Source: Colwellia psychrerythraea
Lineage (GTDB): Bacteria; Pseudomonadota; Gammaproteobacteria; Enterobacterales; Alteromonadaceae
Direction of reading: 5' to 3'
DNA length: 64,000 nucleotides
Assembly (NCBI GenBank): GCA_002163005.1
Contig: MAAF01000083.1
Span: 1-64,000, forward strand
Below are positions 1-64,000 of this stretch, piece by piece. The translations under genes and the position numbers were made by a program. Position 1 is the stretch's first letter; the number at the start of each line of letters is the position of its first letter. Below the pieces are notes generated by a model. It searched no databases, was not told where the DNA came from, and saw nothing but the letters and a program-made list of their open reading frames with translations.

Positions 1-10
1 ACCATTCGGA

Positions 11-87
<77 letters not shown>

Positions 88-162
88 ATTCTTAAGTTTG
101 AATTAAAACAACTTGGCTTGTTTTAGTATTTTCTAGCAATAGTAATATTTAAACCATTCGGA

Positions 163-260
163 CGCGGGATGGAGCAGCCTAAAAGTTCACCCTCGTCGGG
201 CTGTTATTAATAAATAGCCGAAAGTCGTCATGTTTGTTATCAAATCTGACTTCGCAACCA
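163..260 (+). pseudogene. degenerate initiator-tRNA-like copy, 98 nt (a)
   Basis: The first 18 nt equal the 5' end of the intact tRNA-fMet genes and the end retains CGCAACCA. The D arm carries an insertion (AAAAGTTCACC). The CAT anticodon loop is replaced by a longer AT-rich segment containing the palindrome TTATTAATAA, flanked by GGGCT and AGCCG. The variable/T-arm region is also expanded. No CAT anticodon is left, so it cannot act as initiator tRNA. A near-identical copy lies at 513..610. It is either a dead tRNA gene or a tRNA-like spacer RNA in the same transcript. Confidence 0.75.
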
Positions 261-338
261 ATTCTCTGATAATAGAATTAAAATAATTATTGGCTTGTTT
301 AGTATTTTCTAGCAATAGTAATATTTAAACCATTCGGA

Positions 339-415
<77 letters not shown>

Positions 416-416
416 A

Positions 417-453
417 CCGAAGGTCGTCAGTTCAAATCTGGCTCCCGCAACCA
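417..453 (+). pseudogene. 3' half duplication of tRNA-fMet
   Basis: Right after the CCA of copy 2 the last 37 nt of the tRNA (anticodon 3' strand, variable loop, T arm, acceptor 3' strand, CCA) are repeated in tandem. There is no 5' half, so no tRNA can form. It looks like a short unequal-crossover product. Confidence 0.85.
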
Positions 454-512
454 ATTCTTAAGTTTGAATTAAAACAACTTGGCTTTCTTGATTTAACATC
501 AAGTCATTCGGA

Positions 513-610
513 CGCGAGATGGAGCAGCCTAAAAGTTCACCCTCGTCGGGCTGTTATTAATAAATAGCCGAAAGTCGTCATGTTTGTTATCAAATCTGAC
601 TTCGCAACCA
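513..610 (+). pseudogene. degenerate initiator-tRNA-like copy, 98 nt (b)
   Basis: This is the second copy of the 98-nt tRNA-like unit at 163..260, nearly identical to it but starting CGCGAGATGG. It has the same D-arm insertion, the same expanded anticodon arm lacking CAT, and the same TTCGCAACCA end. A small hairpin (CTTGA/TCAAG at 487..503) sits just before it. Confidence 0.75.
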
Positions 611-688
611 ATTCTCTGATAATAGAATAAAATAATTATTGGCTTGTTTTAGTATTTTCTAGCAATAGTAATATTTAAACCATTCGGA

Positions 689-765
<77 letters not shown>

Positions 766-853
766 ACTTGTTTCTTTAAAGAGATAAGTATAAAAATCAT
801 TCTTAAGTTTGAATTAAAACAACTTGGCTTCCTACAATCGTAGGTCATTCGGA

Positions 854-930
<77 letters not shown>

Positions 931-1571
931 ATCTTCGTAAAACCCCTATATATTTCATAAACTATAGCTCTTCGGGCTGTTACTTATAAATAGCCGAAAG
1001 TCGTCATTATCTGTTTCAAATCTGGCTCCCGCAACCAATCTTAGTAAAAATCCCTATATAATTCACAAGCTATAGCTCATCGGGCTGTTACTTATAAATA
1101 GCTGAAAGTCGTCATTATCTGTTTAAAATCTGGCTCCCGCAACCAATCAATCTTAGTAAAATCCCTATATAATTCACAAGCTATAGCTCATCGGGCTGTT
1201 ACTTATAAATAGCCGAAAGTCGTCATTATCTGTTTCAAATCTGGCTCCCGCAACCAATCTTAGTAAAAATCCCTTTATAATTCATAAACTATAGCTCATC
1301 GGGCTGTTACTTATAAATAGCCGAAAGTCGTCATTATCTGTTCAAATCTGGCTCCCGCAACCAATCTTAGTAAAAATCCCTTTATAATTCATAAACTATA
1401 GCTCTTCGGGCTGTTACTTATAAATAGCCGAAAGTCGTCATTATCTGTTTCAAATCTGGCTCCCGCAACCAATCTTAGTAAAAATCCCTTTATAATTCAT
1501 AAACTATAGCTCTTCGGGCTGTTACTTATAAATAGCCGAAGTCGTCATTATCTGTTTCAAATCTGACTCTA
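931..1571 (+). repeat. six tandem ~107-bp tRNA-derived repeats
   Basis: The units run approximately 931..1037, 1038..1145, 1146..1256, 1257..1363, 1364..1471 and 1472..1571 (the last lacks its 3' end). Each has a unique-looking 5' part (ATCTTAGTAAAAATCCCT and onward), then GCTC-TCGGGCT, an AT-rich altered anticodon loop, AGCCGAAAGTCGTCA, and TCTGGCTCCCGCAACCA, which is the exact 3' end of tRNA-fMet. The 5' acceptor strand is absent, so no cloverleaf can form. The altered loop and AAAGTCGTCA are shared with the 98-nt degenerate copies, which suggests common descent followed by local amplification. Confidence 0.85.
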
Positions 1572-1581
1572 GTAAGAAAAC

Positions 1582-1613
1582 AAATTTTAATTCTCATATA
1601 AAAATTAAAATTT
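1582..1613. terminator. AT-only 11-bp hairpin after tRNA array
   Basis: AAATTTTAATT (1582..1592) and AATTAAAATTT (1603..1613) form a perfect 11-bp inverted repeat with a 10-nt loop. It lies between the tRNA array and the convergent regulator gene. The stem has no G:C pair, so it is only a weak terminator candidate. Confidence 0.3.
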
Positions 1614-1649
1614 AATATAATTAAAAAAACAAGATGATTATTTCACTTA

Positions 1650-2189
1650 TTACGCCATAAAAACTACTGCCACGGCATTTACTGGCTCCTCAGTTTTATT
1701 GCCATAACAGTGAGGGAGATGACCATGAAAATAAATTAAGTTACCCGCCTCCACCATATACTCCTCTCCTTGTACTTCAACGCAGGCACTTCCCTCTAGA
1801 CACAAAAACAACTCATGACTGCCTTCAGGGTGTGGCACTCCTTTGCTATAACAATTAGGTTTCATACTAATATCATTGATTTGCAACTTCTGAGTACTGA
1901 TAGGACTGGTTCGTGTACTAGAAAATCTGCCATCATCTAATTGAATAACAGGCATATCTTTACGAGAGACTTCGGTGACATGTGCTGATTGCCTACTAAT
2001 CAAATCATCAACCGAAACGCCCAATGCTTGTGCTACTTTAACGACCAAGGTTATGCTTGGATTTGATTGATCACTTTCCATGTTAGCTAAAGTTGCTCGT
2101 GGAATATCGGCCATATCCGCTAGCTTAGTTTGCGTTAATTTGTGTTGAGCACGTAGTCTTTTTATACCTTCACTAATAGGGTTGGTCAC
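1650..2189 (-). CDS. XRE-family regulator with C-terminal cupin
   Basis: This is a 179-aa transcription factor. Residues about 7-61 form an HTH_3 domain (KLTQTKLADMADIPRATLAN is the recognition region). Residues about 100-175 form a small cupin barrel with the H-P-E-G-S-H-E-L and Y-F-H-G-H-L-P-H motifs typical of cupin_2 ligand or metal sites. XRE-cupin proteins usually sense a small metabolite and control an adjacent amine, sulfur or fatty-acid gene, but no such target is obvious here. The start is GTG: GGAG lies 7 nt upstream, and the overlapping ATG four bases earlier is out of frame and soon hits a stop. The gene converges on the tRNA array. Confidence 0.85.
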   Translation of the reverse strand: MTNPISEGIKRLRAQHKLTQTKLADMADIPRATLANMESDQSNPSITLVVKVAQALGVSVDDLISRQSAHVTEVSRKDMPVIQLDDGRFSSTRTSPISTQKLQINDISMKPNCYSKGVPHPEGSHELFLCLEGSACVEVQGEEYMVEAGNLIYFHGHLPHCYGNKTEEPVNAVAVVFMA

Positions 2190-2438
2190 TCATTATCTCC
2201 ATAATTCTGCGTTTTGATTTACCACGATGTGAAAGACTTAATCAAGTAAGTCAAACTGTTATGATTAGGACTACAAAATATCAACATATTCCTACTTTAT
2301 ATTCCAGTATTAAAACATATTGTTAATTTATTGTCATTTATAGTGTATCAGCTCTAGACACTGCCGATATTTTCATTACAATCTAGCCATCTTATCAATC
2401 TTGATAATTTCACTCATCAAAATGTCCTGGAGAATAAT

Positions 2439-2627
2439 ATGAATGTTGACCAACATATCAAAGTAGCACAATGGCACTTAGAGCAAGCTCGTTTACATAA
2501 CGTTAGCGATCACACTTGTGGCTGTCCTGCTAACAAGCATGACCAACGTGCAATCGACGCAGTTGAAGCTGGTTTAATCATTGAAGAAAAAGCGTGTACT
2601 TTAGAAGCTAAAGAAGCGCGCGTTTAG
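2439..2627 (+). CDS. small conserved-looking protein, 62 aa
   Basis: This is a 62-aa soluble acidic protein that I do not recognise. It contains an H-T-C-G-C-P-A-N-K-H stretch near residues 25-34. The two cysteines and two histidines could bind a metal, but this is inference. GGAG lies 8 nt before the ATG, and a clear rho-independent terminator follows at 2657, so it is a single-gene transcription unit. It lies opposite the XRE-cupin regulator across a 249-bp gap, and that regulator may control it. Confidence 0.7.
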   Translation: MNVDQHIKVAQWHLEQARLHNVSDHTCGCPANKHDQRAIDAVEAGLIIEEKACTLEAKEARV

Positions 2628-2656
2628 GCTAAAAGCTAACCGACGATTGAATAGTA

Positions 2657-2690
2657 TAAACCGATAAAATCTACTTTTATCGGTTTTTTT
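2657..2690 (+). terminator. rho-independent terminator
   Basis: AACCGATAAAA and TTTTATCGGTT form an 11-bp stem with a 5-nt loop, followed by a run of T. It ends the 62-aa gene transcript. Confidence 0.85.
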
Positions 2691-2900
2691 ATGTCCTTCA
2701 ATATTGAACCTACCTTTCTAAATCCCCACTCCCTAACAATCAAGAATAACTCATTAATAACTTATAATAATCAATACTATCCTTTAAATATTGTCATTGA
2801 GTATTTATCATTGAATAATGCCGTTAAGGTAAATATAGTGTTGATCTAGCACTAATATTTTATACGAAAGCTCACCCTAAAATAATTTACAAGGATTTCT

Positions 2901-3851
2901 ATGGCTGGTGCAAGTTTACTAACCCTATTGGATGACATTGCCATGTTACTCGATGATGTAGCTGTTTTATCAAAGGTTGCCGCTAAAAAAACCGCTGGGG
3001 TTTTAGGTGATGATTTAGCGGTAAATGCCGAACAACTTTCTGGCGGTTTAAAAGCAGATCGAGAGCTACCCGTTGTTTGGGCAGTGTTTAAAGGCTCTAT
3101 GCTTAATAAAGCTATTTTAGTGCCTATTGCATTATTACTGAGTTACTTTCTACCTATCGTAATAATGCCTTTATTAATGCTAGGTGGTGCTTATTTGTGT
3201 TATGAAGGTTTTGAAAAAGTTTGGCATAAATTCTCTCATCAAGATGAACAGAAAGAGCAACATGAAAAGCGTGTTGAGGCACTGCAAGATGAAAATATAG
3301 ATATTACCCTTTATGAAAAAGATAAGATCAAAGGGGCTATTCGTACCGATTTTATCCTCTCAGCAGAAATTATTATTATTGCTTTAGGGACTGTGGCAGA
3401 TAAACCAATAACAACTCAAATATCAGTATTAGTTTTCATTGCCATTTTGATGACAATAGGTGTTTATGGTTTAGTTGCTGGTATTGTCAAAATTGATGAT
3501 GGTGGGCTTTTACTGATTAAAGATAAGTCAGCTAGCCTTTGGGCAAAAGCAAAACGTGCGTTAGGTTATTTTATGATTTCTTTTGCACCGAAATTAATGA
3601 AGTTTTTAGCATTTGCAGGCACTGTTGCTATGTGGTTAGTTGGGGGCTCACTGATTACTCATGGCGTACCAGCTTTTCACCACATCATTGAATCAGCGAC
3701 AGACTTTGCCGCTAACCTTCCTATACTTGCGGGGCTATTGGTGGTGATTACTCCACTGTTAATCGACTTATTTGTTGGCTTTATTTTAGGTGCCATACTT
3801 GTATTTATCTCTTTAGCGATAATGAAAGCAGCTAAACAAACAAAGAATTAG
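2901..3851 (+). CDS. DUF808 (YedI-like) inner membrane protein
   Basis: This is a 316-aa integral membrane protein. The N-terminal MAGASLLTLLDDIAMLLDD segment, the KKTAGVLGDDLAVNAEQLSG motif and about six hydrophobic segments (residues about 70-100, 150-170, 175-200, 235-260, 275-310) match the DUF808 family, to which E. coli YedI belongs. The length fits the family (about 300 aa). Its role is unknown. AGGA precedes the ATG by 7 nt. It stands alone and faces the quinone oxidoreductase gene. Confidence 0.85.
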   Translation: MAGASLLTLLDDIAMLLDDVAVLSKVAAKKTAGVLGDDLAVNAEQLSGGLKADRELPVVWAVFKGSMLNKAILVPIALLLSYFLPIVIMPLLMLGGAYLCYEGFEKVWHKFSHQDEQKEQHEKRVEALQDENIDITLYEKDKIKGAIRTDFILSAEIIIIALGTVADKPITTQISVLVFIAILMTIGVYGLVAGIVKIDDGGLLLIKDKSASLWAKAKRALGYFMISFAPKLMKFLAFAGTVAMWLVGGSLITHGVPAFHHIIESATDFAANLPILAGLLVVITPLLIDLFVGFILGAILVFISLAIMKAAKQTKN

Positions 3852-3863
3852 TGGAATAGAGCG

Positions 3864-3903
3864 AATGGTTAGTTAATCATCAAAGAATGTTTAGCTAACC
3901 ATT
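3864..3903. terminator. hairpin between convergent genes
   Basis: AATGGTTAG (3864..3872) and CTAACCATT (3895..3903) pair perfectly across a 22-nt loop. It lies between the two convergent stop codons. No T run follows, so it is a weak bidirectional terminator candidate. Confidence 0.35.
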
Positions 3904-3922
3904 AGTTATGTACTAGGCTGCT

Positions 3923-4912
3923 TTAGCTTACAAGTAAAACTAATTTACCAACATTTTCATTCTTCGCCATTTTTTCATGAGCCTGCTCGACTTGCTGCCA
4001 TGGATAAACCGAATCAATTATCGGCTTTATTCGACCATTGACTAAATCAGCATAAAAATCATTGATGAAACTCTTAACGAGTTGAGCTTTATAGTCATCA
4101 CTGCGGTTGCGTAACGTTGAAGCGGATAACGTTAATCTTTTTGCCAACAGCTTTGCTATATCAACTTGTGAGCAATATCGCCCACCTAACATTGATAAAG
4201 TAACTATGTGTCCATCAAGTGCTGCGATATTAATATTTTTAGCTAAATACTCACCACTAACAACATCAATAATGACATCGTAACCTGAGGGGACATTTGT
4301 TTTAGACCAAGAAACAAAATCACTGTGTTGGTAATTTATAACTGCATCAGCACCAAGTATTAGACACGCTTGTACTTTAGATTCATTGCCAACAGTGACC
4401 GTAACATGACATTGTTTCGCTTTTGCAAGCTGTATTGCAGCACTGCCAACACCACTTGCGCCTGCATGAATGAGCACCCTACTTTTATCCGCTAATTTAG
4501 CAATACTGAATAAGCTTTGATATGCAGTTAGAAATACTTCAGCACAAGCTGCACCTTGCTCAAAAGTAAATTTTTCAGGTAAACAAAATAATTGCGCTGC
4601 TTTTACTTTGACATATTGCGCGTATCCGCCACCCGCAACTAAGGCGAAAACTTTATCGCCTACTTGCCATGGTTTTGCTAAATGGTTAGCAGAAACCGCT
4701 TCTCCACATTGTATGATTTCACCCGAGACTTCTAAACCAAGGATTGATGACTCTCCTGCAGGCGCTGGATATTTACCTGCACGTTGCAATAAATCAGCTC
4801 GATTGATCCCTATAGCGTGAACTTTAATCAAACATTCATCCACCGCTATTTCAGGCATCACTGTTTGAGATAACACTAATGCTTGCTGGTTATCAACATG
4901 GATATATTTCAA
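3923..4912 (-). CDS. NAD(P)H quinone oxidoreductase, MDR superfamily
   Basis: This is a 329-aa zinc-independent medium-chain reductase of the PIG3/TP53I3 and quinone oxidoreductase type. It has an N-terminal GroES-like half (GINRADLLQRAGKYP, LGLEVSGEI) and a Rossmann half with the nucleotide motif HAGASGVGSAAIQLAKA near residue 150. Such enzymes reduce quinones or activated alkenes with NADPH. The zinc-ligand cysteines of alcohol dehydrogenases are absent. The start is TTG: an in-frame TAA lies just upstream, and AAGGTGAT sits 6 nt before the TTG. It is a single gene. Confidence 0.88.
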   Translation of the reverse strand: MKYIHVDNQQALVLSQTVMPEIAVDECLIKVHAIGINRADLLQRAGKYPAPAGESSILGLEVSGEIIQCGEAVSANHLAKPWQVGDKVFALVAGGGYAQYVKVKAAQLFCLPEKFTFEQGAACAEVFLTAYQSLFSIAKLADKSRVLIHAGASGVGSAAIQLAKAKQCHVTVTVGNESKVQACLILGADAVINYQHSDFVSWSKTNVPSGYDVIIDVVSGEYLAKNINIAALDGHIVTLSMLGGRYCSQVDIAKLLAKRLTLSASTLRNRSDDYKAQLVKSFINDFYADLVNGRIKPIIDSVYPWQQVEQAHEKMAKNENVGKLVLLVS

Positions 4913-4978
4913 GGAGATATCACCTTAGGTAGAGCTTTATTAGTTAAAGCGGGAGAGATATTAAGCTAAATAAAAGTT

Positions 4979-5010
4979 AGATAAAGTGCCTATGCTCACG
5001 CACTTTATCT
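4979..5010 (-). terminator. terminator of the DUF2999-HopJ operon
   Basis: AGATAAAGTGC (4979..4989) and GCACTTTATCT (5000..5010) form an 11-bp stem with a 10-nt loop. Read on the minus strand it is followed by AACTTTTATTT. It lies just after the HopJ stop codon. Confidence 0.6.
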
Positions 5011-5045
5011 AATAAAATTTAGCTAATTAACATAACTGGTAGAAG

Positions 5046-5414
5046 TTAAGTTAATGGCGTTAAAGCAACAGAGTTGAACTCGACTTTTTTCCAACCACTT
5101 TGCATAAAATTACGAATATTACCGTGGTCATTACCTTGTGGATTATTTACCACGTCTTCACGATAAAAACGACCAAAACAAGCCAACGTTTGTTGCTCTG
5201 TTAACTTATTAAGCTTGGCAAAATAAAAGATCTTGCATGAGCCTTCGTTCGTGCCAGCTTCATTGAGTACATCACCATTGCTGAAAGTCGCAGGTAGGTA
5301 ACTATAGTTTTCACTAATAACTTGCATCACTTGCTCAAAACTTACTTGTTCAGCATTTGAGTCTAACTGACTGATAAAATCAGCTAAGGTAATGTTTACT
5401 TCTGGAGTACTCAT
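5046..5414 (-). CDS. HopJ-family protein
   Basis: This 122-aa protein matches the HopJ type III effector family (FSNGDVLNEAGTNEGSCKIF, LACFGRFYREDV, HGNIRNFMQSGW). The name comes from a Pseudomonas syringae protein, but members are widespread in free-living marine gammaproteobacteria without secretion systems, so an effector role is unlikely here. The function is unknown. Its start overlaps the DUF2999 stop codon by one base (TAATG), so the two are translationally coupled. Confidence 0.85.
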   Translation of the reverse strand: MSTPEVNITLADFISQLDSNAEQVSFEQVMQVISENYSYLPATFSNGDVLNEAGTNEGSCKIFYFAKLNKLTEQQTLACFGRFYREDVVNNPQGNDHGNIRNFMQSGWKKVEFNSVALTPLT

Positions 5415-5674
5415 TAAATATCACCCGTTTTTAATTTAGCCTTTGCTTCCTCTACTTTAGAGAAGTCTAAACCTAGTTCATTAACCGCTTGCTCAATAAG
5501 TCCTGGATCTGCCATTACTAAACTCATAATAGCTTGCAGTTTTTCCGGTGGAATGCCAAGTTGTGTAATGAATGCCATTGCCATCATTGGGTTTTCAGTG
5601 AGCGCCTGAAACATCTCATTAATTTTCTCATCACTGATATTTAGTTCTTTTAAGATTTGTATAATCGGGTTCAT
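5414..5674 (-). CDS. DUF2999 family protein
   Basis: This 86-aa helical protein (MNPIIQILKELNISDEKINE, then GIPPEKLQAIMSLVMADPGL) fits DUF2999, a small family of Vibrionales and Alteromonadales without known role. The open frame extends 21 codons upstream, but the MNPI start fits the family length and has TGAGAA about 5 nt before it. It forms a two-gene operon with the HopJ gene through a TAATG overlap. Confidence 0.8.
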   Translation of the reverse strand: MNPIIQILKELNISDEKINEMFQALTENPMMAMAFITQLGIPPEKLQAIMSLVMADPGLIEQAVNELGLDFSKVEEAKAKLKTGDI

Positions 5675-5915
5675 TAATTTTCTCAATTTAATAGTCGGTT
5701 TCGCGTTAGTAATAAGCAGGCTATATAAAGTAAGCACAGGCTTAAAAGTTATGCGGATTATAATATCAAATTATAAAGAACTTTACAGACAGCAGCCTGT
5801 TAATAAATCAAATATCTAATTAACTAATCTCTTTCACTACACTATTGGAAAAGAAAAAGTATAATGACACTGAATTTACGCAAACAAATACGCACTTAAC
5901 TATCTATCACAACTT

Positions 5916-6455
5916 ATGCCATCAAAATTTAAAAATACCGAACTTCAGTCCCCTAAATTAAAGTACTTATCTGCATATTCCGCACAAATACAAATGCAAG
6001 TTCAGCAAATGATTGAACAAAAAAATTTAGCGCAATATTTATTAAAAAAATATCCAACGATCCATGAGGTAAGTAACGACAAAGCCCTACGTGGTTATGT
6101 TATGTCACTGAAGAACCAGTACTTGAAAAAGTCAGCACCTTTAAGTCAGATAAAGTATGACGATAAAATTCATATAATTAATAATGCTCTAGGGTTGCAT
6201 ACCTATGTCTCTCGCGTGCAAGGTAATAAGCTAAAAAGTAAACATGAAATTCGCATCGGTAGCCTCTTTAAAAAAGCCCCTGAAGCCTTCTTAGCCATGA
6301 TAGTTGTTCACGAGTTAGCGCATCTAAAAGAGAAGGAGCATAATAAGGCATTTTATAAGTTATGCCAAAGCATGTTGCCTGAATATCATCAATTAGAATT
6401 AGACTTACGTATTTACCTAACTCAAATAGAATTAATTGGAGATATTTACACCTAA
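5916..6455 (+). CDS. YgjP-like M48-type metallopeptidase
   Basis: This is a 179-aa soluble protein with the zinc motif H132-E-L-A-H136 and a further His at 142 (HNKAFY), the HExxH-x5-H pattern of the YgjP/DUF45 family of the M48 clan. E. coli YgjP is a relative. Family members are annotated either as metal-dependent hydrolases or as UTP pyrophosphatases, so the substrate is uncertain. No signal peptide is seen. No strong ribosome site precedes the ATG. Confidence 0.8.
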   Translation: MPSKFKNTELQSPKLKYLSAYSAQIQMQVQQMIEQKNLAQYLLKKYPTIHEVSNDKALRGYVMSLKNQYLKKSAPLSQIKYDDKIHIINNALGLHTYVSRVQGNKLKSKHEIRIGSLFKKAPEAFLAMIVVHELAHLKEKEHNKAFYKLCQSMLPEYHQLELDLRIYLTQIELIGDIYT

Positions 6456-6590
6456 GACCAATGACGATAACCAAGGGGTAATTTTAAATGGCTTAATAAC
6501 GTCATCACTTTTAGTCATAATATTTCTACTTGTTTGATGAGATAATTTTATATAAATTACCGAGCAATACCCCAAAAATGAAATACCCAA

Positions 6591-6761
6591 ATGTCTGAAA
6601 CTAAAATTAAGTTTGAACTCGAAAAAGAAAACAAGAACAGTGTCCGTTATAAAGAAATTCCCAAAGAGGGCATGCCACCGATTTTAGGCTCTATTTATGT
6701 GCAAAAATGGTATGCGGGTAATAGTAAATATCTAGAGGTGACTGTTAATAAAGTGGATTAA
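6591..6761 (+). CDS. small protein, 56 aa
   Basis: The ATG at 6591 opens a 56-aa frame (MSETKIKFELEKENKNSVRY, ending TVNKVD) that closes with TAA at 6761. The composition is charged and typical of a real soluble protein. An inverted-repeat terminator follows at 6799. I do not recognise the family. The ribosome site is weak. An ATG 13 bases upstream in another frame stops within seven codons. Confidence 0.6.
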   Translation: MSETKIKFELEKENKNSVRYKEIPKEGMPPILGSIYVQKWYAGNSKYLEVTVNKVD

Positions 6762-6798
6762 CGCATTTTCATTTAAACTGTTACGACGCTAGAACCAA

Positions 6799-6838
6799 AA
6801 AACCAGAATACCTTGTTAAGGTAATTCTGGTTTTTTTG
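6799..6838. terminator. rho-independent terminator, probably bidirectional
   Basis: AAACCAGAATACCTT and AAGGTAATTCTGGTTT pair with one bulge around a GTT loop, and a run of T follows on the plus strand and A on the other side. It lies between the convergent 56-aa and 55-aa genes and can serve both. Confidence 0.75.
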
Positions 6839-6879
6839 GGTTAACCGCAAGTCAAACTAACGGTTATGATTTCTGCTTG

Positions 6880-7047
6880 TTATGCTTGATATAACATAGC
6901 TAGAAAATCTTTAGACTCATTCAACTGGCTAAATTTAAACAATTTAGAACCTGATTGGTCTTTAACAACAACATTTAATTTGTTGATTGAAATAGACTTT
7001 ACTGGTGCTTCAATAGCGTAAATCTTACCTTGATAAGTATAAGACAT
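6880..7047 (-). CDS. small protein, 55 aa
   Basis: On the minus strand an ATG at 7047 with a strong AGGAG 7 nt upstream opens a 55-aa frame (MSYTYQGKIYAIEAPVKSIS, ending FLAMLYQA) that ends with TAA at 6880. The alternating hydrophobic pattern suggests a small beta-rich domain. I do not recognise it. It converges on the 56-aa gene and shares the terminator at 6799. Confidence 0.65.
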   Translation of the reverse strand: MSYTYQGKIYAIEAPVKSISINKLNVVVKDQSGSKLFKFSQLNESKDFLAMLYQA

Positions 7048-7475
7048 AATATAACTCCTTTAATTGCGTAAAAACGCAATATTAAAAAGCCCATAACTGC
7101 ATATACATAATTGATAATAATACGATGAACTAACCGAGAATGACTCGGGATCTCATGCAGCAAAAAGCTTTGATTTAATAACTTTTACTAAGGTGTTGGC
7201 TGACTGTGAAAGGGAAAGACAAAACACGAAAAATCACTGGGGATTAACATCAATTAGATGAGGAAGGCTAATTGATGTTGGGCAATATACTGTGCTTTGT
7301 TGGAAAAGTAAATATTTATTTTTTAAGTACTAAAGTATAATTAAAAAAATAGTGATAAATAGTTATGATTAGCACTTGGTTAATATTTAAGTGACACCCA
7401 AATATATTCAATTAATAACCATAATTGTCCTCAATATTAGGCTGAGCAATATAACTCAAACCAACTCAATCTTAA
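7048..7475. other. gene-free gap with two hairpins
   Basis: No coding frame is seen in this 428-bp gap. It holds CCGAG/CTCGG around 7134..7148 and a perfect 12-bp hairpin, AACATCAATTAG (7246..7257) with CTAATTGATGTT (7268..7279), whose loop contains AGGAAGG. The rest is AT-rich. It is a possible small RNA or leader. Confidence 0.4.
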
Positions 7476-8399
7476 TTATTTCGGACACCTTATCGATAAA
7501 ATATCACAATCAACATTATCGAGTATTTTCTCAATGGTATTGCCAATAAATTTACCGTTATTACCCATGCCCATTACTAATAAATCTACTTCATGTGTTT
7601 TTACTAATTCAGGTAATTCATATTCAGGTGAGCCTAAGACAAGGTGAGTCAATTTTTCATCAAAAGTAAATTGGTTAAGTAACTCATCAAATACAACTTT
7701 GTGGTGATACTTTATCGCATCACTATAGTCATTAAAATCACCACTAGCTAAACTGTGGTCCATGCCCACGGCATTCATACCTTGCCATAATTCTATCCCC
7801 ATAGGCTGATAACAATGACAAACGTGAGCTTCGCTATCAAATAACTCAGCCATTACCAACTCTGCCTGAATAATATCAGCATCTAATTTCTCAGGTTTAT
7901 CATGGGTTCTTTCGGGGTCAACGGCAGCCATAACAGTGCGATACGAGTAATCGCGAATATTTTTAGTCAGTAGCAATGGAACCGGACAGTGCTCTAGTAA
8001 TTGCCAATCACCAGGAGTGAAGAATATTCTATTGAGTGTCGAATCTTGCTTAGTTGATTTTATCACTATCGATGCGCCATTATTGGCAATCTTCGCCAAA
8101 ACGGCACAGCTCACATCAGAATGCCAAACGACATCAATATTAACGACAATATCAAGCAACTTTACTTCAAGTAAGTACGTTTCTAACCACCGTAACTTCG
8201 ATGCTATATATTCTTTTTGTAAAGCTTCTAATTGTTCTTGATTAAAATTCCAATGGCTAACAAATTGACTATTATAAGCCACAAGAAAAAGCTCTATACT
8301 TGCTGACGTTTTTTCTGCAATGTTAATCGCCTGCACTAATGCTGATTGGTGGTCACTAGCAGCATCCATCACCACCAAAATATTTGTTATATTTTTCAT
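7476..8399 (-). CDS. uspE: universal stress protein, tandem domains (UspE-like)
   Basis: This is a 307-aa cytoplasmic protein built of two Usp domains (about residues 1-150 and 155-305), the layout and length of E. coli UspE. The first domain starts NITNILVVMDAASDH. The second ends with the ATP-loop-like VDLLVMGMGNNGKFIGNTIE. UspE acts in stress resistance, motility and adhesion in E. coli. AGGGAA lies before the ATG. A FNR-like box about 150 bp upstream (8549) suggests oxygen-linked control. In E. coli uspE lies next to fnr, but no fnr is seen here. Confidence 0.85.
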   Translation of the reverse strand: MKNITNILVVMDAASDHQSALVQAINIAEKTSASIELFLVAYNSQFVSHWNFNQEQLEALQKEYIASKLRWLETYLLEVKLLDIVVNIDVVWHSDVSCAVLAKIANNGASIVIKSTKQDSTLNRIFFTPGDWQLLEHCPVPLLLTKNIRDYSYRTVMAAVDPERTHDKPEKLDADIIQAELVMAELFDSEAHVCHCYQPMGIELWQGMNAVGMDHSLASGDFNDYSDAIKYHHKVVFDELLNQFTFDEKLTHLVLGSPEYELPELVKTHEVDLLVMGMGNNGKFIGNTIEKILDNVDCDILSIRCPK

Positions 8400-8548
8400 A
8401 ATATTCCCTAACTATCAATAATCTAAACAAGGACTACCTAAGTAGCATCTTTATTAATTTAGAAAATTAAAATAATGACTTCTCTTACTTAAAAGTTAGT
8501 TGAATTAGACACTTATAGCAATGTATTTACCTTAAGTTTGCACACAAG

Positions 8549-8562
8549 TTGATCTAAGTCAT
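8549..8562. promoter_or_regulatory. FNR-like site upstream of uspE
   Basis: TTGATCTAAGTCAT matches 8 of 10 fixed positions of the FNR consensus TTGATnnnnATCAA. It lies in the 244-bp gap ahead of the UspE-like gene. The match is imperfect and chance is possible in AT-rich DNA. Confidence 0.35.
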
Positions 8563-8643
8563 GCATCACTTATCTGTAGTGATTAGGCTACATATATCAA
8601 TGATAAATGGCGCAATTCTCGAAAATAACCAACGACTAGAAAC

Positions 8644-9816
8644 TTACAGTAGTGCCTTTATTCCTTGAGTTAATCCTTCAACCGTTAAAGGATACATTTT
8701 ATTAGCAACAATGCTTTTCATTATATCGATGGAGCTATAATAAGACCACTGCCTTTCCTCTTGTGGGTTTAACCAAATACTCTTATCAAAATGATTCAAT
8801 AACCTTTTCATCCAAACACTGCCTGGCTCTTCATTCCAATGTTCGACACTACCACCAGGGTAGGTAATTTCATAAGGTCCCATAGTCGCGTCCCCAATAA
8901 AAATCACTTTATAGTCACTACCATAGGTATGAATGATTTTGTGTATATCAACGGGTTCGCTAGTTCGACGGTTATTGTCTCGCCATACATACTCATAAAC
9001 ACAATTATGAAAATAAAAAAATTCTAAATGCTTAAATTCAGTATGCACCGCTGAAAACAATTGTTCGCATACCTTGATATGATCATCCATTGAGCCACCA
9101 ACATCAAAAAACATCAGTAATTTAATGGCATTGTGTCGCTCAGGTTTCATCTTAATATCAAGGTAGCCCGCATTACGAGCGGTAGCCGATATAGTATCAT
9201 CAAGTGCCAATACATCACTGGCACCAGTACGCGCAAATTTTCGAAGCTTGCGCAAGGCAACTTTGATGTTTCGCGTGCCAATTTCAACGTTATCATCTAA
9301 ATTTCGATATTGACGCTTGTCCCATACTTTTACAGCTTGGCGGTGACGAGAGTTTTCTTGACCTACTCTAACCCCTTCAGGGTTGTAACCATTTGCACCA
9401 AAGGGCGATGTGCCACCAGTGCCAATCCACTTATTACCCCCTTCATGACGTTTTTCCTGCTCTTTCAACCGTTCGGCCAAAGTTTCCATTAATTTGTCTA
9501 AACCACCCATGGCTGAAATCTTTGCTTTTTCTTCATCAGATAGCATTTTTTCAAAATGTTTCTTTAACCAATCTTCAGGTATTGCCGACAAATCAAGTTC
9601 AATGGTTGATACGCCTTTAAAATAATCAGCAAAAGCGCGATCAAATTTATCAAAATAACTTTCGTCTTTTACCAAAACCGCGCGGCTAACGACATAAAAA
9701 TCATCAATATTAGCAAAAACTACGTGCTGCTCTAATACGCGAATTAAGTCTAATAATTCACGTATGGTACAAGGCACCTTGTAGTCTCGTAATTTGCAAA
9801 AAAAATCAATTAACAT
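8644..9816 (-). CDS. VWA-domain (CoxE-like) protein
   Basis: This is a 390-aa cytoplasmic protein. The N-terminal half is helical (LIDFFCKLRDYKVPCTIREL). A central RKLRKFARTGASDVLALDDT region is typical of the CoxE/VWA group. The C-terminal von Willebrand A domain starts near residue 230 with LLMFFDVGGSMDDH, where D-V-G-G-S is the MIDAS motif (usual D-x-S-x-S, with Gly replacing the first Ser). The MoxR-type ATPase gene lies 27 nt upstream on the same strand, and such pairs act together as AAA/VWA chaperones that insert metals or remodel protein complexes. The client is unknown. Confidence 0.85.
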   Translation of the reverse strand: MLIDFFCKLRDYKVPCTIRELLDLIRVLEQHVVFANIDDFYVVSRAVLVKDESYFDKFDRAFADYFKGVSTIELDLSAIPEDWLKKHFEKMLSDEEKAKISAMGGLDKLMETLAERLKEQEKRHEGGNKWIGTGGTSPFGANGYNPEGVRVGQENSRHRQAVKVWDKRQYRNLDDNVEIGTRNIKVALRKLRKFARTGASDVLALDDTISATARNAGYLDIKMKPERHNAIKLLMFFDVGGSMDDHIKVCEQLFSAVHTEFKHLEFFYFHNCVYEYVWRDNNRRTSEPVDIHKIIHTYGSDYKVIFIGDATMGPYEITYPGGSVEHWNEEPGSVWMKRLLNHFDKSIWLNPQEERQWSYYSSIDIMKSIVANKMYPLTVEGLTQGIKALL

Positions 9817-9843
9817 ATGCTTTTTGACCTCTGGTGATTTTAT

Positions 9844-10689
9844 TTATCGATGAGAACGATGCATAAAAGCGAGCTTTTCAAACAAATGAACATCTTGCTC
9901 GTTTTTCAATAAAGCGCCATGTAAAGGCGGGATCACTTTTTTGGTGCGAGTTTCTTGTAAAACGCCAATATCGATATCTTCAGCTAAAAGTAACTTTAAC
10001 CAATCAATCAATTCAGAAGTTGAAGGCTTCTTTTTAAGACCCGGTATTTCGCGAAGATCAAAGAATAGTGCTAACGCTTCATCAAGCAGTTTTTGTTTGA
10101 TGTTAGGAAAATGCACATCAACAATCGCTTTCATTTCCTCTGCTTCAGGAAAACTAATGTAATGAAAGAAACAACGACGCAAAAAGGCATCAGGTAACTC
10201 CTTCTCATTATTTGAGGTAATAATAATTATAGGCCTTTGTTTAGCAACAATTTTTTCTTGAGTTTCATAAACAAAAAATTCCATTTTATCGAGCTCTAAT
10301 AACAGATCATTAGGGAACTCAATATCGGCCTTATCAATTTCATCAATTAATAAAACCGGTCTTTGATCAGCCGTAAAAGCATGCCACAGTTTTCCTTTTA
10401 CTATGTAATTACTAATATCATGCACTTTTTCATCGCCTAGCTGACTATCTCTAAGACGTGATACCGCATCATATTCATATAAGCCTTGTTGGGCTTTAGT
10501 GGTTGATTTGATATGCCAAGGAATTAACTCAGTCCCTAAACTCAACGCTAGCTCTTCGGCAAGCATAGTTTTTCCTGTCCCTGGCTCACCTTTAATTAGC
10601 AAAGGTCGTTCCAGCGTAATTGCCGCATTGACAGCAAGTTGCAGTGCTTTAGAGGCAATATAGTTACCCGTGCCATTAAATGATTTCAT
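9844..10689 (-). CDS. MoxR-type AAA ATPase
   Basis: This 281-aa AAA+ ATPase has Walker A GEPGTGKTMLAEEL near residue 36, Walker B LLIDEIDKAD near residue 113, and sensor ITSNNEKELPDAFLRRC. It is of the MoxR/CoxD type that works with a VWA partner, here encoded directly downstream in the same operon. GGGAAA precedes the ATG. The pair likely forms a hexameric ring with the VWA protein as substrate adaptor. Confidence 0.88.
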   Translation of the reverse strand: MKSFNGTGNYIASKALQLAVNAAITLERPLLIKGEPGTGKTMLAEELALSLGTELIPWHIKSTTKAQQGLYEYDAVSRLRDSQLGDEKVHDISNYIVKGKLWHAFTADQRPVLLIDEIDKADIEFPNDLLLELDKMEFFVYETQEKIVAKQRPIIIITSNNEKELPDAFLRRCFFHYISFPEAEEMKAIVDVHFPNIKQKLLDEALALFFDLREIPGLKKKPSTSELIDWLKLLLAEDIDIGVLQETRTKKVIPPLHGALLKNEQDVHLFEKLAFMHRSHR

Positions 10690-11051
10690 GTTTTTCCCAC
10701 TTATTGTTTACAAATTAAACTAAGATATTGATTAGATATGCCATTTTATTTAACTAAATAGAAAAATGGCACTTAATATCTTCATATGAGGCTAACTTTA
10801 ACCTGTTAGTAAAAATTTTCCACAGGATTTCAAAAATAGTTGAAATAACTAAGAAATATATACCGATAATACGATTACTAACAAACAGAAAAATAAACTA
10901 ACAATAATTAGATAGACTAGATCAAGAAATCTGTAACTAGTGGTTATATTTATAGTTTAAGCTATATACAATCGAGATAGATTAGAACTTGCTTAGGATG
11001 AGCAGTGTTCAATAAATGGAATTATTTATTGTTATAGTAGGAACGCTCAAT
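10690..11051. other. divergent intergenic region
   Basis: This 362-bp AT-rich gap separates the minus-strand MoxR gene from the plus-strand chemoreceptor and must carry both promoters. No convincing operator, RNA or small gene was seen in it. Confidence 0.4.
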
Positions 11052-12659
11052 ATGTTAAAAAACCTGTCACTAGCTAAAAAAATTCACCTAGCACTAACCT
11101 TAATTGGCGCTATTTTTTTAAGTACCACTATTTTCTTTTTTCATCATGATGAAAAAGAACTGGCAGAGCACTTTGTTGAACGAAATCTTGAAAGCCTTGC
11201 ACTTAATTATTTTGACTCTGTCAATACCATGATGCTCACAGGCACTATAGCTAATCGACAACTTATTCAAAATAAAATTCTCAGCCAAGACGATATCGTA
11301 GAAGCAAGAATTTTACGTACTCAAGCGGTTAATAAGGTTTTTGGTGAGGGCTTCTCTGATCAGAGTGCGAAAAGTGCATTTGAACGGGAAGGTCTAGCGG
11401 GTAAAAGAGCCTTTAAAAAATTCGAACTTGATGGAAAACGTATGATGAGCTTTATTATACCTGTCAAAGCGAGTTCAGATTATCGCGGCACCAACTGCTT
11501 AACTTGCCATCAAGTGAGTGAAAATGAAATATTAGGCGCAGTAAAACTTACCTATGACTTATCAACAGTAGATAAAGAAATCACCAGCTCTATTACCCAA
11601 GCTGCTATTTTGCAATTGGTCATTACCTTAATTTGTTTTACCTTGTTAAGCCTTACCCTGAAAAAACTAATTTTCTTCCGATTAAAACGCCTAAGCAACT
11701 CTATTACAACGGCTGCTGAAGAGCTCGATTTAAATAAAGAAATTAAAGTTCATTATCAAGATGAGCTTGGTGCAGTGAGCAGAGCGTTAAATGAGATGAT
11801 GAATAAGTTTAGAGTAAGCTTTATGTCAATAGCCCAAGCAAGTGAGCAGTTGACTGAATCAGCGAAAGAAGTTGATAAAATATCTTCGCTAACACTCGAC
11901 GCAGTTTTAGAGCAAAAAAAGGGTACCGACTCTGTCGCTGCTGCAATTAATGAGTTAGATGCTTCTGCGAATGAAGTCCAACATAATACGCAAAGTGCAG
12001 CCGATAAATCAGTTTCAGCTAATGAAAGGACCTCACAAGGATTAATTCTTGTTGAACAAGCTAGGCTTGGCATTAATGATCTCAGAGATAAAGTTGTTGA
12101 AAATACCGCTATGATCACCGACTTAAGTAATAAAACCAATGAAGTGGGCAGTGTGTTAGAAGTTATTACCGCCATTGCTGAACAAACAAATTTATTGGCG
12201 TTAAATGCTGCCATAGAAGCGGCAAGAGCCGGCGAACAAGGTAGAGGTTTTGCTGTGGTCGCCGATGAAGTTCGTTCATTAGCAACACGTACTCGTGAAT
12301 CAATTGAGCAAATACACACAACAATGAGCCGATTACAAGTCGGAGCAAAAGGTGCTGTTGATTCAATGAATGTGGTTAGTCAACAAGCCAGTGATAAAGC
12401 TGAAGATGTTGCCAATGTTGCTAATTTATTGACAAGTATCAGTGCTGAAATTCAGGAATTAGACGAACTAAATTGTCAAATTTCAGATGCTGCGACACAG
12501 CAGAATTTGGCAGCCGATGAAATTAATATTAATGTCGTTAATATAAGTAATGTTGCTGAACAATCAAGTGATGATGCTATTCGTGGTAAAGAGATTAGCG
12601 AGCATTTATTATCACTTGCTTATGAATTAAATACCCAGTTAACAAAGTTTAAATTATAA
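11052..12659 (+). CDS. methyl-accepting chemotaxis protein with periplasmic CxxCH motif
   Basis: This is a 535-aa chemoreceptor. Transmembrane helix 1 spans about residues 8-28, then a periplasmic domain to about 180, helix 2 (LVITLICFTLLSLTL), a HAMP region, and the signalling hairpin with the conserved [20 protein letters not shown] tip. The periplasmic domain carries C149-L-T-C-H153, a covalent c-type haem motif, just before the fold that ends ILGAVKLTYDL. This suggests a haem-bearing redox or gas sensor like those described in Geobacter. The start at 11052 was chosen over 11016 because TAGGAA lies about 10 nt before it and the family starts with the basic MLKNLSLAKK. Confidence 0.9.
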   Translation: MLKNLSLAKKIHLALTLIGAIFLSTTIFFFHHDEKELAEHFVERNLESLALNYFDSVNTMMLTGTIANRQLIQNKILSQDDIVEARILRTQAVNKVFGEGFSDQSAKSAFEREGLAGKRAFKKFELDGKRMMSFIIPVKASSDYRGTNCLTCHQVSENEILGAVKLTYDLSTVDKEITSSITQAAILQLVITLICFTLLSLTLKKLIFFRLKRLSNSITTAAEELDLNKEIKVHYQDELGAVSRALNEMMNKFRVSFMSIAQASEQLTESAKEVDKISSLTLDAVLEQKKGTDSVAAAINELDASANEVQHNTQSAADKSVSANERTSQGLILVEQARLGINDLRDKVVENTAMITDLSNKTNEVGSVLEVITAIAEQTNLLALNAAIEAARAGEQGRGFAVVADEVRSLATRTRESIEQIHTTMSRLQVGAKGAVDSMNVVSQQASDKAEDVANVANLLTSISAEIQELDELNCQISDAATQQNLAADEININVVNISNVAEQSSDDAIRGKEISEHLLSLAYELNTQLTKFKL

Positions 12660-12802
12660 AGCTAACGAGAGTGGTACTGATATTGAGTAGCTACAGACGA
12701 TGAAAGTTCACCGCTTAGCTACACTATCGAGAATGCCCTTGAAAATGGGGTTTTGCCTTTAAGACATAGTTTTTTGTAGGGTGCTGAATTTATTGTTTAC
12801 AT

Positions 12803-13624
12803 CTAGCTAGGCTTTTCCGCTAAAATTTCGATCAAACTAATACGTTCATCATCAAGATTTAGACGCATATTATAAGCTTTGGTTTTAATATCATTGCCAA
12901 TTAACATATGCAAACCTAGTTCTGGCAAGGCCGACTCCCCCTGAGGTTCTTTCACTCGTGCGAAAGCCTTTTGTGCCAAATCTGACTTATCGTTCCAAAC
13001 TTCAATCTTAAAGCCAGTGGATGCGATAATATCTCGAAATGATTCTTTTGGTATCAGAAAACTCATCGAACTGTCTTGAGCCCACGGCACTGGAAAATAA
13101 ATAGCTTTATCTTCATGACCACACACCTCATATAAGACAGCTCGGGCACCAGGTTTGAGTACGCGGTACATTTCCTTTAACCACCCCAACTTATCTTCGA
13201 CATTCATGTTCATCTGGATTGACCAAGCGCCATCGAAGGTATTGTCAGCATAGGGCAACTCAAGGGCACTACCAACCTTGAACTTAACACGGTCCTGCAT
13301 CTTGAGTAACTGTGTCAACCTTTCTGCTGCATCAATGTATTCATCACTTAAATCTATACCGGTAACATGACAACCGGTTTCATGTGACAAACGACGTGTT
13401 GAACCGCCAACGCCACAGCCCACATCAAGGATGTGCATATCAGGTGTAAAATTGGCGAGTTCAATCAGTTCTTTAGTGGCAATATCACCACGGATGTGAA
13501 ATTCATCAACCGGTTGAAGGTCATTAGGAGTGACATTAGATAAATCTATACCTAGATTATTGAGACCTGCAATTATTTTATTATACAAATTGTTCGGAGA
13601 GTAATAACTGTGAATATGCTTCAT
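12803..13624 (-). CDS. SAM-dependent methyltransferase, class I
   Basis: This 273-aa soluble enzyme has motif I ILDVGCGVGG at residues 65-74, the acidic ribose loop TGIDLS, and the post-motif WSIQMNMNVEDK region, in a layout like the UbiE and sarcosine/dimethylglycine methyltransferase groups. The methyl acceptor cannot be told from sequence alone. It is transcribed away from the outer-membrane gene at 13863, with an inverted repeat (13722) between the two. Confidence 0.82.
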   Translation of the reverse strand: MKHIHSYYSPNNLYNKIIAGLNNLGIDLSNVTPNDLQPVDEFHIRGDIATKELIELANFTPDMHILDVGCGVGGSTRRLSHETGCHVTGIDLSDEYIDAAERLTQLLKMQDRVKFKVGSALELPYADNTFDGAWSIQMNMNVEDKLGWLKEMYRVLKPGARAVLYEVCGHEDKAIYFPVPWAQDSSMSFLIPKESFRDIIASTGFKIEVWNDKSDLAQKAFARVKEPQGESALPELGLHMLIGNDIKTKAYNMRLNLDDERISLIEILAEKPS

Positions 13625-13721
13625 ATAGATAATCTTGACTCAAAGATAAGGTGAAATAGCTGTCTACAAACTATACATGAAAATGTCAGGTAGTTAAAAA
13701 AATTATAAACTTATCCAAGTC

Positions 13722-13745
13722 TGTTATTGAGGTATATCAATAACA
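13722..13745. promoter_or_regulatory. FNR-like inverted repeat in divergent promoter
   Basis: TGTTATTGA (13722..13730) and TCAATAACA (13737..13745) form a 9-bp inverted repeat. The inner TTGAGGTATATCAA (13727..13740) matches 9 of 10 fixed positions of the FNR consensus TTGATnnnnATCAA. It lies 98 bp before the methyltransferase start and 118 bp before the outer-membrane protein start, so it could regulate either. Confidence 0.5.
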
Positions 13746-13862
13746 TGGAAAATTTAGTCCATGCCAACGTCGAGGGTATAAATTATTATTTTCGTGGTGA
13801 ATTCCCTTTTTATTAATTATACTGAATAAATAATAAACTGACTTTATGAAACAGCTAATTAG

Positions 13863-14891
13863 ATGTTAATTAAACAAAAAATTCACTTTAAAACACTAGT
13901 TTTCTTAATATCATCTCTATTAAGTCATCATTCAATCGCTAATAATAAAACTCATTTTGAAGAGCTCTTTTCCACCTCTGTCGTGCTAACAGATTCAGAA
14001 ACAATCACATTAGGGATTGGCAACTTTGATCCCGACAAGTTATTAAAACCTCACGAAAAGAACTTTTCTGAAAGCGATTCTATCAAGCTGAGGAATGAGT
14101 TAACCGTATACAGCATTCCCTATACTTGGCGCTTGACTGACGAAAAGTCTGAAGATAAAACTAAAGATAAGGTTACTAAAGAAAAGTCCAACTACTTTTA
14201 TCTAGATGAATTAACCGCATCACTTTCTTACCTCAAACAAGAAAATAAAAATGACTTACTATCTAACTCGTCCATTACTGATGATAATAAAGATGAAGTT
14301 TACTCAGCCTATCTAGCCTATAGTCGACATAGGCAATTGACTGAAAATTGGAATTTAAGAGTGAGGTTTGGTTCATATTTAATGCACCATAAAAATAAAT
14401 ACCGTTATAACAGCGAGGAGTCAAAGCAATATCAAGCTCAATTAGACGGCATTTTTTTAAATCTATCAGCGAATGCTTTCATTATTGAGCCTAATGTAAA
14501 GCTAAGCTATAGCCAACAAAAGGATTGGGGCAAGTGGGAATTTAACAACGATTTAAACGTATTCTCTGGCGTCACATTTAAGGGAGCCAAGTCTAGTCAA
14601 GAAGCAAAGCCGACAGGCTGGCGTTTTAATAATGGCTTTAAATTTCACTTTAACGTTAATCAATCGAAATTCCATGCTGAATCTATTTATGTAAAGATTC
14701 AGCGTTCTGATATTGGTGGCGATATGGTTAGTAGCTTGGGTACGGATCATTTCTATGAGTTAGGGGTAGGTTTATTACTCGACACCCGTAAGTTCACTAA
14801 ACTAGCTGATAATATCGGCATAGGCATTAATATCCATAAAGGCAGCGCGCTTTCTGGCGGTAGTATCGTCTTTTACTTTAATGAGCTTTAA
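13863..14891 (+). CDS. outer-membrane barrel protein (solitary autotransporter beta-domain type)
   Basis: This is a 342-aa exported protein with an N-terminal signal sequence (KTLVFLISSLLSHHSIAN). After residue about 100 it is rich in amphipathic strands with aromatic girdles (EVYSAYLAYSRHRQLTENWN, FYELGVGLLLDTR), ending GGSIVFYFNEL. The pattern fits the solitary outer-membrane autotransporter barrel family (Omp_AT), which lacks a passenger domain. A lysine-rich insert lies near residues 94-112. The family assignment is from memory and moderate. The function is unknown. It stands alone. Confidence 0.65.
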   Translation: MLIKQKIHFKTLVFLISSLLSHHSIANNKTHFEELFSTSVVLTDSETITLGIGNFDPDKLLKPHEKNFSESDSIKLRNELTVYSIPYTWRLTDEKSEDKTKDKVTKEKSNYFYLDELTASLSYLKQENKNDLLSNSSITDDNKDEVYSAYLAYSRHRQLTENWNLRVRFGSYLMHHKNKYRYNSEESKQYQAQLDGIFLNLSANAFIIEPNVKLSYSQQKDWGKWEFNNDLNVFSGVTFKGAKSSQEAKPTGWRFNNGFKFHFNVNQSKFHAESIYVKIQRSDIGGDMVSSLGTDHFYELGVGLLLDTRKFTKLADNIGIGINIHKGSALSGGSIVFYFNEL

Positions 14892-15376
14892 AATCATTAT
14901 TCAATTTCACCAACAGTTCATGATAATTAATAGGGCCAAAAGGTCACTTTATTGAAATATGTCTTTTATTAGTACTGCTTCCCCCTAATACCCCTAGGTC
15001 TTTTGCGCCTCGAACAATGAAAGAGTGCTTGAGCAATTTCAATTCAAGGCGCTGTGATGAAATAATGGTTATTCCCTTATAAATCACAGCAACGATGAAG
15101 TGATGTTGCTCAAGCGCTTCTTCGATGGGTTTTAAATGACTTTATACGGCGTCAAATAATCAAAGCATAGAATAACTATGCTTAAATTATCTTCCTTGCC
15201 TAAAGTGATTTTAATTCCCACTGAAACCCTGCACTTTGAATGGTCACGGGTATAACACGCATCTTTATCGGTAAATAGTGTGTGAATCACACCTTTTTAA
15301 GGGATAATGCGCCATTGCACACTCAAAATTTTATTACATCCACTCTATTGAAGTGGTTCGAATAAACAGAGATATT
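14892..15376. other. intergenic gap containing a dispersed repeat
   Basis: There is no coding frame in this 485-bp gap. It contains a MITE-like element at 14987..15255 and then the promoter region of the ABC transporter operon. Confidence 0.5.
14987..15255. repeat. MITE-like element with TATACCC ends, copy A
   Basis: The right end reads GGGTATA and the left end AATACCC (degenerate). Internally it contains GAGTGCTTGAGCAATTTCAA, ATGGTTATTCCCTTA, TTGCTCAAGCGCTTCTT and CTTGCCTAAAG. These occur in the same order in copy B at 57627..57886. No coding capacity. It is a short non-autonomous mobile or REP-like element. Confidence 0.6.
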
Positions 15377-16243
15377 ATGACAACACTGACCAAACTACTC
15401 GCACTATGTGTGTTAACGCTAAGCCTCTTTGTCACTAGCAGCGCGATCTCGGCCACATTTACTTTTACCGCCATTCCCGATGCAGATGAGTCTCAGCTGA
15501 GAACCCGCTTCGAGAAGGTTGCCCTTTATTTGGAAAAGAAACTGGGCGTTGAGGTAAAATATGTTCCGGTTAAATCCTACTCAGCCGCGGTAACCGCCTT
15601 TAGAAATAACCAAGTGCAGCTAGCCTGGTTTGGTGGTTTATCTGGGGTGCAAGCCAGACGATTAGTTCCCGGCTCGCAAGCAATTGCACAAGGTTATGAA
15701 GATCAGTTTTTCAAAAGCTACTTTATTGCTCACTACAGCACTGGCTTAGAGATGAGCGATAGTTTTCCTGATATCACCGAGAAAACCTTCACCTTTGGTT
15801 CAAAAGGCTCCACCTCAGGTAGATTAATGCCGCAATATTATATAGAGCAATATTTAAAGCAAAAGCCACAACATGCATTTAAACGTGTTGGTTTTTCTGG
15901 TGACCATAACCGCACTATTGTTCAAGTTCAATCAGGGACTTACCAAGTTGGCGCTGTGAACTATAAAGTGTGGGAAAGTGCCCTAGCCGCAGGTAAAATC
16001 GACACTAATAAAGTGAAGGTGATTTGGAAAAGTCCTACCTACCCTGATTACCAATGGACAATACATTCAGATGTTGAAGCCAATTTTGGTCCAGGCTTTG
16101 CTGATAAAGTTAAAGCTGCACTGCTCAATATGGATAGCCCAGAGCTGTTAAACAGTTTTCCACGTTCCTCCTTTGTCAACGCTGAAAATAAAGATTTTCA
16201 GCCAGTGGAAGATGTGGCTAAACAGATAGGACTTATCGATTAA
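15377..16243 (+). CDS. phnD: PhnD-family ABC transporter substrate-binding protein
   Basis: This is a 288-aa periplasmic binding protein. The signal peptide (LLALCVLTLSLFVTSSAISA) is followed by the type II fold of the phosphate/phosphite/phosphonate group. The motifs AWFGGLSGVQARRLVPGS, FGSKGSTSGRLMP and GFSGDHNRTIVQVQSG are those of a subgroup that databases call putative selenate-binding proteins, so phosphonate is not certain. The start at 15377 (MTTLTK) is preferred over an upstream GTG because it gives a standard signal peptide. Its stop overlaps the ATPase start (TAATG). Confidence 0.85.
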   Translation: MTTLTKLLALCVLTLSLFVTSSAISATFTFTAIPDADESQLRTRFEKVALYLEKKLGVEVKYVPVKSYSAAVTAFRNNQVQLAWFGGLSGVQARRLVPGSQAIAQGYEDQFFKSYFIAHYSTGLEMSDSFPDITEKTFTFGSKGSTSGRLMPQYYIEQYLKQKPQHAFKRVGFSGDHNRTIVQVQSGTYQVGAVNYKVWESALAAGKIDTNKVKVIWKSPTYPDYQWTIHSDVEANFGPGFADKVKAALLNMDSPELLNSFPRSSFVNAENKDFQPVEDVAKQIGLID

Positions 16244-16953
16244 TGATCATCATTGACAACCTAAATCTTCATTATGATAAAACTGCCGGCTATAATACCT
16301 GTAAGAAAACCGGTAAAAAAGAGACGTCTACTCAGGTGATTTTTGATCTGAGCCTGACCATCAATGAAGGTGAAAAAGTTGCTATTATCGGTCCCTCTGG
16401 TGCAGGTAAATCTAGCCTGCTACACCATATTTATCAACAGTTACAAACCAGTGCGGCCCTGTGCTCACAGCGACAAGGCTTGGTTGATAATTTAAGCATC
16501 TATCACAATATATTTATGGGTGCATTAGCTCGCCATCACTGGTTATTTAACTTAGTTAATTTAATTAGGCCTTTCAAACAAGATTTACACGATATTGCAG
16601 CACTGTGTCAGCAGTTGGAGTTAGACCAACCACTGGCAAAAAAAGTGGACCAACTCTCTGGTGGGCAAAGGCAACGAGTGGTGTTAGCAAGAGCCCTATA
16701 TCAACAACAAGATACCTTTATCGGTGATGAGCCCTTTTCAGCGCTTGATCCCTTAATGAAATCAAGACTACTCGACACCGTATTAGCGCGGCATAAAAGT
16801 GTCATCATGGTGGTTCATGACAGAGAGTTAGCAATTACCGCTTTTGACCGCGTTATCGCATTAGATAAAGGCCGTTTGGTACTCGATAGCCAACAGCAGA
16901 GTATTGATCAACAACAGATCACCGCGCTATATCAAACTAACGCTGTCGCGTAG
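16243..16953 (+). CDS. phnC: PhnC-type ABC transporter ATPase
   Basis: This 236-aa ATPase has Walker A G50-PSGAGKS57, the Q-loop near SQRQGLVDNLS, signature LSGGQRQRVVLARAL, Walker B FIGDEPFSALDP and H-loop VVHDRE. It powers the importer made of the adjacent binding protein and permease. Translation is coupled to the upstream gene by a one-base overlap. The N-terminal TAGYNTCKKTGKKETST segment is a small insertion compared with most PhnC proteins. Confidence 0.88.
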   Translation: MIIIDNLNLHYDKTAGYNTCKKTGKKETSTQVIFDLSLTINEGEKVAIIGPSGAGKSSLLHHIYQQLQTSAALCSQRQGLVDNLSIYHNIFMGALARHHWLFNLVNLIRPFKQDLHDIAALCQQLELDQPLAKKVDQLSGGQRQRVVLARALYQQQDTFIGDEPFSALDPLMKSRLLDTVLARHKSVIMVVHDRELAITAFDRVIALDKGRLVLDSQQQSIDQQQITALYQTNAVA

Positions 16954-16962
16954 GCCTCTTTA

Positions 16963-18489
16963 ATGTCGCAACTGCAGCAAGTGAAAAGCTCACATTATTC
17001 TTTATGTTACTGGCAAATAGGTTATTGGCAAAAAATCACGTTATCAATCTGGTTGATTGCACTGGTTATTATCCCTTTTGCCGATATAGAGATTGTCAGT
17101 TTCGACCCTTTCCTCGAGTTAACTCGCATGGTAAATGGGCTAGTAACACCCGATTTTTTCGCGACTGAATACCTGTTACAAGCCATCCTTCAAACCGTTA
17201 ACTTTGCCATTATAGGCGTCTGTTTAGGCCTAGTACTAGGTGCTCCCCTCGCGCTAATTTACCAAAACCCAATCGTATCAAGCTGTTGCGCTTTTTTGCG
17301 TGCGATCCATGAAATTTTCTGGGCGCTGCTATTTTTACAAGTCTTTGGTCTGTCTCCCATAACCGGAATATTGGCTATCGCGATCCCGTTTGCCGCCACT
17401 TTTGCCCGCGTGTTTCACGATATTATCAATCAATCGTCAGACAGCCCTTTAGAAAGTATCGATAGTCGGGCCGATATAATTAGCCGTTTCACTTATGGCA
17501 AAATAGCCCAAGTCATGCCACAGCTGATGAGCTACACTCGCTACCGTTTTGAGTGTGCCCTTCGCAGTAGCGCCGTACTCGGGTTTATCGGCATGCCAAC
17601 GTTAGGTTTTTATATGGAAACGGCTTTTAAACAGGGAAACTATAGTGAAGGGGCAGCGTTATTGATAATATTTATTGCCCTTATCGGCTCGATTCGTTAC
17701 TGGTGTCCACCCAAATTACTTGGGATTTATCTTGTTATTGCTTGCGTGACTCTCGTTGATATTCCTAACGTAGATAGCAACCTACTGGTGCGTTTTATCA
17801 GCCAAGATATTTTGCCTCCCGCGTTAGTAAACGTCGCAACGTTGGCAGAGATTCAATGGTCATCACTCACTACTTGGTTTAGCACTATCCTGTCGGAACA
17901 AGCCATTCCAGGAGCAATAGCAACGATTACCTTAGCGCTACTTGCCTTAGCTGCCACCCATTTTATTACGTTAAGCACCCATGCTGTCGCTAGTAAGCAC
18001 TTATGCCCTGCACCACTGACTTGGCTTGGGCGATTCATCTTGTTAATAGGCCGTTCAGTACCTGAATATATATTAGCGTTTATTTTTTTAATGCTGCTCG
18101 GCCCATCGATGTTACCTGCGGTTATCGCGTTAGCCATTCATAATGGCTGCGTTATTGCTTACTTAGCTGTTAAGCAAAGTAATACTATTACTCCGCAACA
18201 GATGCAGATGACTAGGTTAAATCAGTTTAACTACCACATCATGCCAACTATCTATCCCAATATGATGGCTTTAATGTTTTATCGCTTTGAAATCATAGTG
18301 CGAGAAACCGCGGTGTTTGGCATTTTGGGGATTATGACCTTAGGGTTTTATATCGACAGTAATTTCAGCGAAATACGCTATAGTAATGCATTAGTGCTTA
18401 TCACGTGTACAGCCCTGCTCAATGTCGTCATTGATATTATCTCAAGACGACTGCTTAAGTTCCCGCAAACGAGTAAAACTCGCTGTTAA
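16963..18489 (+). CDS. phnE: PhnE-type ABC permease, tandem fusion
   Basis: This 508-aa protein is about twice the usual PhnE length and contains two permease domains in tandem (about residues 60-255 and 300-500). Each has a BPD_transp_1 EAA-type loop: RSSAVLGFIGMPTLGFYMET in the first half and ETAVFGILGIMTLGFYIDS in the second. One fused polypeptide thus replaces the PhnE homodimer. It follows the ATPase by 9 nt and completes the importer. The substrate is unproven (phosphonate, phosphite or selenate-like oxyanion). Confidence 0.85.
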   Translation: MSQLQQVKSSHYSLCYWQIGYWQKITLSIWLIALVIIPFADIEIVSFDPFLELTRMVNGLVTPDFFATEYLLQAILQTVNFAIIGVCLGLVLGAPLALIYQNPIVSSCCAFLRAIHEIFWALLFLQVFGLSPITGILAIAIPFAATFARVFHDIINQSSDSPLESIDSRADIISRFTYGKIAQVMPQLMSYTRYRFECALRSSAVLGFIGMPTLGFYMETAFKQGNYSEGAALLIIFIALIGSIRYWCPPKLLGIYLVIACVTLVDIPNVDSNLLVRFISQDILPPALVNVATLAEIQWSSLTTWFSTILSEQAIPGAIATITLALLALAATHFITLSTHAVASKHLCPAPLTWLGRFILLIGRSVPEYILAFIFLMLLGPSMLPAVIALAIHNGCVIAYLAVKQSNTITPQQMQMTRLNQFNYHIMPTIYPNMMALMFYRFEIIVRETAVFGILGIMTLGFYIDSNFSEIRYSNALVLITCTALLNVVIDIISRRLLKFPQTSKTRC

Positions 18490-18682
18490 CGTTACTAAGC
18501 TAAGCGATAATGTTGTTCAAAAGTCATAGTGGGTAATTAAAAAATATCCTACTGATGAAATGAAACCCACTTAAGTAATGTCTATTCCAGTATCAATTGA
18601 ATTAATGCTCAGTTTAATACCAATTAATGGTTCAAATTTTGTTGATAATCTTAAATCATCCCCCCTAATTACGGAGCTGAAT

Positions 18683-19576
18683 ATGTCTGAATCTACTTAT
18701 GTACCACCAAAAATATGGCAATGGAAGACAGAAAGTGGTGGCCAATTCGCCAGTATTAACCGCCCTATTGCTGGCGCAACACATCAAGCAGAATTACCCG
18801 TAGGTAAACATCCACTTCAGTTATACTCGTTAGCGACACCTAATGGCGTGAAAATTACTATTCTATTGGAAGAATTATTAGCGTTAGGCATAAAAGAAGC
18901 CGAATACGATGCACATTTAATTGAAATCATGGAAGGAGATCAATTTGGCTCAGGGTTTGTCGAGGTAAACCCCAACTCTAAAATTCCCGCTTTGGTAGAT
19001 ACTTCTGCTAATACTAGCGGTGACAAGAGTGGCGAAAATAAACTGCCCATGTTCGAATCTGGCGCGATATTACTGTATTTAGCAGAGAAGTTTGATGCTT
19101 TTCTACCTAAAGAGGCTTTAATCAAGTCGCAATGTTTATCGTGGCTATTTTGGCAAGTCGGTAGTGGTCCCTATTTAGGTGGCGGCTTTGGTCATTTTTA
19201 CGCTTACGCACCCGAAAAGTTTGAATACCCGATAGAGCGTTTTACCATGGAAGTAAAACGACAACTTGACGTACTCGACCGACATTTAGCAAATAATAAA
19301 TACATGTGTGGCGCTCAATATACGATTGCCGACATCGCTATCTGGCCATGGTATGGCGCATTGATGCAAAATAAAGTTTATGAAGCCGCTGAATTTCTAC
19401 AAACCCATGAGTATAAACATCTTACACGTTGGACTGAAGAAATTAGCAAACGAGCGGCAGTTAAACGTGGAATAATGGTCAACCGTACTTGGGGTGAATT
19501 AGACGAACAGTTACATGAACGTCATGACGCCAGCGATTTCGAACTCAAAACGCAAGATAAATTAACCAGCACTTAA
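18683..19576 (+). CDS. yghU: glutathione transferase, YghU/nu-class like
   Basis: This is a 297-aa protein with a glutathione transferase fold. The N-terminal extension (residues 1-48) leads into a thioredoxin-like domain with LYSLATPNGVKITILLEELL, NPNSKIPALVD and FESGAILLYLAEK. The C-terminal helical domain has KRQLDVLDRHLANNKYMCG and YTIADIAIWPWYG. E. coli YghU has disulfide-bond reductase and peroxidase activity with glutathione. The frame is open 35 codons upstream, but MSESTY has GGAG 6 nt before it and matches the family start. It lies 193 bp after the transporter and might be co-transcribed. Confidence 0.88.
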   Translation: MSESTYVPPKIWQWKTESGGQFASINRPIAGATHQAELPVGKHPLQLYSLATPNGVKITILLEELLALGIKEAEYDAHLIEIMEGDQFGSGFVEVNPNSKIPALVDTSANTSGDKSGENKLPMFESGAILLYLAEKFDAFLPKEALIKSQCLSWLFWQVGSGPYLGGGFGHFYAYAPEKFEYPIERFTMEVKRQLDVLDRHLANNKYMCGAQYTIADIAIWPWYGALMQNKVYEAAEFLQTHEYKHLTRWTEEISKRAAVKRGIMVNRTWGELDEQLHERHDASDFELKTQDKLTST

Positions 19577-19598
19577 TTAACTCGACTAACGTTTAGGT

Positions 19599-19626
19599 AG
19601 ATGGCTAGATAATAATCTAGCCATCT
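19599..19626 (+). terminator. 12-bp hairpin after the glutathione transferase
   Basis: AGATGGCTAGAT and ATCTAGCCATCT pair perfectly with an AATA loop, 22 bp after the stop codon. No T run follows, so the terminator call is tentative although the stem is strong. Confidence 0.5.
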
Positions 19627-19902
19627 GAGATGTATAGAAAGGAATTAACAGCCAAATCATAAAACATAGCACATTCATTGCTTCTCTATTGGAGACTGAA
19701 TATTGGCCAAAAATGAAGTTAATCTAGCGAACAGATAACATACATAAATTTATACTGTCATGTGTTTTATGAATTTTAGGCTGTCATAGTGACCTAACTA
19801 AAGTTATTTCCTCGTAGTTAAGGCAAATTGTTTCCACAAAAAAATATTGTGACAAATATTGAAATCCTCTGGTTCGACTTCAATCCTTCACTAAAAATTA
19901 AG

Positions 19903-19930
19903 TTGCAATACCTTACCTATGACATATAAT
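19903..19930 (+). promoter_or_regulatory. promoter of the haem-uptake operon
   Basis: A perfect -10 TATAAT (19925..19930) lies 16 bp after a -35-like TTGCAA (19903..19908). The predicted start of transcription is about 30 bp before the receptor ATG. Confidence 0.55.
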
Positions 19931-19960
19931 ACGAATCAATCTCATTTAGGTTCGTATTAT
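19926..19960. promoter_or_regulatory. operator-like inverted repeat overlapping the -10
   Basis: ATAATACGAA (19926..19935) and TTCGTATTAT (19951..19960) form a perfect 10-bp inverted repeat with 15-bp spacing. It overlaps the -10 element and the start site, as expected for a repressor operator. The AT-rich middle (TCAATCTCATTT) resembles a Fur box only poorly, so iron control is a guess. Confidence 0.55.
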
Positions 19961-19965
19961 TAAAG

Positions 19966-21924
19966 ATGTATACAAAAGATTATCTTTCTACCCTGATATT
20001 AGCTTTAGCTATTTTTACCTCAGCAAAAGCCTCATCGGATCCAACAGATAAAGAACACATAGTTGTTACCGGAACTCGTACCGCGAAACTATTAAGTGAT
20101 TCTCCAGTATTAGTGGATGTTATTGACGGTGAAACTATTGCCAAAATCAGTCAAGGCACCTTAGCTCAAGCGCTAAACTATATTCCCGGTATTGTGGTAA
20201 AACGCAGTGTTAAAGATGGCTACAATATACAAATGCAAGGGTTCGGGGGCGACCATGTGCTAATACTAATTGACGGTCAGCCAATTATAAGCCCCACTGG
20301 TTCATCAGCAGATTTAGACCAAATACCTGCCAATAATATTGCCCAAATAGAGGTTATCCGTGGTGCAGCATCAGTCATGTATGGAAGCTCAGCTATGGGC
20401 GGTGTTATTAACATTATTACCCAAAAAACGGACGGCTCCGCGCTTAAACTTGATTACGATGTTAGCCAATATCAAGGTAACACTATTAATGATGGTGACC
20501 TTAATCACACCTTTAAAATACATGCGGTTGAAAGCTTTTCAGACTGGCGCACTCAGCTGAATGCATTGCTAATCGATGATCAAGGGTATGATTATGATAG
20601 CACTACGGTTAGTCAAGACGCCGCAAGCGTCGAAAAAAAATTCATTACCTTAAGTACCAGTAAAGAGCATGAAACCCTTGAAACTACTATAAAATATCAA
20701 TGGCTAAGTGATAAAAAGCTTCGTGATAGCTCAACAATCCCTGGACAGAGTGAGGTTATCTATTACCAAACCGACGTTGATCAACAACAAATAGATCTGG
20801 GGTTAAAGAGCACTGATAATCCCAAAGCTCCTTGGCAAGTTAATGCCAGATACATTAATCATCAAGAAACCAGCGGTCAGTCCAATAGTTTACGTGATAC
20901 CAACATTATCTTATCAGAAATTAATGGCCAAAAAATCTTTCAATTAAACAGTATTGAACTAGTCACTGGCGGGGTTGTTCACGCTGACAAACTTAATCAA
21001 AATAAGCCTGGATCAAATATTATTGAAATTGATAATGAAAGCAGTGAAAGCATTGAAGCCTTTATCCAAGGTAATTGGATAAAGGCCGATTATCAAGTGT
21101 TAGCAGGCATGCGCAGTCAATATGATTCAGACTTTGGTTGGCATAATGCATTAAGCCTTAGCGGCATGAAAAATTTTACTCTGGGTAAAGGGAAATTACA
21201 GTGGCGTGCCGGAATTGGTCAAAGCTACCGAGTACCTAATTTAAAAGAGCGCTTTTATGTTTTTGACCACAGCGCACTCGGATATATGGTTTTAGGCAAT
21301 AAAGACCTTAAGCCTGAAACCGCAGATTCATTTAATTCGAGCTTAACCTTTGATACCACACTTGCTGAAAATTCTGTCGACCTGCGCAGTGATATCAGTG
21401 TGCATTATACCAAAACTAAAGACTTAATTGATTCAGTCATTGATCCAGAGAAGTCAGCTGAAACAGGCTTAACCATTTATCAATATCAAAACATTAGCGA
21501 AGCAAAAATATCCGGTGTTGATATTAGTACGGAATTGACGTTCAAGCATTGGAAAACACAATTAAATTATAGCTACTTAACCAGTGAAGATGAAAACAAT
21601 GAGCGCTTACTTTCTCGTCCACGCCATCAAGTAAAATTCAACATTACTTACGATATTGATATTTATGATATGCAGCTGATTGCCTATGCGGTTTATCAAG
21701 CTGGAGAAGCTGTACCTGATAGTTATCAAGGTATTGAAAACAACGCTTACACCACAGTTAATGCAGTATTAAACCAAGTATTAACTGAAAACCTATCGTG
21801 GCGTATGAGTGTCGACAATATTTTTGACGAACATAAAAGCCCTTCAGCCAATAGCGAAAATTTATTTGATGCAAGGCCTGTTAGTAGCCGCACCATCAGT
21901 GCTGGCATTAGTTACCAATTTTAA
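19966..21924 (+). CDS. hmuR: TonB-dependent haem/porphyrin receptor (HmuR-like)
   Basis: This is a 652-aa outer-membrane receptor. The signal peptide (about residues 1-22) is followed by a TonB-box-like EHIVVTGTR, a plug domain (DSPVLVDVIDGETIAKISQG to SSAMGGVINIITQ) and a 22-strand-type barrel ending GISYQF. The length suits the small haem and vitamin B12 class of receptors. The call as HmuR rests on its operon: a HmuY-like lipoprotein, ExbB-like and DUF2149 proteins and a CobN-like chelatase follow on the same strand. It would bring haem or a related tetrapyrrole into the periplasm. The next gene starts 19 nt after the stop. Confidence 0.85.
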   Translation: MYTKDYLSTLILALAIFTSAKASSDPTDKEHIVVTGTRTAKLLSDSPVLVDVIDGETIAKISQGTLAQALNYIPGIVVKRSVKDGYNIQMQGFGGDHVLILIDGQPIISPTGSSADLDQIPANNIAQIEVIRGAASVMYGSSAMGGVINIITQKTDGSALKLDYDVSQYQGNTINDGDLNHTFKIHAVESFSDWRTQLNALLIDDQGYDYDSTTVSQDAASVEKKFITLSTSKEHETLETTIKYQWLSDKKLRDSSTIPGQSEVIYYQTDVDQQQIDLGLKSTDNPKAPWQVNARYINHQETSGQSNSLRDTNIILSEINGQKIFQLNSIELVTGGVVHADKLNQNKPGSNIIEIDNESSESIEAFIQGNWIKADYQVLAGMRSQYDSDFGWHNALSLSGMKNFTLGKGKLQWRAGIGQSYRVPNLKERFYVFDHSALGYMVLGNKDLKPETADSFNSSLTFDTTLAENSVDLRSDISVHYTKTKDLIDSVIDPEKSAETGLTIYQYQNISEAKISGVDISTELTFKHWKTQLNYSYLTSEDENNERLLSRPRHQVKFNITYDIDIYDMQLIAYAVYQAGEAVPDSYQGIENNAYTTVNAVLNQVLTENLSWRMSVDNIFDEHKSPSANSENLFDARPVSSRTISAGISYQF

Positions 21925-21943
21925 GATAATCTCGGAGAACAAC

Positions 21944-23107
21944 ATGAAAGTAAATACAAGTTTTTATAATAATTTTAAATTAAGCAGCTTAGCACTTTGC
22001 GTTTTATTAACCGCCTGTGGCGGTAGTAGCTCAAATGATGATACTGCACCAGACCCAGAACTAAAACCAGCCCCTTCGGCACCTGTACAAGGGGGTATTA
22101 GCGGACCACATAGTACCGGCAGTGTTAGTGAGCCAGTGTTTGTTTATTATGATTTAGATAACAAAACGGTTGTCGAATTAACAACGGAGCAAGCCGAAAC
22201 GAATACCGTTTGGGATATTGCTTTTAAACGCAGCGGTGTTTACTTAAATCAACACAGCGATAATGCCGTTAAAGCATACTCTACTGCTACTAATAGTGAC
22301 TTTTTCGATGCCGATGGCAAAGCGATTGCAGCAAGTTTTATTGCCGCAACAGCTGAAACTGAACTGGATGATTATTTAGCGATAAAAACCAGTGATATTC
22401 CTGCTGATGAAACCAAGTTTGTTGGCGATGTGACTTCAAATATTATTGAAGGATTTTACGACTATAACTCAACGACTCATGTTGTTACCGCAGCGGAGAC
22501 TAAGTACTTTATCGCCAACTCAGATGATGCGTTTACTAAATTTAGAGCGACAAACATCATTACAGCGGGTCGAGGTATTGGACAAATAACCTTAAAGACG
22601 GCTTATCAAGGTAGTTCTGACGTAGCATTTTCCGCAGAACAAGATCTTGTTATCGATGCAGCATTAACCTGTTCAGGTGATGTAACTCACGTTTACATTG
22701 ATTTTGATACTAATCAAGAAGTAACCATGACTGATGCTTGGGATATAAACCTCCCTTGTGCGGCCGATAAAACGGGTGCTGATTTTACCATCAACATTAC
22801 TGATGACGCTCAAGCTATGCATGATTTTGATAACAAATACGATGCTATCGATCCAACCGCTGTTGCTTACTATGGTTTACAAAAAAATAGTTACAGTGTT
22901 AAAGCCTTCGAGAGCACCCCTTGGTACCAATACGGCTTAAATGGTGGACACTTATTATGGTCGCAATTTGATGTTTATTTAATCAAAACCTCAACTAAAA
23001 CTCATAAACTACAACTCACTAGCTATTATAACGCTGACGGTTCTTCTGGCTATATCAGTTTCAGAGCAGACGAAGTTAATGAACTTGCTGGTGTCACTGG
23101 AAATTAA
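21944..23107 (+). CDS. hmuY: HmuY-like haem-binding lipoprotein, duplicated domain
   Basis: This is a 387-aa lipoprotein with lipobox L-T-A-C25 and a low-complexity linker to about residue 60. Two HmuY-like repeats follow. Repeat 1 runs about 62-240 (VFVYYDLDNKTVVEL, VWDIAF, GQITLKTAYQGSS). Repeat 2 runs about 246-380 (THVYIDFDTNQEVTM, AWDINL, KTHKLQLTSYYN, SSGYISFR). Porphyromonas HmuY is about 216 aa with a single domain, so this version is double. HmuY binds haem at the cell surface and passes it to HmuR. The start was chosen because GGAG lies before MKVN. The open frame reaches back into hmuR but lacks a signal peptide there. Confidence 0.82.
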   Translation: MKVNTSFYNNFKLSSLALCVLLTACGGSSSNDDTAPDPELKPAPSAPVQGGISGPHSTGSVSEPVFVYYDLDNKTVVELTTEQAETNTVWDIAFKRSGVYLNQHSDNAVKAYSTATNSDFFDADGKAIAASFIAATAETELDDYLAIKTSDIPADETKFVGDVTSNIIEGFYDYNSTTHVVTAAETKYFIANSDDAFTKFRATNIITAGRGIGQITLKTAYQGSSDVAFSAEQDLVIDAALTCSGDVTHVYIDFDTNQEVTMTDAWDINLPCAADKTGADFTINITDDAQAMHDFDNKYDAIDPTAVAYYGLQKNSYSVKAFESTPWYQYGLNGGHLLWSQFDVYLIKTSTKTHKLQLTSYYNADGSSGYISFRADEVNELAGVTGN

Positions 23108-23143
23108 TCGAAAGATATAATACCAATCAGTATAAGCTTCATA

Positions 23144-23172
23144 CTCAAGGTGCGTTTCCCTTGCGCCTTGAG
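23144..23172 (+). promoter_or_regulatory. intra-operon hairpin between hmuY and hmuU
   Basis: CTCAAGG (23144..23150) and CCTTGAG (23166..23172) pair around a GC-rich loop in the 116-bp gap. It is preceded by a smaller AGTAT/ATACT hairpin. It may protect the 3' end of the receptor-lipoprotein message or damp expression of the downstream genes. Confidence 0.4.
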
Positions 23173-23223
23173 TCCCTGTTTCGTCCCCCATCACTTATAA
23201 GTAGAACCTTCTAGGAAAATATT

Positions 23224-23832
23224 ATGATCTCCCAGATCGAACAAATCATGTACCAGATGTCAGACCTTTTTATGGCCCCCGTACTGTGTCTAATAGCGCT
23301 ACTATTTATTTATTCTTTATTTGCTACCGGGCAATTTTTTACACAAACAATGCAACGTCGACGTCACTATAAATCCTTTATACAATTACTGAACGGCAAG
23401 TTAGGCAGTAGCAGTGAATTAATATTGAACGGTTATCCAATAGCAAGCCTAGCCAATGAAATGCCTAATATAAGTCAAGACCAGCTTGATGTTGCGGCAT
23501 TAAAAGAACTTGAAGGCGTTCGTAATGTTAGTCGACTTGCCCCCATGTTAGGTCTTATCGCTACCATGATCCCCATGGGACCGGCACTAAAAAGCTTAGC
23601 TGACGGGAATATACAAGGTATCAGTGAAAATCTTATCGTCGCATTTTCTGCTGTTATTTTTGGTTTAGTGATCGCCTCAATCACTTTTTGGATTGCCTCG
23701 GTTAAAAAGCGCTGGATGGTTGAAGAGCTAGTAGCATTGATGCCGTTAATCACCAATAAACCTCACTTAACTTCTACTCAAGAAACAACCTTACCTGTGC
23801 AAGCAGTGGAGAAAGATTATGAGGCTGCTTGA
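23224..23832 (+). CDS. hmuU: MotA/TolQ/ExbB-family protein (HmuU-like)
   Basis: This 202-aa inner-membrane protein has three hydrophobic segments (about residues 18-40, 100-118, 135-158). The ExbB/TolQ core is LEGVRNVSRLAPMLGLIATM and NLIVAFSAVIFGLVIASITF. It is the proton-channel partner type that drives TonB-like energy transfer. In the Bacteroidetes hmu operon the matching gene is hmuU. Its last 14 bases overlap the DUF2149 gene, so the two products are likely made in fixed ratio and form one complex. Confidence 0.85.
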   Translation: MISQIEQIMYQMSDLFMAPVLCLIALLFIYSLFATGQFFTQTMQRRRHYKSFIQLLNGKLGSSSELILNGYPIASLANEMPNISQDQLDVAALKELEGVRNVSRLAPMLGLIATMIPMGPALKSLADGNIQGISENLIVAFSAVIFGLVIASITFWIASVKKRWMVEELVALMPLITNKPHLTSTQETTLPVQAVEKDYEAA

Positions 23833-24124
23833 TGAAGATGAAGGCATTAATCCAGCATTGTCTGTCGTCAACTTAGTTGATGTGTTTTTAGTACTTATTG
23901 CTGCTTTATTAATTGCCATAGCACAAAACCCTTTAAACCCCTTCCTTGCCGAAGATGTCACTGTCATTAAAAATGCTGGTAAAGATAATATGGAAATTAT
24001 TGTTAAAAAAGGCAATACCATCGAAAGCTTTAAAAGTGACGGAAAAACAGGGGCAGGAACAGGTAAAAAAGCGGGTACTGCCTATGAAATGGCAGACGGC
24101 AGCATGATTTACGTAAAAGAGTAG
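23819..24124 (+). CDS. hmuV: DUF2149 protein (HmuV-like, ExbD-like topology)
   Basis: This 101-aa protein starts MRLLDEDEGINPALSVVNLV, the DUF2149 signature, with one transmembrane helix (about residues 19-37) and a short periplasmic tail. Asp21 lies at the start of the helix like the essential Asp of ExbD and TolR, so it may be the ExbD-like partner of the upstream protein. In Bacteroidetes hmuV occupies this place. The ATG lies inside the end of hmuU and the chelatase gene starts 13 nt after the stop. Confidence 0.82.
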   Translation: MRLLDEDEGINPALSVVNLVDVFLVLIAALLIAIAQNPLNPFLAEDVTVIKNAGKDNMEIIVKKGNTIESFKSDGKTGAGTGKKAGTAYEMADGSMIYVKE

Positions 24125-24137
24125 CGATATTAACCAC

Positions 24138-27100
24138 ATGAAAAATACTTTAATGAAAATTTCCATATTATTATTCAGCATCATTGCGCTTATCAGCAAT
24201 GTTTTTGCTGCCTCGACAACTACCGAAATAGTACCTACCCCAACAAAAAACACACAAAACGTACTATTTGTCAGTACCGCTCATACCAACACGGCTAAGA
24301 TCACACTATTAAAAAAAGTTGCCGATAAAAAAACAAATACAAGCTGGCACATAGCCCAAAAATCATCAAAATCCTTATTAGAAAAAACGAATCAAACCGG
24401 CGCACTTACCACACTTTTTAATCAATATGACTTAGTCATACTTGATGCAGTATCCGTAAGAGAAGCCAGTGCTGCGTTTGATAATTACGCCAGTGAAATA
24501 ACTAAAGTAAATACGACTGTCGTTGCCTTCAACTATTTAAACAATGAAAAGCTCAATAAAGGTTTAAGTACCGATACTGCTAGTACTTTACAAGATTATT
24601 GGGTAAATGCCGGACGCCGAAACCTAGACAACATGTTGTCGTATATCTCAGTAAACTTTGTTAAAACCAAGCTTAAAAACTCAGAGGCACAAGCCATAAC
24701 CAAAGTACCTGCACCAATTATTTTTCCTCAACAAGGTATTTATCACCCTAGCCTGCCAAACTTAATCGTTAACGACTTAGTAGCATATAAAAAGCTACGC
24801 CAAGTAAAACCTCAGCAAGCTAAAATTGCAGTATTGCTGCAACGAGCACTAATTGAGTCTGAACAAACACAGTTAATTGATGCGACTATTGCACAACTGG
24901 AAGCAAAAGGCGTCTACGTTGTGCCATTCTTTTTTGAGCTAAGTCCAGTAAGTGGTGATTATAGCCATTTGCTACAATTACCTAAAGCTGGTGAGAAAAG
25001 CGATGAAAATAGCCATGACAAATCAACTACAATGCAAACAGATGTCGACCTGATTATCAGCTTTCGCAATATTCATTGGGCTAATCAACGTAAAGTTGAA
25101 TTTGAAAAATTTAATGTACCGGTAATGCATGCCATGACTTATTACTCTGGCGATAAAAAAGCGTGGGAAAATGACATACAAGGGATCAGTGCAAATATGA
25201 TGTCCTTCACTTTGGTCTTGCCAGAAAATGCTGGTGTTATTGATCCTATGATTGTTGCCGCGATGAATATGAGTGACCAAAATGTTGAAGTTATCGACTA
25301 CCAACTAGAGCATTTAGTAAATAAAGCGATTAATGTCGTTAACTTAAAATACAAAGCCAACCAAGATAAAAAATTAACTGTATTTGTTTGGGGCGACAAA
25401 GATGTTGGTGCATCATTTATGAATATTCCTGAAAGTATCGAAGCCATTAGTCAACGTCTAGCTAATGAAGGTTATAATACCGCGGAGCGAGACGCTGAAT
25501 ACCTAATTGCTAACGCAAAAAAAATTCTAGATCCTTTCTATCGCGATTATCAATTAACCGAATTATTAGACAATGACTTAGCAGAGCTGATGCCTATTGA
25601 TGAGTATCTGACTTGGTTTAATACTTTACCTGCTGAGCTAACGCAAAAAATAAATGATCATTGGGGCAAACCTCAAGATAACTTTATGGCAGTAGAAAAA
25701 GACGGTAAGGACTTTTTTATTCTGCCTCGTATTCGTAATGGCAATATGCTAATTATGCGTCAACCCCCTCGTTCTGATAGCAAAAATGACGAAAACATGA
25801 TTTATCATCAAGGCCTAGTTCCCATTAACCATTTCTACCTTGCTGCATATTTTTATGCTCGTGAGTACTGGCAATCAGACGCCATTGTTCACTTGGGCAC
25901 ACATGGCTCTCAAGAGTATTTAGGCGGTAAAGAGCGTGGTTTATCAATTTACGACCAAGGTAACTTAGCAGTTTGGGATACCCCCATCGTTTACCCTTTT
26001 ATTGTCGATGATGTTGGTGAAGCAATGCAAACCAAACGACGCGGACGTGCAACGGTTATTTCACATATGACCCCTCCTTTTGCTGCCGCAGGTTTAGAAG
26101 GTGAAATACGCAATTTACACGAATTGATGCATCAATATAAACAGCTTGATCAAGGTGGCGTAAAGCAAAAAACCGCCACACAACTTGCCAAATTATGTTT
26201 CGAGACCAACATCTGTAAAGATCTCGGTTGGGAACAGGCACGCATTGACCAAGAGTTCGATAAATTTATTGATGCGCTTCATATTCATTTAGAAGCATTA
26301 GCAACAGCAAATCAGCCATTGGGTTTACATACTTTTGGTCACATTCCTGAGCAACCACTCACCATATCGACCTTAGTACAAATGTTAGGAAATGACTTTA
26401 CTCAACGTGCAAGTGAATTCGAGCATGAGCATTACAGAGATAGTTTAGTCAGTGAAAAACAAGATGATGAAGAGGGTGATGAAAGTATTGCTCATAGCCA
26501 TACTTATCATGAAAAGAGCCATGAAAATAACCATGATAAAGCTCCGGAAAAAGATAAAACCACTGGCTCTGAAAAACCACAAGAAAATGATATTACGCGT
26601 TTATCGGGTTATTTAACCATTAAAAACTATATAATTAGCGCTGCGGATCAATCAGTCAAACGTCCTGTGCCATTAGCTGAACTCTCTGAATCGTTACAAG
26701 CCGATATCGAACGCGGTAAAAAGCTTTATAAGAGCATGGCTGACATCCATGAACTCGATGCCATGGTAGATTTTCTTAGCGCAAAATATATCCCGGTTAA
26801 ATCTGGTGGGGATCCAATACGTCACCCTGAATCGTTATCAACAGGCTATAACTTATTTGGTTTTAATCCTTCTCGTGTTCCTACTAAAGCGGCCTTTGAG
26901 CAAGGTAAAGAGCTTACCGAAGAAATGATTGCAAACTACTACCAAAAACATCAAAGCTACCCTGACAAAATGGCATTTTCATTATGGTCAATTGAAACGA
27001 TGCGTCACTATGGGGTTCTTGAATCACAAGTATTATACGCCATGGGCGTTAAACCAAAATGGAGTAAAAGTGGTCGGGTTATTGGCACCGAAATTATTCC

Positions 27101-28457
27101 ATACAGTGAATTAAAACGCCCACGTGTTGATGTCGTTATATCAGCAACCGGTTTGTATCGCGATGCATTTCCAAATGTGATGCAGATGTTGGCAAAAGCA
27201 GTCAATCAAGTCGCCACTTTAAAAGAAGACAACAACTCTATTTGGAAAAATAGCCAAAAAGTTAAAGCTGAGCTATTAGCTGAAGGTGTAGAAGAGAAGG
27301 AAGCAGAATATTTATCGACTATTCGTCTTTTTTCGAATCAATCAGGCGATTATGGTACAGGGGTTGATGATGCCGCATGGGCTAGTGATACTTGGGAAAC
27401 GGATAAAAAAATATCGGATACTTACCTGGGTAAAATGGGCTACTTCTTTGGTGCAGACAATACGCGTTGGGGACAAAAAGCAGCGAATAATCAAGGTAAA
27501 GAAGTACAACTTTATGCCAAACAGTTGTCAGGCACAGATATTGCCATGTTTGCCCGCTCTTCAAACCTGTTTGGTATGTTAAGTTCAGACGACCCTTTTG
27601 AGTATTTCGGCTCATTAAGTTTAGCAGTGCGCAATATTGATGGCAAAAGCCCTGATATGGTGGTCGCTAATTTGCGTGATGCTAAAAATTCGAAAGCCGA
27701 AGATGCAGGTTTATTTCTTGCCAAAGAATTACGCACCCGTATGTTTCATCCTCGTTGGATAAAAGAGTTACAAAAAGAAGGTTACTCTGGTGCGGTATCA
27801 TTAGCGTCGAAAATGGATAACTTTTTCGGTTGGCAGGTAGTTGCCCCTAATTTGATCAGGAACGATCAATGGGACGAGTACATGGATATTTATGTTAATG
27901 ACAAATTAGCGCTAGAGCTTGATGAATGGTTCAAAAAAATTAATCCCGCCGCCTTTGCTCGTATGATGGAGAGAATGCTCGAAGCTGAACGTAAAGATTA
28001 TTGGCAAGCTGACTCTGAGCGATTAAAACAACTTGTTGAGCAATATATTGATGTGGTGAATAACAATGACTTAGTCATTCTAAATGATGCGGTAAAAGCC
28101 CATGTTAATGAACTTGCCCAAGGCTTTGGTTTAGCGCCACTGGTGGCAAAAACTATGGAAGCCATGGCAGCAAACGCTAAAGCACAACAAGAAATGAATA
28201 ATCAACAACTTGCTGAGCAACAAAGTCAATCTTCTAGCCAGACAGAAAACGCTGAACAAAAAGTTGAAGGGCAAAAATTAGAAAAACAAACCACACAAAA
28301 AATGGCACTTGATAATGCTATTTACTACAGCTTAGCGGGTATTTTGTTACTAATAATATGTGGCGCTATTTGGCAAACAAGGGGCAAAAAGTTAAAAACC
28401 CAGCAAATATATTTACTGGAATTAAATAGCTCAAAACCACAAGATTTAGCAGCTTAA
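24138..28457 (+). CDS. hmuS: CobN/Mg-chelatase-like haem chelatase (HmuS-like)
   Basis: This 1439-aa protein is of the CobN/BchH large chelatase subunit superfamily, with the hallmark HLGTHGSQEYLGGKERGLS near residue 585. Unlike cytoplasmic CobN it has an N-terminal signal peptide (MKNTLMKISILLFSIIALIS) and a C-terminal transmembrane helix (about 1396-1415) with a short basic tail, so the chelatase body should lie in the periplasm. A low-complexity insert rich in His and charged residues lies near 775-815. HmuS of Bacteroidetes has been linked to removal of iron from haem. No CobS/CobT or BchI/D partners are encoded nearby, so energy probably comes from the ExbB/DUF2149 pair. Confidence 0.85.
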   Translation: MKNTLMKISILLFSIIALISNVFAASTTTEIVPTPTKNTQNVLFVSTAHTNTAKITLLKKVADKKTNTSWHIAQKSSKSLLEKTNQTGALTTLFNQYDLVILDAVSVREASAAFDNYASEITKVNTTVVAFNYLNNEKLNKGLSTDTASTLQDYWVNAGRRNLDNMLSYISVNFVKTKLKNSEAQAITKVPAPIIFPQQGIYHPSLPNLIVNDLVAYKKLRQVKPQQAKIAVLLQRALIESEQTQLIDATIAQLEAKGVYVVPFFFELSPVSGDYSHLLQLPKAGEKSDENSHDKSTTMQTDVDLIISFRNIHWANQRKVEFEKFNVPVMHAMTYYSGDKKAWENDIQGISANMMSFTLVLPENAGVIDPMIVAAMNMSDQNVEVIDYQLEHLVNKAINVVNLKYKANQDKKLTVFVWGDKDVGASFMNIPESIEAISQRLANEGYNTAERDAEYLIANAKKILDPFYRDYQLTELLDNDLAELMPIDEYLTWFNTLPAELTQKINDHWGKPQDNFMAVEKDGKDFFILPRIRNGNMLIMRQPPRSDSKNDENMIYHQGLVPINHFYLAAYFYAREYWQSDAIVHLGTHGSQEYLGGKERGLSIYDQGNLAVWDTPIVYPFIVDDVGEAMQTKRRGRATVISHMTPPFAAAGLEGEIRNLHELMHQYKQLDQGGVKQKTATQLAKLCFETNICKDLGWEQARIDQEFDKFIDALHIHLEALATANQPLGLHTFGHIPEQPLTISTLVQMLGNDFTQRASEFEHEHYRDSLVSEKQDDEEGDESIAHSHTYHEKSHENNHDKAPEKDKTTGSEKPQENDITRLSGYLTIKNYIISAADQSVKRPVPLAELSESLQADIERGKKLYKSMADIHELDAMVDFLSAKYIPVKSGGDPIRHPESLSTGYNLFGFNPSRVPTKAAFEQGKELTEEMIANYYQKHQSYPDKMAFSLWSIETMRHYGVLESQVLYAMGVKPKWSKSGRVIGTEIIPYSELKRPRVDVVISATGLYRDAFPNVMQMLAKAVNQVATLKEDNNSIWKNSQKVKAELLAEGVEEKEAEYLSTIRLFSNQSGDYGTGVDDAAWASDTWETDKKISDTYLGKMGYFFGADNTRWGQKAANNQGKEVQLYAKQLSGTDIAMFARSSNLFGMLSSDDPFEYFGSLSLAVRNIDGKSPDMVVANLRDAKNSKAEDAGLFLAKELRTRMFHPRWIKELQKEGYSGAVSLASKMDNFFGWQVVAPNLIRNDQWDEYMDIYVNDKLALELDEWFKKINPAAFARMMERMLEAERKDYWQADSERLKQLVEQYIDVVNNNDLVILNDAVKAHVNELAQGFGLAPLVAKTMEAMAANAKAQQEMNNQQLAEQQSQSSSQTENAEQKVEGQKLEKQTTQKMALDNAIYYSLAGILLLIICGAIWQTRGKKLKTQQIYLLELNSSKPQDLAA

Positions 28458-28483
28458 TTATATACTTAGCTATAAACCGAATG

Positions 28484-28520
28484 AAATAGGTTACTTATAT
28501 TTAAGTAATCTATTTTAGCA
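28484..28520 (+). terminator. terminator of the haem operon
   Basis: AAATAGGTTACTTA (28484..28497) and TAAGTAATCTATTT (28502..28515) form a 14-bp stem with one G:U pair and a TATT loop, 26 bp after the chelatase stop. Confidence 0.6.
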
Positions 28521-28646
28521 AGGCGTTGGAAAGTCATAGTCTGAATAAGTTTACCTTGAACTTAACACCTATTACTGATCAACAACATTGCAGTTTTAAC
28601 TATTATTTATTTCAATGAAAAGCGGTTTACATAAAATAGAGGCAAT

Positions 28647-29497
28647 CTACTTTTTGAAGTTGCCACACTGTTTTTGTGATTCAACTCTATTTTGGAGCTC
28701 TGCAGCTGTATCAACAAAAATTCCTTGCATGTCTTTAGCTTCGCGTTCGGTTTGGCCGTCATGTTTAAGAAATGCTGCAATGATGGCTTGTGTTTTTTCT
28801 TCTTTCGCTCGTTCTAAAAAGTATCGCAACTCAAGTTCTGTGCCGACAACTTCATCTTTGATCGAAGCGGCAATGATTTCTTTATACATCACAATGTCGC
28901 GAATCTCCCAACCAACAATAATTAATAATAATTGCGCTAGAAATGCATCAAGATCGGCTTTAACAACAAACTGAGTAATGATATTTAAAGTTTCAGCTTG
29001 TTGTGCGGTAAAATCAGCGCCTGTTAGCAATGCTTGAAGTGCTTTACCTTTTCCTAAACGGCGAGCAAACTGTACTGCGCCTTGTCCGCCCGTTGGAATG
29101 TTAATATATAATTCTGGTTGAGCAAAAGCCGAATTTTCAGTGCCATAAGCTAAGTCACACGCCATAACAAACTCATTACCGTCACCACGAGCCACCCCAT
29201 CAACTACGGCAATAGAAAGCTGCTTCATCGCTTTGATATTAGTAATCATATGATTAAACTCTATCGATGCTGCTTGTCCACCTGAAGTACCGTTAATAAC
29301 ATTAAGATCTAAGTGGGCAATAAAAAATGCCTCATGAAACGACTTAAAAACAACAACTTTAGTTTCGCGGTCATCTTTTAATGACAGAATAAATGCGTTT
29401 AACTCGTTAATTAAATCATTCGTTAAATATTTACAAGTGGGTTTTTAATTAACACAGTAGCTACGCCAGCTTCTTGGGTTATTATCAATTTTTTCAT
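28647..29497 (-). pseudogene. enoyl-CoA hydratase/isomerase, frameshifted
   Basis: A crotonase-family gene is split by a frameshift. Translation starts at 29497 (AGGAAG before the ATG) as MKKLIITQEAGVATVLIKNP and stops at a TAA at 29423..29425. With one extra base at that place the frame continues as TNDLINELNAFILSLKDDRE and runs to 28647. The second part holds GGQAASIEFN, DGVARGDGNEFVMACDLAYG and FAQPELYINIPTGGQGAVQF, the normal crotonase core. The intact protein would be about 280 aa. It is either a recent pseudogene or a sequencing error. The next genes upstream are also decayed. Confidence 0.8.
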
Positions 29498-29570
29498 TTT
29501 AATCTTCCTCTTAAGGTAGTCAGTGCAGCGACAAAAATTGCGTCACTACGAATTTATGTAACTATTTTAC

Positions 29571-30021
29571 GACTAAGATAAGTATCTAAAAACAAGGTAA
29601 ACCAAACACAATACCAAAGCTAGAAAGCCTACCTGCTGTGGTATATTCAGCTCAGGGGTTATTGATTGATAAAATTAAATACCTTGATAACACAGGAAAT
29701 GAGGCATTTATTCAGTTAAATACCGCTTATAAGGTTAATGAAGTTGAAATGCTAATCAATACTGCCCTAGCTGGGGAAATGCTCACAGTAACAACGGCAC
29801 AAATGATTGAAAATGAGGTGCTAGAAGGCAAGCTTATACCAATCATGACACATATCAATTTAGCCGATTACGGGAAATTTTATGCTGTATATCCGCATCG
29901 AAATTCGCCCTTAAAAACCAGATTATTTATCGAAACACTTAAAGAAGTAGTCGGTGTTAAAGTACCAATTTGGGAGACTCGAATCCCTGGATTCGATAAA
30001 ATGTATAACAACAAAAATTAG
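29571..30021 (+). pseudogene. LysR-type regulator, C-terminal remnant
   Basis: From 29638 an open frame of 127 codons (GTG start only nominal) shows the C-terminal half of a LysR effector domain: LPAVVYSAQGLLID, then TTAQMIENEVLEGKLIPIM and FYAVYPHRNSPLKTRLFIET. The reading continues upstream of the GTG as QGKPNTIPKLES, then breaks at a run of five A near 29590. No helix-turn-helix part remains. It was probably a divergent regulator of the frameshifted hydratase beside it. Confidence 0.7.
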
Positions 30022-30082
30022 CAAAATAAAAGTGTTTGCATTAAGTGATCTTAATAGGTTATTCACTAGGTTTACCAAGAAG

Positions 30083-30139
<57 letters not shown>

Positions 30140-30344
30140 GTTTCTGGGTAAATTAAAAACGTCAGATATTGCATCAACCTTTACCTAATTTGTCAGTTTA
30201 AATCATCATAATTTATGCTCACTTAGATACGACGGTTAACCTTAATAAAACTCTATTTTACTACTTAATATGTTCAGGAGGCATAAAAACCATATGTAAC
30301 TAAAGAAAATTTCCGCTCATACAGCTGGCATAAACTTCTTACTT

Positions 30345-30375
30345 CTATGGCTCTATGGCTCTATGGCTCTATGGG
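30345..30375. repeat. 8-bp tandem repeat (CTATGGCT)x3.9
   Basis: Three complete CTATGGCT units and a fourth partial one lie in tandem. The stop codon of the minus-strand 72-codon frame falls in the last unit, so copy-number changes would alter its end. Confidence 0.85.
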
Positions 30376-30587
30376 ACATAGAGTGCCTCAGTTTTTTTAA
30401 CTCCTTCATGTAAAATATAGAGCATTTTATCTTCCAAAATATACCATCCACCATCCAGTTCAACACCTGATATTCCATTATTTGTTAAAACATATGATCG
30501 GTAGCAAAAGACGTACTCAGTAAACATAGGAGTAAATCTACCCATTAAAAAATAAACATGAGAATAATTGTACTCACTAGATGGCAT
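30369..30587 (-). CDS. hypothetical protein, 72 aa, doubtful
   Basis: This is a 72-codon frame rich in Tyr, Phe and Met (GRFTPMFTEYVFCYRSYVLT, GVELDGGWYILEDKMLYILH). The strand-like pattern looks protein-like, but no family is recognised and no ribosome site is seen before the ATG. It ends in the 8-bp tandem repeat. It may be the remnant of a larger gene in this decaying region. Confidence 0.3.
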   Translation of the reverse strand: MPSSEYNYSHVYFLMGRFTPMFTEYVFCYRSYVLTNNGISGVELDGGWYILEDKMLYILHEGVKKTEALYVP

Positions 30588-30711
30588 ATTCGTTTTGAAA
30601 AAAACAAATATTCATTTAGTTATCAGTTGGTTAGTTATACGTAAAAATTGGCTTGATATTCGCTTAAGTGAGGTTTATCTAATTACACAATAGCCAAAAA
30701 AATCGACATCA

Positions 30712-31389
30712 ATGAAAGAACTACAATTTAACAAATCAACCGATCTCTATAATTTAATTTTAGGTGGTTTAATCGCACTAACCTCAGAGCAATACATCGG
30801 CAAAGTTACTTATCGATCTGTCGGTGAAAATATCTTTTTAGGGAAATGGCTAAAAAAAGCCAAGAAGCAAAAACGCTATCCAAGATCTATAGCAACCGAG
30901 ATTGATAACCTTATAGAGCTATATGCCATTGAAGGTAGAAGTGCCGACTTAGCAGCTTTGTTTAATCAAATTTTTAACGAATTTAAGATGCTAAAAAATA
31001 TGTCACAAAATTTCGAATTAAGCCCAAAAACAAGATTTGATAATGCAATGAGCGAACTTGCTAAAGATGATTGGCACATTTCACTACCAATCACGCATGA
31101 CCCGCAATCAGGCAAACCATATAGACCTAAAAATGAGAAAGAAATCTTCACCACAAAATGGTACTGGGATAACGCCTTCAATGCAAAAAAAGAGTTAATA
31201 AAGGTAGTTAGTATCTTTGTTGTTTCAATGCCTCAAGATGTTGTCGATTGTTTATATCAGCATGGGTTTATTCTTATCAGAGGGCTAACAAGTAGAGATG
31301 ATGATGGTAAGTTTTATTGTCAGTACAAAATTTTTCCAAACAATAAGTGTTTAGGTGACGCGGCTATACCAACTAAATATCAAAATTAA
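30712..31389 (+). CDS. hypothetical protein, 225 aa
   Basis: This is a soluble 225-aa protein without signal peptide or membrane segments. The N-terminal half is basic and helical (GKWLKKAKKQKRYPRS, then EIDNLIELYAIEGRSADLAA). The C-terminal half is mixed (WHISLPITHDPQSGKPYRP, HGFILIRGLTSRDDDGKFY). I do not recognise the family. It lies alone between the decaying region and a chemoreceptor and could be an acquired accessory gene. Confidence 0.55.
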   Translation: MKELQFNKSTDLYNLILGGLIALTSEQYIGKVTYRSVGENIFLGKWLKKAKKQKRYPRSIATEIDNLIELYAIEGRSADLAALFNQIFNEFKMLKNMSQNFELSPKTRFDNAMSELAKDDWHISLPITHDPQSGKPYRPKNEKEIFTTKWYWDNAFNAKKELIKVVSIFVVSMPQDVVDCLYQHGFILIRGLTSRDDDGKFYCQYKIFPNNKCLGDAAIPTKYQN

Positions 31390-31694
31390 GCAATCAGATA
31401 GGCATATTGAAAACTCTGCTTAAAGTTAGAAAGCAGTAAGATAATTTATAACTGTAACGAACGATAGATTGAAACGTAATCACAACGTGGTATCACCAAT
31501 AAAATACGATTGAATAAAGCTGAACAGCATCATTAATCGGTATTAATATTCTACCATTCAAACACTATGAGAAATAAACTTCCGACAAAAAAATAAAGTC
31601 CTTATTAATCAGTATAATAAGGATGGCTTAGATAATGCAAACAAACATATTAATAGCACTAAGTGTTTGATGAAAATTATTTAAGGAATACCTG
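31390..31694. other. intergenic gap, nothing recognised
   Basis: This 305-bp AT-rich gap lies before the chemoreceptor gene. No gene, repeat or clear promoter was identified. Confidence 0.4.
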
Positions 31695-33263
31695 ATGAAA
31701 CTATCAATCAAGTGGAGAATAATTCTAGGGGTAGCAATAACCAGTATTATTTCAACAATCATTGCTGTAACAGTCATCACTGAAATTGAAAAAGAAAGAA
31801 TTAACCAAAAGATAATTACCGATAGCAAAACAATCATTAGCATAACAGGTACAACCGTTGCTACAGCACTTGATTTTTCCGATCTTAACTTTGCTCACAA
31901 TGCGCTAAAATCCCTTAAAGCTAACCCAAATATCCGAGAAGTAGTGGTTTATTATGGCAACAAAAAACCTTTTTCTTGGTATCAATGGAATGGTGATGTT
32001 AATGAAAAATTACGTTTGGGTAGTGCTGGTAACTTCCCAGCATCAATGCCAGTTATTCCTAAAGAAACACAAATAACTATTCAGCATAATACGTTAAATA
32101 TTTTTGAACCAATCTTAAGTCAAGAACAAGAAGTTTTGGGGTATATCTACCTGAAGCTAGATTTAAGTGAAGTTTCAGACGCAATAGCTTATTTGTATAA
32201 AATTACCTTCTTTATTTGTTTATGTATCGCTATTCTTTCAATTGGTTTAGCTTTGATGATTCAAAAAACTATTACCCTGCCAATCAAACAGATAGTAATA
32301 GCCTTACAAGGTATTGCCCAAGGAGAAGGCGACCTTAGTCAACGACTATGTGCCAACAGTAAAGACGAACTTGGAGAATTAGCTCACTGGTTTAATATTT
32401 TTATTGAAAAAATACAAATACTTGTCATCCAGTTTCGAGAAAGTTCTGATCAGCTATCACTCTCGTCAAGTGAATTAAAAGAGTCTTCACAAGTAACAAA
32501 TGAAGCTGTTATCAAACAAAATACTGAATTAGAACTGGTGGCATCAGCAATCCATCAAATGTCTACTACGGTGCATGAAGTTGAAATAAATATTAGTTCA
32601 TCAGCCAATGATATTGAAGAAGCTGATAATCAAGCCAATTTAGGAAATATAGTTGTCTTTGAAACCATGAAGTCTATATCAATATTAGCGGATGATATTG
32701 ATGCCGCCTCAACGGTTATTATGAAGGTACAAAAAAATAGCGACAACATCGGCACAGTATTAGATGTCATAAAAGGCATTGCCGAACAAACTAACTTACT
32801 TGCTTTAAATGCCGCGATTGAAGCTGCCAGAGCTGGAGAAATGGGCCGAGGCTTTGCTGTTGTTGCCGACGAAGTCAGATCATTAGCAAGTAGAACTCAG
32901 CAATCTACTACAGAAATTCATGAAATGATTGACAGTCTTCAAAAAGGAGTAAGTGAAGCGGTACAGCATATGAATAAAGGCCGCAGTCAAGCACGTTCTA
33001 GCGTTATTAAAGCCGAACAAGCCAGCCTATCACTTACTGCTATCATGCAAGCGGTCTCTACTATTAAGGATACTTCGCGACAAATTACGAGTGCCTCAAC
33101 GCTACAAACGCATGTCACCGAAGAAATTAGTCGCAACATCATTAATATTTCTCAATTTGCTGCGAATACCTCTGAAGATTCAAAAGAAATGTTTGGTAAA
33201 TCTTTACAGCTAAACTCACTTTCTAGCAATATGCTGACACTAATAGCTCAATTTAAAGTGTAA
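31695..33263 (+). CDS. methyl-accepting chemotaxis protein (CHASE8-type sensor)
   Basis: This is a 522-aa chemoreceptor. Helix 1 spans about residues 9-30. The periplasmic domain ([20 protein letters not shown], then [20 protein letters not shown]) matches the CHASE8 pattern. Helix 2 ([18 protein letters not shown]) is followed by HAMP ([20 protein letters not shown]) and a signalling domain with the [20 protein letters not shown] tip. AAGGAA precedes the ATG. Its place before the TAXI/TRAP cluster suggests, but does not prove, that it senses the same nutrient. Confidence 0.9.
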
Positions 33264-33570
33264 AAATAGCTAAAATCAAACGGATTAATCTATTGTTCAG
33301 CTTAGAACGACATTAGCTTTATTTATTCTTATTAAACGCCGTCCTCATCATTATGTACAGAATTTATGTACATAATTTTATTCCCCTATCCCTCAATACG
33401 ATGGAACATCATAAGTCAAAAAAATCATTCGCCGGTAATCTTTAATAAATTAACTAATATCGAGTTGGTGTTATCAGTAGTGATTTAGTCATAACTCATC
33501 CTCACGATTAAAACTCAATTCATTCAGCATTAATAAAGTAAGTAAAAATATTCCACCTCTTTTAAGAAGT

Positions 33571-33583
33571 AAGAATTATTCTT
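33571..33583. promoter_or_regulatory. candidate activator-binding palindrome
   Basis: AAGAATTATTCTT is a perfect 6-bp inverted repeat around one T, about 75 bp before the predicted sigma-54 start site. This is a normal position for an enhancer-binding protein. Only one copy was seen. Confidence 0.35.
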
Positions 33584-33626
33584 CTCATGCACAAAACAAT
33601 AACGTTTAAATTCAATAGATTAACTT

Positions 33627-33642
33627 GGGCACGACTTGTGCA
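33627..33642 (+). promoter_or_regulatory. sigma-54 promoter of the porin gene
   Basis: GGGCACGACTTGTGCA fits the -24/-12 consensus TGGCACGnnnnTTGCA with only two mismatches outside the key bases. GG (33628-33629) and GC (33640-33641) are 10 bp apart as required. The ATG of the porin is about 95 bp after the expected start site. A sigma-54 activator gene lies in the same cluster. Confidence 0.75.
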
Positions 33643-33748
33643 ATAGATGTTGTGATGAGAAAGGAAAACAAAACGAAAATTAATAAAACACTACTTTCAA
33701 TATTCATCACTAAATTAAATTAAATTAAGTACAAAATAGGGGAATAAT

Positions 33749-34756
33749 ATGAATACTACACTAAACCGTATCTTCACTGCATCGGTGATAGCTGCCGCTG
33801 TCGCTACTACCGCACCCGCATCTGCAGAAATTGCCACCGAAGGCAAATGGGGCAAAGCACAGTTTTATGGAAGCCTAAGAGCATTAATCACTAAAGAGAA
33901 AGAAAGAGAAAGCGATGTTGCAGATGGTATTTCACGTATAGGTATCAAAGGTCATGTTAACCTTTCAGATGAGTGGACAGGTACCTACCGACTTGAAGGT
34001 CGAATAGTATTAGACAACGGTGTGATTAATAGTGATGCAAACGATTTTCATAAACGTATTACTTACATTGGTCTAAAAAATAAAGAGATTGGTGAAATAA
34101 GATTAGGTAAACAGTACTCACCACATTACTTATGGACAATTTTACCTATTGATATTACCTTTCATAACCCAAGACACTATAACATTCGTTGGAACGCCAG
34201 CGAAAACTCATCAATTCGCGAAGCCAATTCAGTAGCTTATTTTTCGCCATCGTATAATGGTTTAAGTTTTGGTGCGCTTGCTGAAGTAGATGGTGGCGAT
34301 ACGCAAAGCTCTGGCGTTGATAGTTATAACATTGCCGCTAAATATAAGGTTGGCTCATGGCAACTAGGCGTATCTTATTATGATCGCAGCGATGATACTC
34401 GTATTAACGATGCCATCAAACCAGATGCAGATACTATTGCCGCAGCGGTTCAATATAAAATTAATAATCACAAAGCTGTTGTTCGGTATCAAACTGAAGA
34501 TGTATCAGATGGCACTGAATTTAACACCATTGGTGTTTATTACTCATATACCTTTGAATCTGGCATCACACCACAATTTAGGGTTTATAACCTAGACAAT
34601 GGCATTATCAAAGGTAATCAAATGGCGATTGGTGTCACGAAAAAATTCAATAAGTATGGTGAAGTGTTTATGGAGTACACCAATTATGACGATGAAGCCG
34701 CCATACTAAAAAAACGCGATGACGACTTCACTGTTGGTGTGAAACTATCATTTTAA
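33749..34756 (+). CDS. outer-membrane porin
   Basis: This is a 335-aa protein with signal peptide (FTASVIAAAVATTAPASA) and the gram-negative porin pattern: KAQFYGSLRALITKE, DGISRIGIKGHVNLSDEWTG, EIRLGKQYSPHYLW, and a C-terminal strand DDFTVGVKLSF ending in Phe. It would form a trimeric 16-strand barrel. It is the first gene after the sigma-54 promoter and is followed by the TAXI binding protein, so it likely provides outer-membrane entry for the TRAP substrate. Confidence 0.88.
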   Translation: MNTTLNRIFTASVIAAAVATTAPASAEIATEGKWGKAQFYGSLRALITKEKERESDVADGISRIGIKGHVNLSDEWTGTYRLEGRIVLDNGVINSDANDFHKRITYIGLKNKEIGEIRLGKQYSPHYLWTILPIDITFHNPRHYNIRWNASENSSIREANSVAYFSPSYNGLSFGALAEVDGGDTQSSGVDSYNIAAKYKVGSWQLGVSYYDRSDDTRINDAIKPDADTIAAAVQYKINNHKAVVRYQTEDVSDGTEFNTIGVYYSYTFESGITPQFRVYNLDNGIIKGNQMAIGVTKKFNKYGEVFMEYTNYDDEAAILKKRDDDFTVGVKLSF

Positions 34757-34823
34757 GATACTGACAACTTATTGTAAGTGAATAAAGTACACCCACATAA
34801 ATATTAATATTTTGGAGAGATTC

Positions 34824-35837
34824 ATGAATAAATTTAAACTTGCGGTTACGAGTACATTATTAATAATGTTACCTTTATTAGGTCATGCAGCCGAGACAAA
34901 AAAAGCTAGATCTTATATATTAGCAACCGCATCAACAGGCGGTACCTATTATCCTGTAGGGGTTGCTGTTGCCACCTTAGCAAAAATAAAACTGCAGCCA
35001 AAACAAAAATTATCATTGTCTGCTATCACCTCAGCAGGATCAGGTGATAACTTAAATTTAATGCGTAAAAACGAAGCACAATTTGGTATTTTACAAGGTT
35101 TATATGGTGCTTGGGCTTGGAACGGCACTGGACCATTTAAAAAGCAAGGAGCTAATAAAGAGTTCCGCTCTGTGACTATGTTATGGAAAAATGTTGAGCA
35201 CTTCACCGTTAAAAAGGATGCTGTAAAAGGAAGTAATCTGATCGATATTACCGCCCTGTATAGTGAATCATTTTCTATCGGTAAAAAGAATTCAGGGACC
35301 GAAGGTTCAGGTAAACATATTCTAAATTCTTTACATGTTGATACGGGTAAATTTAATACTGTCCATATGGGTTATGGTGCCAGTGCTGGTGCATTGCAAG
35401 ATGGTCGTATCAAAGGTATGAACACTCCCGCAGGAATTCCAGTGAGTGCCGTTACACGCGCATTTTCTAGTGATGGTGAGAACTTAAAAGTATTAAATAT
35501 CTCAGATGAATCACTGAAAAAAATTAATAAAGAGTTTCCATTATGGGTTCGTCAAATAGTTCCAGCAAATACCTATCCTAATCAAAAAGAACAAATTAAT
35601 ACTATTGCTCAACCTAATTTTTTAGCCGTAAAAGCTGATCTACCTGAGCAGGATGTTTACTTGGTCACGAAAGCCATTTATGAAAACCTACCTTTCTTGC
35701 GCAGTATTCACTCAGCAACAAAAGTAATGAGCATTGAAAATGCCATCAGTGGCTTAACGGTACCACTTCATCCCGGAGCAGCGCGTTATTACCGTGAAGT
35801 AGGCGTTAAAATCCCGGAACATTTAGTCAGTAAATAA
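34824..35837 (+). CDS. TAXI-family TRAP transporter solute-binding protein
   Basis: This is a 337-aa periplasmic protein. Signal peptide (LAVTSTLLIMLPLLGHAAE), then YILATASTGGTYYPVGVAVA, the TAXI family signature region, and SAGSGDNLNLMRKNEAQFGI. TAXI proteins bind carboxylates such as glutamate or 2-oxoglutarate for TRAP permeases. The start MNKF has GGAGAG 6 nt before it and is preferred over MERF four codons upstream. It follows the porin by 67 nt. Confidence 0.9.
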   Translation: MNKFKLAVTSTLLIMLPLLGHAAETKKARSYILATASTGGTYYPVGVAVATLAKIKLQPKQKLSLSAITSAGSGDNLNLMRKNEAQFGILQGLYGAWAWNGTGPFKKQGANKEFRSVTMLWKNVEHFTVKKDAVKGSNLIDITALYSESFSIGKKNSGTEGSGKHILNSLHVDTGKFNTVHMGYGASAGALQDGRIKGMNTPAGIPVSAVTRAFSSDGENLKVLNISDESLKKINKEFPLWVRQIVPANTYPNQKEQINTIAQPNFLAVKADLPEQDVYLVTKAIYENLPFLRSIHSATKVMSIENAISGLTVPLHPGAARYYREVGVKIPEHLVSK

Positions 35838-35844
35838 ATGATGT

Positions 35845-35889
35845 ATACCCATTCTACCTCAAGGTTTAGCGTTACCGTAGAATGGGTAT
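35845..35889 (+). terminator. 13-bp hairpin between binding protein and permease
   Basis: ATACCCATTCTAC (35845..35857) and GTAGAATGGGTAT (35877..35889) pair perfectly around a 19-nt loop, 7 bp after the binding-protein stop. No T run follows. It may stabilise the abundant porin and binding-protein message relative to the permease. The sequence resembles common Alteromonadales repeats. Confidence 0.5.
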
Positions 35890-36025
35890 TTCAAGGTAAT
35901 AAGTAATGCAAAGTGTAGACGAATAATCCGCCGACAACGCCAAAAAGAGAAGGTATCGCGTTCAACGGAGCGTTAATTACCTCAATGACAAACATCAATG
36001 AAAAATATAAATAGTTGGATAAATT

Positions 36026-38059
36026 ATGAACAATGAAAATATCAAGATCCCCGTGATATATTGGCTAGCGGTTTTTTCCAGCCTTGTACATGTTGGCTTA
36101 AATTACTTCGCTATTATTCCTGAAAATTGGGCTGCAGCTACCCATTTCGCACTATTTGGCTGTCTTGGCTCACTCATACACTTTAAAAAACCATGGGAAC
36201 AAATAAGTGTTTCAATCGGTATTGTTACCAGTGCTATTTACCTCATTCTTGCCGAAGACGCGCTTTATGAAAGAGGACAATCGTTTATCGGTACCGATTT
36301 CTTTTTCAGTACAATAGCAATTGTCTTGGCCTTGATATTAATGTTTAAAGCCATTGGTTGGTTCATTCCTACCTTAATTGTTATTTTTCTCACGTATATT
36401 ACCGTCTGGGGTCAATACGTGACGGGAGTCTTTAATTTTCCTGGCCTATCTTGGGAAACCATGCTTTTTCGCAGCTACTTTAGCACTGACGGTATGTTCG
36501 GTACCATTGCCCAGCTTTCTTGGACTTTCGTTTTTATGTTTGTTTTGTTTGGTGCTTTCCTTCAAGTATCAGGCGCGGGCGATTATTTATTAAGAGTTGC
36601 AGGTAAACTTGCATCACGTTTCAGAGGAGGCTCTGGTTTAGTCTCGGTTTTAGCTTCTGGATTAATGGGGTCAGTTTCTGGCTCAGCCATTGCTAACACA
36701 GCGGCCACGGGGGTTATTACCATTCCATCAATGAAAAAAGCGGGCTACTCAGCTGAATTTGCTGGCGGTGTTGAAGCGGCGGCATCAACAGGCGGGCAAC
36801 TTATGCCACCAGTGATGGGCGCTGGTGCCTTTATCATGGCTTCATATACTCAACTACCCTACTTAACAATTGTTACTGCAGCCTTACTACCGGCTTTACT
36901 TTATTATATTACCGTTGGCTTCTTTGTTCGGGCATATGCCATTAAACGTGGTATTGATATCCCTAATAAATCGAATACTGACGAGCCAAAGAAGGATGAC
37001 AATATCAAAAACGGCTGGCGACACTTGGTCTCTATTGGCATCTTGGTCACTTGTTTAATCATTGGTTTTACCCCGTTATATGCCGTTGGTATGGCAATAG
37101 TATCCATTGTCCTTTTATCTTGGATATCAGAAAAGCCAATGAAGCTAAAAGAAATTAATGATGCGTTGGCTGAAGGTTCAAAAGGTATGGTGGTTACCGC
37201 AATACTATTAATTACTATCGGATTAATGGTAAATGCTATTACCACTACAGGTTTGGGAAGTACTTTTTCATTAATGGCAATAGAATGGGCAAATGGTAGC
37301 TTACTGATACTCATTGTATTAATCGCGGTTGCCTCACTCATCTTAGGGGCAGGTCTACCTGTTACCGCTTCTTATATCATAGTGGCAACACTATTAGCCC
37401 CGGTACTCAGTGATCTTATTTCTTTGCAAGTAACCACAGAAATTATTAATAGCGGTTCACTAGCTGTTTCTAAAGACATGATTACAACACTATTACCCAC
37501 TTTTGCCGACGGTAGCATGCCATTGGCAGACGCTTTATTAGCAGCGCCGAGCGAAATCCGTACTATGCTATATGAAATGGTTTTATCACCTGAAATATTA
37601 GCCAGCTCTTTATTAGCGGCTCATTTAGTTATCTTTTGGTTATCACAAGACAGTAATGTAACGCCACCAGTATGTTTGGTTGCCTACACCGCCGCTGGTA
37701 TTGCTAAAGGTGATCATACTAAAACAGCTTTTTGTGCCTGGAAACTTGCCAAAGGTTTATATATCGTACCGTTATTAATGGCATATACTGGGTTAGTGAT
37801 GGGTGATACTGAAGTGCGTATTCTCATCTTTATTTTTTCTGCCATAGGGCTGTTTTGTATTATCGCAGCTTGGGAAGGAGTCGTAATGAAAGTTATTAAT
37901 CGAGGCAACAGATTAGTATTAGGTATTGTCGGTACCTTATTACTATGGCCATTTGATGGATTTGTACTAAAAATAGCACTGTCGTTGATCTTCTTAGTCT
38001 ATTTATTTGTTTCAATCATTCAATTTAATAAACAATCTACGTGTGGCGACCTTGTTTAA
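36026..38059 (+). CDS. TRAP transporter permease, fused DctQ-DctM type
   Basis: This is a 677-aa inner-membrane protein of the 4TM/12TM fusion type used with TAXI binding proteins. The N-terminal helices (about residues 10-150) replace the small DctQ subunit. The DctM-like part holds GLMGSVSGSAIANTAATGVI, GGVEAAASTGGQLMPPVMGA and a C-terminal repeat with LGAGLPVTASYIIVATLLAP and SNVTPPVCLVAYTAAGIA. It imports the bound solute with sodium. The kinase gene overlaps its end. Confidence 0.92.
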   Translation: MNNENIKIPVIYWLAVFSSLVHVGLNYFAIIPENWAAATHFALFGCLGSLIHFKKPWEQISVSIGIVTSAIYLILAEDALYERGQSFIGTDFFFSTIAIVLALILMFKAIGWFIPTLIVIFLTYITVWGQYVTGVFNFPGLSWETMLFRSYFSTDGMFGTIAQLSWTFVFMFVLFGAFLQVSGAGDYLLRVAGKLASRFRGGSGLVSVLASGLMGSVSGSAIANTAATGVITIPSMKKAGYSAEFAGGVEAAASTGGQLMPPVMGAGAFIMASYTQLPYLTIVTAALLPALLYYITVGFFVRAYAIKRGIDIPNKSNTDEPKKDDNIKNGWRHLVSIGILVTCLIIGFTPLYAVGMAIVSIVLLSWISEKPMKLKEINDALAEGSKGMVVTAILLITIGLMVNAITTTGLGSTFSLMAIEWANGSLLILIVLIAVASLILGAGLPVTASYIIVATLLAPVLSDLISLQVTTEIINSGSLAVSKDMITTLLPTFADGSMPLADALLAAPSEIRTMLYEMVLSPEILASSLLAAHLVIFWLSQDSNVTPPVCLVAYTAAGIAKGDHTKTAFCAWKLAKGLYIVPLLMAYTGLVMGDTEVRILIFIFSAIGLFCIIAAWEGVVMKVINRGNRLVLGIVGTLLLWPFDGFVLKIALSLIFLVYLFVSIIQFNKQSTCGDLV

Positions 38060-40157
38060 ACGAAAAAACATACCATTATTATTTGGGCTAACCTTTGTTA
38101 GCCTAGTGATAATGGTTCATTTAATTTGGATTAAAGATACCCAAAGCGCTTCTTTGTTACGGTTATCATTAATTGAAAAAACGCTCCTCAGTACTTTTGA
38201 AAAGTACCAGTACCTCCCTAAATTATTGTCCCATGATACCCGTCTAAGATTAGCAGTTGAAGATAATGATTATGGTTCACAACTCAATGAGTTACTGAAA
38301 TCGATGCAAATTTCTGCTGGTGTTGACATCCTTTATTTAATGAATAATAAAGGTACAGTCATCGCCACCAGCAATTATGACAGCCCCACCAGTTTCATGA
38401 ATAATAAGTACGAATTCAGGCCTTACTTTGAACAAAGCATGCGCGAAGGCAGTGGACTATATTATGGTGTTGGCATTACCAGTAAAATCCCCGGCTATTT
38501 TATTTCCTCTCGTATCGAGGGATTTAATTCAGGTTTTGGGGTAATTGTTGCTAAGGTCGAGCCCAATAATATTGAACAATCTTGGCAACAACTTATCGGT
38601 GATGTCTTGGTTGTTGATGACAATGATGTCGTGATAATGTCCGCTAAAAAATCATGGAAATATAACAGCCTTACCGCGCTTTCTCCTAAGCAACTACAAA
38701 GGATTTCAAAGCAACGTCAATTTGCAGGTCAAATTCCTAAACTAATCGTTGATAATACTTACACGCTTAATTTAGCAGCAGTCACCCTCTGGAATATTAA
38801 TGACCAACACTTCTTAATGGAGTCAGTTCAACTTGGTAATAAAGAAAGTACTTTATTGAAAAATTGGCGCCTTTATTACGCACTGCCGTTTAACACTATT
38901 ATTGAAAAAACCCTCTACAGTAGTTTGATTATAGCGCTCTTGTTATACGGCCTTTATGTCTTTATAAAACATCGCCGGTTTATTGAATACACGCGCAATA
39001 TGAAAGCAGAAATCAATCAAAAACATCGCGCTGAAATGCAGTTGATCATAGATCAAACTAAAGTTGGTATATTAACCCTTGATCAAAAAGGCAATATTCT
39101 CAGCAATAATGCCACTTTTCAAGAGATGTGTAATCACGACGACAACACTATAATCAAAGGAAAGAATATTAGTGAATTTGTTGGTTTACCAAAAAAATTT
39201 GAAGAAGCGATCAATATTACGGAAACATTTACCGAAACATCATTAACAGAAAGTCCATTCACAAAAAACAGTAACAACCCTTTATTGCCAATAATGTACA
39301 TTATTAGTCCTATCAACATAAACGATAGCCTCTATTTAATGACTATTGTAAATATCACTAAACGAAAAAAAGTGGAAGAAGCGTTAAGTTTTGCTAACTT
39401 TCGTCTTGAAAAACTCGTTGAAGAAAGAACGTTAGCACTTGATGTAGCCCAAAAAGAACTCATCCGCCAAGACAAAATGGTCGTGCTAGGCAGAATGGCG
39501 GCGGCGATAGTACATGAATTGAGTCAGCCTTTAGTCGCTTTTAAAAGTGCATTAGCGAGTATTGCCATTAAACAACAAAGAAATGATTGGCAAGGGGTAA
39601 ACACCTCGATAAATAACCTGCTACCACTTTGCCACAATATGCAGGATATACTTATTCAATTGAAGTCATTTGCTTATCAAGGTGGTGGTTCAACGAAAGC
39701 ACAAAGTGTTGAACTTAATAACTTAATCAATCGTTTACTCAGTACTTATCTTGAAGATAACAGTACTGTCATCGACATTACCTTGGATAAACAGCAGCCG
39801 TTAGTTAATATTAATTCAACTAAACTTGAAATCGCTATTGGTAACTTAGTTAGAAATGCCTTAGATGCCGTTGAAAAATCTGAAGCGCCCAAAGTATTAG
39901 TCTCTACCAAGGTGATTGATTTATATGCTTTAGTGATTGTTGAAGATAATGGCGGCTGCATGGATGAAAGTGTTGTTGAACATATCTTCGAACCATTTTT
40001 CACTACTAAATCCATTGGTAAAGGGCTTGGTTTAGGCTTAGCTATTACTAATAACATTATAAAAGAATATGATGGTAATATTGAGGTGAAATGTTTAGAA
40101 AACTCGACCCGTTTTACCATTTCACTGCCCTTATCATTAAATAACAAAACGCTTTAA
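38043..40157 (+). CDS. DctB-like sensor histidine kinase
   Basis: This is a membrane kinase of about 704 aa. Helix 1 ([20 protein letters not shown]) leads into a periplasmic double-Cache domain ([37 protein letters not shown]), helix 2 near residue 300, a PAS domain ([20 protein letters not shown]), a HisKA box with H491 in VHELSQP, and an ATPase domain ([31 protein letters not shown]). The layout is that of DctB, which senses dicarboxylates. The start is uncertain: GTG 38043 is used, and TTG 38007 is in frame upstream. Both overlap the permease end. Confidence 0.85.
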
Positions 40158-40207
40158 GTACACATATAAATAAAGCATGTATTGATAACACAGTACTGAA
40201 GGAAAAC

Positions 40208-41578
40208 ATGATTAATATTGATGATTTAAATGCCGAAAGTTGCGAAGTAGTAATCGTCGACGACAATAAAGATTTACTAACTAATGTGTCTGATTATTTA
40301 TCACTTCATTTTAAAAAAGTTCACGCATTTATTGACCCCGCTGAAGCCATTAAATTTATTTACGAGGATTTTCCCGGCATAGTCGTTAGTGATATAAAAA
40401 TGCCAGAAATAACGGGTGTTGAACTGCTTAACCACGTACTTAGTTGCGATAAAAATATTCCTGTTATTTTAATGACAGCACACGGTGATATCTCACAAGC
40501 AGTACAAGCAGTACAAGAAGGTTGTTATGATTTTATTGAAAAGCCTTTTGAACCTGAACGACTATTAGAAAGCATTAATAGGGCTATTGAGAAACGAGTA
40601 TTAACCTATAACCAAGTCCATCTTCGTGATGCGCTAAAAAATAAAGATGCAATAGAAACGCGTTTAATAGGCGTGTCGCCTAAAATGGCGAAGTTACGAC
40701 GTGATATATTGTCAGTGGCTAATTTAGACGTGCCTGTACTTATTCACGGTGAAACCGGCGCTGGAAAAGAAGTTGTCGCCCATTGTCTACACGATTTTAG
40801 TCACCGTAAAAAAGCACAATTTGTTGCTTTAAATTGTGCTGCAATCCCCAATGATTTATTTGAATCAGAGTTGTTTGGCCATGTGAAAGGCGCATTTAGT
40901 GGTGCTGATACCACACGCATCGGTAAATTCGAATTTGCGAATAAAGGCTCGGTATTTTTTGATGAAGTTGAATCTATTCCATTAAGTGCTCAAGTAAAAA
41001 TATTACGCTCATTATCCGAAAACAAAGTTGAAGCACTGGGCTCAAATACGGCTAAAGATATTGATATTCGTATTATTTCAGCCACTAAAGAAGATCTTAA
41101 AGACAATCCAAATTTCAGACAGGATTTATACTTTCGCATGCAAGTTGCCGAACTATATATCCCACCGTTACGTGAACGAAAAGAAGATATTTTATTATTA
41201 TTCGAACACTTTGCTAGTAACTTTATGGCCCAAAATGACATTGAATGGGCTGGTGCTGGTATTCACCTACAACGGCAATTATTAGAATATAACTGGCCGG
41301 GTAATATTCGTGAACTTATTAATGTTGCTACTCGCTGTGTTATAAAAAATTGTCATGACCTGAATGAATTATTAAATTCAAACGAGCAACAAGATAAAAC
41401 CTCACAATCTTCTTTAAAAGATCTGGTTAATGATTTTGAAGCTAGTATGCTCATCAACTCTCTACAGCGGCATAAAGGGAGTGTTCAAGCGGTACTTGAA
41501 GAACTAGAGATGGAAAGACGCACTTTTAACTTAAAGCTGATTAAATATAATATTGATAGTCAGGTATATAAAAAATAG
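40208..41578 (+). CDS. sigma-54 response regulator (DctD-like)
   Basis: This is a 456-aa NtrC-family activator. Receiver residues 12-125 have phosphorylation site D62 in VVSDIKMPE and acidic pocket D18-D19. The AAA+ domain has Walker A GETGAGKE near 181 and Walker [10 protein letters not shown]. The sigma-54 contact loop reads GAFSGA rather than GAFTGA. A short C-terminal Fis-type helix-turn-helix ends the protein ([20 protein letters not shown]). It follows the kinase by 50 nt. The sigma-54 promoter before the porin is its likely target. Confidence 0.9.
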
Positions 41579-41983
41579 TGGTATTGAAAATAAAAAAGTA
41601 GGGTGAATTTTATCCATGAACCCCATACTTTAGGCTATTCTGCACTCGTCATTTTTCCGTATTGTCTCTGCGTCTTCCAGAACTAACCTGCATAAATATC
41701 AAAAAAGAAATACAGTGTGATAGCAACACTCGCCACGATAACAAACCGTCTGACATGTTTTTGAGGGAGTTGGCGTGATACCTGTGCTGCAACATAGCCT
41801 CCGATTAACGTGCCGCATAATACAATAGTGCCTTCATTCTAGGCAGTAATATTATTTTTAAATTATAGCAATAGTGAAAATTTAAATTAATCTCTATAAA
41901 TCAAGCTATTATTGGTCATAGTGTTAATACTAAAGTTAGCATGGCTTAGTATTAAAAAAAATAAAACCGATTAGGAGTAAGCG
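41579..41983. other. intergenic gap with a permease remnant
   Basis: This 405-bp gap holds only the TauE/SafE fragment at 41683..41838 and the promoter region of the antiporter gene. Confidence 0.5.
41683..41838 (-). pseudogene. TauE/SafE permease, C-terminal fragment
   Basis: A minus-strand frame of 51 codons plus stop translates as EGTIVLCGTLIGGYVAAQVS, then RRFVIVASVAITLYFFFDIY. It ends like the last helices of TauE/SafE (TSUP) anion permeases (GGYxxA, RR-V, T-YFF). An in-frame TAG lies just upstream and no start is present, so this is a remnant. A second, longer TSUP remnant lies at 44589. Confidence 0.65.
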
Positions 41984-43816
41984 ATGTTAGAAATGGCTGT
42001 GATATATCTCGCCGCGGCAATAGTTGCGGTGCCCATAGCAAAACGTGTCGGTTTAGGATCAGTGCTTGGCTATTTGTTAGCAGGAATCTTGATTGGGCCT
42101 TTTTTATTAGGGTTAGTGGGCGATCAAACTGATGTAATGCATTTTGCCGAGTTTGGCGTGGTGATGATGCTATTTTTAGTCGGTCTTGAATTACAGCCTT
42201 CTCGTCTATGGAAGCTAAGACATTCAATTATTGGTTTAGGTGGTTTGCAAGTTGTGATAACCACCTTGTTAATTTCTGCGGCCTGCTACACTATTTTATC
42301 ACTAACGTGGCAAACCTCACTTGCTATAGGTTTAATGCTGGCTCTCTCATCAACCGCCATTGTTTTGCAAACATTAAATGAAAAGGGTTGGATAAAACAA
42401 GAAGCGGGTCAAAATGCTTTTTCAGTATTACTCTTTCAAGATATTGCCGTAATACCCATTTTGGCATTAGTGCCCTTATTAGCTTTTAGTGACAATATCA
42501 GCGACTCAGGCTCTCATGGCAATTTGATAGAGCATTTTCCAGTGTACATTCAAACAGTCATATCCATCGGTGTTATTGCCGCAATTATATTGGCGGGTAA
42601 GTACGTCTCCGCGCCTTTATTTAGGTATATCGCCGAGACACGCTTACGAGAGTTGTTTACCGTTTTTGCCTTATTTCTTGTGATTGTTATCGCGGTAATC
42701 ATGCAAAAAATAGGTCTATCACCTGCACTAGGAACATTTTTAGCGGGTGTGGTTTTAGCAGAAAGTGAATTTAGACATGAATTGGAAGTTGATATTGAAC
42801 CATTTAAAGGCCTTTTACTTGGCTTATTTTTTATTACGGTCGGTGCTTCAATAGACTTTCCATTACTGTTTGAAGAGCTCGGTTTAGTAACATTATTAGT
42901 AGTCTCGTTAATTGCCATTAAAGCGGTTGTTTTATTCTTTTTATCAACGCTATTTAAAATGGCAAAGAAGCAGAAACTACTCTTCACCCTAGCGCTAGCA
43001 CAAGGGGGAGAGTTTGCTTTTGTGCTGCTATCACTCACCTCTACATTACATATACTCACGCCAGAACAAAGTAAAATCACGACATTGGTGGTCGCTATTT
43101 CGATGCTGATGGCGCCTGTTTTATTGATATTCTATGAAAAAGTACTCGATAAGGAGCCAGAAAACGCCAGCGAATTTGATAAACCAGAAGATATTGAAGC
43201 AACCAAAAGCGTTATCATTGCAGGATACGGTCGTTTTGGTCAAATAGTCGGTCGTCTTCTTGGCTCTCAAGGTTATCATTTATCTATTCTAGACCACAGT
43301 CCAAGTCAAATAGAACTGCTGAAAAAATTTGGCAATAAAGTCTTTTATGGTGATGCCGCACGAAAAGACTTATTAGAAGCGTCGGGCGCACAAGAAGCAC
43401 AATTAATAGTATTAGCCATTGATGATGCCGATAAAATCATTGAAATAGCCTTGCTTGTACAGAAGCATTATCCAAATTTACAAATTGTTGCCCGTGCAAT
43501 TGATCGCCATCATGCCTATGAGTTAATGCGTATTGGGGTAAAAACCATTAAACGAGAAACATTCGAGTCAGCCTTAGGCTTAGGTGTTTCCGCGCTAGAA
43601 TTACTCGGAAATAGCGAAGAAAGTGCTAAACGCGCAGGTCAATTATTTTCAGAGCACGATAGAGAATCAATGCATGTATTATCTGAGGTATGGGGTGATG
43701 ATCATAGTTATGGTGTTGCAGTGAAACAACGCATGGAACTTCTTAAACAAGTACTCGTCAGTGATGAAGAAGAGCAAAGTAAAATACAGACTTGCCAAAA
43801 ATCACCTGAAGCCTAA
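41984..43816 (+). CDS. CPA2 cation:proton antiporter (KefB/KefC-like)
   Basis: This 610-aa protein has an N-terminal Na/H exchanger domain of 12-13 helices (about residues 5-380; GLGSVLGYLLAGILIGPFLL, LSSTAIVLQTLNEKGW, GLSPALGTFLAGVVLAESEF) and a cytoplasmic TrkA-N nucleotide-binding domain (VIIAGYGRFGQIVGRLLGSQ, about 405-520). Kef systems export potassium, gated by glutathione adducts and NADH, and protect against electrophiles. No KefF/KefG ancillary subunit is adjacent. AGGAG precedes the ATG. Confidence 0.9.
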   Translation: MLEMAVIYLAAAIVAVPIAKRVGLGSVLGYLLAGILIGPFLLGLVGDQTDVMHFAEFGVVMMLFLVGLELQPSRLWKLRHSIIGLGGLQVVITTLLISAACYTILSLTWQTSLAIGLMLALSSTAIVLQTLNEKGWIKQEAGQNAFSVLLFQDIAVIPILALVPLLAFSDNISDSGSHGNLIEHFPVYIQTVISIGVIAAIILAGKYVSAPLFRYIAETRLRELFTVFALFLVIVIAVIMQKIGLSPALGTFLAGVVLAESEFRHELEVDIEPFKGLLLGLFFITVGASIDFPLLFEELGLVTLLVVSLIAIKAVVLFFLSTLFKMAKKQKLLFTLALAQGGEFAFVLLSLTSTLHILTPEQSKITTLVVAISMLMAPVLLIFYEKVLDKEPENASEFDKPEDIEATKSVIIAGYGRFGQIVGRLLGSQGYHLSILDHSPSQIELLKKFGNKVFYGDAARKDLLEASGAQEAQLIVLAIDDADKIIEIALLVQKHYPNLQIVARAIDRHHAYELMRIGVKTIKRETFESALGLGVSALELLGNSEESAKRAGQLFSEHDRESMHVLSEVWGDDHSYGVAVKQRMELLKQVLVSDEEEQSKIQTCQKSPEA

Positions 43817-43895
43817 GTGAATATAACACCAACATTATCGAGCACACGCAAAGGCTAATAAGCCTATTAATGACATGTTCACTTTAAGAGAGTAT

Positions 43896-44528
43896 TTAGG
43901 GTGGTGTTTCATTAATGGCTTTACAAATCAGATAATATTCAAGCTCTCGAGTTAACACTAACGTTTTATCTGCTGCTTGACCACTTTGACGAATTCGCAA
44001 ATTATAGCCAAAATGGTTAATACCAAAAGCATATTCGGCTAAATGTTTAAGGTCTTCCTCAGGCCAAGTCGAACCATAGCTACGCATAATATAAATTAGG
44101 CCATCATAAAGCTCATCTAAAATAGGTTTTACGGCCTCTTTAACTAAAGGGCTTTCAGCAATAGCTTTTGTTAGTTCTACATCTTCAACTCTTCCCCAGC
44201 CTACATCAACTAAAGCTTGACCTAGTAACGCCCAAAAATCAGCTAAGGGTAACGCAAGGTTTTCTTTGGTTGATACTAGTTTAAAAATGCCAACAGAATC
44301 CTTTAATCGCTCTCCATAAAGGGTAAACAAAATTTGCTCTTTATTGCCAAAATATTGGTAAATAGAACCAGGACTAACGCCAGTTATTTTTGATATATTA
44401 CGTGTTGTAATCGCATCAGCGCCTTGCTCTTTTAACAGTTGCAAAGTGCCCTCTAGCACTTTTTTTACTGTGGTTTGAGCACGTTTTTGACTTGGCGCTT
44501 TACGTTGTGACGTTAGAGTTTCTGTCAT
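43896..44528 (-). CDS. TetR-family transcriptional regulator
   Basis: This is a 210-aa regulator with an N-terminal HTH (ADAITTRNISKITGVSPGSI followed by YQYFGNKEQIL, residues about 33-70) and a ligand-binding helical domain. The start MTETLT is used, and a GTG four codons upstream is also possible. It lies 61 bp after the next gene on the same strand and may control the minus-strand catabolic genes from 45 to 53.6 kb. Palindromes of the type AACAnnTGTT lie before two of them. Confidence 0.85.
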   Translation of the reverse strand: MTETLTSQRKAPSQKRAQTTVKKVLEGTLQLLKEQGADAITTRNISKITGVSPGSIYQYFGNKEQILFTLYGERLKDSVGIFKLVSTKENLALPLADFWALLGQALVDVGWGRVEDVELTKAIAESPLVKEAVKPILDELYDGLIYIMRSYGSTWPEEDLKHLAEYAFGINHFGYNLRIRQSGQAADKTLVLTRELEYYLICKAINETPP

Positions 44529-44588
44529 TTTTATAACCACCCACTGCTTAGTGTTGTTTTCTTAAAATTAAAAAAGCAAATAGTGTCA

Positions 44589-45014
44589 TTAACGGAACAA
44601 CACTACAACAAGAGAAATTATATTGCCTGTAATTATCGTCAATAAAGCCCATCTTTTATATTGTAACGGGTTAGTTGTTGCAAGTTGCTTGCAACCTAAC
44701 ATAGCACCAAGCCACATTAGAGGAAAACAAGCTAACGCAACAGCGAATGGCAGCAAACTAAATCCGTCTAATATTAATAACGCAGCCAACACATAAAAAT
44801 CAATCAGCGCAAAATAATAAATTAATGTAGCCCGCATTTCTTTATGGTTGTGTGACCCAGATAGTAAATATAAAACCACAGGCGGACCGCTGATACCTGC
44901 TATACCACAACAAAAACCCGAAACCCCACCGACAGTAACTTCTTTTACTTTAGTTGTTGCCCGTTTACGCTGATAACCACACAATAAAGCAATAGCGGCG
45001 ATAATAACCAACAA
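44589..45014 (-). pseudogene. TauE/SafE permease, N-terminally truncated
   Basis: This frame of 141 codons from a TTG holds the second half of a TSUP permease (GGVSGFCCGIAGISGPPVVL, HKEMRATLIYYFALIDF) and a normal-looking C-terminus. Full members have about 250 aa. Upstream the frame continues 19 codons to a TAG and then meets the CocE gene, so the first half is missing. It is probably not functional, unless the half is used as a homodimer. TSUP proteins export sulfite or small organosulfur anions. Confidence 0.7.
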
Positions 45015-45102
45015 AGAAATGACTTGTCCTGCCGACTGCGCTGACAGTACTTGTAGGCAGTGCTGCTATGTCATTGATAACTAATTCAAACACAATATAG
45101 AC

Positions 45103-47013
45103 TTAATCAAGTTGAGTTGTTTTGCTAACCACAGGAAAATCAACATAGGACGGTTTATCTCCACCACGATAGACCTTAATGGTTGGTTGACCTTGGGTTG
45201 GTATTCGAACAAAGTTGTCTTTGTCTGCCCCAGCAATGGCAATACGAATACGATGCCCTTTAGCTATTTTCACTGACGTGGGGATCATTTCAAACTTTAT
45301 TTCACTGACTTTATTCGGTACCAGTGGCTGTGCATCTGCTTTTTTGAAACTATGGTAAGGAAGATGCTCTAAACCAGTAACAGGATTTGCTTTCACTTTT
45401 CTATGAATAGCTCTTAAGCCACCTTCATTAACGTAAATGCTGTTACCTTGTTCATCAATATCTTCTAGGTAAGCAATAAAAGCACCATCACTATGTGTTG
45501 ACGAAACGGTTAATGAAACGATTGGCCAACCGGTAATTTGCATGTCTTTAGTAAGCGGTTCACTGGTATAGGTTAAGAGTTTTTTGTCTTCTTCTTGGCG
45601 CGCATTAAGATTTAGCATTGGATAGCCAATACCTGTCCACCAGCGTGAGTTTCTTCCCGTAGTCGCAGAAAAGTCGACTTTATAACTATCAGCTTGTTGC
45701 ATAGTACTCGGTCGAGACTTTACTAACGTTTGCTGCTTATCAAAATAAAAGCGAATGTTTTTAGCATTTTCAAGGGGCCATGCACCTGAGGTTTTAAATG
45801 CTTCTTCACCTAAGTTCCAGTAAGTCACTTTAGGCCATGAAGGATAATCATTTTTGACCCCTTTTAAATAGTAATCAAAAAAGGTAATTGCTTTGCCCCA
45901 AGTCACGTCACCTGAAGGTATTGGCGGAAGCACCTTATCACTAACAGTATATGGGCTAGCATGAGATCGGGCGCCATGTTGACCGCCGGTTAAGAATATT
46001 TTTTGTTCGTTAGAAAAATCACGCATACGAACAAAGTGTGCATCAACTGCACCCGTATCATACCAACTGGCCAATGACAGCATCGCCACATTTGAGGCTT
46101 CTATTGCTTTTTTATAGTCACGTTGCGAGAATTTTTGCACACTTAACTGTTCTTTACCCATTTTATCATCGCTGTAAACCAGCGGTGTTAATAAATCACA
46201 AACAGTTTCATTACGTTGATGCTCTTTAATTGCTTGTTTTAACAAATATGCATTTTCATCGCTATCTACCGGCATAATAGCCTTCTTTGCAGATTGGTAG
46301 TCGTTACTCCATAACGCAACTAAATAATCACTCCACTGACATGCGACTCCAGGTTGCACAAAGCCATAGGGTTGCATGGCATTTTTATATTCATCGTAGA
46401 TAGCAGACCACCCTAATACAATAGCTTTTAATGCCGGATGTTGTATTGTTGCAGCCATACCAGCCGTCATTCCTGTATAAGAGATACCGTAAGCGCCTAC
46501 GTTCCCATTTGACCATGGCTGTGCCGTAATCCAGTCTAGAATGTCATAAGTATCTTGAATTTCTTCTAGTGGTAAAGGAGAGTTCCTGTGACCAAATGAA
46601 GCCCCCGTGCCGCGAACATCGGTTTTAATAACGACATAACCGTTTTTAAGGGCTAAAAACTCGATAGGACTGCTTTCTTTATGATCTAACTTTGGTGTCG
46701 CTAGCCAATCACTCGGCTTAGCAATATCAGGATTTTTTACTGCTGGTACTCTAGATGAACGTTGATAAATAGTTTGATATAACAATACTGGCAGCTTGTC
46801 ACCTTTTTGATAATTACGAGGTAAATGCACATCAATGGCAATTTTCACACCATCACGCATAGTTAAATAAAGTGAAGAGCTCGACGATATTGCCTGTTCT
46901 TTAGCAAGTTTTTCAGCAACATCTTTTGCTATTGATACTTGCGTAGTAAAAACACTCAAAGCTAGTAAAGAGTAGCTTATTAAAGGCTTAATTATTTTCA
47001 TAGAAAAGTTCAT
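45103..47013 (-). CDS. CocE/NonD-family hydrolase, exported
   Basis: This is a 636-aa serine hydrolase of the S15 (X-Pro dipeptidyl-peptidase/cocaine esterase) family with signal peptide (LISYSLLALSVFTTQVSIA). Nucleophile motif GAYGISYTGM, catalytic-His region GGQHGARSHASP, and a C-terminal jelly-roll (MQITGWPIVSLTVSSTHSDG, GHRIRIAIAGADKDNF). It cleaves esters, amides or peptides in the periplasm or outside. AAGGAAG lies before the first ATG. The palindrome AAACAGGTGTTA at 47063 lies upstream. The TonB receptor next to it suggests joint uptake and cleavage. Confidence 0.88.
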   Translation of the reverse strand: MNFSMKIIKPLISYSLLALSVFTTQVSIAKDVAEKLAKEQAISSSSSLYLTMRDGVKIAIDVHLPRNYQKGDKLPVLLYQTIYQRSSRVPAVKNPDIAKPSDWLATPKLDHKESSPIEFLALKNGYVVIKTDVRGTGASFGHRNSPLPLEEIQDTYDILDWITAQPWSNGNVGAYGISYTGMTAGMAATIQHPALKAIVLGWSAIYDEYKNAMQPYGFVQPGVACQWSDYLVALWSNDYQSAKKAIMPVDSDENAYLLKQAIKEHQRNETVCDLLTPLVYSDDKMGKEQLSVQKFSQRDYKKAIEASNVAMLSLASWYDTGAVDAHFVRMRDFSNEQKIFLTGGQHGARSHASPYTVSDKVLPPIPSGDVTWGKAITFFDYYLKGVKNDYPSWPKVTYWNLGEEAFKTSGAWPLENAKNIRFYFDKQQTLVKSRPSTMQQADSYKVDFSATTGRNSRWWTGIGYPMLNLNARQEEDKKLLTYTSEPLTKDMQITGWPIVSLTVSSTHSDGAFIAYLEDIDEQGNSIYVNEGGLRAIHRKVKANPVTGLEHLPYHSFKKADAQPLVPNKVSEIKFEMIPTSVKIAKGHRIRIAIAGADKDNFVRIPTQGQPTIKVYRGGDKPSYVDFPVVSKTTQLD

Positions 47014-47062
47014 GGGCTTCCTTATCAGTAATACTCAAGAGCACTCTGACGACAATTTATTT

Positions 47063-47074
47063 AAACAGGTGTTA
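47063..47074. promoter_or_regulatory. AACAnnTGTT palindrome upstream of the CocE gene
   Basis: AAACAGGTGTTA has arms AACA/TGTT around GG, 50 bp before the start codon. The same core occurs upstream of the symporter operon (53672). It is a candidate TetR operator, weakly supported. Confidence 0.25.
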
Positions 47075-47179
47075 AATAAAGGTGAATAAAAATTAAAGTG
47101 AACGGGAAAATGGCTAACGTTTTAGCCGCTAAGTACCACACAATAGGTTTTCCATGCGGCACTTAGCTAACTAAACAAA

Positions 47180-49564
47180 CTACCAGCTATAACTGAACTT
47201 AATACCACCAGTACGACCTAGCGCATAACGTTCGCGTACACCAAATAGACCATCACCTCGCGCCTCTAAACGATAAGTTTCATCAAAAGCATTATCGATA
47301 TAAGCCATGATACGCCACTCATCATCAACATCGCTGATGCTATAACGCAGATTAACGAGTGATACTGCAGGCTCTTGAAAAATAGCTTTTTCAATTTCAG
47401 GGTGAGTAATTAAGGATAAGTCTTGTTTTGAGCGATAACTATATTCAAGTTGTAACATGCCCAATAAACTGCCCGTTAACTCATGCTCGTATCGTCCTAG
47501 TAAGTTACTACTGAATTTAGAATAGTTTGGTAAATTTAAACCTTCTAACTGCGCACTACCTAATAAAGGCAATACCGAGTTTACCGTGAAATCACTTTTA
47601 GCGATGACAGCATCGGTATAACCAAGACCCATTTGAAAAGTTAAATCTGGGGTTGCTGCCCAAATAACTTCTAACTCACCACCTTGTGTATCCACATCAC
47701 CAACATTAGTTAAACGCGCAATTTTAATAACTTCATTTGGATTAGCCGCACTTAACTGTACGTCCTGTCTGTCGTAGACAAAAATAGAACCGTTCACACG
47801 TAGTGTGTTGTCGAAAAGATCTGATTTAAACCCTAATTCATACGCTAATATGGTTTCTTCTTCAAAGGGAGCGAGTTGCTCTGGATCTGTCGCGAAACCA
47901 CCAAAAAAACCACCCGTTTTAAAACCTTGAGAAAGGTTAGTGAACAGCATAACTTGCTCATCTAATTGCCAAGTTAAACCAATTTTCCCTGAAAAAGCAG
48001 AAAAATCAATTTCGTCATCGATATCAATCAAAGGCGCTTCAAAGCCACTTGGGAAACCAATCGTTGAACCACCATAAAAAGATTTGGTTTCATTGGTGTA
48101 ACGAAGCTCGGCTATTAAGTTAACCGCTGAAGTCAGAGCATAGTCAGTATGCCCGTAAATGGAGTAAGCATCCGTTTCTTGGGTATAGTCTTGCTTTGAA
48201 TAAGTACCGCCACTGAAGAGCAAAGGTAAAATACCTTCACCACCTGATAACGTTGAATCTTCAATAATTTCATCGTGACTATAACTTGCACCAACTACCC
48301 AGTTGAAAATGTCGCTTCCCGGTGAGGCGAAACGAAACTCCTGTGAATAAAAACTAATATCAGAGCCATATTCGACATCTTGAAATTCGATAATAGTGGA
48401 ATCAGAGTCGATGTAACGAAAATAATCAATGCTGTCATAAGCACTGATACTGCTAAAAGTCGCCCAATCAAAATCAACATTGGCAATGATGCTAGCGCCA
48501 ATCCATTCGTTTTCAAGGGAAGAAAGTCTTCCGCCTGTAGCGGAGGTGTAGTTGTCACTACCATCTAAACCATAATCGTTTGGTGTTACACCCGTGAGGG
48601 TTGCACAGGTAGAGTTATTAGCACCGTTACCATCAAGAACCGACTGACATAATCCAGCTGAGCCTGCACCAAATAAGCCGCTTAACAAACCAAGAGATAC
48701 ATTAGGTGCACCTAAATCTGTCGCATCGCCTATATTGTTATAAATCCCTAAAGCACGTTGTAATGGCAGTTCAGTGTCATCGTTACCACCATGAACTTTG
48801 AACAATAACTCAACATTATCCGTTGGCTGATATAAATACTGTACTCTTAAGCCCCAGCGTTCTGCCTCACCATGATGTACCTCATTAGGAATACTGTAGT
48901 AATCTTTGTCACCACTTGAATCCATTCGTCCTGAGACTCTCATAGCGGATTTATCTGAAACAGGCACATTAACACCAAATTCAAGTTCTTTTGTTGAATA
49001 GCTACCGATACCTAAATCAACATAGCCGGCAAAATCACCATCTACCTCTGGCTTAGCAGAAATAATTTGTATCGCACCACCAATAGTATTTCGGCCATAA
49101 AGCCCCCCCTGCGGTCCCATAAGAACTTCAAGACGTTCTAAGTCGTACATAGAAAACTCAGCAGAAGCAATTGAGGTTTGGTAAACCTCATCAATGAAAA
49201 ATGAATTGGTTGGTGAGTCGTTAATTCTAACATTCTGTAAACCAACGCCTCGCATAATAACTACGGGGACACCACCACCACCGACATTTCTAACCGCGAA
49301 ATTAGGCATGACCTTATCAATATCTGTTGGGTTGTGAATGCCCTGTTCACGTAGCTCATCACCATTAAATGCGGTTAACGCAATACCAACTTCTTGACTA
49401 CTTTGAATGCGTTTTTGTGAGGTAACCTCTATCTTCTCAATACCGGTGTACTCAACAATCTTTTGTTTTTCTTGTGCCGCTTGCGCCGTTACTGCTGAAC
49501 AAAGCCCAAATGATATTGCCATTGCTAGCTTAGTTTTTTGCCATTTTATCTGTGCTACCCTCAT
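47180..49564 (-). CDS. TonB-dependent receptor, 794 aa
   Basis: This is an outer-membrane receptor with signal peptide (LAMAISFGLCSAVTAQAAQE), TonB-box-like KIEVTSQKR, plug domain (NPTDIDKVMPNFAVRNVGGG, LEVLMGPQGGLYGRNTIGGA) and a long barrel ending GGIKFSYSW. It belongs to the large marine group with the motif ranges FFIDEVYQ and GPQGTLYGRN-like, which take up organic nutrients rather than siderophores. It lies between the hydrolase and the acyl-CoA ligase genes on the same strand. The substrate is unknown. Confidence 0.88.
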   Translation of the reverse strand: MRVAQIKWQKTKLAMAISFGLCSAVTAQAAQEKQKIVEYTGIEKIEVTSQKRIQSSQEVGIALTAFNGDELREQGIHNPTDIDKVMPNFAVRNVGGGGVPVVIMRGVGLQNVRINDSPTNSFFIDEVYQTSIASAEFSMYDLERLEVLMGPQGGLYGRNTIGGAIQIISAKPEVDGDFAGYVDLGIGSYSTKELEFGVNVPVSDKSAMRVSGRMDSSGDKDYYSIPNEVHHGEAERWGLRVQYLYQPTDNVELLFKVHGGNDDTELPLQRALGIYNNIGDATDLGAPNVSLGLLSGLFGAGSAGLCQSVLDGNGANNSTCATLTGVTPNDYGLDGSDNYTSATGGRLSSLENEWIGASIIANVDFDWATFSSISAYDSIDYFRYIDSDSTIIEFQDVEYGSDISFYSQEFRFASPGSDIFNWVVGASYSHDEIIEDSTLSGGEGILPLLFSGGTYSKQDYTQETDAYSIYGHTDYALTSAVNLIAELRYTNETKSFYGGSTIGFPSGFEAPLIDIDDEIDFSAFSGKIGLTWQLDEQVMLFTNLSQGFKTGGFFGGFATDPEQLAPFEEETILAYELGFKSDLFDNTLRVNGSIFVYDRQDVQLSAANPNEVIKIARLTNVGDVDTQGGELEVIWAATPDLTFQMGLGYTDAVIAKSDFTVNSVLPLLGSAQLEGLNLPNYSKFSSNLLGRYEHELTGSLLGMLQLEYSYRSKQDLSLITHPEIEKAIFQEPAVSLVNLRYSISDVDDEWRIMAYIDNAFDETYRLEARGDGLFGVRERYALGRTGGIKFSYSW

Positions 49565-49605
49565 AATCTTTCACCTTTTAATTGATGTTATAGTTTTTAT
49601 TTTTA

Positions 49606-49629
49606 TTTTAGTTTTAGTTTTAGTTTTAG
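49606..49629. repeat. (TTTTAG)4 tandem repeat in receptor leader
   Basis: Four TTTTAG units, with degenerate TTTTTA units beside them, lie 42 bp upstream of the TonB receptor start. They fall in the gap before that gene, where a change in copy number would shift promoter or leader spacing. Confidence 0.7.
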
Positions 49630-49652
49630 TTTATGCCTACAGTGCTTACTTT

Positions 49653-51311
49653 TTAGTGCTTACAATACCTAACGCTGTTAGTTTTCTTTTTACTATCCCA
49701 ACTGTTTTTAACTAAATTTTTACTGTTACCAACAAGTACATGTTTGGCGACTTTTTTAGTTGGGGTATAGGGGAAGTCGTCGACAAACTCGATATAGCGT
49801 GGCACTTTAAAAGCCGCTAATCGTGCTTGACAGTGCTTAATTATTTGCTCTGGTGTTAACGTTTTACTTAGCTCTCTAAATAAAATATATGCTTTAACTT
49901 CCTCACCTCGATAATCATCTGGCACAGCAACAACAGCTGCTTGTTCAATTAGAGGATGCAACGAAAGTGCGTGTTCCACTTCCATTGCCGAAATGTTTTC
50001 ACTGGAACGTCGAATCATATCTTTAAAGCGACCAATAATTTTAAAGTAACCTTTTTTGGTTTGAATAAACTTGTCACCCGTTCTAAACCAGCCATCAACA
50101 AAAGATTCGCTATTGGCTTCTGGCTTATTGTAATACCCATTAAAAATGCCATCCCCTTTGATCCAAAGTTCACCGGGTTCATTTCTAGCGGCTTCTTCAC
50201 CGTTTTCTAACATAACTTTACATTGACGAAATGGTGTCATTAATCCACAAGTATCCAGTACATCAACATCGGTTATTTCATCGGGTACAATTAAACCAGG
50301 ACCTATTTCAGTCATGCCATAAGCGTTACTAACTTTGATGCCAAAGCGTTGTTGTAACTGCTCGATATTTTCTGCACTAGCTCCACCAATAAAGAGCTTT
50401 TTCAGTGGTAAGTTCACATCATCCGGCGATGCTTTTTGGCTAAGCAATGGTCGAGGGATCCATGCCATGTCAATGTCATAACATTTAATACGGTCAATAA
50501 ATTTTGATGCAGACAATCGTCCTGCAACGTTCAAACGTGCACCACAATGTAAAGCCATGACTAATTGCCATTGCGGATCCATATAATAAAAGGAGTGGTC
50601 TGTTAGAATATTGTTAATTGAATAAGGCAACATTGAATCAACAACACAGCCGAGTAAAATCCAATATTTTTGCGTTTGCATACAGCCTTTAGGAAAACCT
50701 GTGGTGCCTGACGTATATTGAATATTAAGTAAATCATCATTATGCAAAGGCCAATCCGGCATAAAATCATCCTGACCTGACTCTGAAACATGGTGCCAAT
50801 GATGAAAGACGCTACCTTGGTAATTAGCTACAATAATCTGATTAGCACCAATGGTTGCAGGTTTTGCTTTCATGTCATCGAATACAGCTAAAAATTTATT
50901 CTCAGTAATGATAAATTCACTATCACTGTCATTGATCAAATAATCTAGCTCTTTGCCTGTATATGTAGTGTTCACTGGCACCATCACTGCACCTAACACA
51001 GCAAGCGCTAGCCAAGTTACCGGAAACTCAATACGGTTACTCATCATAACTGCAACATGAGAACCCTTTTTCACACCAATAAGTGTTAAACCATGGGCTA
51101 AATGATAAACACTGTCATGTAATTCACTAAAGGTTAGCTGCATACCAACGCCCTTTTCCGAGGCTTGCTCAAAAAAGTTAATGGCTGTTTTATCACCATG
51201 ATTTTTATTGGCTAAAGCTAATAATTCTCGAAAATTTTCTGGAAAAGCTATGCTAGTTTCTACATGTTTTTTCCTGACAAAATACGCTTCTAGTTCAGAT
51301 TCAAATGACAT
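49653..51311 (-). CDS. AMP-binding acyl-CoA ligase
   Basis: This 552-aa ANL-superfamily ligase has the P-loop IQYTSGTTGFPKGCMQTQ near residue 195, A5 motif NAYGMTEIGPG, GWFRTGDKF and C-terminal lysine region YTPTKKVAKHVL. It resembles the CaiC and acyl-CoA synthetase groups, which join a carboxylic acid to CoA with ATP. Its first base overlaps the hydratase stop (TAATG on the minus strand), so the two are co-translated. The substrate is unknown. The tail (SKNLVKNSWDSKKK) may be slightly longer than usual. Confidence 0.88.
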   Translation of the reverse strand: MSFESELEAYFVRKKHVETSIAFPENFRELLALANKNHGDKTAINFFEQASEKGVGMQLTFSELHDSVYHLAHGLTLIGVKKGSHVAVMMSNRIEFPVTWLALAVLGAVMVPVNTTYTGKELDYLINDSDSEFIITENKFLAVFDDMKAKPATIGANQIIVANYQGSVFHHWHHVSESGQDDFMPDWPLHNDDLLNIQYTSGTTGFPKGCMQTQKYWILLGCVVDSMLPYSINNILTDHSFYYMDPQWQLVMALHCGARLNVAGRLSASKFIDRIKCYDIDMAWIPRPLLSQKASPDDVNLPLKKLFIGGASAENIEQLQQRFGIKVSNAYGMTEIGPGLIVPDEITDVDVLDTCGLMTPFRQCKVMLENGEEAARNEPGELWIKGDGIFNGYYNKPEANSESFVDGWFRTGDKFIQTKKGYFKIIGRFKDMIRRSSENISAMEVEHALSLHPLIEQAAVVAVPDDYRGEEVKAYILFRELSKTLTPEQIIKHCQARLAAFKVPRYIEFVDDFPYTPTKKVAKHVLVGNSKNLVKNSWDSKKKTNSVRYCKH

Positions 51312-52072
51312 TAGCTGGTACCCTTTTCATTGGAGACTTTATTTTTCAAATCTCCGATTGCGGTATTTCCCGCAGCTAAATGCAGTTTCCTTTGGTTTAT
51401 GTATTGCTGGCTTGCATGCTCAAGTGCACTTGAACGAGAAAGCTCAGTGCCTCGATGTAACCCATCTAATTCAGTTTCTATGGCAATCAATGGATGGCTA
51501 GCAATTTTTTTAGCAATTTCCATCGCCCGTGAAAAACACTCAATATCTTTGGTCACTTCATTAACAATGAAATATTCTTTTGCTTGTTCAGCACCAATTT
51601 TTTCACCCGTTAAGGCTAGATAAGCAGCATGCACCGAGGGAATTTGTATACCTAAACGTGTAGCACCACTAATGCCTCCCATGCCATAGGCTATTTCAGG
51701 AAAACCTAAACGAGCACTTTCACCCGCAATACGAATATCAGTCAACAACAAGCTGTAGACAATTCCCTGTCCTAAACACCAGCCGTTAATGGCACTGATC
51801 ATCGGTTTAGTTCGACGTTGATTGATAAGTAATTCATCCCAACGAGGGTTTTCTCTTGATTTAATCGCAGTATCAGATTCTTTTAAATCATCACCTGCAC
51901 TAAAATTCCCTCCTGCTCCCGTTAATATGGCAACTTTTGCATTATCATCATGCAAAAATTTCAAGTAACTACGATAAAATTGTTCGTGCATTTCCATGGT
52001 AAAAAGGTTTAACTTGCCATTCTCTATGGTGAATACAGCAATGTTTCCTTCAAGGTGGTATTTAACAGGCAT
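51311..52072 (-). CDS. enoyl-CoA hydratase/isomerase family protein
   Basis: This 253-aa crotonase-fold protein has the oxyanion regions GAGGNFSAGDDL and INGWCLGQGIVYSL and the helix LGFPEIAYGMGGISGATRLG. The first catalytic Glu position of classical hydratases (usually GGGxEL) reads GQGIV, while the Glu in FPE remains, so the chemistry may not be simple hydration. The start MPVKYH was chosen because TGAGG lies before it. The open frame runs 39 codons further without protein character. It is coupled to the ligase gene by TAATG, and the symporter gene lies just upstream. Confidence 0.85.
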   Translation of the reverse strand: MPVKYHLEGNIAVFTIENGKLNLFTMEMHEQFYRSYLKFLHDDNAKVAILTGAGGNFSAGDDLKESDTAIKSRENPRWDELLINQRRTKPMISAINGWCLGQGIVYSLLLTDIRIAGESARLGFPEIAYGMGGISGATRLGIQIPSVHAAYLALTGEKIGAEQAKEYFIVNEVTKDIECFSRAMEIAKKIASHPLIAIETELDGLHRGTELSRSSALEHASQQYINQRKLHLAAGNTAIGDLKNKVSNEKGTS

Positions 52073-52136
52073 AACTAAAAACCTCAGATAATATTTGATA
52101 TAAAAGGGAAAATTAATAAGTAAATTAATAAGTGAT

Positions 52137-53597
52137 TTATTTAACAGGTTCAGGTATTGACGAACTACTCTGTAAGTTAACATCAACATTACGTAACAAA
52201 GGTTGCGTCGCCGTTGCTTGGTTATAAGTTAAGTGACTCACAAACCACATGGCTAAACTACTCGATACTAACGCTAATAAAATAGGTTCTACACCTTCAG
52301 GTAAGTAACCTTGCGTTTTTGCTGCAAAACTTGATAACTGCACGACAGCGCCAGTAATGGCAGAAATTAAGGCGGCGCTACTGGTCGCTTTTTTATAGAA
52401 CAAAGCAGCCATGACTGGCACAAATAATCCGGAAACAAAGATAGCTAATGAAAGCATCATCACTTCAAAAATATTACTTTTTTGCAGGGCAAAAATAAGA
52501 CCGAATATACCGACAACCAAGACTGTTATTCTAGTAATCAGTAGCTGTTTTTTGTCTGATATTTCAGGTTTTAATACTTTGAATAAATCAGTACTTACCG
52601 TGGTGCCCGTCACCAGTAATGCTGAATCAGCCGTAGAAATAATAATGCCCATTATTGCGGCTAAGCAGATGCCTTTAACTAGGGGTGGCATGTGGTTCAT
52701 GACCAAAGTAGGAATAACACTATCCCGGTGGGCCAGATCAGGTAGGGTATTAAAAGCAATAACACCTAAAGTAACGACCACCAAACTCCAGAACATAAAA
52801 ATAACTGCCGTAGCCAAGAATGCAGGCTTTAAGTTGGCGGTATTTTTTGAAGCAGCCACCCGTTGCCAAATAGAAGGGTCAATTAAGACAAAAGCAAAAT
52901 AGATAGGGAAAAATGAAAGTACATAACCCCAGTGCATACCGCCTAACCAATCTACTGCTGGCGAAACTAAAGCGCTACTCAGTTGGTCGCCTAAATCTAT
53001 AGATAAAAACAGTGGCAGTAACAAACCTCCACCAATGAGCATAATAATAGTTTGAAATAAGTCGTTATAAGCGACTGCAAGTAAACCACCAACTAAGGTG
53101 TATATAACAATCACTAAGGTAGCGATAATTACAGCATGTTCAAAGGTAATACCAAAATCAGAAAATACTGCTTCGGCAGTTAAACCAATAGCAATTAATT
53201 GTGCGCCAAACAAAGCAATAACAGCGAGTACCAAAACTACGGCAGAAATAACGCGCATGGTTTTACCGTAACGGCGTTCCAGTGCCCCAGGAATGGTATC
53301 AATTTTAGCCTGTTGCAATTTAGGGGCTAAAAAACACAGTACGATATAACCTAAAATATAAGCAACACTGGCAATTAATATCGCGTACCCTACTTCGTAA
53401 GCTTTACCTGCTTTACCGAAGGTTGCTGCCGCTCCGATGGCTGAGCCAACTAAAGTCCCTAACAATACCGGCATGCTCAAAGAGCGACCTGCGACCATAT
53501 AATCTTCAGAGTTTTTTACCTTGCTACCCGCATAAATACCTATGCCAACTAACACACAAAAATATACAGCTATCACTACTAAATCGATAAAATCCAT
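52137..53597 (-). CDS. sodium:solute symporter
   Basis: This 486-aa integral membrane protein of the SSS family has about 13 helices (LVVIAVYFCVLVGIGIYAGS, AGRSLSMPVLLGTLVGSAIG, LAAIMGIIISTADSALLVTG). The GRSL and STADSALL motifs are typical of the family. It imports an organic solute with sodium. AAGGTGT precedes the ATG at 53597. It is the first gene of the run symporter-hydratase-ligase, so the imported acid is probably the ligase substrate. Confidence 0.9.
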   Translation of the reverse strand: MDFIDLVVIAVYFCVLVGIGIYAGSKVKNSEDYMVAGRSLSMPVLLGTLVGSAIGAAATFGKAGKAYEVGYAILIASVAYILGYIVLCFLAPKLQQAKIDTIPGALERRYGKTMRVISAVVLVLAVIALFGAQLIAIGLTAEAVFSDFGITFEHAVIIATLVIVIYTLVGGLLAVAYNDLFQTIIMLIGGGLLLPLFLSIDLGDQLSSALVSPAVDWLGGMHWGYVLSFFPIYFAFVLIDPSIWQRVAASKNTANLKPAFLATAVIFMFWSLVVVTLGVIAFNTLPDLAHRDSVIPTLVMNHMPPLVKGICLAAIMGIIISTADSALLVTGTTVSTDLFKVLKPEISDKKQLLITRITVLVVGIFGLIFALQKSNIFEVMMLSLAIFVSGLFVPVMAALFYKKATSSAALISAITGAVVQLSSFAAKTQGYLPEGVEPILLALVSSSLAMWFVSHLTYNQATATQPLLRNVDVNLQSSSSIPEPVK

Positions 53598-53671
53598 CAA
53601 TACACCTTAAACTGTTACAAGCTACTTATTGTTATGACTCGTACGTATTTTTCCGTACAATTTCAAAATAT

Positions 53672-53683
53672 GAACAAGTGTTC
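53672..53683. promoter_or_regulatory. GAACAAGTGTTC palindrome upstream of symporter operon
   Basis: This is a 12-bp palindrome (arms GAACA/TGTTC, centre AG), 75 bp before the symporter start. Its AACAnnTGTT core recurs upstream of the CocE gene. It is a candidate site for the TetR regulator at 43896. Confidence 0.35.
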
Positions 53684-54084
53684 GCATTTGATTTTAAAGT
53701 ATATTAACATTATCAAACAAAAGTCAACAATAAATAACACAATATAAAATACGCTTATTTTTCAACAAACTATTTTAATTAAAAACAAATAAAGTTAAAA
53801 AAAAGTGTCATGTATAACAATTATTCTAGTAAATAAAAATGATATCGTTACAAACTATTTATAAAATAGTTATAAAATAAAGAGACAATCGCCCCTAATA
53901 ATTGTTTTTATTTTGTGTCACAAATTGAATTATTAATATTTTGAAATGGGTACGCAGCAGTTCAAATTAAGGTTAGAAACCTACCTCTCTTTGTACCCTA
54001 TTAAGTATTGGGAGTATAAAATTCATGTCCGCTGAATAACTGGGAAGTTGAACTACTATTAGGGAGAGTAACTTCAGGAATGCA

Positions 54085-54134
54085 GTTGCCCCCTTCATTA
54101 GCGATCAAAACCGCTAACTCATCTGTTCTTTATG
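54085..54134 (-). pseudogene. aldehyde dehydrogenase fragment
   Basis: Read on the minus strand about 50 bp translate as TDELAVLIANEGGN. This closely matches ADELAFLIANEGGK of the aldehyde dehydrogenase at 59514, and the DNA is clearly similar as well (GTTGCCCCCTTCATTAGCGA against GTTTACCCCCTTCATTCGCG). Nothing else of the gene is left nearby. Confidence 0.6.
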
Positions 54135-54175
54135 GGTGACTGATTGAGGTTTTTACCGATAACACCTTTAGATCA

Positions 54176-55114
54176 TTACGCTGATACGAGCTTTTTTTTA
54201 CTTTTACTTAATGCCGTAACACTTGAACCAATAACTAAAATCACCGCACCGATGATGCTCATAGTATTTAGTGGTTCATTAACAATTGCTCCGGGTAAAA
54301 TGTAATTGGTTATCTGCATAAAAATTAACGTTAATAACGGTGTTATTGCTAAGGTTGCACTCACACGAGATGCTTCCCAATGCTCAAGAGCTTCGGCAAA
54401 AGCGCCATAGGCCACCAACGTATTAGCGCCACAAAATAGTAACAATATCCAGCCAATGGTATCTAACTCTAAGACCAACGATGGTACAGATGAGGGTAAA
54501 AATACCAAAGTTCCCGCTAAATAAATGAGTATCATAATTTCTTCTGAGGCAAAATATTTCAATAATTGTTTCTGGGCTAAGGCATAAATGGCCCAAAGAA
54601 TTGCCGCAAGAATAATAAAGAATAAACCTAGAGCATAGTCACCATGAAAATTAAGTAATTGCTCAAAACGTTGATTAAAAAATAACAGTAATCCTAAAAA
54701 GAAGGTTAATAAACCCACTTGTTGCTTGGCGTTAAATGATTCTTTGAAAACACAAACACCACCGATGAGTAATAACATTGGGGCTATTTGAATCATAACC
54801 TGCGTACTTTCTGGCGAGGTAAAATTCAGTCCCATCATATATAAAATGTAATTTGCTAATAAACCAAATATTGTCAGTGCCATTAACACCAATATTCGTT
54901 TGTTTTTTAGTGTCGATAATGAAGGTAAACGCTTGGTGAGTATTAGGTACCCGCCTAAAAATATTGCAGCTATAAGGAAGCGAAACCACGTAATGGTATT
55001 TACATCCATATATTGTAATAGCCCTTTGAGCGCAATTGGTAAAACGCCCCATAAGATGGCCGTAGTAAGAGATAAAAACAAACCCAGTCGCCATCGACCA
55101 CTAATTTCATGCAT
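54176..55114 (-). CDS. EamA/DMT-family transporter
   Basis: This is a 312-aa inner-membrane protein with ten hydrophobic helices in two EamA repeats (LFLSLTTAILWGVLPIALKG, then ALGLFFIILAAILWAIYALA). Members export amino acids or other metabolites. The start MHEISGRW is preferred over MLIL 12 codons upstream, because it places the family-typical first helix near the N-terminus. It stands alone, and the gap of 266 bp upstream shows nothing clear. Confidence 0.85.
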   Translation of the reverse strand: MHEISGRWRLGLFLSLTTAILWGVLPIALKGLLQYMDVNTITWFRFLIAAIFLGGYLILTKRLPSLSTLKNKRILVLMALTIFGLLANYILYMMGLNFTSPESTQVMIQIAPMLLLIGGVCVFKESFNAKQQVGLLTFFLGLLLFFNQRFEQLLNFHGDYALGLFFIILAAILWAIYALAQKQLLKYFASEEIMILIYLAGTLVFLPSSVPSLVLELDTIGWILLLFCGANTLVAYGAFAEALEHWEASRVSATLAITPLLTLIFMQITNYILPGAIVNEPLNTMSIIGAVILVIGSSVTALSKSKKKLVSA

Positions 55115-55380
55115 AGGAAAAAACTCTGTTAACAATGCTAAAATTAGCATTGTTTTAAAAATGAGGATTATCTAGAAACTAGTTACCAAAAGCTATTATT
55201 ATTAAGCGTTGTTTGCATTTAAAATGGTATCGTCATTATTTTTATCAGCGATGAAGCCTAATGATGTTATCTGAGTATATTGCGCTGTATTACTTAGCGC
55301 TGAAATCACTTAATTACGTAGCGGTTAAAAATGCAGAAAAACTTACGATTAACGTTAAAAACATTTTCAATTAATTCTCC

Positions 55381-56454
55381 TTAGAAGTGTTTTTTATATT
55401 GTTTGTAAACATCTTTGTTTTCACCAAAAAGCTCAAGTAAGTCTATGTTAAAAAAGAAGCTACCATTGTCATCACTTCTGTGAACATAACCCAAGCTGTA
55501 TTTATTTTTAATATGAAAAGTTAAACCATGCCCGACTGCGTCAGTCTCTTGTCTATCGTTATAAATACTCGTCACAGAGACGCCAAAGCCTTTATTCCAC
55601 CAATTTATTCCAGCCCACTCTAGGGCTAAACTTACATCATTTTTATCACCTTTTTCGAGTTCGTCTATATGCTCGAAAACAAGTGATGGGCGGAGTAAAA
55701 ATGCTTGCCATGGTGGTGGTCCAACTAAGTCTGTGCCATTAAAGTAATCTGATTGGAGAGTTGTTGTTGCCCAGACGTCTAGCGGGGTTTGATATCTAGC
55801 TTCTTTAATAAATTTTTTCCAATCAGTTTGAAGCTCTCCTAGTAATTTTCCATTTTTCTTTGCAATGGCGTCGTTTAACAAAGTAAAGGCGGGGTTAAAA
55901 GCAGATTCTAAATTGTCTGATGCGTCTCTACAGCTCATTTTAAATGATGTTTCTTTACATTTTTCTTCTTGAGCTGCTCCAAGCGTCCATACAAGATTAT
56001 TTGCATTATCAGGAGGGAGTTTCACTCTCATAATAAATTGCTTGTTACCATCGGCATCACGCTTAGTTTCATCCGGAACAAACCTTATAGGGTTCACGTA
56101 ATCTAATTTCAGAGCATAATTCTTAAGTTGGCTTTCCCATTGTTCCGTAATGGCATTCACGCCTGGAAATAAGCTTTCAGGGTAAGTCGATTGAATAGTA
56201 GTTGTCGCAAGATCAGCATAGTTAAACAAGGCTTGTTCAAATGCGAGAATATCTTCTTCATCAACAAGCAAAGCATGCTTACAGAGTATTGGACCAACTT
56301 TTACCGACAGTATTTTTAGCGACTCATGTGTTGTTTGAAAATTGTCTAAAACGCCTACCGGATATTCACATTTAATTTTATTTTTTTCTTCATCTGCAAA
56401 TGCGTTTATTGAAGCAAACGCAATCAAAAAAGCGAGAATATATGTATTTTTCAT
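55381..56454 (-). CDS. exported protein of unknown function, 357 aa
   Basis: This protein has a signal peptide (YILAFLIAFASINAFADE) and no other membrane segment. The central part is acidic and helical (EEDILAFEQALFNYADLATT). The last third has strand-like segments (DVSLALEWAGINWWNKGFGV, FHIKNKYSLGYVHRSDDNGS) and ends in Phe, which could mean an outer-membrane location. I do not recognise it. AAGGAAAAC precedes the ATG. It lies 18 nt after the lipase-like gene and is probably co-transcribed and functionally linked. Confidence 0.65.
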   Translation of the reverse strand: MKNTYILAFLIAFASINAFADEEKNKIKCEYPVGVLDNFQTTHESLKILSVKVGPILCKHALLVDEEDILAFEQALFNYADLATTTIQSTYPESLFPGVNAITEQWESQLKNYALKLDYVNPIRFVPDETKRDADGNKQFIMRVKLPPDNANNLVWTLGAAQEEKCKETSFKMSCRDASDNLESAFNPAFTLLNDAIAKKNGKLLGELQTDWKKFIKEARYQTPLDVWATTTLQSDYFNGTDLVGPPPWQAFLLRPSLVFEHIDELEKGDKNDVSLALEWAGINWWNKGFGVSVTSIYNDRQETDAVGHGLTFHIKNKYSLGYVHRSDDNGSFFFNIDLLELFGENKDVYKQYKKHF

Positions 56455-56472
56455 TTTGTTTTCCTTAACTTA

Positions 56473-57528
56473 TTACGCTTGGTCTAACATTGTCTGTAAC
56501 TTATTCTTAAAAGTGTCCGCAGATTTAGCTAAATCTAAAATTGCCTCTACCTTGCCGATAGTTTCATCGTCTGGATGCCTTAGATCTTCAAAAGCATCTT
56601 TAAGCTCTTCGTAGCTGTAGTTAATGCTTGTCAATGCGTGTGCAGCAACCCCTTGTTTGTATTGTGTATTTGATACAGAAACACCCAATACATTTGAAAA
56701 GAATGCATCAGCAACTTCTGGAGCCGCCATGTATTCTTTTAAGTCATGAGTATTAACTTCTCTGACCGTTTTTACGTTTATATGCCGACCTCCATTTTCG
56801 ATAGGCCGTTGGTATTTTTTAATCCAAGTAAAGGGATCGAATTCATTACGCACATTAAAAAGTAGATCGGTACACCCTCCACCATCTGAATTCACAATGG
56901 AGTGATTAGGATCTGCAATATCATTTAATATATTAAGAAGGCGAGAAACATTTGCCACCATCCACAGCGAATCTATTTGAAAACGATCCGTATCTAATTG
57001 AGGCACTGCAGAGGTAATATCAGTATCCTTTCTGAATAATTTAGCTAAAGTGTCATGCAAAACAGCGGTACCTAAGCTATGAGCGATTATATGAAGGTCT
57101 CTATTCCCTAGGCCACGCTCTATCATTCGATCATTTATATTTTTAGCGAGATCAACTCTAATTTTTTCTCCCCAAAACATCATGCCGTAGTAAATAACGT
57201 CCATCCAATGAGTATAAAACATTTGTTCTTCATCAAAGTCAGCAAAGAGCTCTATGAGTTTGCCTGCTGTTTTTTCACCAAGCCCGCGCCCTTGAAGTAA
57301 AGATATATGCTTAATTATATCTCCCGCTTTTTCCGCATCTTTAAGCCGGATTTCATCAAGGAAATCGGAGTAATTAAACTGGAAGAATTCGACTTTATCC
57401 TTGATATCAAAATCAGCTAAACCAAAATTTTTAGCGGCTTGATTTAAACCTTCAGCAATTATTTTTTTTGTTTCACCAGGTTTGTGAGTCCCCATTCCAT
57501 GTATAACCAATACCATCGGTTTATTCAC
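56473..57528 (-). CDS. alpha/beta-hydrolase, lipase-like, 351 aa
   Basis: This is a cytoplasmic-looking protein without signal peptide. It opens with VLVIHGMGTH (oxyanion-hole HG motif) and holds the nucleophile elbow I-A-H-S151-L-G, where Ala replaces the usual first Gly. This is the pattern of lipase or PGAP1-like esterases. The acid and His of the triad could be D and H in later segments but are not certain. The start is GTG with GGAG 7 nt upstream. The next gene downstream encodes an exported protein of unknown function. Confidence 0.7.
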   Translation of the reverse strand: MNKPMVLVIHGMGTHKPGETKKIIAEGLNQAAKNFGLADFDIKDKVEFFQFNYSDFLDEIRLKDAEKAGDIIKHISLLQGRGLGEKTAGKLIELFADFDEEQMFYTHWMDVIYYGMMFWGEKIRVDLAKNINDRMIERGLGNRDLHIIAHSLGTAVLHDTLAKLFRKDTDITSAVPQLDTDRFQIDSLWMVANVSRLLNILNDIADPNHSIVNSDGGGCTDLLFNVRNEFDPFTWIKKYQRPIENGGRHINVKTVREVNTHDLKEYMAAPEVADAFFSNVLGVSVSNTQYKQGVAAHALTSINYSYEELKDAFEDLRHPDDETIGKVEAILDLAKSADTFKNKLQTMLDQA

Positions 57529-58115
57529 TTGTTAACTCCATTTATGTAATTGAATGAACTTTTTATACAACAATAGTAGGAGCCGAATGTTTTTTAATCA
57601 ACAATAAAAAAGGAAGTTATTTATACCCGTAATCATTCAACATGCTCGATTTAGAGTGCGTGAGCAATTTCAATACAAGGCGCACCTTTGTAGTCATGGT
57701 TATTCCCTTACAAGAAGGTGAAACGACGTAGTGATCTTGCTCAAGCGCTTCTTTTATGGGGCTAAAAACGATTTATACTTCGTTATTGATTTTGTTAATG
57801 GAGCAACCATTATCTGCAATCAATGCCTTGCCTAAAGACTTTTCTAATTCCAGCTGAAATCTGCATTTTCAGGTAGCTTGGGTATAGATTAGTTAAATTC
57901 GAACACTTCAATACAAAACCGAACGCAGGTTAATGTTCCTTCCTAACAACAAAAAACTAACCAACTGATAAATAAAGACAAAAATAAAATTTAATTGTTG
58001 GCATAGAACTTCCAATGTACTAATTAGTTCACAAATAACAAATGTTTAAACAAAATTTACTTAGCATGTTTAACAAATAAGTTTTGTGAAAAACACTTTA
58101 ATAAATAACTTATAA
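57529..58115. other. intergenic gap containing a dispersed repeat
   Basis: This 587-bp gap has no gene. It holds the MITE-like element copy B (57627..57886) and the divergent promoters of the lipase-like and serine hydrolase genes. Confidence 0.5.
57627..57886. repeat. MITE-like element with TATACCC ends, copy B
   Basis: The ends read TATACCCGTAA and GGGTATA in inverted orientation, about 260 bp apart. It shares blocks in order with copy A (14987..15255): GTGAGCAATTTCAA, ATGGTTATTCCCTTA, TTGCTCAAGCGCTTCTT and CCTTGCCTAAAG. No coding capacity. Confidence 0.65.
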
Positions 58116-59312
58116 ATGAAGGCTTCGATTTTGAAAAAAATAATTACTTTTCTATCTGTTCTACTTTTAGTTGTACCCTCTGTGTCTGCACAAATCAGTA
58201 CTGTCGATAGAGTCAACATTGACAAGCAAGTGCAGCAGTTTATGGCCCAAGAAGATATCCCTGCATTAGCTATCGGTATTATTCAAAACGGCAAAATTAC
58301 CTTTACGTCAGCCCATGGGGTAATTGATAGAAAAAATAAACAAGCAATCAACCAAAAGACAATTTTTCAAATCGGTTCACATTCAAAACCACTAACCAGC
58401 ATTATCACTTTAGAGCTTATTAACGAAGGTAAATTGAATCTTTCTGATCGGGTTATTGATCATTTACCTGGAGTATTTCCTCAAGCGTCTATTGCTGAGT
58501 TTGAATCATTAACAATCGAGCATCTAATGGTGCATCGTTCGGGTTTACCTACCTACCCTAAAAATGTCACTAGAATTGATGGTGATGCATTTTTAGGTGG
58601 CTACAGCGAAGCAATGTTATTGGAAGCATTGAGCACAATCGAATTAAGATTTGCACCCGATGAAAAATGGCGCTATTCAAATTTTAACTATGCCGTTCTT
58701 GGTTATATCCTTAGCAAAATAACCAATAAAAGTTACTCACAATTAGTTAAAGAGTATATTGCGGGTAAATACGAGCTATCAGATACCTTGGTTAATTTAT
58801 CTGATGAGCAAAAAAACACGGAGCTGGCAACACCTTACAGAAAGGATAATCGACAAGTTGTTACTCAGCCTTGGGATATGGGCTTACTTACCCCCCATGG
58901 TGGCGTTTACTCAACCATTGATGATTTAGCTCACCTTATGGAGCTGCAAATGGCAGCTTACCGTAAATATAACAAAAGTGGCGTAACGTCACCGCTAATT
59001 TCAACTCAAATAAAATATGATACCGACTTTACCCAAGGTGGTGAAAAATACCAAGGATTCAGTTATGGCCTTGGCATGATTGAGGTAACACCTGAATTTC
59101 CTATGCATGATGAGACGGTGCTTTATCATGGCGGTGATCTTGATGGCTTTGGTAGTGAATATAGATTTTCGCCAGAGCATGGTGTAGGTGTGGTCATGCT
59201 TACATCAAGTGGTGGCAGAAAGTTTATTCGCTTCGCCATGACAATTATGGATGAATTGTTGGCCAATGCCGTTAACAATCAGAAAATAAACCAAGGCAAG
59301 GCGCTTGATTGA
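58116..59312 (+). CDS. serine hydrolase, class C beta-lactamase fold
   Basis: This 398-aa exported protein has a signal peptide (ITFLSVLLLVVPSVSAQ). The active-site motif S88-H-S-K91 (SxxK), then RYSNFNYAVLG (YxN) and YHGGDLDGFG (HxG) are those of the AmpC/esterase/D-aminopeptidase family. Such enzymes are usually esterases or peptidases on peptidoglycan or small esters, and true beta-lactamase activity cannot be read from sequence. It is a single gene and converges on the aldehyde dehydrogenase. Confidence 0.88.
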   Translation: MKASILKKIITFLSVLLLVVPSVSAQISTVDRVNIDKQVQQFMAQEDIPALAIGIIQNGKITFTSAHGVIDRKNKQAINQKTIFQIGSHSKPLTSIITLELINEGKLNLSDRVIDHLPGVFPQASIAEFESLTIEHLMVHRSGLPTYPKNVTRIDGDAFLGGYSEAMLLEALSTIELRFAPDEKWRYSNFNYAVLGYILSKITNKSYSQLVKEYIAGKYELSDTLVNLSDEQKNTELATPYRKDNRQVVTQPWDMGLLTPHGGVYSTIDDLAHLMELQMAAYRKYNKSGVTSPLISTQIKYDTDFTQGGEKYQGFSYGLGMIEVTPEFPMHDETVLYHGGDLDGFGSEYRFSPEHGVGVVMLTSSGGRKFIRFAMTIMDELLANAVNNQKINQGKALD

Positions 59313-59461
59313 GTAATAGCTGCCTTAGGGTATTTTAGCCAGCGTAACAAAGCAATTGTAGATATAGGCAAGGAAATTTTCACTGTTATTGGCTACTGAA
59401 TATCTAGGTATGTATGCCACACCTAGTTATATCGAAAAATCAATGCAATAGAAAAGTCAGT

Positions 59462-59486
59462 TAGTGCCTCAGGTTTTGAGGCACTA
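59462..59486. terminator. bidirectional hairpin between convergent genes
   Basis: TAGTGCCTCA (59462..59471) and TGAGGCACTA (59477..59486) form a 10-bp GC-containing stem with a 5-nt loop, between the serine hydrolase and aldehyde dehydrogenase stop codons. A weak T-rich stretch follows on the minus strand. Confidence 0.6.
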
Positions 59487-59513
59487 CAGAAGATATGTCA
59501 CGAACTTCTAAAC

Positions 59514-60941
59514 TTAGATATTAATCACAGCCATTTTATCCTGAGACATATCGTGCATGGTATAGGCAATACCGCCAGTATTATAACCCGACTGTTTGCG
59601 CCCCGCGAAAGGCATCCAATCAACACGGAAAGCGGTATGGTCATTCACCATTACCGCGCTAGCCTCTAATTCGCGTATGGCCTTCATTGCCACATCAATA
59701 TTTTTTGTGAATACCGACGCTTGAAAAGCATATTCCAACGAATTAGCTTGAGCAATGGCTTGGTCAATATCATCATAACCATAAACACACACCACAGGGC
59801 CAAAAATCTCCATGATAGATACTTTGGCATCAACGGGCGGCTCAAGCAGTACCGTTGGCGCATAGGTAGTTTCACCCAATCGTTTACCGCCCGTAACAAG
59901 TATTGCGCCTGCTGCCACCGCTTCATCAACCCAACTTTCAACGCGGTCAACTTCTTTAGGACGAATAAGCGGCCCACATTCAGTAAATTCATCAATGGCG
60001 TTACCCACAATAAGTTTTGCTGCGCCATCAGCCAGCAGTTGTGCGATAGCCTTGGCTTTATCTCTAGGGGCAAAAATACGTTGTACCGATACACACACTT
60101 GTCCCGAATGATAAAAACCACCTTTGAGTAAACTTGGGATCATCGCCTCAATATCGGCACTTTCTTCAATAATAACGGGGGCAACGCCACCATGCTCTAG
60201 TGCACAACGCGTACCGGGTGCTAACTTAGAACGCAACATCCAACCAATTTGAGCTGAACCTATAAAACTAAAAAAAGCCACACGAGGGTCAGTGATCATT
60301 TTTTCAGAGGTAGGAATATCACACGCTACAAAACGGCACCACTGTGGCGGTAATCCCGCTTCATGCAAAATATCAACAAATGCCTTACAGGATAATGGTG
60401 TATCTCGTGCCGGCTTAACTAATACAGGGCAACCCGCAGCAACGGCTGGCGCAACTTGATGCACAATTAAATTTAACGGATGGTTAAATGCTGAGACGGC
60501 AACCACAACTCCGATAGGCTCCTTGGTGGTATAGGCTATTCTGCCCGCACCCGCTTGGGTTAAGTCCATTGGTATTTGAGTACCAGTTAATTTAGATATT
60601 TCTTTTGCGCAAAGCTCTACGCCATCAATGGCTCTGCTGACTTCCACTCGCGCATCGACCAGCGGTTTACCCCCTTCATTCGCGATTAAAAATGCCAACT
60701 CATCGGCTCTTTGTGAAATCAATACCGCTGTTTTTTTGAGAATGCTGACACGCTCAAATGCAGGAATCCACTGATTGCAGTCCTTAAACAGTTGATGAGC
60801 CGTTGATAAATATTTATCAACATCATCCCACATGACTGTTGCTATAGACCCTATGTAAGCTTGATCATAAGGGTTAACAACGTCGAGTGTTTCAGGTACC
60901 TTGTTTTCTTCAGATACATTGCTTTTTTTTGAAGTGACCAT
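59514..60941 (-). CDS. aldehyde dehydrogenase family protein
   Basis: This 475-aa NAD(P)-dependent dehydrogenase has VVAVSAFNHPLNLIVHQVAP, the cofactor motif FFSFIGSAQIGW, the general base in LEHGG (usual LELGG), catalytic Cys in HSGQVCVSVQRIF, and the C-terminal FAGRKQSGYNTGG. It follows the acetolactate synthase gene on the same strand with a 60-bp gap, a neighbourhood seen in other marine gammaproteobacteria. The pair could handle an aldehyde made from or feeding into pyruvate chemistry. A short copy of its N-terminal part lies at 54085. Confidence 0.9.
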   Translation of the reverse strand: MVTSKKSNVSEENKVPETLDVVNPYDQAYIGSIATVMWDDVDKYLSTAHQLFKDCNQWIPAFERVSILKKTAVLISQRADELAFLIANEGGKPLVDARVEVSRAIDGVELCAKEISKLTGTQIPMDLTQAGAGRIAYTTKEPIGVVVAVSAFNHPLNLIVHQVAPAVAAGCPVLVKPARDTPLSCKAFVDILHEAGLPPQWCRFVACDIPTSEKMITDPRVAFFSFIGSAQIGWMLRSKLAPGTRCALEHGGVAPVIIEESADIEAMIPSLLKGGFYHSGQVCVSVQRIFAPRDKAKAIAQLLADGAAKLIVGNAIDEFTECGPLIRPKEVDRVESWVDEAVAAGAILVTGGKRLGETTYAPTVLLEPPVDAKVSIMEIFGPVVCVYGYDDIDQAIAQANSLEYAFQASVFTKNIDVAMKAIRELEASAVMVNDHTAFRVDWMPFAGRKQSGYNTGGIAYTMHDMSQDKMAVINI

Positions 60942-61001
60942 AATGTTGCTCTTTAATAAGTAGAAAGTCGCTTGTTAACAAGCGGTATCGAAATAATAGC
61001 G

Positions 61002-62657
61002 TTATATCAAACAAACCTTTTTCGCCAACTCGTCAATTAAAACTTTTTGATTTTCAGAGTAATCTACGGGTAATTCAACAAGATGAACGCCACCAGCTGA
61101 AAATGCTTTTTCATAAGTAGGAGTAATATCTTCAGCACACGTGACTCTATGCCCTGTTGCACCATAACTTTCTGCGTATTTAACAAAGTCAGGATTATTA
61201 AATTCTAATCCCCAATCAGCAAACCCCGCACTGGCTTGCTTCCAACGGATCATGCCGTAAGAATTATCATTTAACACGGTAACCACTAAATTTAATCCTA
61301 GTCGAATGGCGGTTTCTAATTCTTGCGAATTCATCATAAAACCACCATCACCACAGATGGCCATTACCCGTTGATTCGGGTTTAACATGGCAGCCATCAT
61401 GCCCGAGGGTAGCCCTGCTCCCATAGTGGCAAGAGCATTATCAAGCAATACGGTATTGGGTTGATAAGCTTTATAATTCCGCGCAAACCAAAGTTTATAA
61501 ATGCCATTATCCAAAGCGATAATATCTTTATCACCCATAATTTTTCGAATATCGGCAACAAAACGTTGTGGAATAATAGGAAAACGCGCATCGTCTGCCC
61601 CTTCTTTAATATGAACATCAATGGCGAGTTTTATCATTTCAAAATAGCTTCGATCAAACTCAACCTCTCCCCCAAGCTTATCTTTTAAAGCATCAACAGA
61701 AGCGGCGAGATCGCCAATGATTTCTAGTTGTGGAAAATAGACTTGATCAACTTGCGCAGATTTATAATTAACATGAATAACCTTCTTGCCACCCTCTTCC
61801 ATAAAAAATGGCGGTTTTTCAATAACATCATGCCCAATGTTAATAATTAAATCTGAACGTTCAATAGCACAATGCAAATAATCGCCAGCCGATAATGCCG
61901 CCGTACCTAAAAATAGACTCGAGCGTTCATCGACAACTCCTTTACCCATTTGCGTGACAAAAAACGGAATACGGGTTGAATGAACAAAGTCACACATTGC
62001 TGCTCGAACATTTTGACGATTAGCGCCTGCACCAATTAATATTAACGGCATTTTGGCAGCCTTTATTAACGTAACGGCTTCATCTAGCGGCACATCATTA
62101 GGACTAGCATAATAGCGCTTATGTGGTGTCATTACACTTTCAGTACAGTCTTCTGCCGCTATATCTTCAGGTAACTCTAACAGCACCGCTCCGGGTCGCT
62201 CTTCTTCTGAAAGGCGGAACGCTTCACGCACCAATGAGGGAATAGTATCACCGTGTACTATTTGTTTAGACATCTTACAAATAGGCGCAAACAAACCAAC
62301 TACATCAATAATTTGAAACTGGCCCTGTTTCGACTTTTTAATTGGCTTTTGTCCAGTAATCATCAGTAAAGGCATGCCGCCTAAGTGCGCATAAGCTGCA
62401 GGGGTAGACAAATTTGTTGCCCCAGGACCCAGCGTTGCCATGCAAACTCCCGTTTTACCGGTAAGGCGACCATAGGTAGCGGCCATAAATCCAGCGCCTT
62501 GTTCATGGCGAGTTAACACGAGTTTAATGCTAGACTTGCGCAAGGATTCAACCATATCCAAGTTCTCTTCCCCTGGTACAGCAAAAATGTGCTTTACCCC
62601 TTCAGCCTCCAATGCTTGCACAAATAAATCCGACGCTTTTATCTTATTATCACTCAT
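61002..62657 (-). CDS. acetolactate synthase-like ThDP enzyme
   Basis: This 551-aa thiamine diphosphate enzyme has catalytic E52 in LTRHEQGAGFMA, the ThDP/Mg motif GDGGFMMNSQELETAIRLGL with LNDNSYGMIRWKQ, and C-terminal VHLVELPVDYSENQKVL. The motifs and the lack of an adjacent small subunit (IlvN/IlvH) suit the catabolic AlsS/BudB type, which condenses two pyruvates to acetolactate, but no acetolactate decarboxylase is nearby. A related ThDP reaction with another aldehyde is possible. GAGGGG precedes the ATG. Confidence 0.85.
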   Translation of the reverse strand: MSDNKIKASDLFVQALEAEGVKHIFAVPGEENLDMVESLRKSSIKLVLTRHEQGAGFMAATYGRLTGKTGVCMATLGPGATNLSTPAAYAHLGGMPLLMITGQKPIKKSKQGQFQIIDVVGLFAPICKMSKQIVHGDTIPSLVREAFRLSEEERPGAVLLELPEDIAAEDCTESVMTPHKRYYASPNDVPLDEAVTLIKAAKMPLILIGAGANRQNVRAAMCDFVHSTRIPFFVTQMGKGVVDERSSLFLGTAALSAGDYLHCAIERSDLIINIGHDVIEKPPFFMEEGGKKVIHVNYKSAQVDQVYFPQLEIIGDLAASVDALKDKLGGEVEFDRSYFEMIKLAIDVHIKEGADDARFPIIPQRFVADIRKIMGDKDIIALDNGIYKLWFARNYKAYQPNTVLLDNALATMGAGLPSGMMAAMLNPNQRVMAICGDGGFMMNSQELETAIRLGLNLVVTVLNDNSYGMIRWKQASAGFADWGLEFNNPDFVKYAESYGATGHRVTCAEDITPTYEKAFSAGGVHLVELPVDYSENQKVLIDELAKKVCLI

Positions 62658-62701
62658 AATTTTCCCCTCATCAGCCTATACATAGCTCATAAAAAAACCA
62701 T

Positions 62702-62724
62702 AAAAGCTCTATAACAGAGCTTTT
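62702..62724 (-). promoter_or_regulatory. terminator-like hairpin in leader of the ThDP-enzyme gene
   Basis: AAAAGCTCT (62702..62710) and AGAGCTTTT (62716..62724) pair perfectly. On the minus strand the stem is followed by ATGGTTTTTTT, 45 bp before the start codon. It could be an attenuator, or the end of a short upstream transcript. Confidence 0.4.
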
Positions 62725-62739
62725 AAAAAGAATATTCAC

Positions 62740-63007
62740 TAGGGTCTGTTGATCTTACGCGGTTAAATTTTGTTCGAGATAAAAGCGTTTTAATCGCGGC
62801 GAGTAGTGTGTAGCCTAGTCACTCTAAGCAAATACTACTCAACAAAGAGTAAAACGCTTTTAGCCGAATCCTTCGGACAGCGTTTGTTGGTCATTTTTAC
62901 GGCGTTATCGCCTTTTGATGTGGAACAACCACATGACAAAGGCTCTGCCTTGTATAAACACCCAGCAAATCGCTGCAAAAACAATCTCGAAAGTTCAACA
63001 GACCCTA
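62740..63007. mobile_element. MITE with TAGGGTCTGTTGA inverted ends
   Basis: The left end TAGGGTCTGTTGA and right end TCAACAGACCCTA are perfect 13-bp inverted repeats enclosing about 268 bp without a transposase. The outer TA could be a target duplication, as in IS630/mariner-type elements. Frames on both strands (about 60-72 codons) show no family and are probably remnants. Confidence 0.75.
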
Positions 63008-63142
63008 AATTATTCAATCATTAATCTGGGGTATATACCTACACTAAGATTCTAGACCATAGAAAAAATGCTTCCATTAATATAGGTATTTAAGCGTTAT
63101 ATTTAAGGCAAATATTCATCAAACTCGTATCCTTTGCACAAT

Positions 63143-63165
63143 AAAAAACGCCCAAAGAGGCGTTT
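63143..63165 (-). terminator. rho-independent terminator
   Basis: On the minus strand AAACGCC and GGCGTTT form a 7-bp stem followed by a T run. It lies about 75 bp after the lipoprotein stop and ends the LruC-lipoprotein transcript. Confidence 0.8.
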
Positions 63166-63241
63166 AAACTAATGAATTTTACAAAAACCACATCACGATC
63201 ATTTTGAGTTATTGAACACGCTATTTATCAAAATCGTTCCA

Positions 63242-63757
63242 TTAATTAACATCAAATGTTCTTACGCCTTTAGCATTCAAGTCATTTTCCCATATCTCAT
63301 ATCTTGGATTTTTCATATCATCAAAATACCAGATAGCCATCACCAAACGGTTCTTATCGTTTGCAACGGTTAATGTGCCAGCGTAGTCACTTTCAATAGA
63401 GGTACGTAACAAGCAACTGTTATAATTTACTTTAATACCCTCTTCCCCATCAGTAAAATCGGTACAAATTGATAAATAAGCATTACGATCACCGTCATTT
63501 TTGTAACTTACCGCTAAGGCATATTCTGGCTTAAGAAGAAATTTTCTTGAGACAATAAGCTCAGCCGTTGAATCATAAATAGCATTAGGATCTGGCTCTA
63601 CAATATTGGTTACAACAGGTGGTTCAACCACGGCGACAACAGGCTCTTCAACTACTGCTACAGCAGGATCAGGAGTCGAAGAATCATCACTTCCTCCGCC
63701 ACAGCCCACCATTAATAAACAAATGATAAATATTGAAGTATTGTTAGTAAGTTTCAT
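63242..63757 (-). CDS. lipoprotein of unknown function, 171 aa
   Basis: This is an exported lipoprotein with lipobox LMVGC (Cys at residue 18 from MKLTNN) followed by GGGSDDSS and a Pro/Val/Glu linker (EEPVVAVVEPPVV). The folded part (about residues 60-171) is beta-rich with two cysteines (LSICTDF, YNSCLL) that could form a disulfide. I do not recognise the family. The start MKLTNN has AGGAAAAG before it, while the upstream MKIALL gives no better signal peptide. It lies 10 bp after the LruC-domain gene on the same strand, so they are in one operon. Confidence 0.7.
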   Translation of the reverse strand: MKLTNNTSIFIICLLMVGCGGGSDDSSTPDPAVAVVEEPVVAVVEPPVVTNIVEPDPNAIYDSTAELIVSRKFLLKPEYALAVSYKNDGDRNAYLSICTDFTDGEEGIKVNYNSCLLRTSIESDYAGTLTVANDKNRLVMAIWYFDDMKNPRYEIWENDLNAKGVRTFDVN

Positions 63758-63767
63758 GGTCTTTTCC

Positions 63768-64000
63768 TTATTGTTTAAACACGTTGTTAGTAGCGCTATT
63801 TTCAACCGTGAACCAATCTATATTTGATGCACCTGAAGAAGTAACAAAGCTATGAAAGTTTGGATAAGCATGTTTAATATCCATATACTCTACTGGGTGC
63901 TCCCACTCATACGGAATATTAATAGCCCACGGCATACCGTTAGCATTAATAAAGTACTCTCCAATACCAGCATTTGAAACATCGTCACCACGACCTAGAA
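63768..64000 (-). CDS. LruC-domain protein, 3' end only
   Basis: The last 76 codons of a gene that continues beyond the window are seen, ending with TAA at 63768. The sequence GRGDDVSNAGIGEYFINANG, then MPWAINIPYEWEHP and HAYPNFHSFVTSSGA, matches the C-terminus of LruC/DUF4842 proteins, large exported proteins of unknown function in Bacteroidetes and marine gammaproteobacteria. The rest of the gene, including signal peptide and calcium-like repeats, must lie to the right. The lipoprotein gene follows it directly. Confidence 0.75.
   Translation of the reverse strand, partial: LGRGDDVSNAGIGEYFINANGMPWAINIPYEWEHPVEYMDIKHAYPNFHSFVTSSGASNIDWFTVENSATNNVFKQ

Follow-up and report, generated by a model that had tools for sequence, protein, structure and literature searches.

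The window, i.e., the whole 64,000-nucleotide stretch of Colwellia psychrerythraea DNA analysed here, carries a run of five same-strand open reading frames (19966-28457, from an ORF scan of the window) which, with a probability we put at roughly 0.47, would form an operon induced by iron starvation for the use of haem (metalloporphyrin) iron, the ExbB-like and DUF2149 proteins among its products acting as a proton-driven motor dedicated to the chelatase. The promoter site and the genes are the following.

19928..19946, + strand: Fur-box-like site, 19 bases 5′ of the first ATG (consensus match)
19966..21924, + strand: TonB-dependent outer-membrane receptor in the HmuR position, 652 aa (Pfam plug 7.9e-26, barrel 5.9e-30)
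21944..23107, + strand: HmuY-family lipoprotein, 387 aa, with two HmuY-like stretches (PF14064, lipobox, PDB profile matches)
23224..23832, + strand: ExbB/TolQ-like protein in the HmuU position, 202 aa (MotA_ExbB PF01618, 8.1e-9)
23819..24124, + strand: DUF2149 protein in the HmuV position, 101 aa (Pfam 2.7e-28)
24138..28457, + strand: HmuS-like class I chelatase, 1439 aa (CobN-Mg_chel PF02514, 3.2e-285)

The preliminary description had listed a TonB receptor, a HmuY-like lipoprotein, an ExbB-like protein, a DUF2149 protein and a CobN-like chelatase in this order, which the reading frames and Pfam bear out. The ExbB-like and DUF2149 genes overlap by 14 bases, 13 bases separate the latter from the chelatase gene, and no additional same-strand frame of at least 80 aa lies between the five. 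The arrangement (R-Y-U-V-S) was found in five further loci from the class or order to which the window belongs (L028, L029, L030, L210 and L212, the chelatase being cut or short in two of them), and is therefore not a product of chance. A recently acquired island was considered and dropped, GC being 0.34-0.41 over the window and about 0.39 in the operon.

In the Bacteroidota, according to the available text of PMC10434189 and PMC13227078, the ExbB-like protein is HmuU, the DUF2149 protein HmuV, and HmuT a further membrane protein. The hmuYRSTUV operons of B. thetaiotaomicron and P. gingivalis, like the window, bring together HmuY, a receptor, an anchored CobN-like chelatase, an ExbB-like and a DUF2149 protein, whereas in the window no HmuT was found, the order is different, three HmuS signatures are missing and the host lies outside the Bacteroidota. 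The five genes represent, outside that phylum, a relative of the haem uptake and iron-removal system of gut Bacteroides. In line with the preliminary description, the host is taken to be a gammaproteobacterium; its assembly yielded no 16S gene. A Hmu-type receptor-hemophore-chelatase operon is supported in this way, but not a ‘complete’ one as first described, since without HmuT it is not a full hmuYRSTUV. A profile HMM made from two HmuT sequences of the Bacteroidota gave no match at 15001-31000 of the window; among the loci and this region it matched only its two source proteins, and its reach is short, as it missed a third Bacteroidota HmuT candidate (L056). Pfam gave no significant family for the three candidates. 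The accompanying statement that there is neither a HmuT-like gene nor an ABC importer agrees with this search on the first but does not hold for the second, because an ABC importer matching phosphonate/selenate families (Pfam, NCBIfam) lies upstream of the operon, at 15353-18489. Its wording confuses hmuYRSTUV with the unrelated hmuTUV names of Yersinia; a Yersinia-type HmuTUV was considered as an identity and dropped.

The second protein belongs to the HmuY family, as had been proposed: its PF14064 match (7.7e-11; frame from the ATG at 21944) scores 42.8 bits against a curated cut-off of 27, a lipobox, LTAC, ends at Cys25, and PDB profile matches include 8b6a (3.9e-13) and HmuY 3h8t (9e-4). 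An internal duplication was considered in view of its two Pfam stretches (22133-22540 and 22691-23065), yet hhalign between the lobes is weak (E 0.008, probability 5%) and the idea was not retained; a single-sequence AlphaFold model (pLDDT 34) was unusable. The best NCBIfam models of the receptor are TonB-hemin (170 bits) and TonB-B12 (165 bits), both under their cut-offs, so its sequence does not decide between haemin and B12.

A simple hydropathy scan of the chelatase gives maxima of 2.23 in its first 70 aa and 2.13 in its last 110 aa, supporting an exported and membrane-anchored enzyme, which fits the periplasmic site suggested earlier; the protein is predicted to be exported with a signal sequence and held by a C-terminal transmembrane anchor, with its body in the periplasm. 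HmuS, as described in the available text of PMC12583661, likewise has N- and C-terminal membrane segments and a periplasmic body, together with His538 in HFG(T/A)HG, His1209 in LSLDHxxEFMGG, Met79 and His254 as haem ligands, and a Met-rich insertion in domain IV. Its His538 corresponds to His589 of the window (VHLGTHG), a residue shared by the superfamily, as it is kept in all 55 aligned rows; Glu577 corresponds to Glu628, and the propionate-side Ser1014 to Ser951, which is Gly in the three CobN/BchH rows shown. The position of His1209 holds Asp1152, in LSSDDPFEYFGS, which departs from the HmuS motif, and the His is retained in three members of the window's clade (L033, L034, L050). Met79 aligns, within a weak N-domain alignment, with Val105 (Arg in the HmuY-linked Aureibacter L056), and the His254 column holds Asn311, with His313 two residues later kept in the window, L035, L028, L029 and L048. 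The insertion is His/acid-rich instead of Met-rich, with 3 Met and 9 His in 158 aa, compared to 2 Met and 15 His in 128 (L035), 35 Met in 382 (Prevotella) and 9 Met in 167 (B. finegoldii). Since Met79, His1209 and the Met-rich insertion are absent and His254 is ambiguous, strict HmuS identity is not supported, and we call the protein ‘HmuS-like’.

Even so, the HmuS heme de-chelatase (PDB 9d26; EMBO J 2025) is the best PDB match of the window chelatase (427 bits; ChlH 335, CobN 308), and both belong to the membrane-anchored half of the superfamily tree, where the window sits in a separate, proteobacterial clade (SH-aLRT 100). In AU tests on a hand-picked 29-row subset, joining this clade with Bacteroidota HmuS was neither supported nor rejected (p 0.19), joining CobN2 was disfavoured (p 0.02, for a group defined with the tree already in view), and grouping with AAA+-type CobN was rejected (p = 2e-5), as the preliminary description would require.

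The DUF2149 protein consists of one transmembrane helix with Asp21 followed by a small domain, and 68 of 69 aligned sequences have Asp in this column. AlphaFold2 places the helix at residues 12-36, confidently in 11-30 (block means 85 and 95), the remainder being lower and the overall mean 63. No PDB profile match of DUF2149 to ExbD/TolR was found; a 24-column transmembrane alignment with ExbD, a weak match (E 0.026, probability 2%), pairs Asp21 with the transmembrane Asp of ExbD.

In the class and order of the window, 35 over-cutoff DUF2149 places were read, and all of them have an ExbB-like gene within 1 kb and a CobN-superfamily gene within 5 kb; on plasmids CobN lies within 4 kb in 10 of 10 clear DUF2149 records. 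A Paracoccus match (E 2e-4, 56% cover), with no CobN annotated nearby, was judged spurious; the sub-cutoff match of G294 (E 9e-4) has no chelatase in the stretch read (L047), and those of G428 and G385 lie outside the neighbourhoods read. C-terminal hydropathy is at least 1.37 in all 18 DUF2149-partnered chelatases of at least 800 aa in the class survey, compared to at most 0.92 in all 20 soluble ones (L075 among these being truncated at this end), and a strong ChlD/ChlI-type match occurs in 20 of 21 soluble-chelatase genomes (the exception being 58% complete) against 0 of 20 of the DUF2149 type (Fisher 8e-11). Anchored chelatases, then, go with ExbB-like/DUF2149 where soluble ones have AAA+ partners. 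This exclusivity is not absolute, as the window's own genome and G143 each have a CobT match, the CobS/CobT pair of the former being located away from its CobN genes. The pair is missing beside some anchored chelatases, namely Cupriavidus L061 (with AAA+ at a distance of 4.6 kb), L140, archaeal L160 and a further 27, each of these 27 having less than 5 kb of flanking sequence on at least one side; two chelatases lacking the C-terminal segment (L142, L147) do have it. The ATP-driven ChlHID and CobNST have the large-subunit family and the catalytic His in common with the window chelatase; unlike it, they have AAA+ partners and no C-terminal hydrophobic segment, with ExbB/DUF2149 in 0 of 20 loci. 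The cobN-exbB-like-DUF2149 cluster of Trichlorobacter (Geobacter) lovleyi pSZ77 shares the receptor, the pair and the anchored chelatase, with no CobS/CobT reported in the available text of PMC3403914, but adds DUF2162, its own TonB-ExbB-ExbD and a corrinoid context, and has no HmuY. By inference from such neighbourhoods, the preliminary suggestion that the pair powers the chelatase gains support; among the papers that literature searches listed, none gives ExbB-like/DUF2149 a proton-motor role for chelatases.

The published view of HmuU and HmuV is a different one, namely that the pair is a variant of ExbB/ExbD which energises the receptor with TonB from elsewhere, the chelatase needing no motor. 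It is stated for B. thetaiotaomicron in PMC10100974 and PMC12583661, whose schemes, in their available text, do not include powering the chelatase, and it agrees with the MotA_ExbB match. Recombinant HmuS is active in vitro, converting haem to PPIX, and the available text does not say that this requires the pair (PMC12583661); the 1,318 species for which PMC10100974 reports HmuT/U/V but, under an identity limit of 30%, no detected HmuS also count against a chelatase motor. Of the 35 places, 24 have a receptor no more than 6 kb from the cluster, and 17 of the 18 HmuS-like ones are among these (the other, L031, being cut); in this type, neighbourhoods alone therefore cannot separate receptor from chelatase. 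We regard the receptor as the less likely client of the two, however, because seven places, all of CobN2 type and each read for 4.3 kb or more to either side, have no receptor within 6 kb, and DUF2149 is found in 0 of 6 HmuY-receptor loci read (of 10 such genomes) that lack an adjoining chelatase. In addition, of 81 loci that have DUF2149, 14 carry classical ExbD as well, meaning that two motors can coexist, and a Methanosarcinales contig carries chelatase, DUF2162-like and ExbB-like genes in organisms where an outer membrane is not expected.

As to the substrate, haem iron is favoured by the Fur-like box, by the lack of a cobalamin riboswitch and by a separate CobN of the same genome that is linked to such a riboswitch. 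The box is contained in a 9-bp perfect inverted repeat (19927-19935 / 19951-19959) and is the single match in the 64 kb, at up to 3 mismatches, to AATGAKAATNATTMTCATT, which we take to be the Fur-box consensus; shuffled 64 kb sequences gave 0.39 matches on average, with at least one in 30 of 100 shuffles, and the box would, taken alone, be a weak sign of iron control. Neither the window nor any of 8 HmuS-like loci showed a cobalamin riboswitch, whereas 5 of the 7 CobN2 loci searched (17 in all) did, among them the host's own. This anchored CobN2 cluster (G000:C78, L005) shares the CobN superfamily and the ExbB-like and DUF2149-like genes with the window operon, but differs in its riboswitch, its cobB/cobO/cobC/cobD neighbours and its distinct clade.

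Another metallo-tetrapyrrole or metal (a corrinoid, or a Ni, Co or Zn chelate) could nevertheless be handled in place of haem, as the Asp at position 1209, found also in CobN, the ambiguous receptor, and relatives located in a hydrogenase/nickel cluster (Runella) and in cobalamin clusters might indicate. We find this improbable in view of the HmuY-family partner, the Fur-like site and missing riboswitch, the host's separate CobN2 and the AU result against joining that group. That the chelatase is a cobaltochelatase CobN serving B12 synthesis and was mistaken for HmuS, as its top NCBIfam model (named CobN; 1172 bits, below the 1248 cut-off) would have it, is extremely doubtful and was dropped, given the rejected AU grouping, an operon without cob genes, and a host genome (94% complete) in which CbiC/CobH was not found and TIGR02442 reaches only 1.7e-10.

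An iron-starvation operon with its own chelatase motor might work as follows. Haem would be captured by the HmuY-like lipoprotein and brought in by the receptor, which would use the usual TonB-ExbB-ExbD of the cell, with genes assumed to lie elsewhere. The HmuS-like protein, held in the periplasm by its C-terminal anchor, would bind it at the conserved His589 cleft and release ferrous iron, which a FeoB-type protein could then take in (FeoB_N matches a frame of 734 aa in another part of the genome). Protons would pass at Asp21 of DUF2149 and the resulting motion be handed on to the chelatase, the pair taking the place that cytoplasmic AAA+ subunits (ChlID/CobST) hold in soluble chelatases. More tentatively, energised class I tetrapyrrole chelatases may be of two kinds, one cytoplasmic and worked by AAA+ subunits (ChlHID, CobNST), the other exported, anchored and worked by ExbB-like/DUF2149; the window operon, Bacteroidota Hmu, the riboswitch-linked CobN2 clusters and archaeal relatives would make up the latter, acting on scavenged tetrapyrroles and not on home-made ones.

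It is only recently that gut Bacteroides were shown to remove iron from haem anaerobically (PMC12583661), and a related operon outside the Bacteroidota would extend the range of this reaction. The window chelatase reveals which HmuS residues are not universal, and its host may serve as a test bed that makes its own haem. If the pair does drive the chelatase, the way in which an enzyme is energised in the ATP-free periplasm, and with it the roles of HmuU and HmuV, would become testable by a single point mutation.

The five genes of the operon are borne out, as listed in the preliminary description, by Pfam profiles that all score over cut-off (TonB receptor, HmuY, MotA_ExbB, DUF2149 and CobN-Mg_chel).

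19966-28457, all on the same strand: five genes by ORF reading, for the receptor, HmuY-like lipoprotein, ExbB-like protein, DUF2149 protein and HmuS-like chelatase
ATG at 21944: HmuY-like protein, lipobox with Cys25

A 9-bp inverted repeat lies directly upstream of the first ATG of the operon. Also just 5′ of it is the window's only match, with 3 mismatches, to what we take to be the Fur consensus, shuffled sequences giving 0.39 matches on average and at least one in 30 of 100 shuffles. Rfam found four tRNAs in the window and nothing else. In the available text of PMC10434189 and PMC13227078, the order in P. gingivalis and P. intermedia is HmuY, receptor, CobN-like HmuS, hypothetical HmuT, ExbB-like HmuU and DUF2149 HmuV; by this naming the window has R, Y, U, V and S, without T, and therefore the word ‘complete’ used earlier for the operon has to be dropped. 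The accessible part of PMC10100974 places the full six-gene operon in Bacteroidetes only, and our literature search found no report of a gammaproteobacterial hmu operon. The window also encodes a PhnD-PhnC-PhnE-like ABC importer (15353-18489). Its binding protein passes the threshold for TIGR04553, a putative selenate family, and the next gene encodes a glutathione-dependent disulfide oxidoreductase.

Class and order here are those of the window's genome, the class being taken, after the preliminary description, as Gammaproteobacteria; a 16S gene was not found in the assembly. DUF2149 was detected in 21 of the 369 genomes searched for the class (20 over cut-off) and in 16 of the 295 searched for the order (14 over cut-off), sets that partly overlap and both include the window's own genome. 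All 35 over-cut-off places were examined (2 own, 19 more from the class set and 14 more from the order set), and in every one DUF2149 has an ExbB-like neighbour no more than 1 kb away and a gene of the CobN superfamily no more than 5 kb away. Scores from phmmer and for DUF2149 sort them into 18 HmuS-like places (L031 among these is cut) and 17 resembling CobN2, the anchored, riboswitch-linked CobN. In 24 places the cluster has a receptor within 6 kb. Of the other 11, four are cut short; the remaining seven, all CobN2-like, were read for 4.3 kb or more to either side, and two of these have a receptor further out, at 6.6 and 8.7 kb. HmuY occurs in 6 of the 35, each time in the gene order of the window.

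Among the 41 of these 369 class genomes with a CobN family member, 20 have over-cut-off DUF2149 and 21 do not; a strong match to the ChlD/ChlI-type model TIGR02442 occurs in 20 of the latter and none of the former, strong meaning E ≤1.2e-83, a gap in E-values used because only 1 of the 41 passes the model's own cut-off. Neither ExbB-like nor DUF2149 genes were found in 20 soluble-chelatase loci (from 19 of the 21), 11 of which have AAA+ genes within the stretch. The C-terminal hydropathies of 18 DUF2149-partnered chelatases (at least 800 aa; that of L075 is cut at this end) and the 20 soluble ones do not overlap. CobT occurs in 5 of the 41, two of them of DUF2149 type, including the own genome, where a CobS-CobT-like AAA+/VWA pair (L168 3356-6101, G000:C18) sits on a contig without CobN match, beside what is presumably an aldehyde dehydrogenase-like gene.

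Outside the class, 11 plasmid records match DUF2149, with CobN within 4 kb in 10; the eleventh, a weak Paracoccus match with no CobN that close, was rejected. A scan of genome contigs (best 80 of 417 relatives) gave 77 loci, whose partner counts are biased because the query had been aligned from enzymes partnered by DUF2149. When all mapped chelatases no shorter than 800 aa are taken together, scan loci included, those with a C-terminal segment and 5-kb flanks on both sides have DUF2149 in 36 cases, AAA+ in 1 and neither in 2, and those without it AAA+ in 13, DUF2149 in 1 and neither in 7; with shorter flanks the counts are 40 DUF2149, 3 ExbB-like only and 27 neither with the segment, and 4 AAA+, 1 DUF2149 and 9 neither without it. 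Classical ExbD occurs in 14 of 81 DUF2149 loci. One of six archaeal contigs (L157) carries an anchored chelatase, a DUF2162-like gene and an ExbB-like gene reaching the contig end; the pair is absent from the 7 kb downstream of the ANME-2 chelatase (L160) and not visible on the other four, all short. Methanosarcina acetivorans, from the search controls, has both DUF2149 and CobN at genome level. In Deltaproteobacteria-labelled MAGs (L139, L140, L141, L144, L145, L147, L149), contigs carry at least two tandem CobN-like genes, mostly anchored. In many loci (e.g., L052 5897-6595) a DUF2162 predicted transporter, a candidate permease for the released metal, adjoins the pair at the position of Bacteroidota HmuT.

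ExbB/ExbD, TolQ/TolR and MotA/MotB are proton motors. DUF2149 has one transmembrane helix followed by some 60 residues; its transmembrane Asp, conserved in 68 of 69 sequences, aligns with that of ExbD in a weak match, and by this analogy the pair looks like a minimal proton motor. HmuY is found in 14 of the 369 class genomes, at the chelatase in 4 (own, G075, G197, G201) and away from any DUF2149 place in 10; in the 6 of these 10 examined (for G025, one of two HmuY places) a receptor adjoins HmuY, and none of the 6 stretches has DUF2149 or CobN. Because the pair tracks the anchored chelatase, even where no receptor is near, and is missing at loci of HmuY and receptor only, we infer that it would drive the chelatase. 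Three points speak against this: recombinant HmuS forms PPIX in an NADH-dependent manner (PMC12583661, as far as available), many Bacteroidetes are reported to have HmuU/HmuV but not HmuS when the identity limit is set at 30% (available part of PMC10100974), and all HmuS-like places with enough flank have a receptor near. Two chelatases near receptors (L102, Odoribacter; L120, Dysgonomonas) have neither a C-terminal hydrophobic segment nor the pair within about 6.9 kb and nest among anchored forms; possibly anchor and pair were lost jointly.

The best PDB match of the chelatase is HmuS (9d26, 427 bits), followed by ChlH (335) and CobN (308). In trees of 55, 73 (dropping 8 of the 55 and gaining 26 of the 77 scan loci) and 29 hand-picked rows, by quick search with SH-aLRT support only, it falls within a proteobacterial clade (support 100) with Pseudoalteromonas, Diaphorobacter and Azospirillum, and a single branch separates all AAA+-type CobN and BchH rows (98, 99, 100); amino-acid composition is unlike in many rows and two branches are long. 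The separation from CobN that the preliminary description put to phylogeny holds: with groups named after the first tree had been seen, joining the window clade to AAA+-type CobN is rejected (p 2e-5), as is joining it to CobN2 (p 0.02), and for a union with Bacteroidota HmuS the test gives neither support nor rejection (p 0.19).

Compared with HmuS as numbered in the available text of PMC12583661, the window keeps His538 (His589), Glu577 (Glu628), Ser1014 (Ser951), Ser1199 and Glu1212 (Glu1155), and changes Ser1067 to Thr, Gln1198 to Ser, His1209 to Asp1152, Trp1202 to Phe and Met79 to Val105. The His254 column holds Asn311, but two residues further is His313, which the window shares with the four rows nearest to it. 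In place of the Met-rich insertion stands a His/acid-rich one, whose 158 aa include 9 His and 30 Asp/Glu. Judged from these residues and the insertion swap, the enzyme may well work like HmuS, yet it fails three family marks published in that text.

Haem is the favoured substrate, because of HmuY, the Fur-like site, the lack of a cobalamin riboswitch (none by Rfam in the window or 8 HmuS-like loci) and the FeoB_N frame in the genome. In the nearest relative (L035), an imelysin gene lies some 8 kb from the chelatase. A membrane ferredoxin-type protein (Fer4_5, L033 10221-11615) near another HmuS-like gene is a possible electron donor for haem reduction. Asp1152, a receptor whose substrate is ambiguous by sequence, and relatives in hydrogenase/nickel (Runella) and cobalamin contexts leave room for another tetrapyrrole. 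The Runella plasmid (L055 5443-13839) carries a receptor, UreH/NicO-like, ExbB-like and DUF2149 genes and an anchored chelatase amid hypB, hypF, hypC, hypD and hypE, which suggests a nickel-related enzyme of the same kind. Elsewhere in the own genome (L005 7050-12572, G000:C78) there is another CobN, likewise membrane-anchored, which has separate ExbB-like and DUF2149-like partner genes and a cobalamin riboswitch, among neighbours we take to be cobB, cobO, cobC and cobD. CbiC/CobH is required for corrin ring synthesis, and because it was not found in 9 of the 12 genomes with this cluster type, the own genome included, this CobN may act on imported corrinoids.

The operon in the window is real and recurrent, an Hmu-like system from outside Bacteroidota whose chelatase is divergent.
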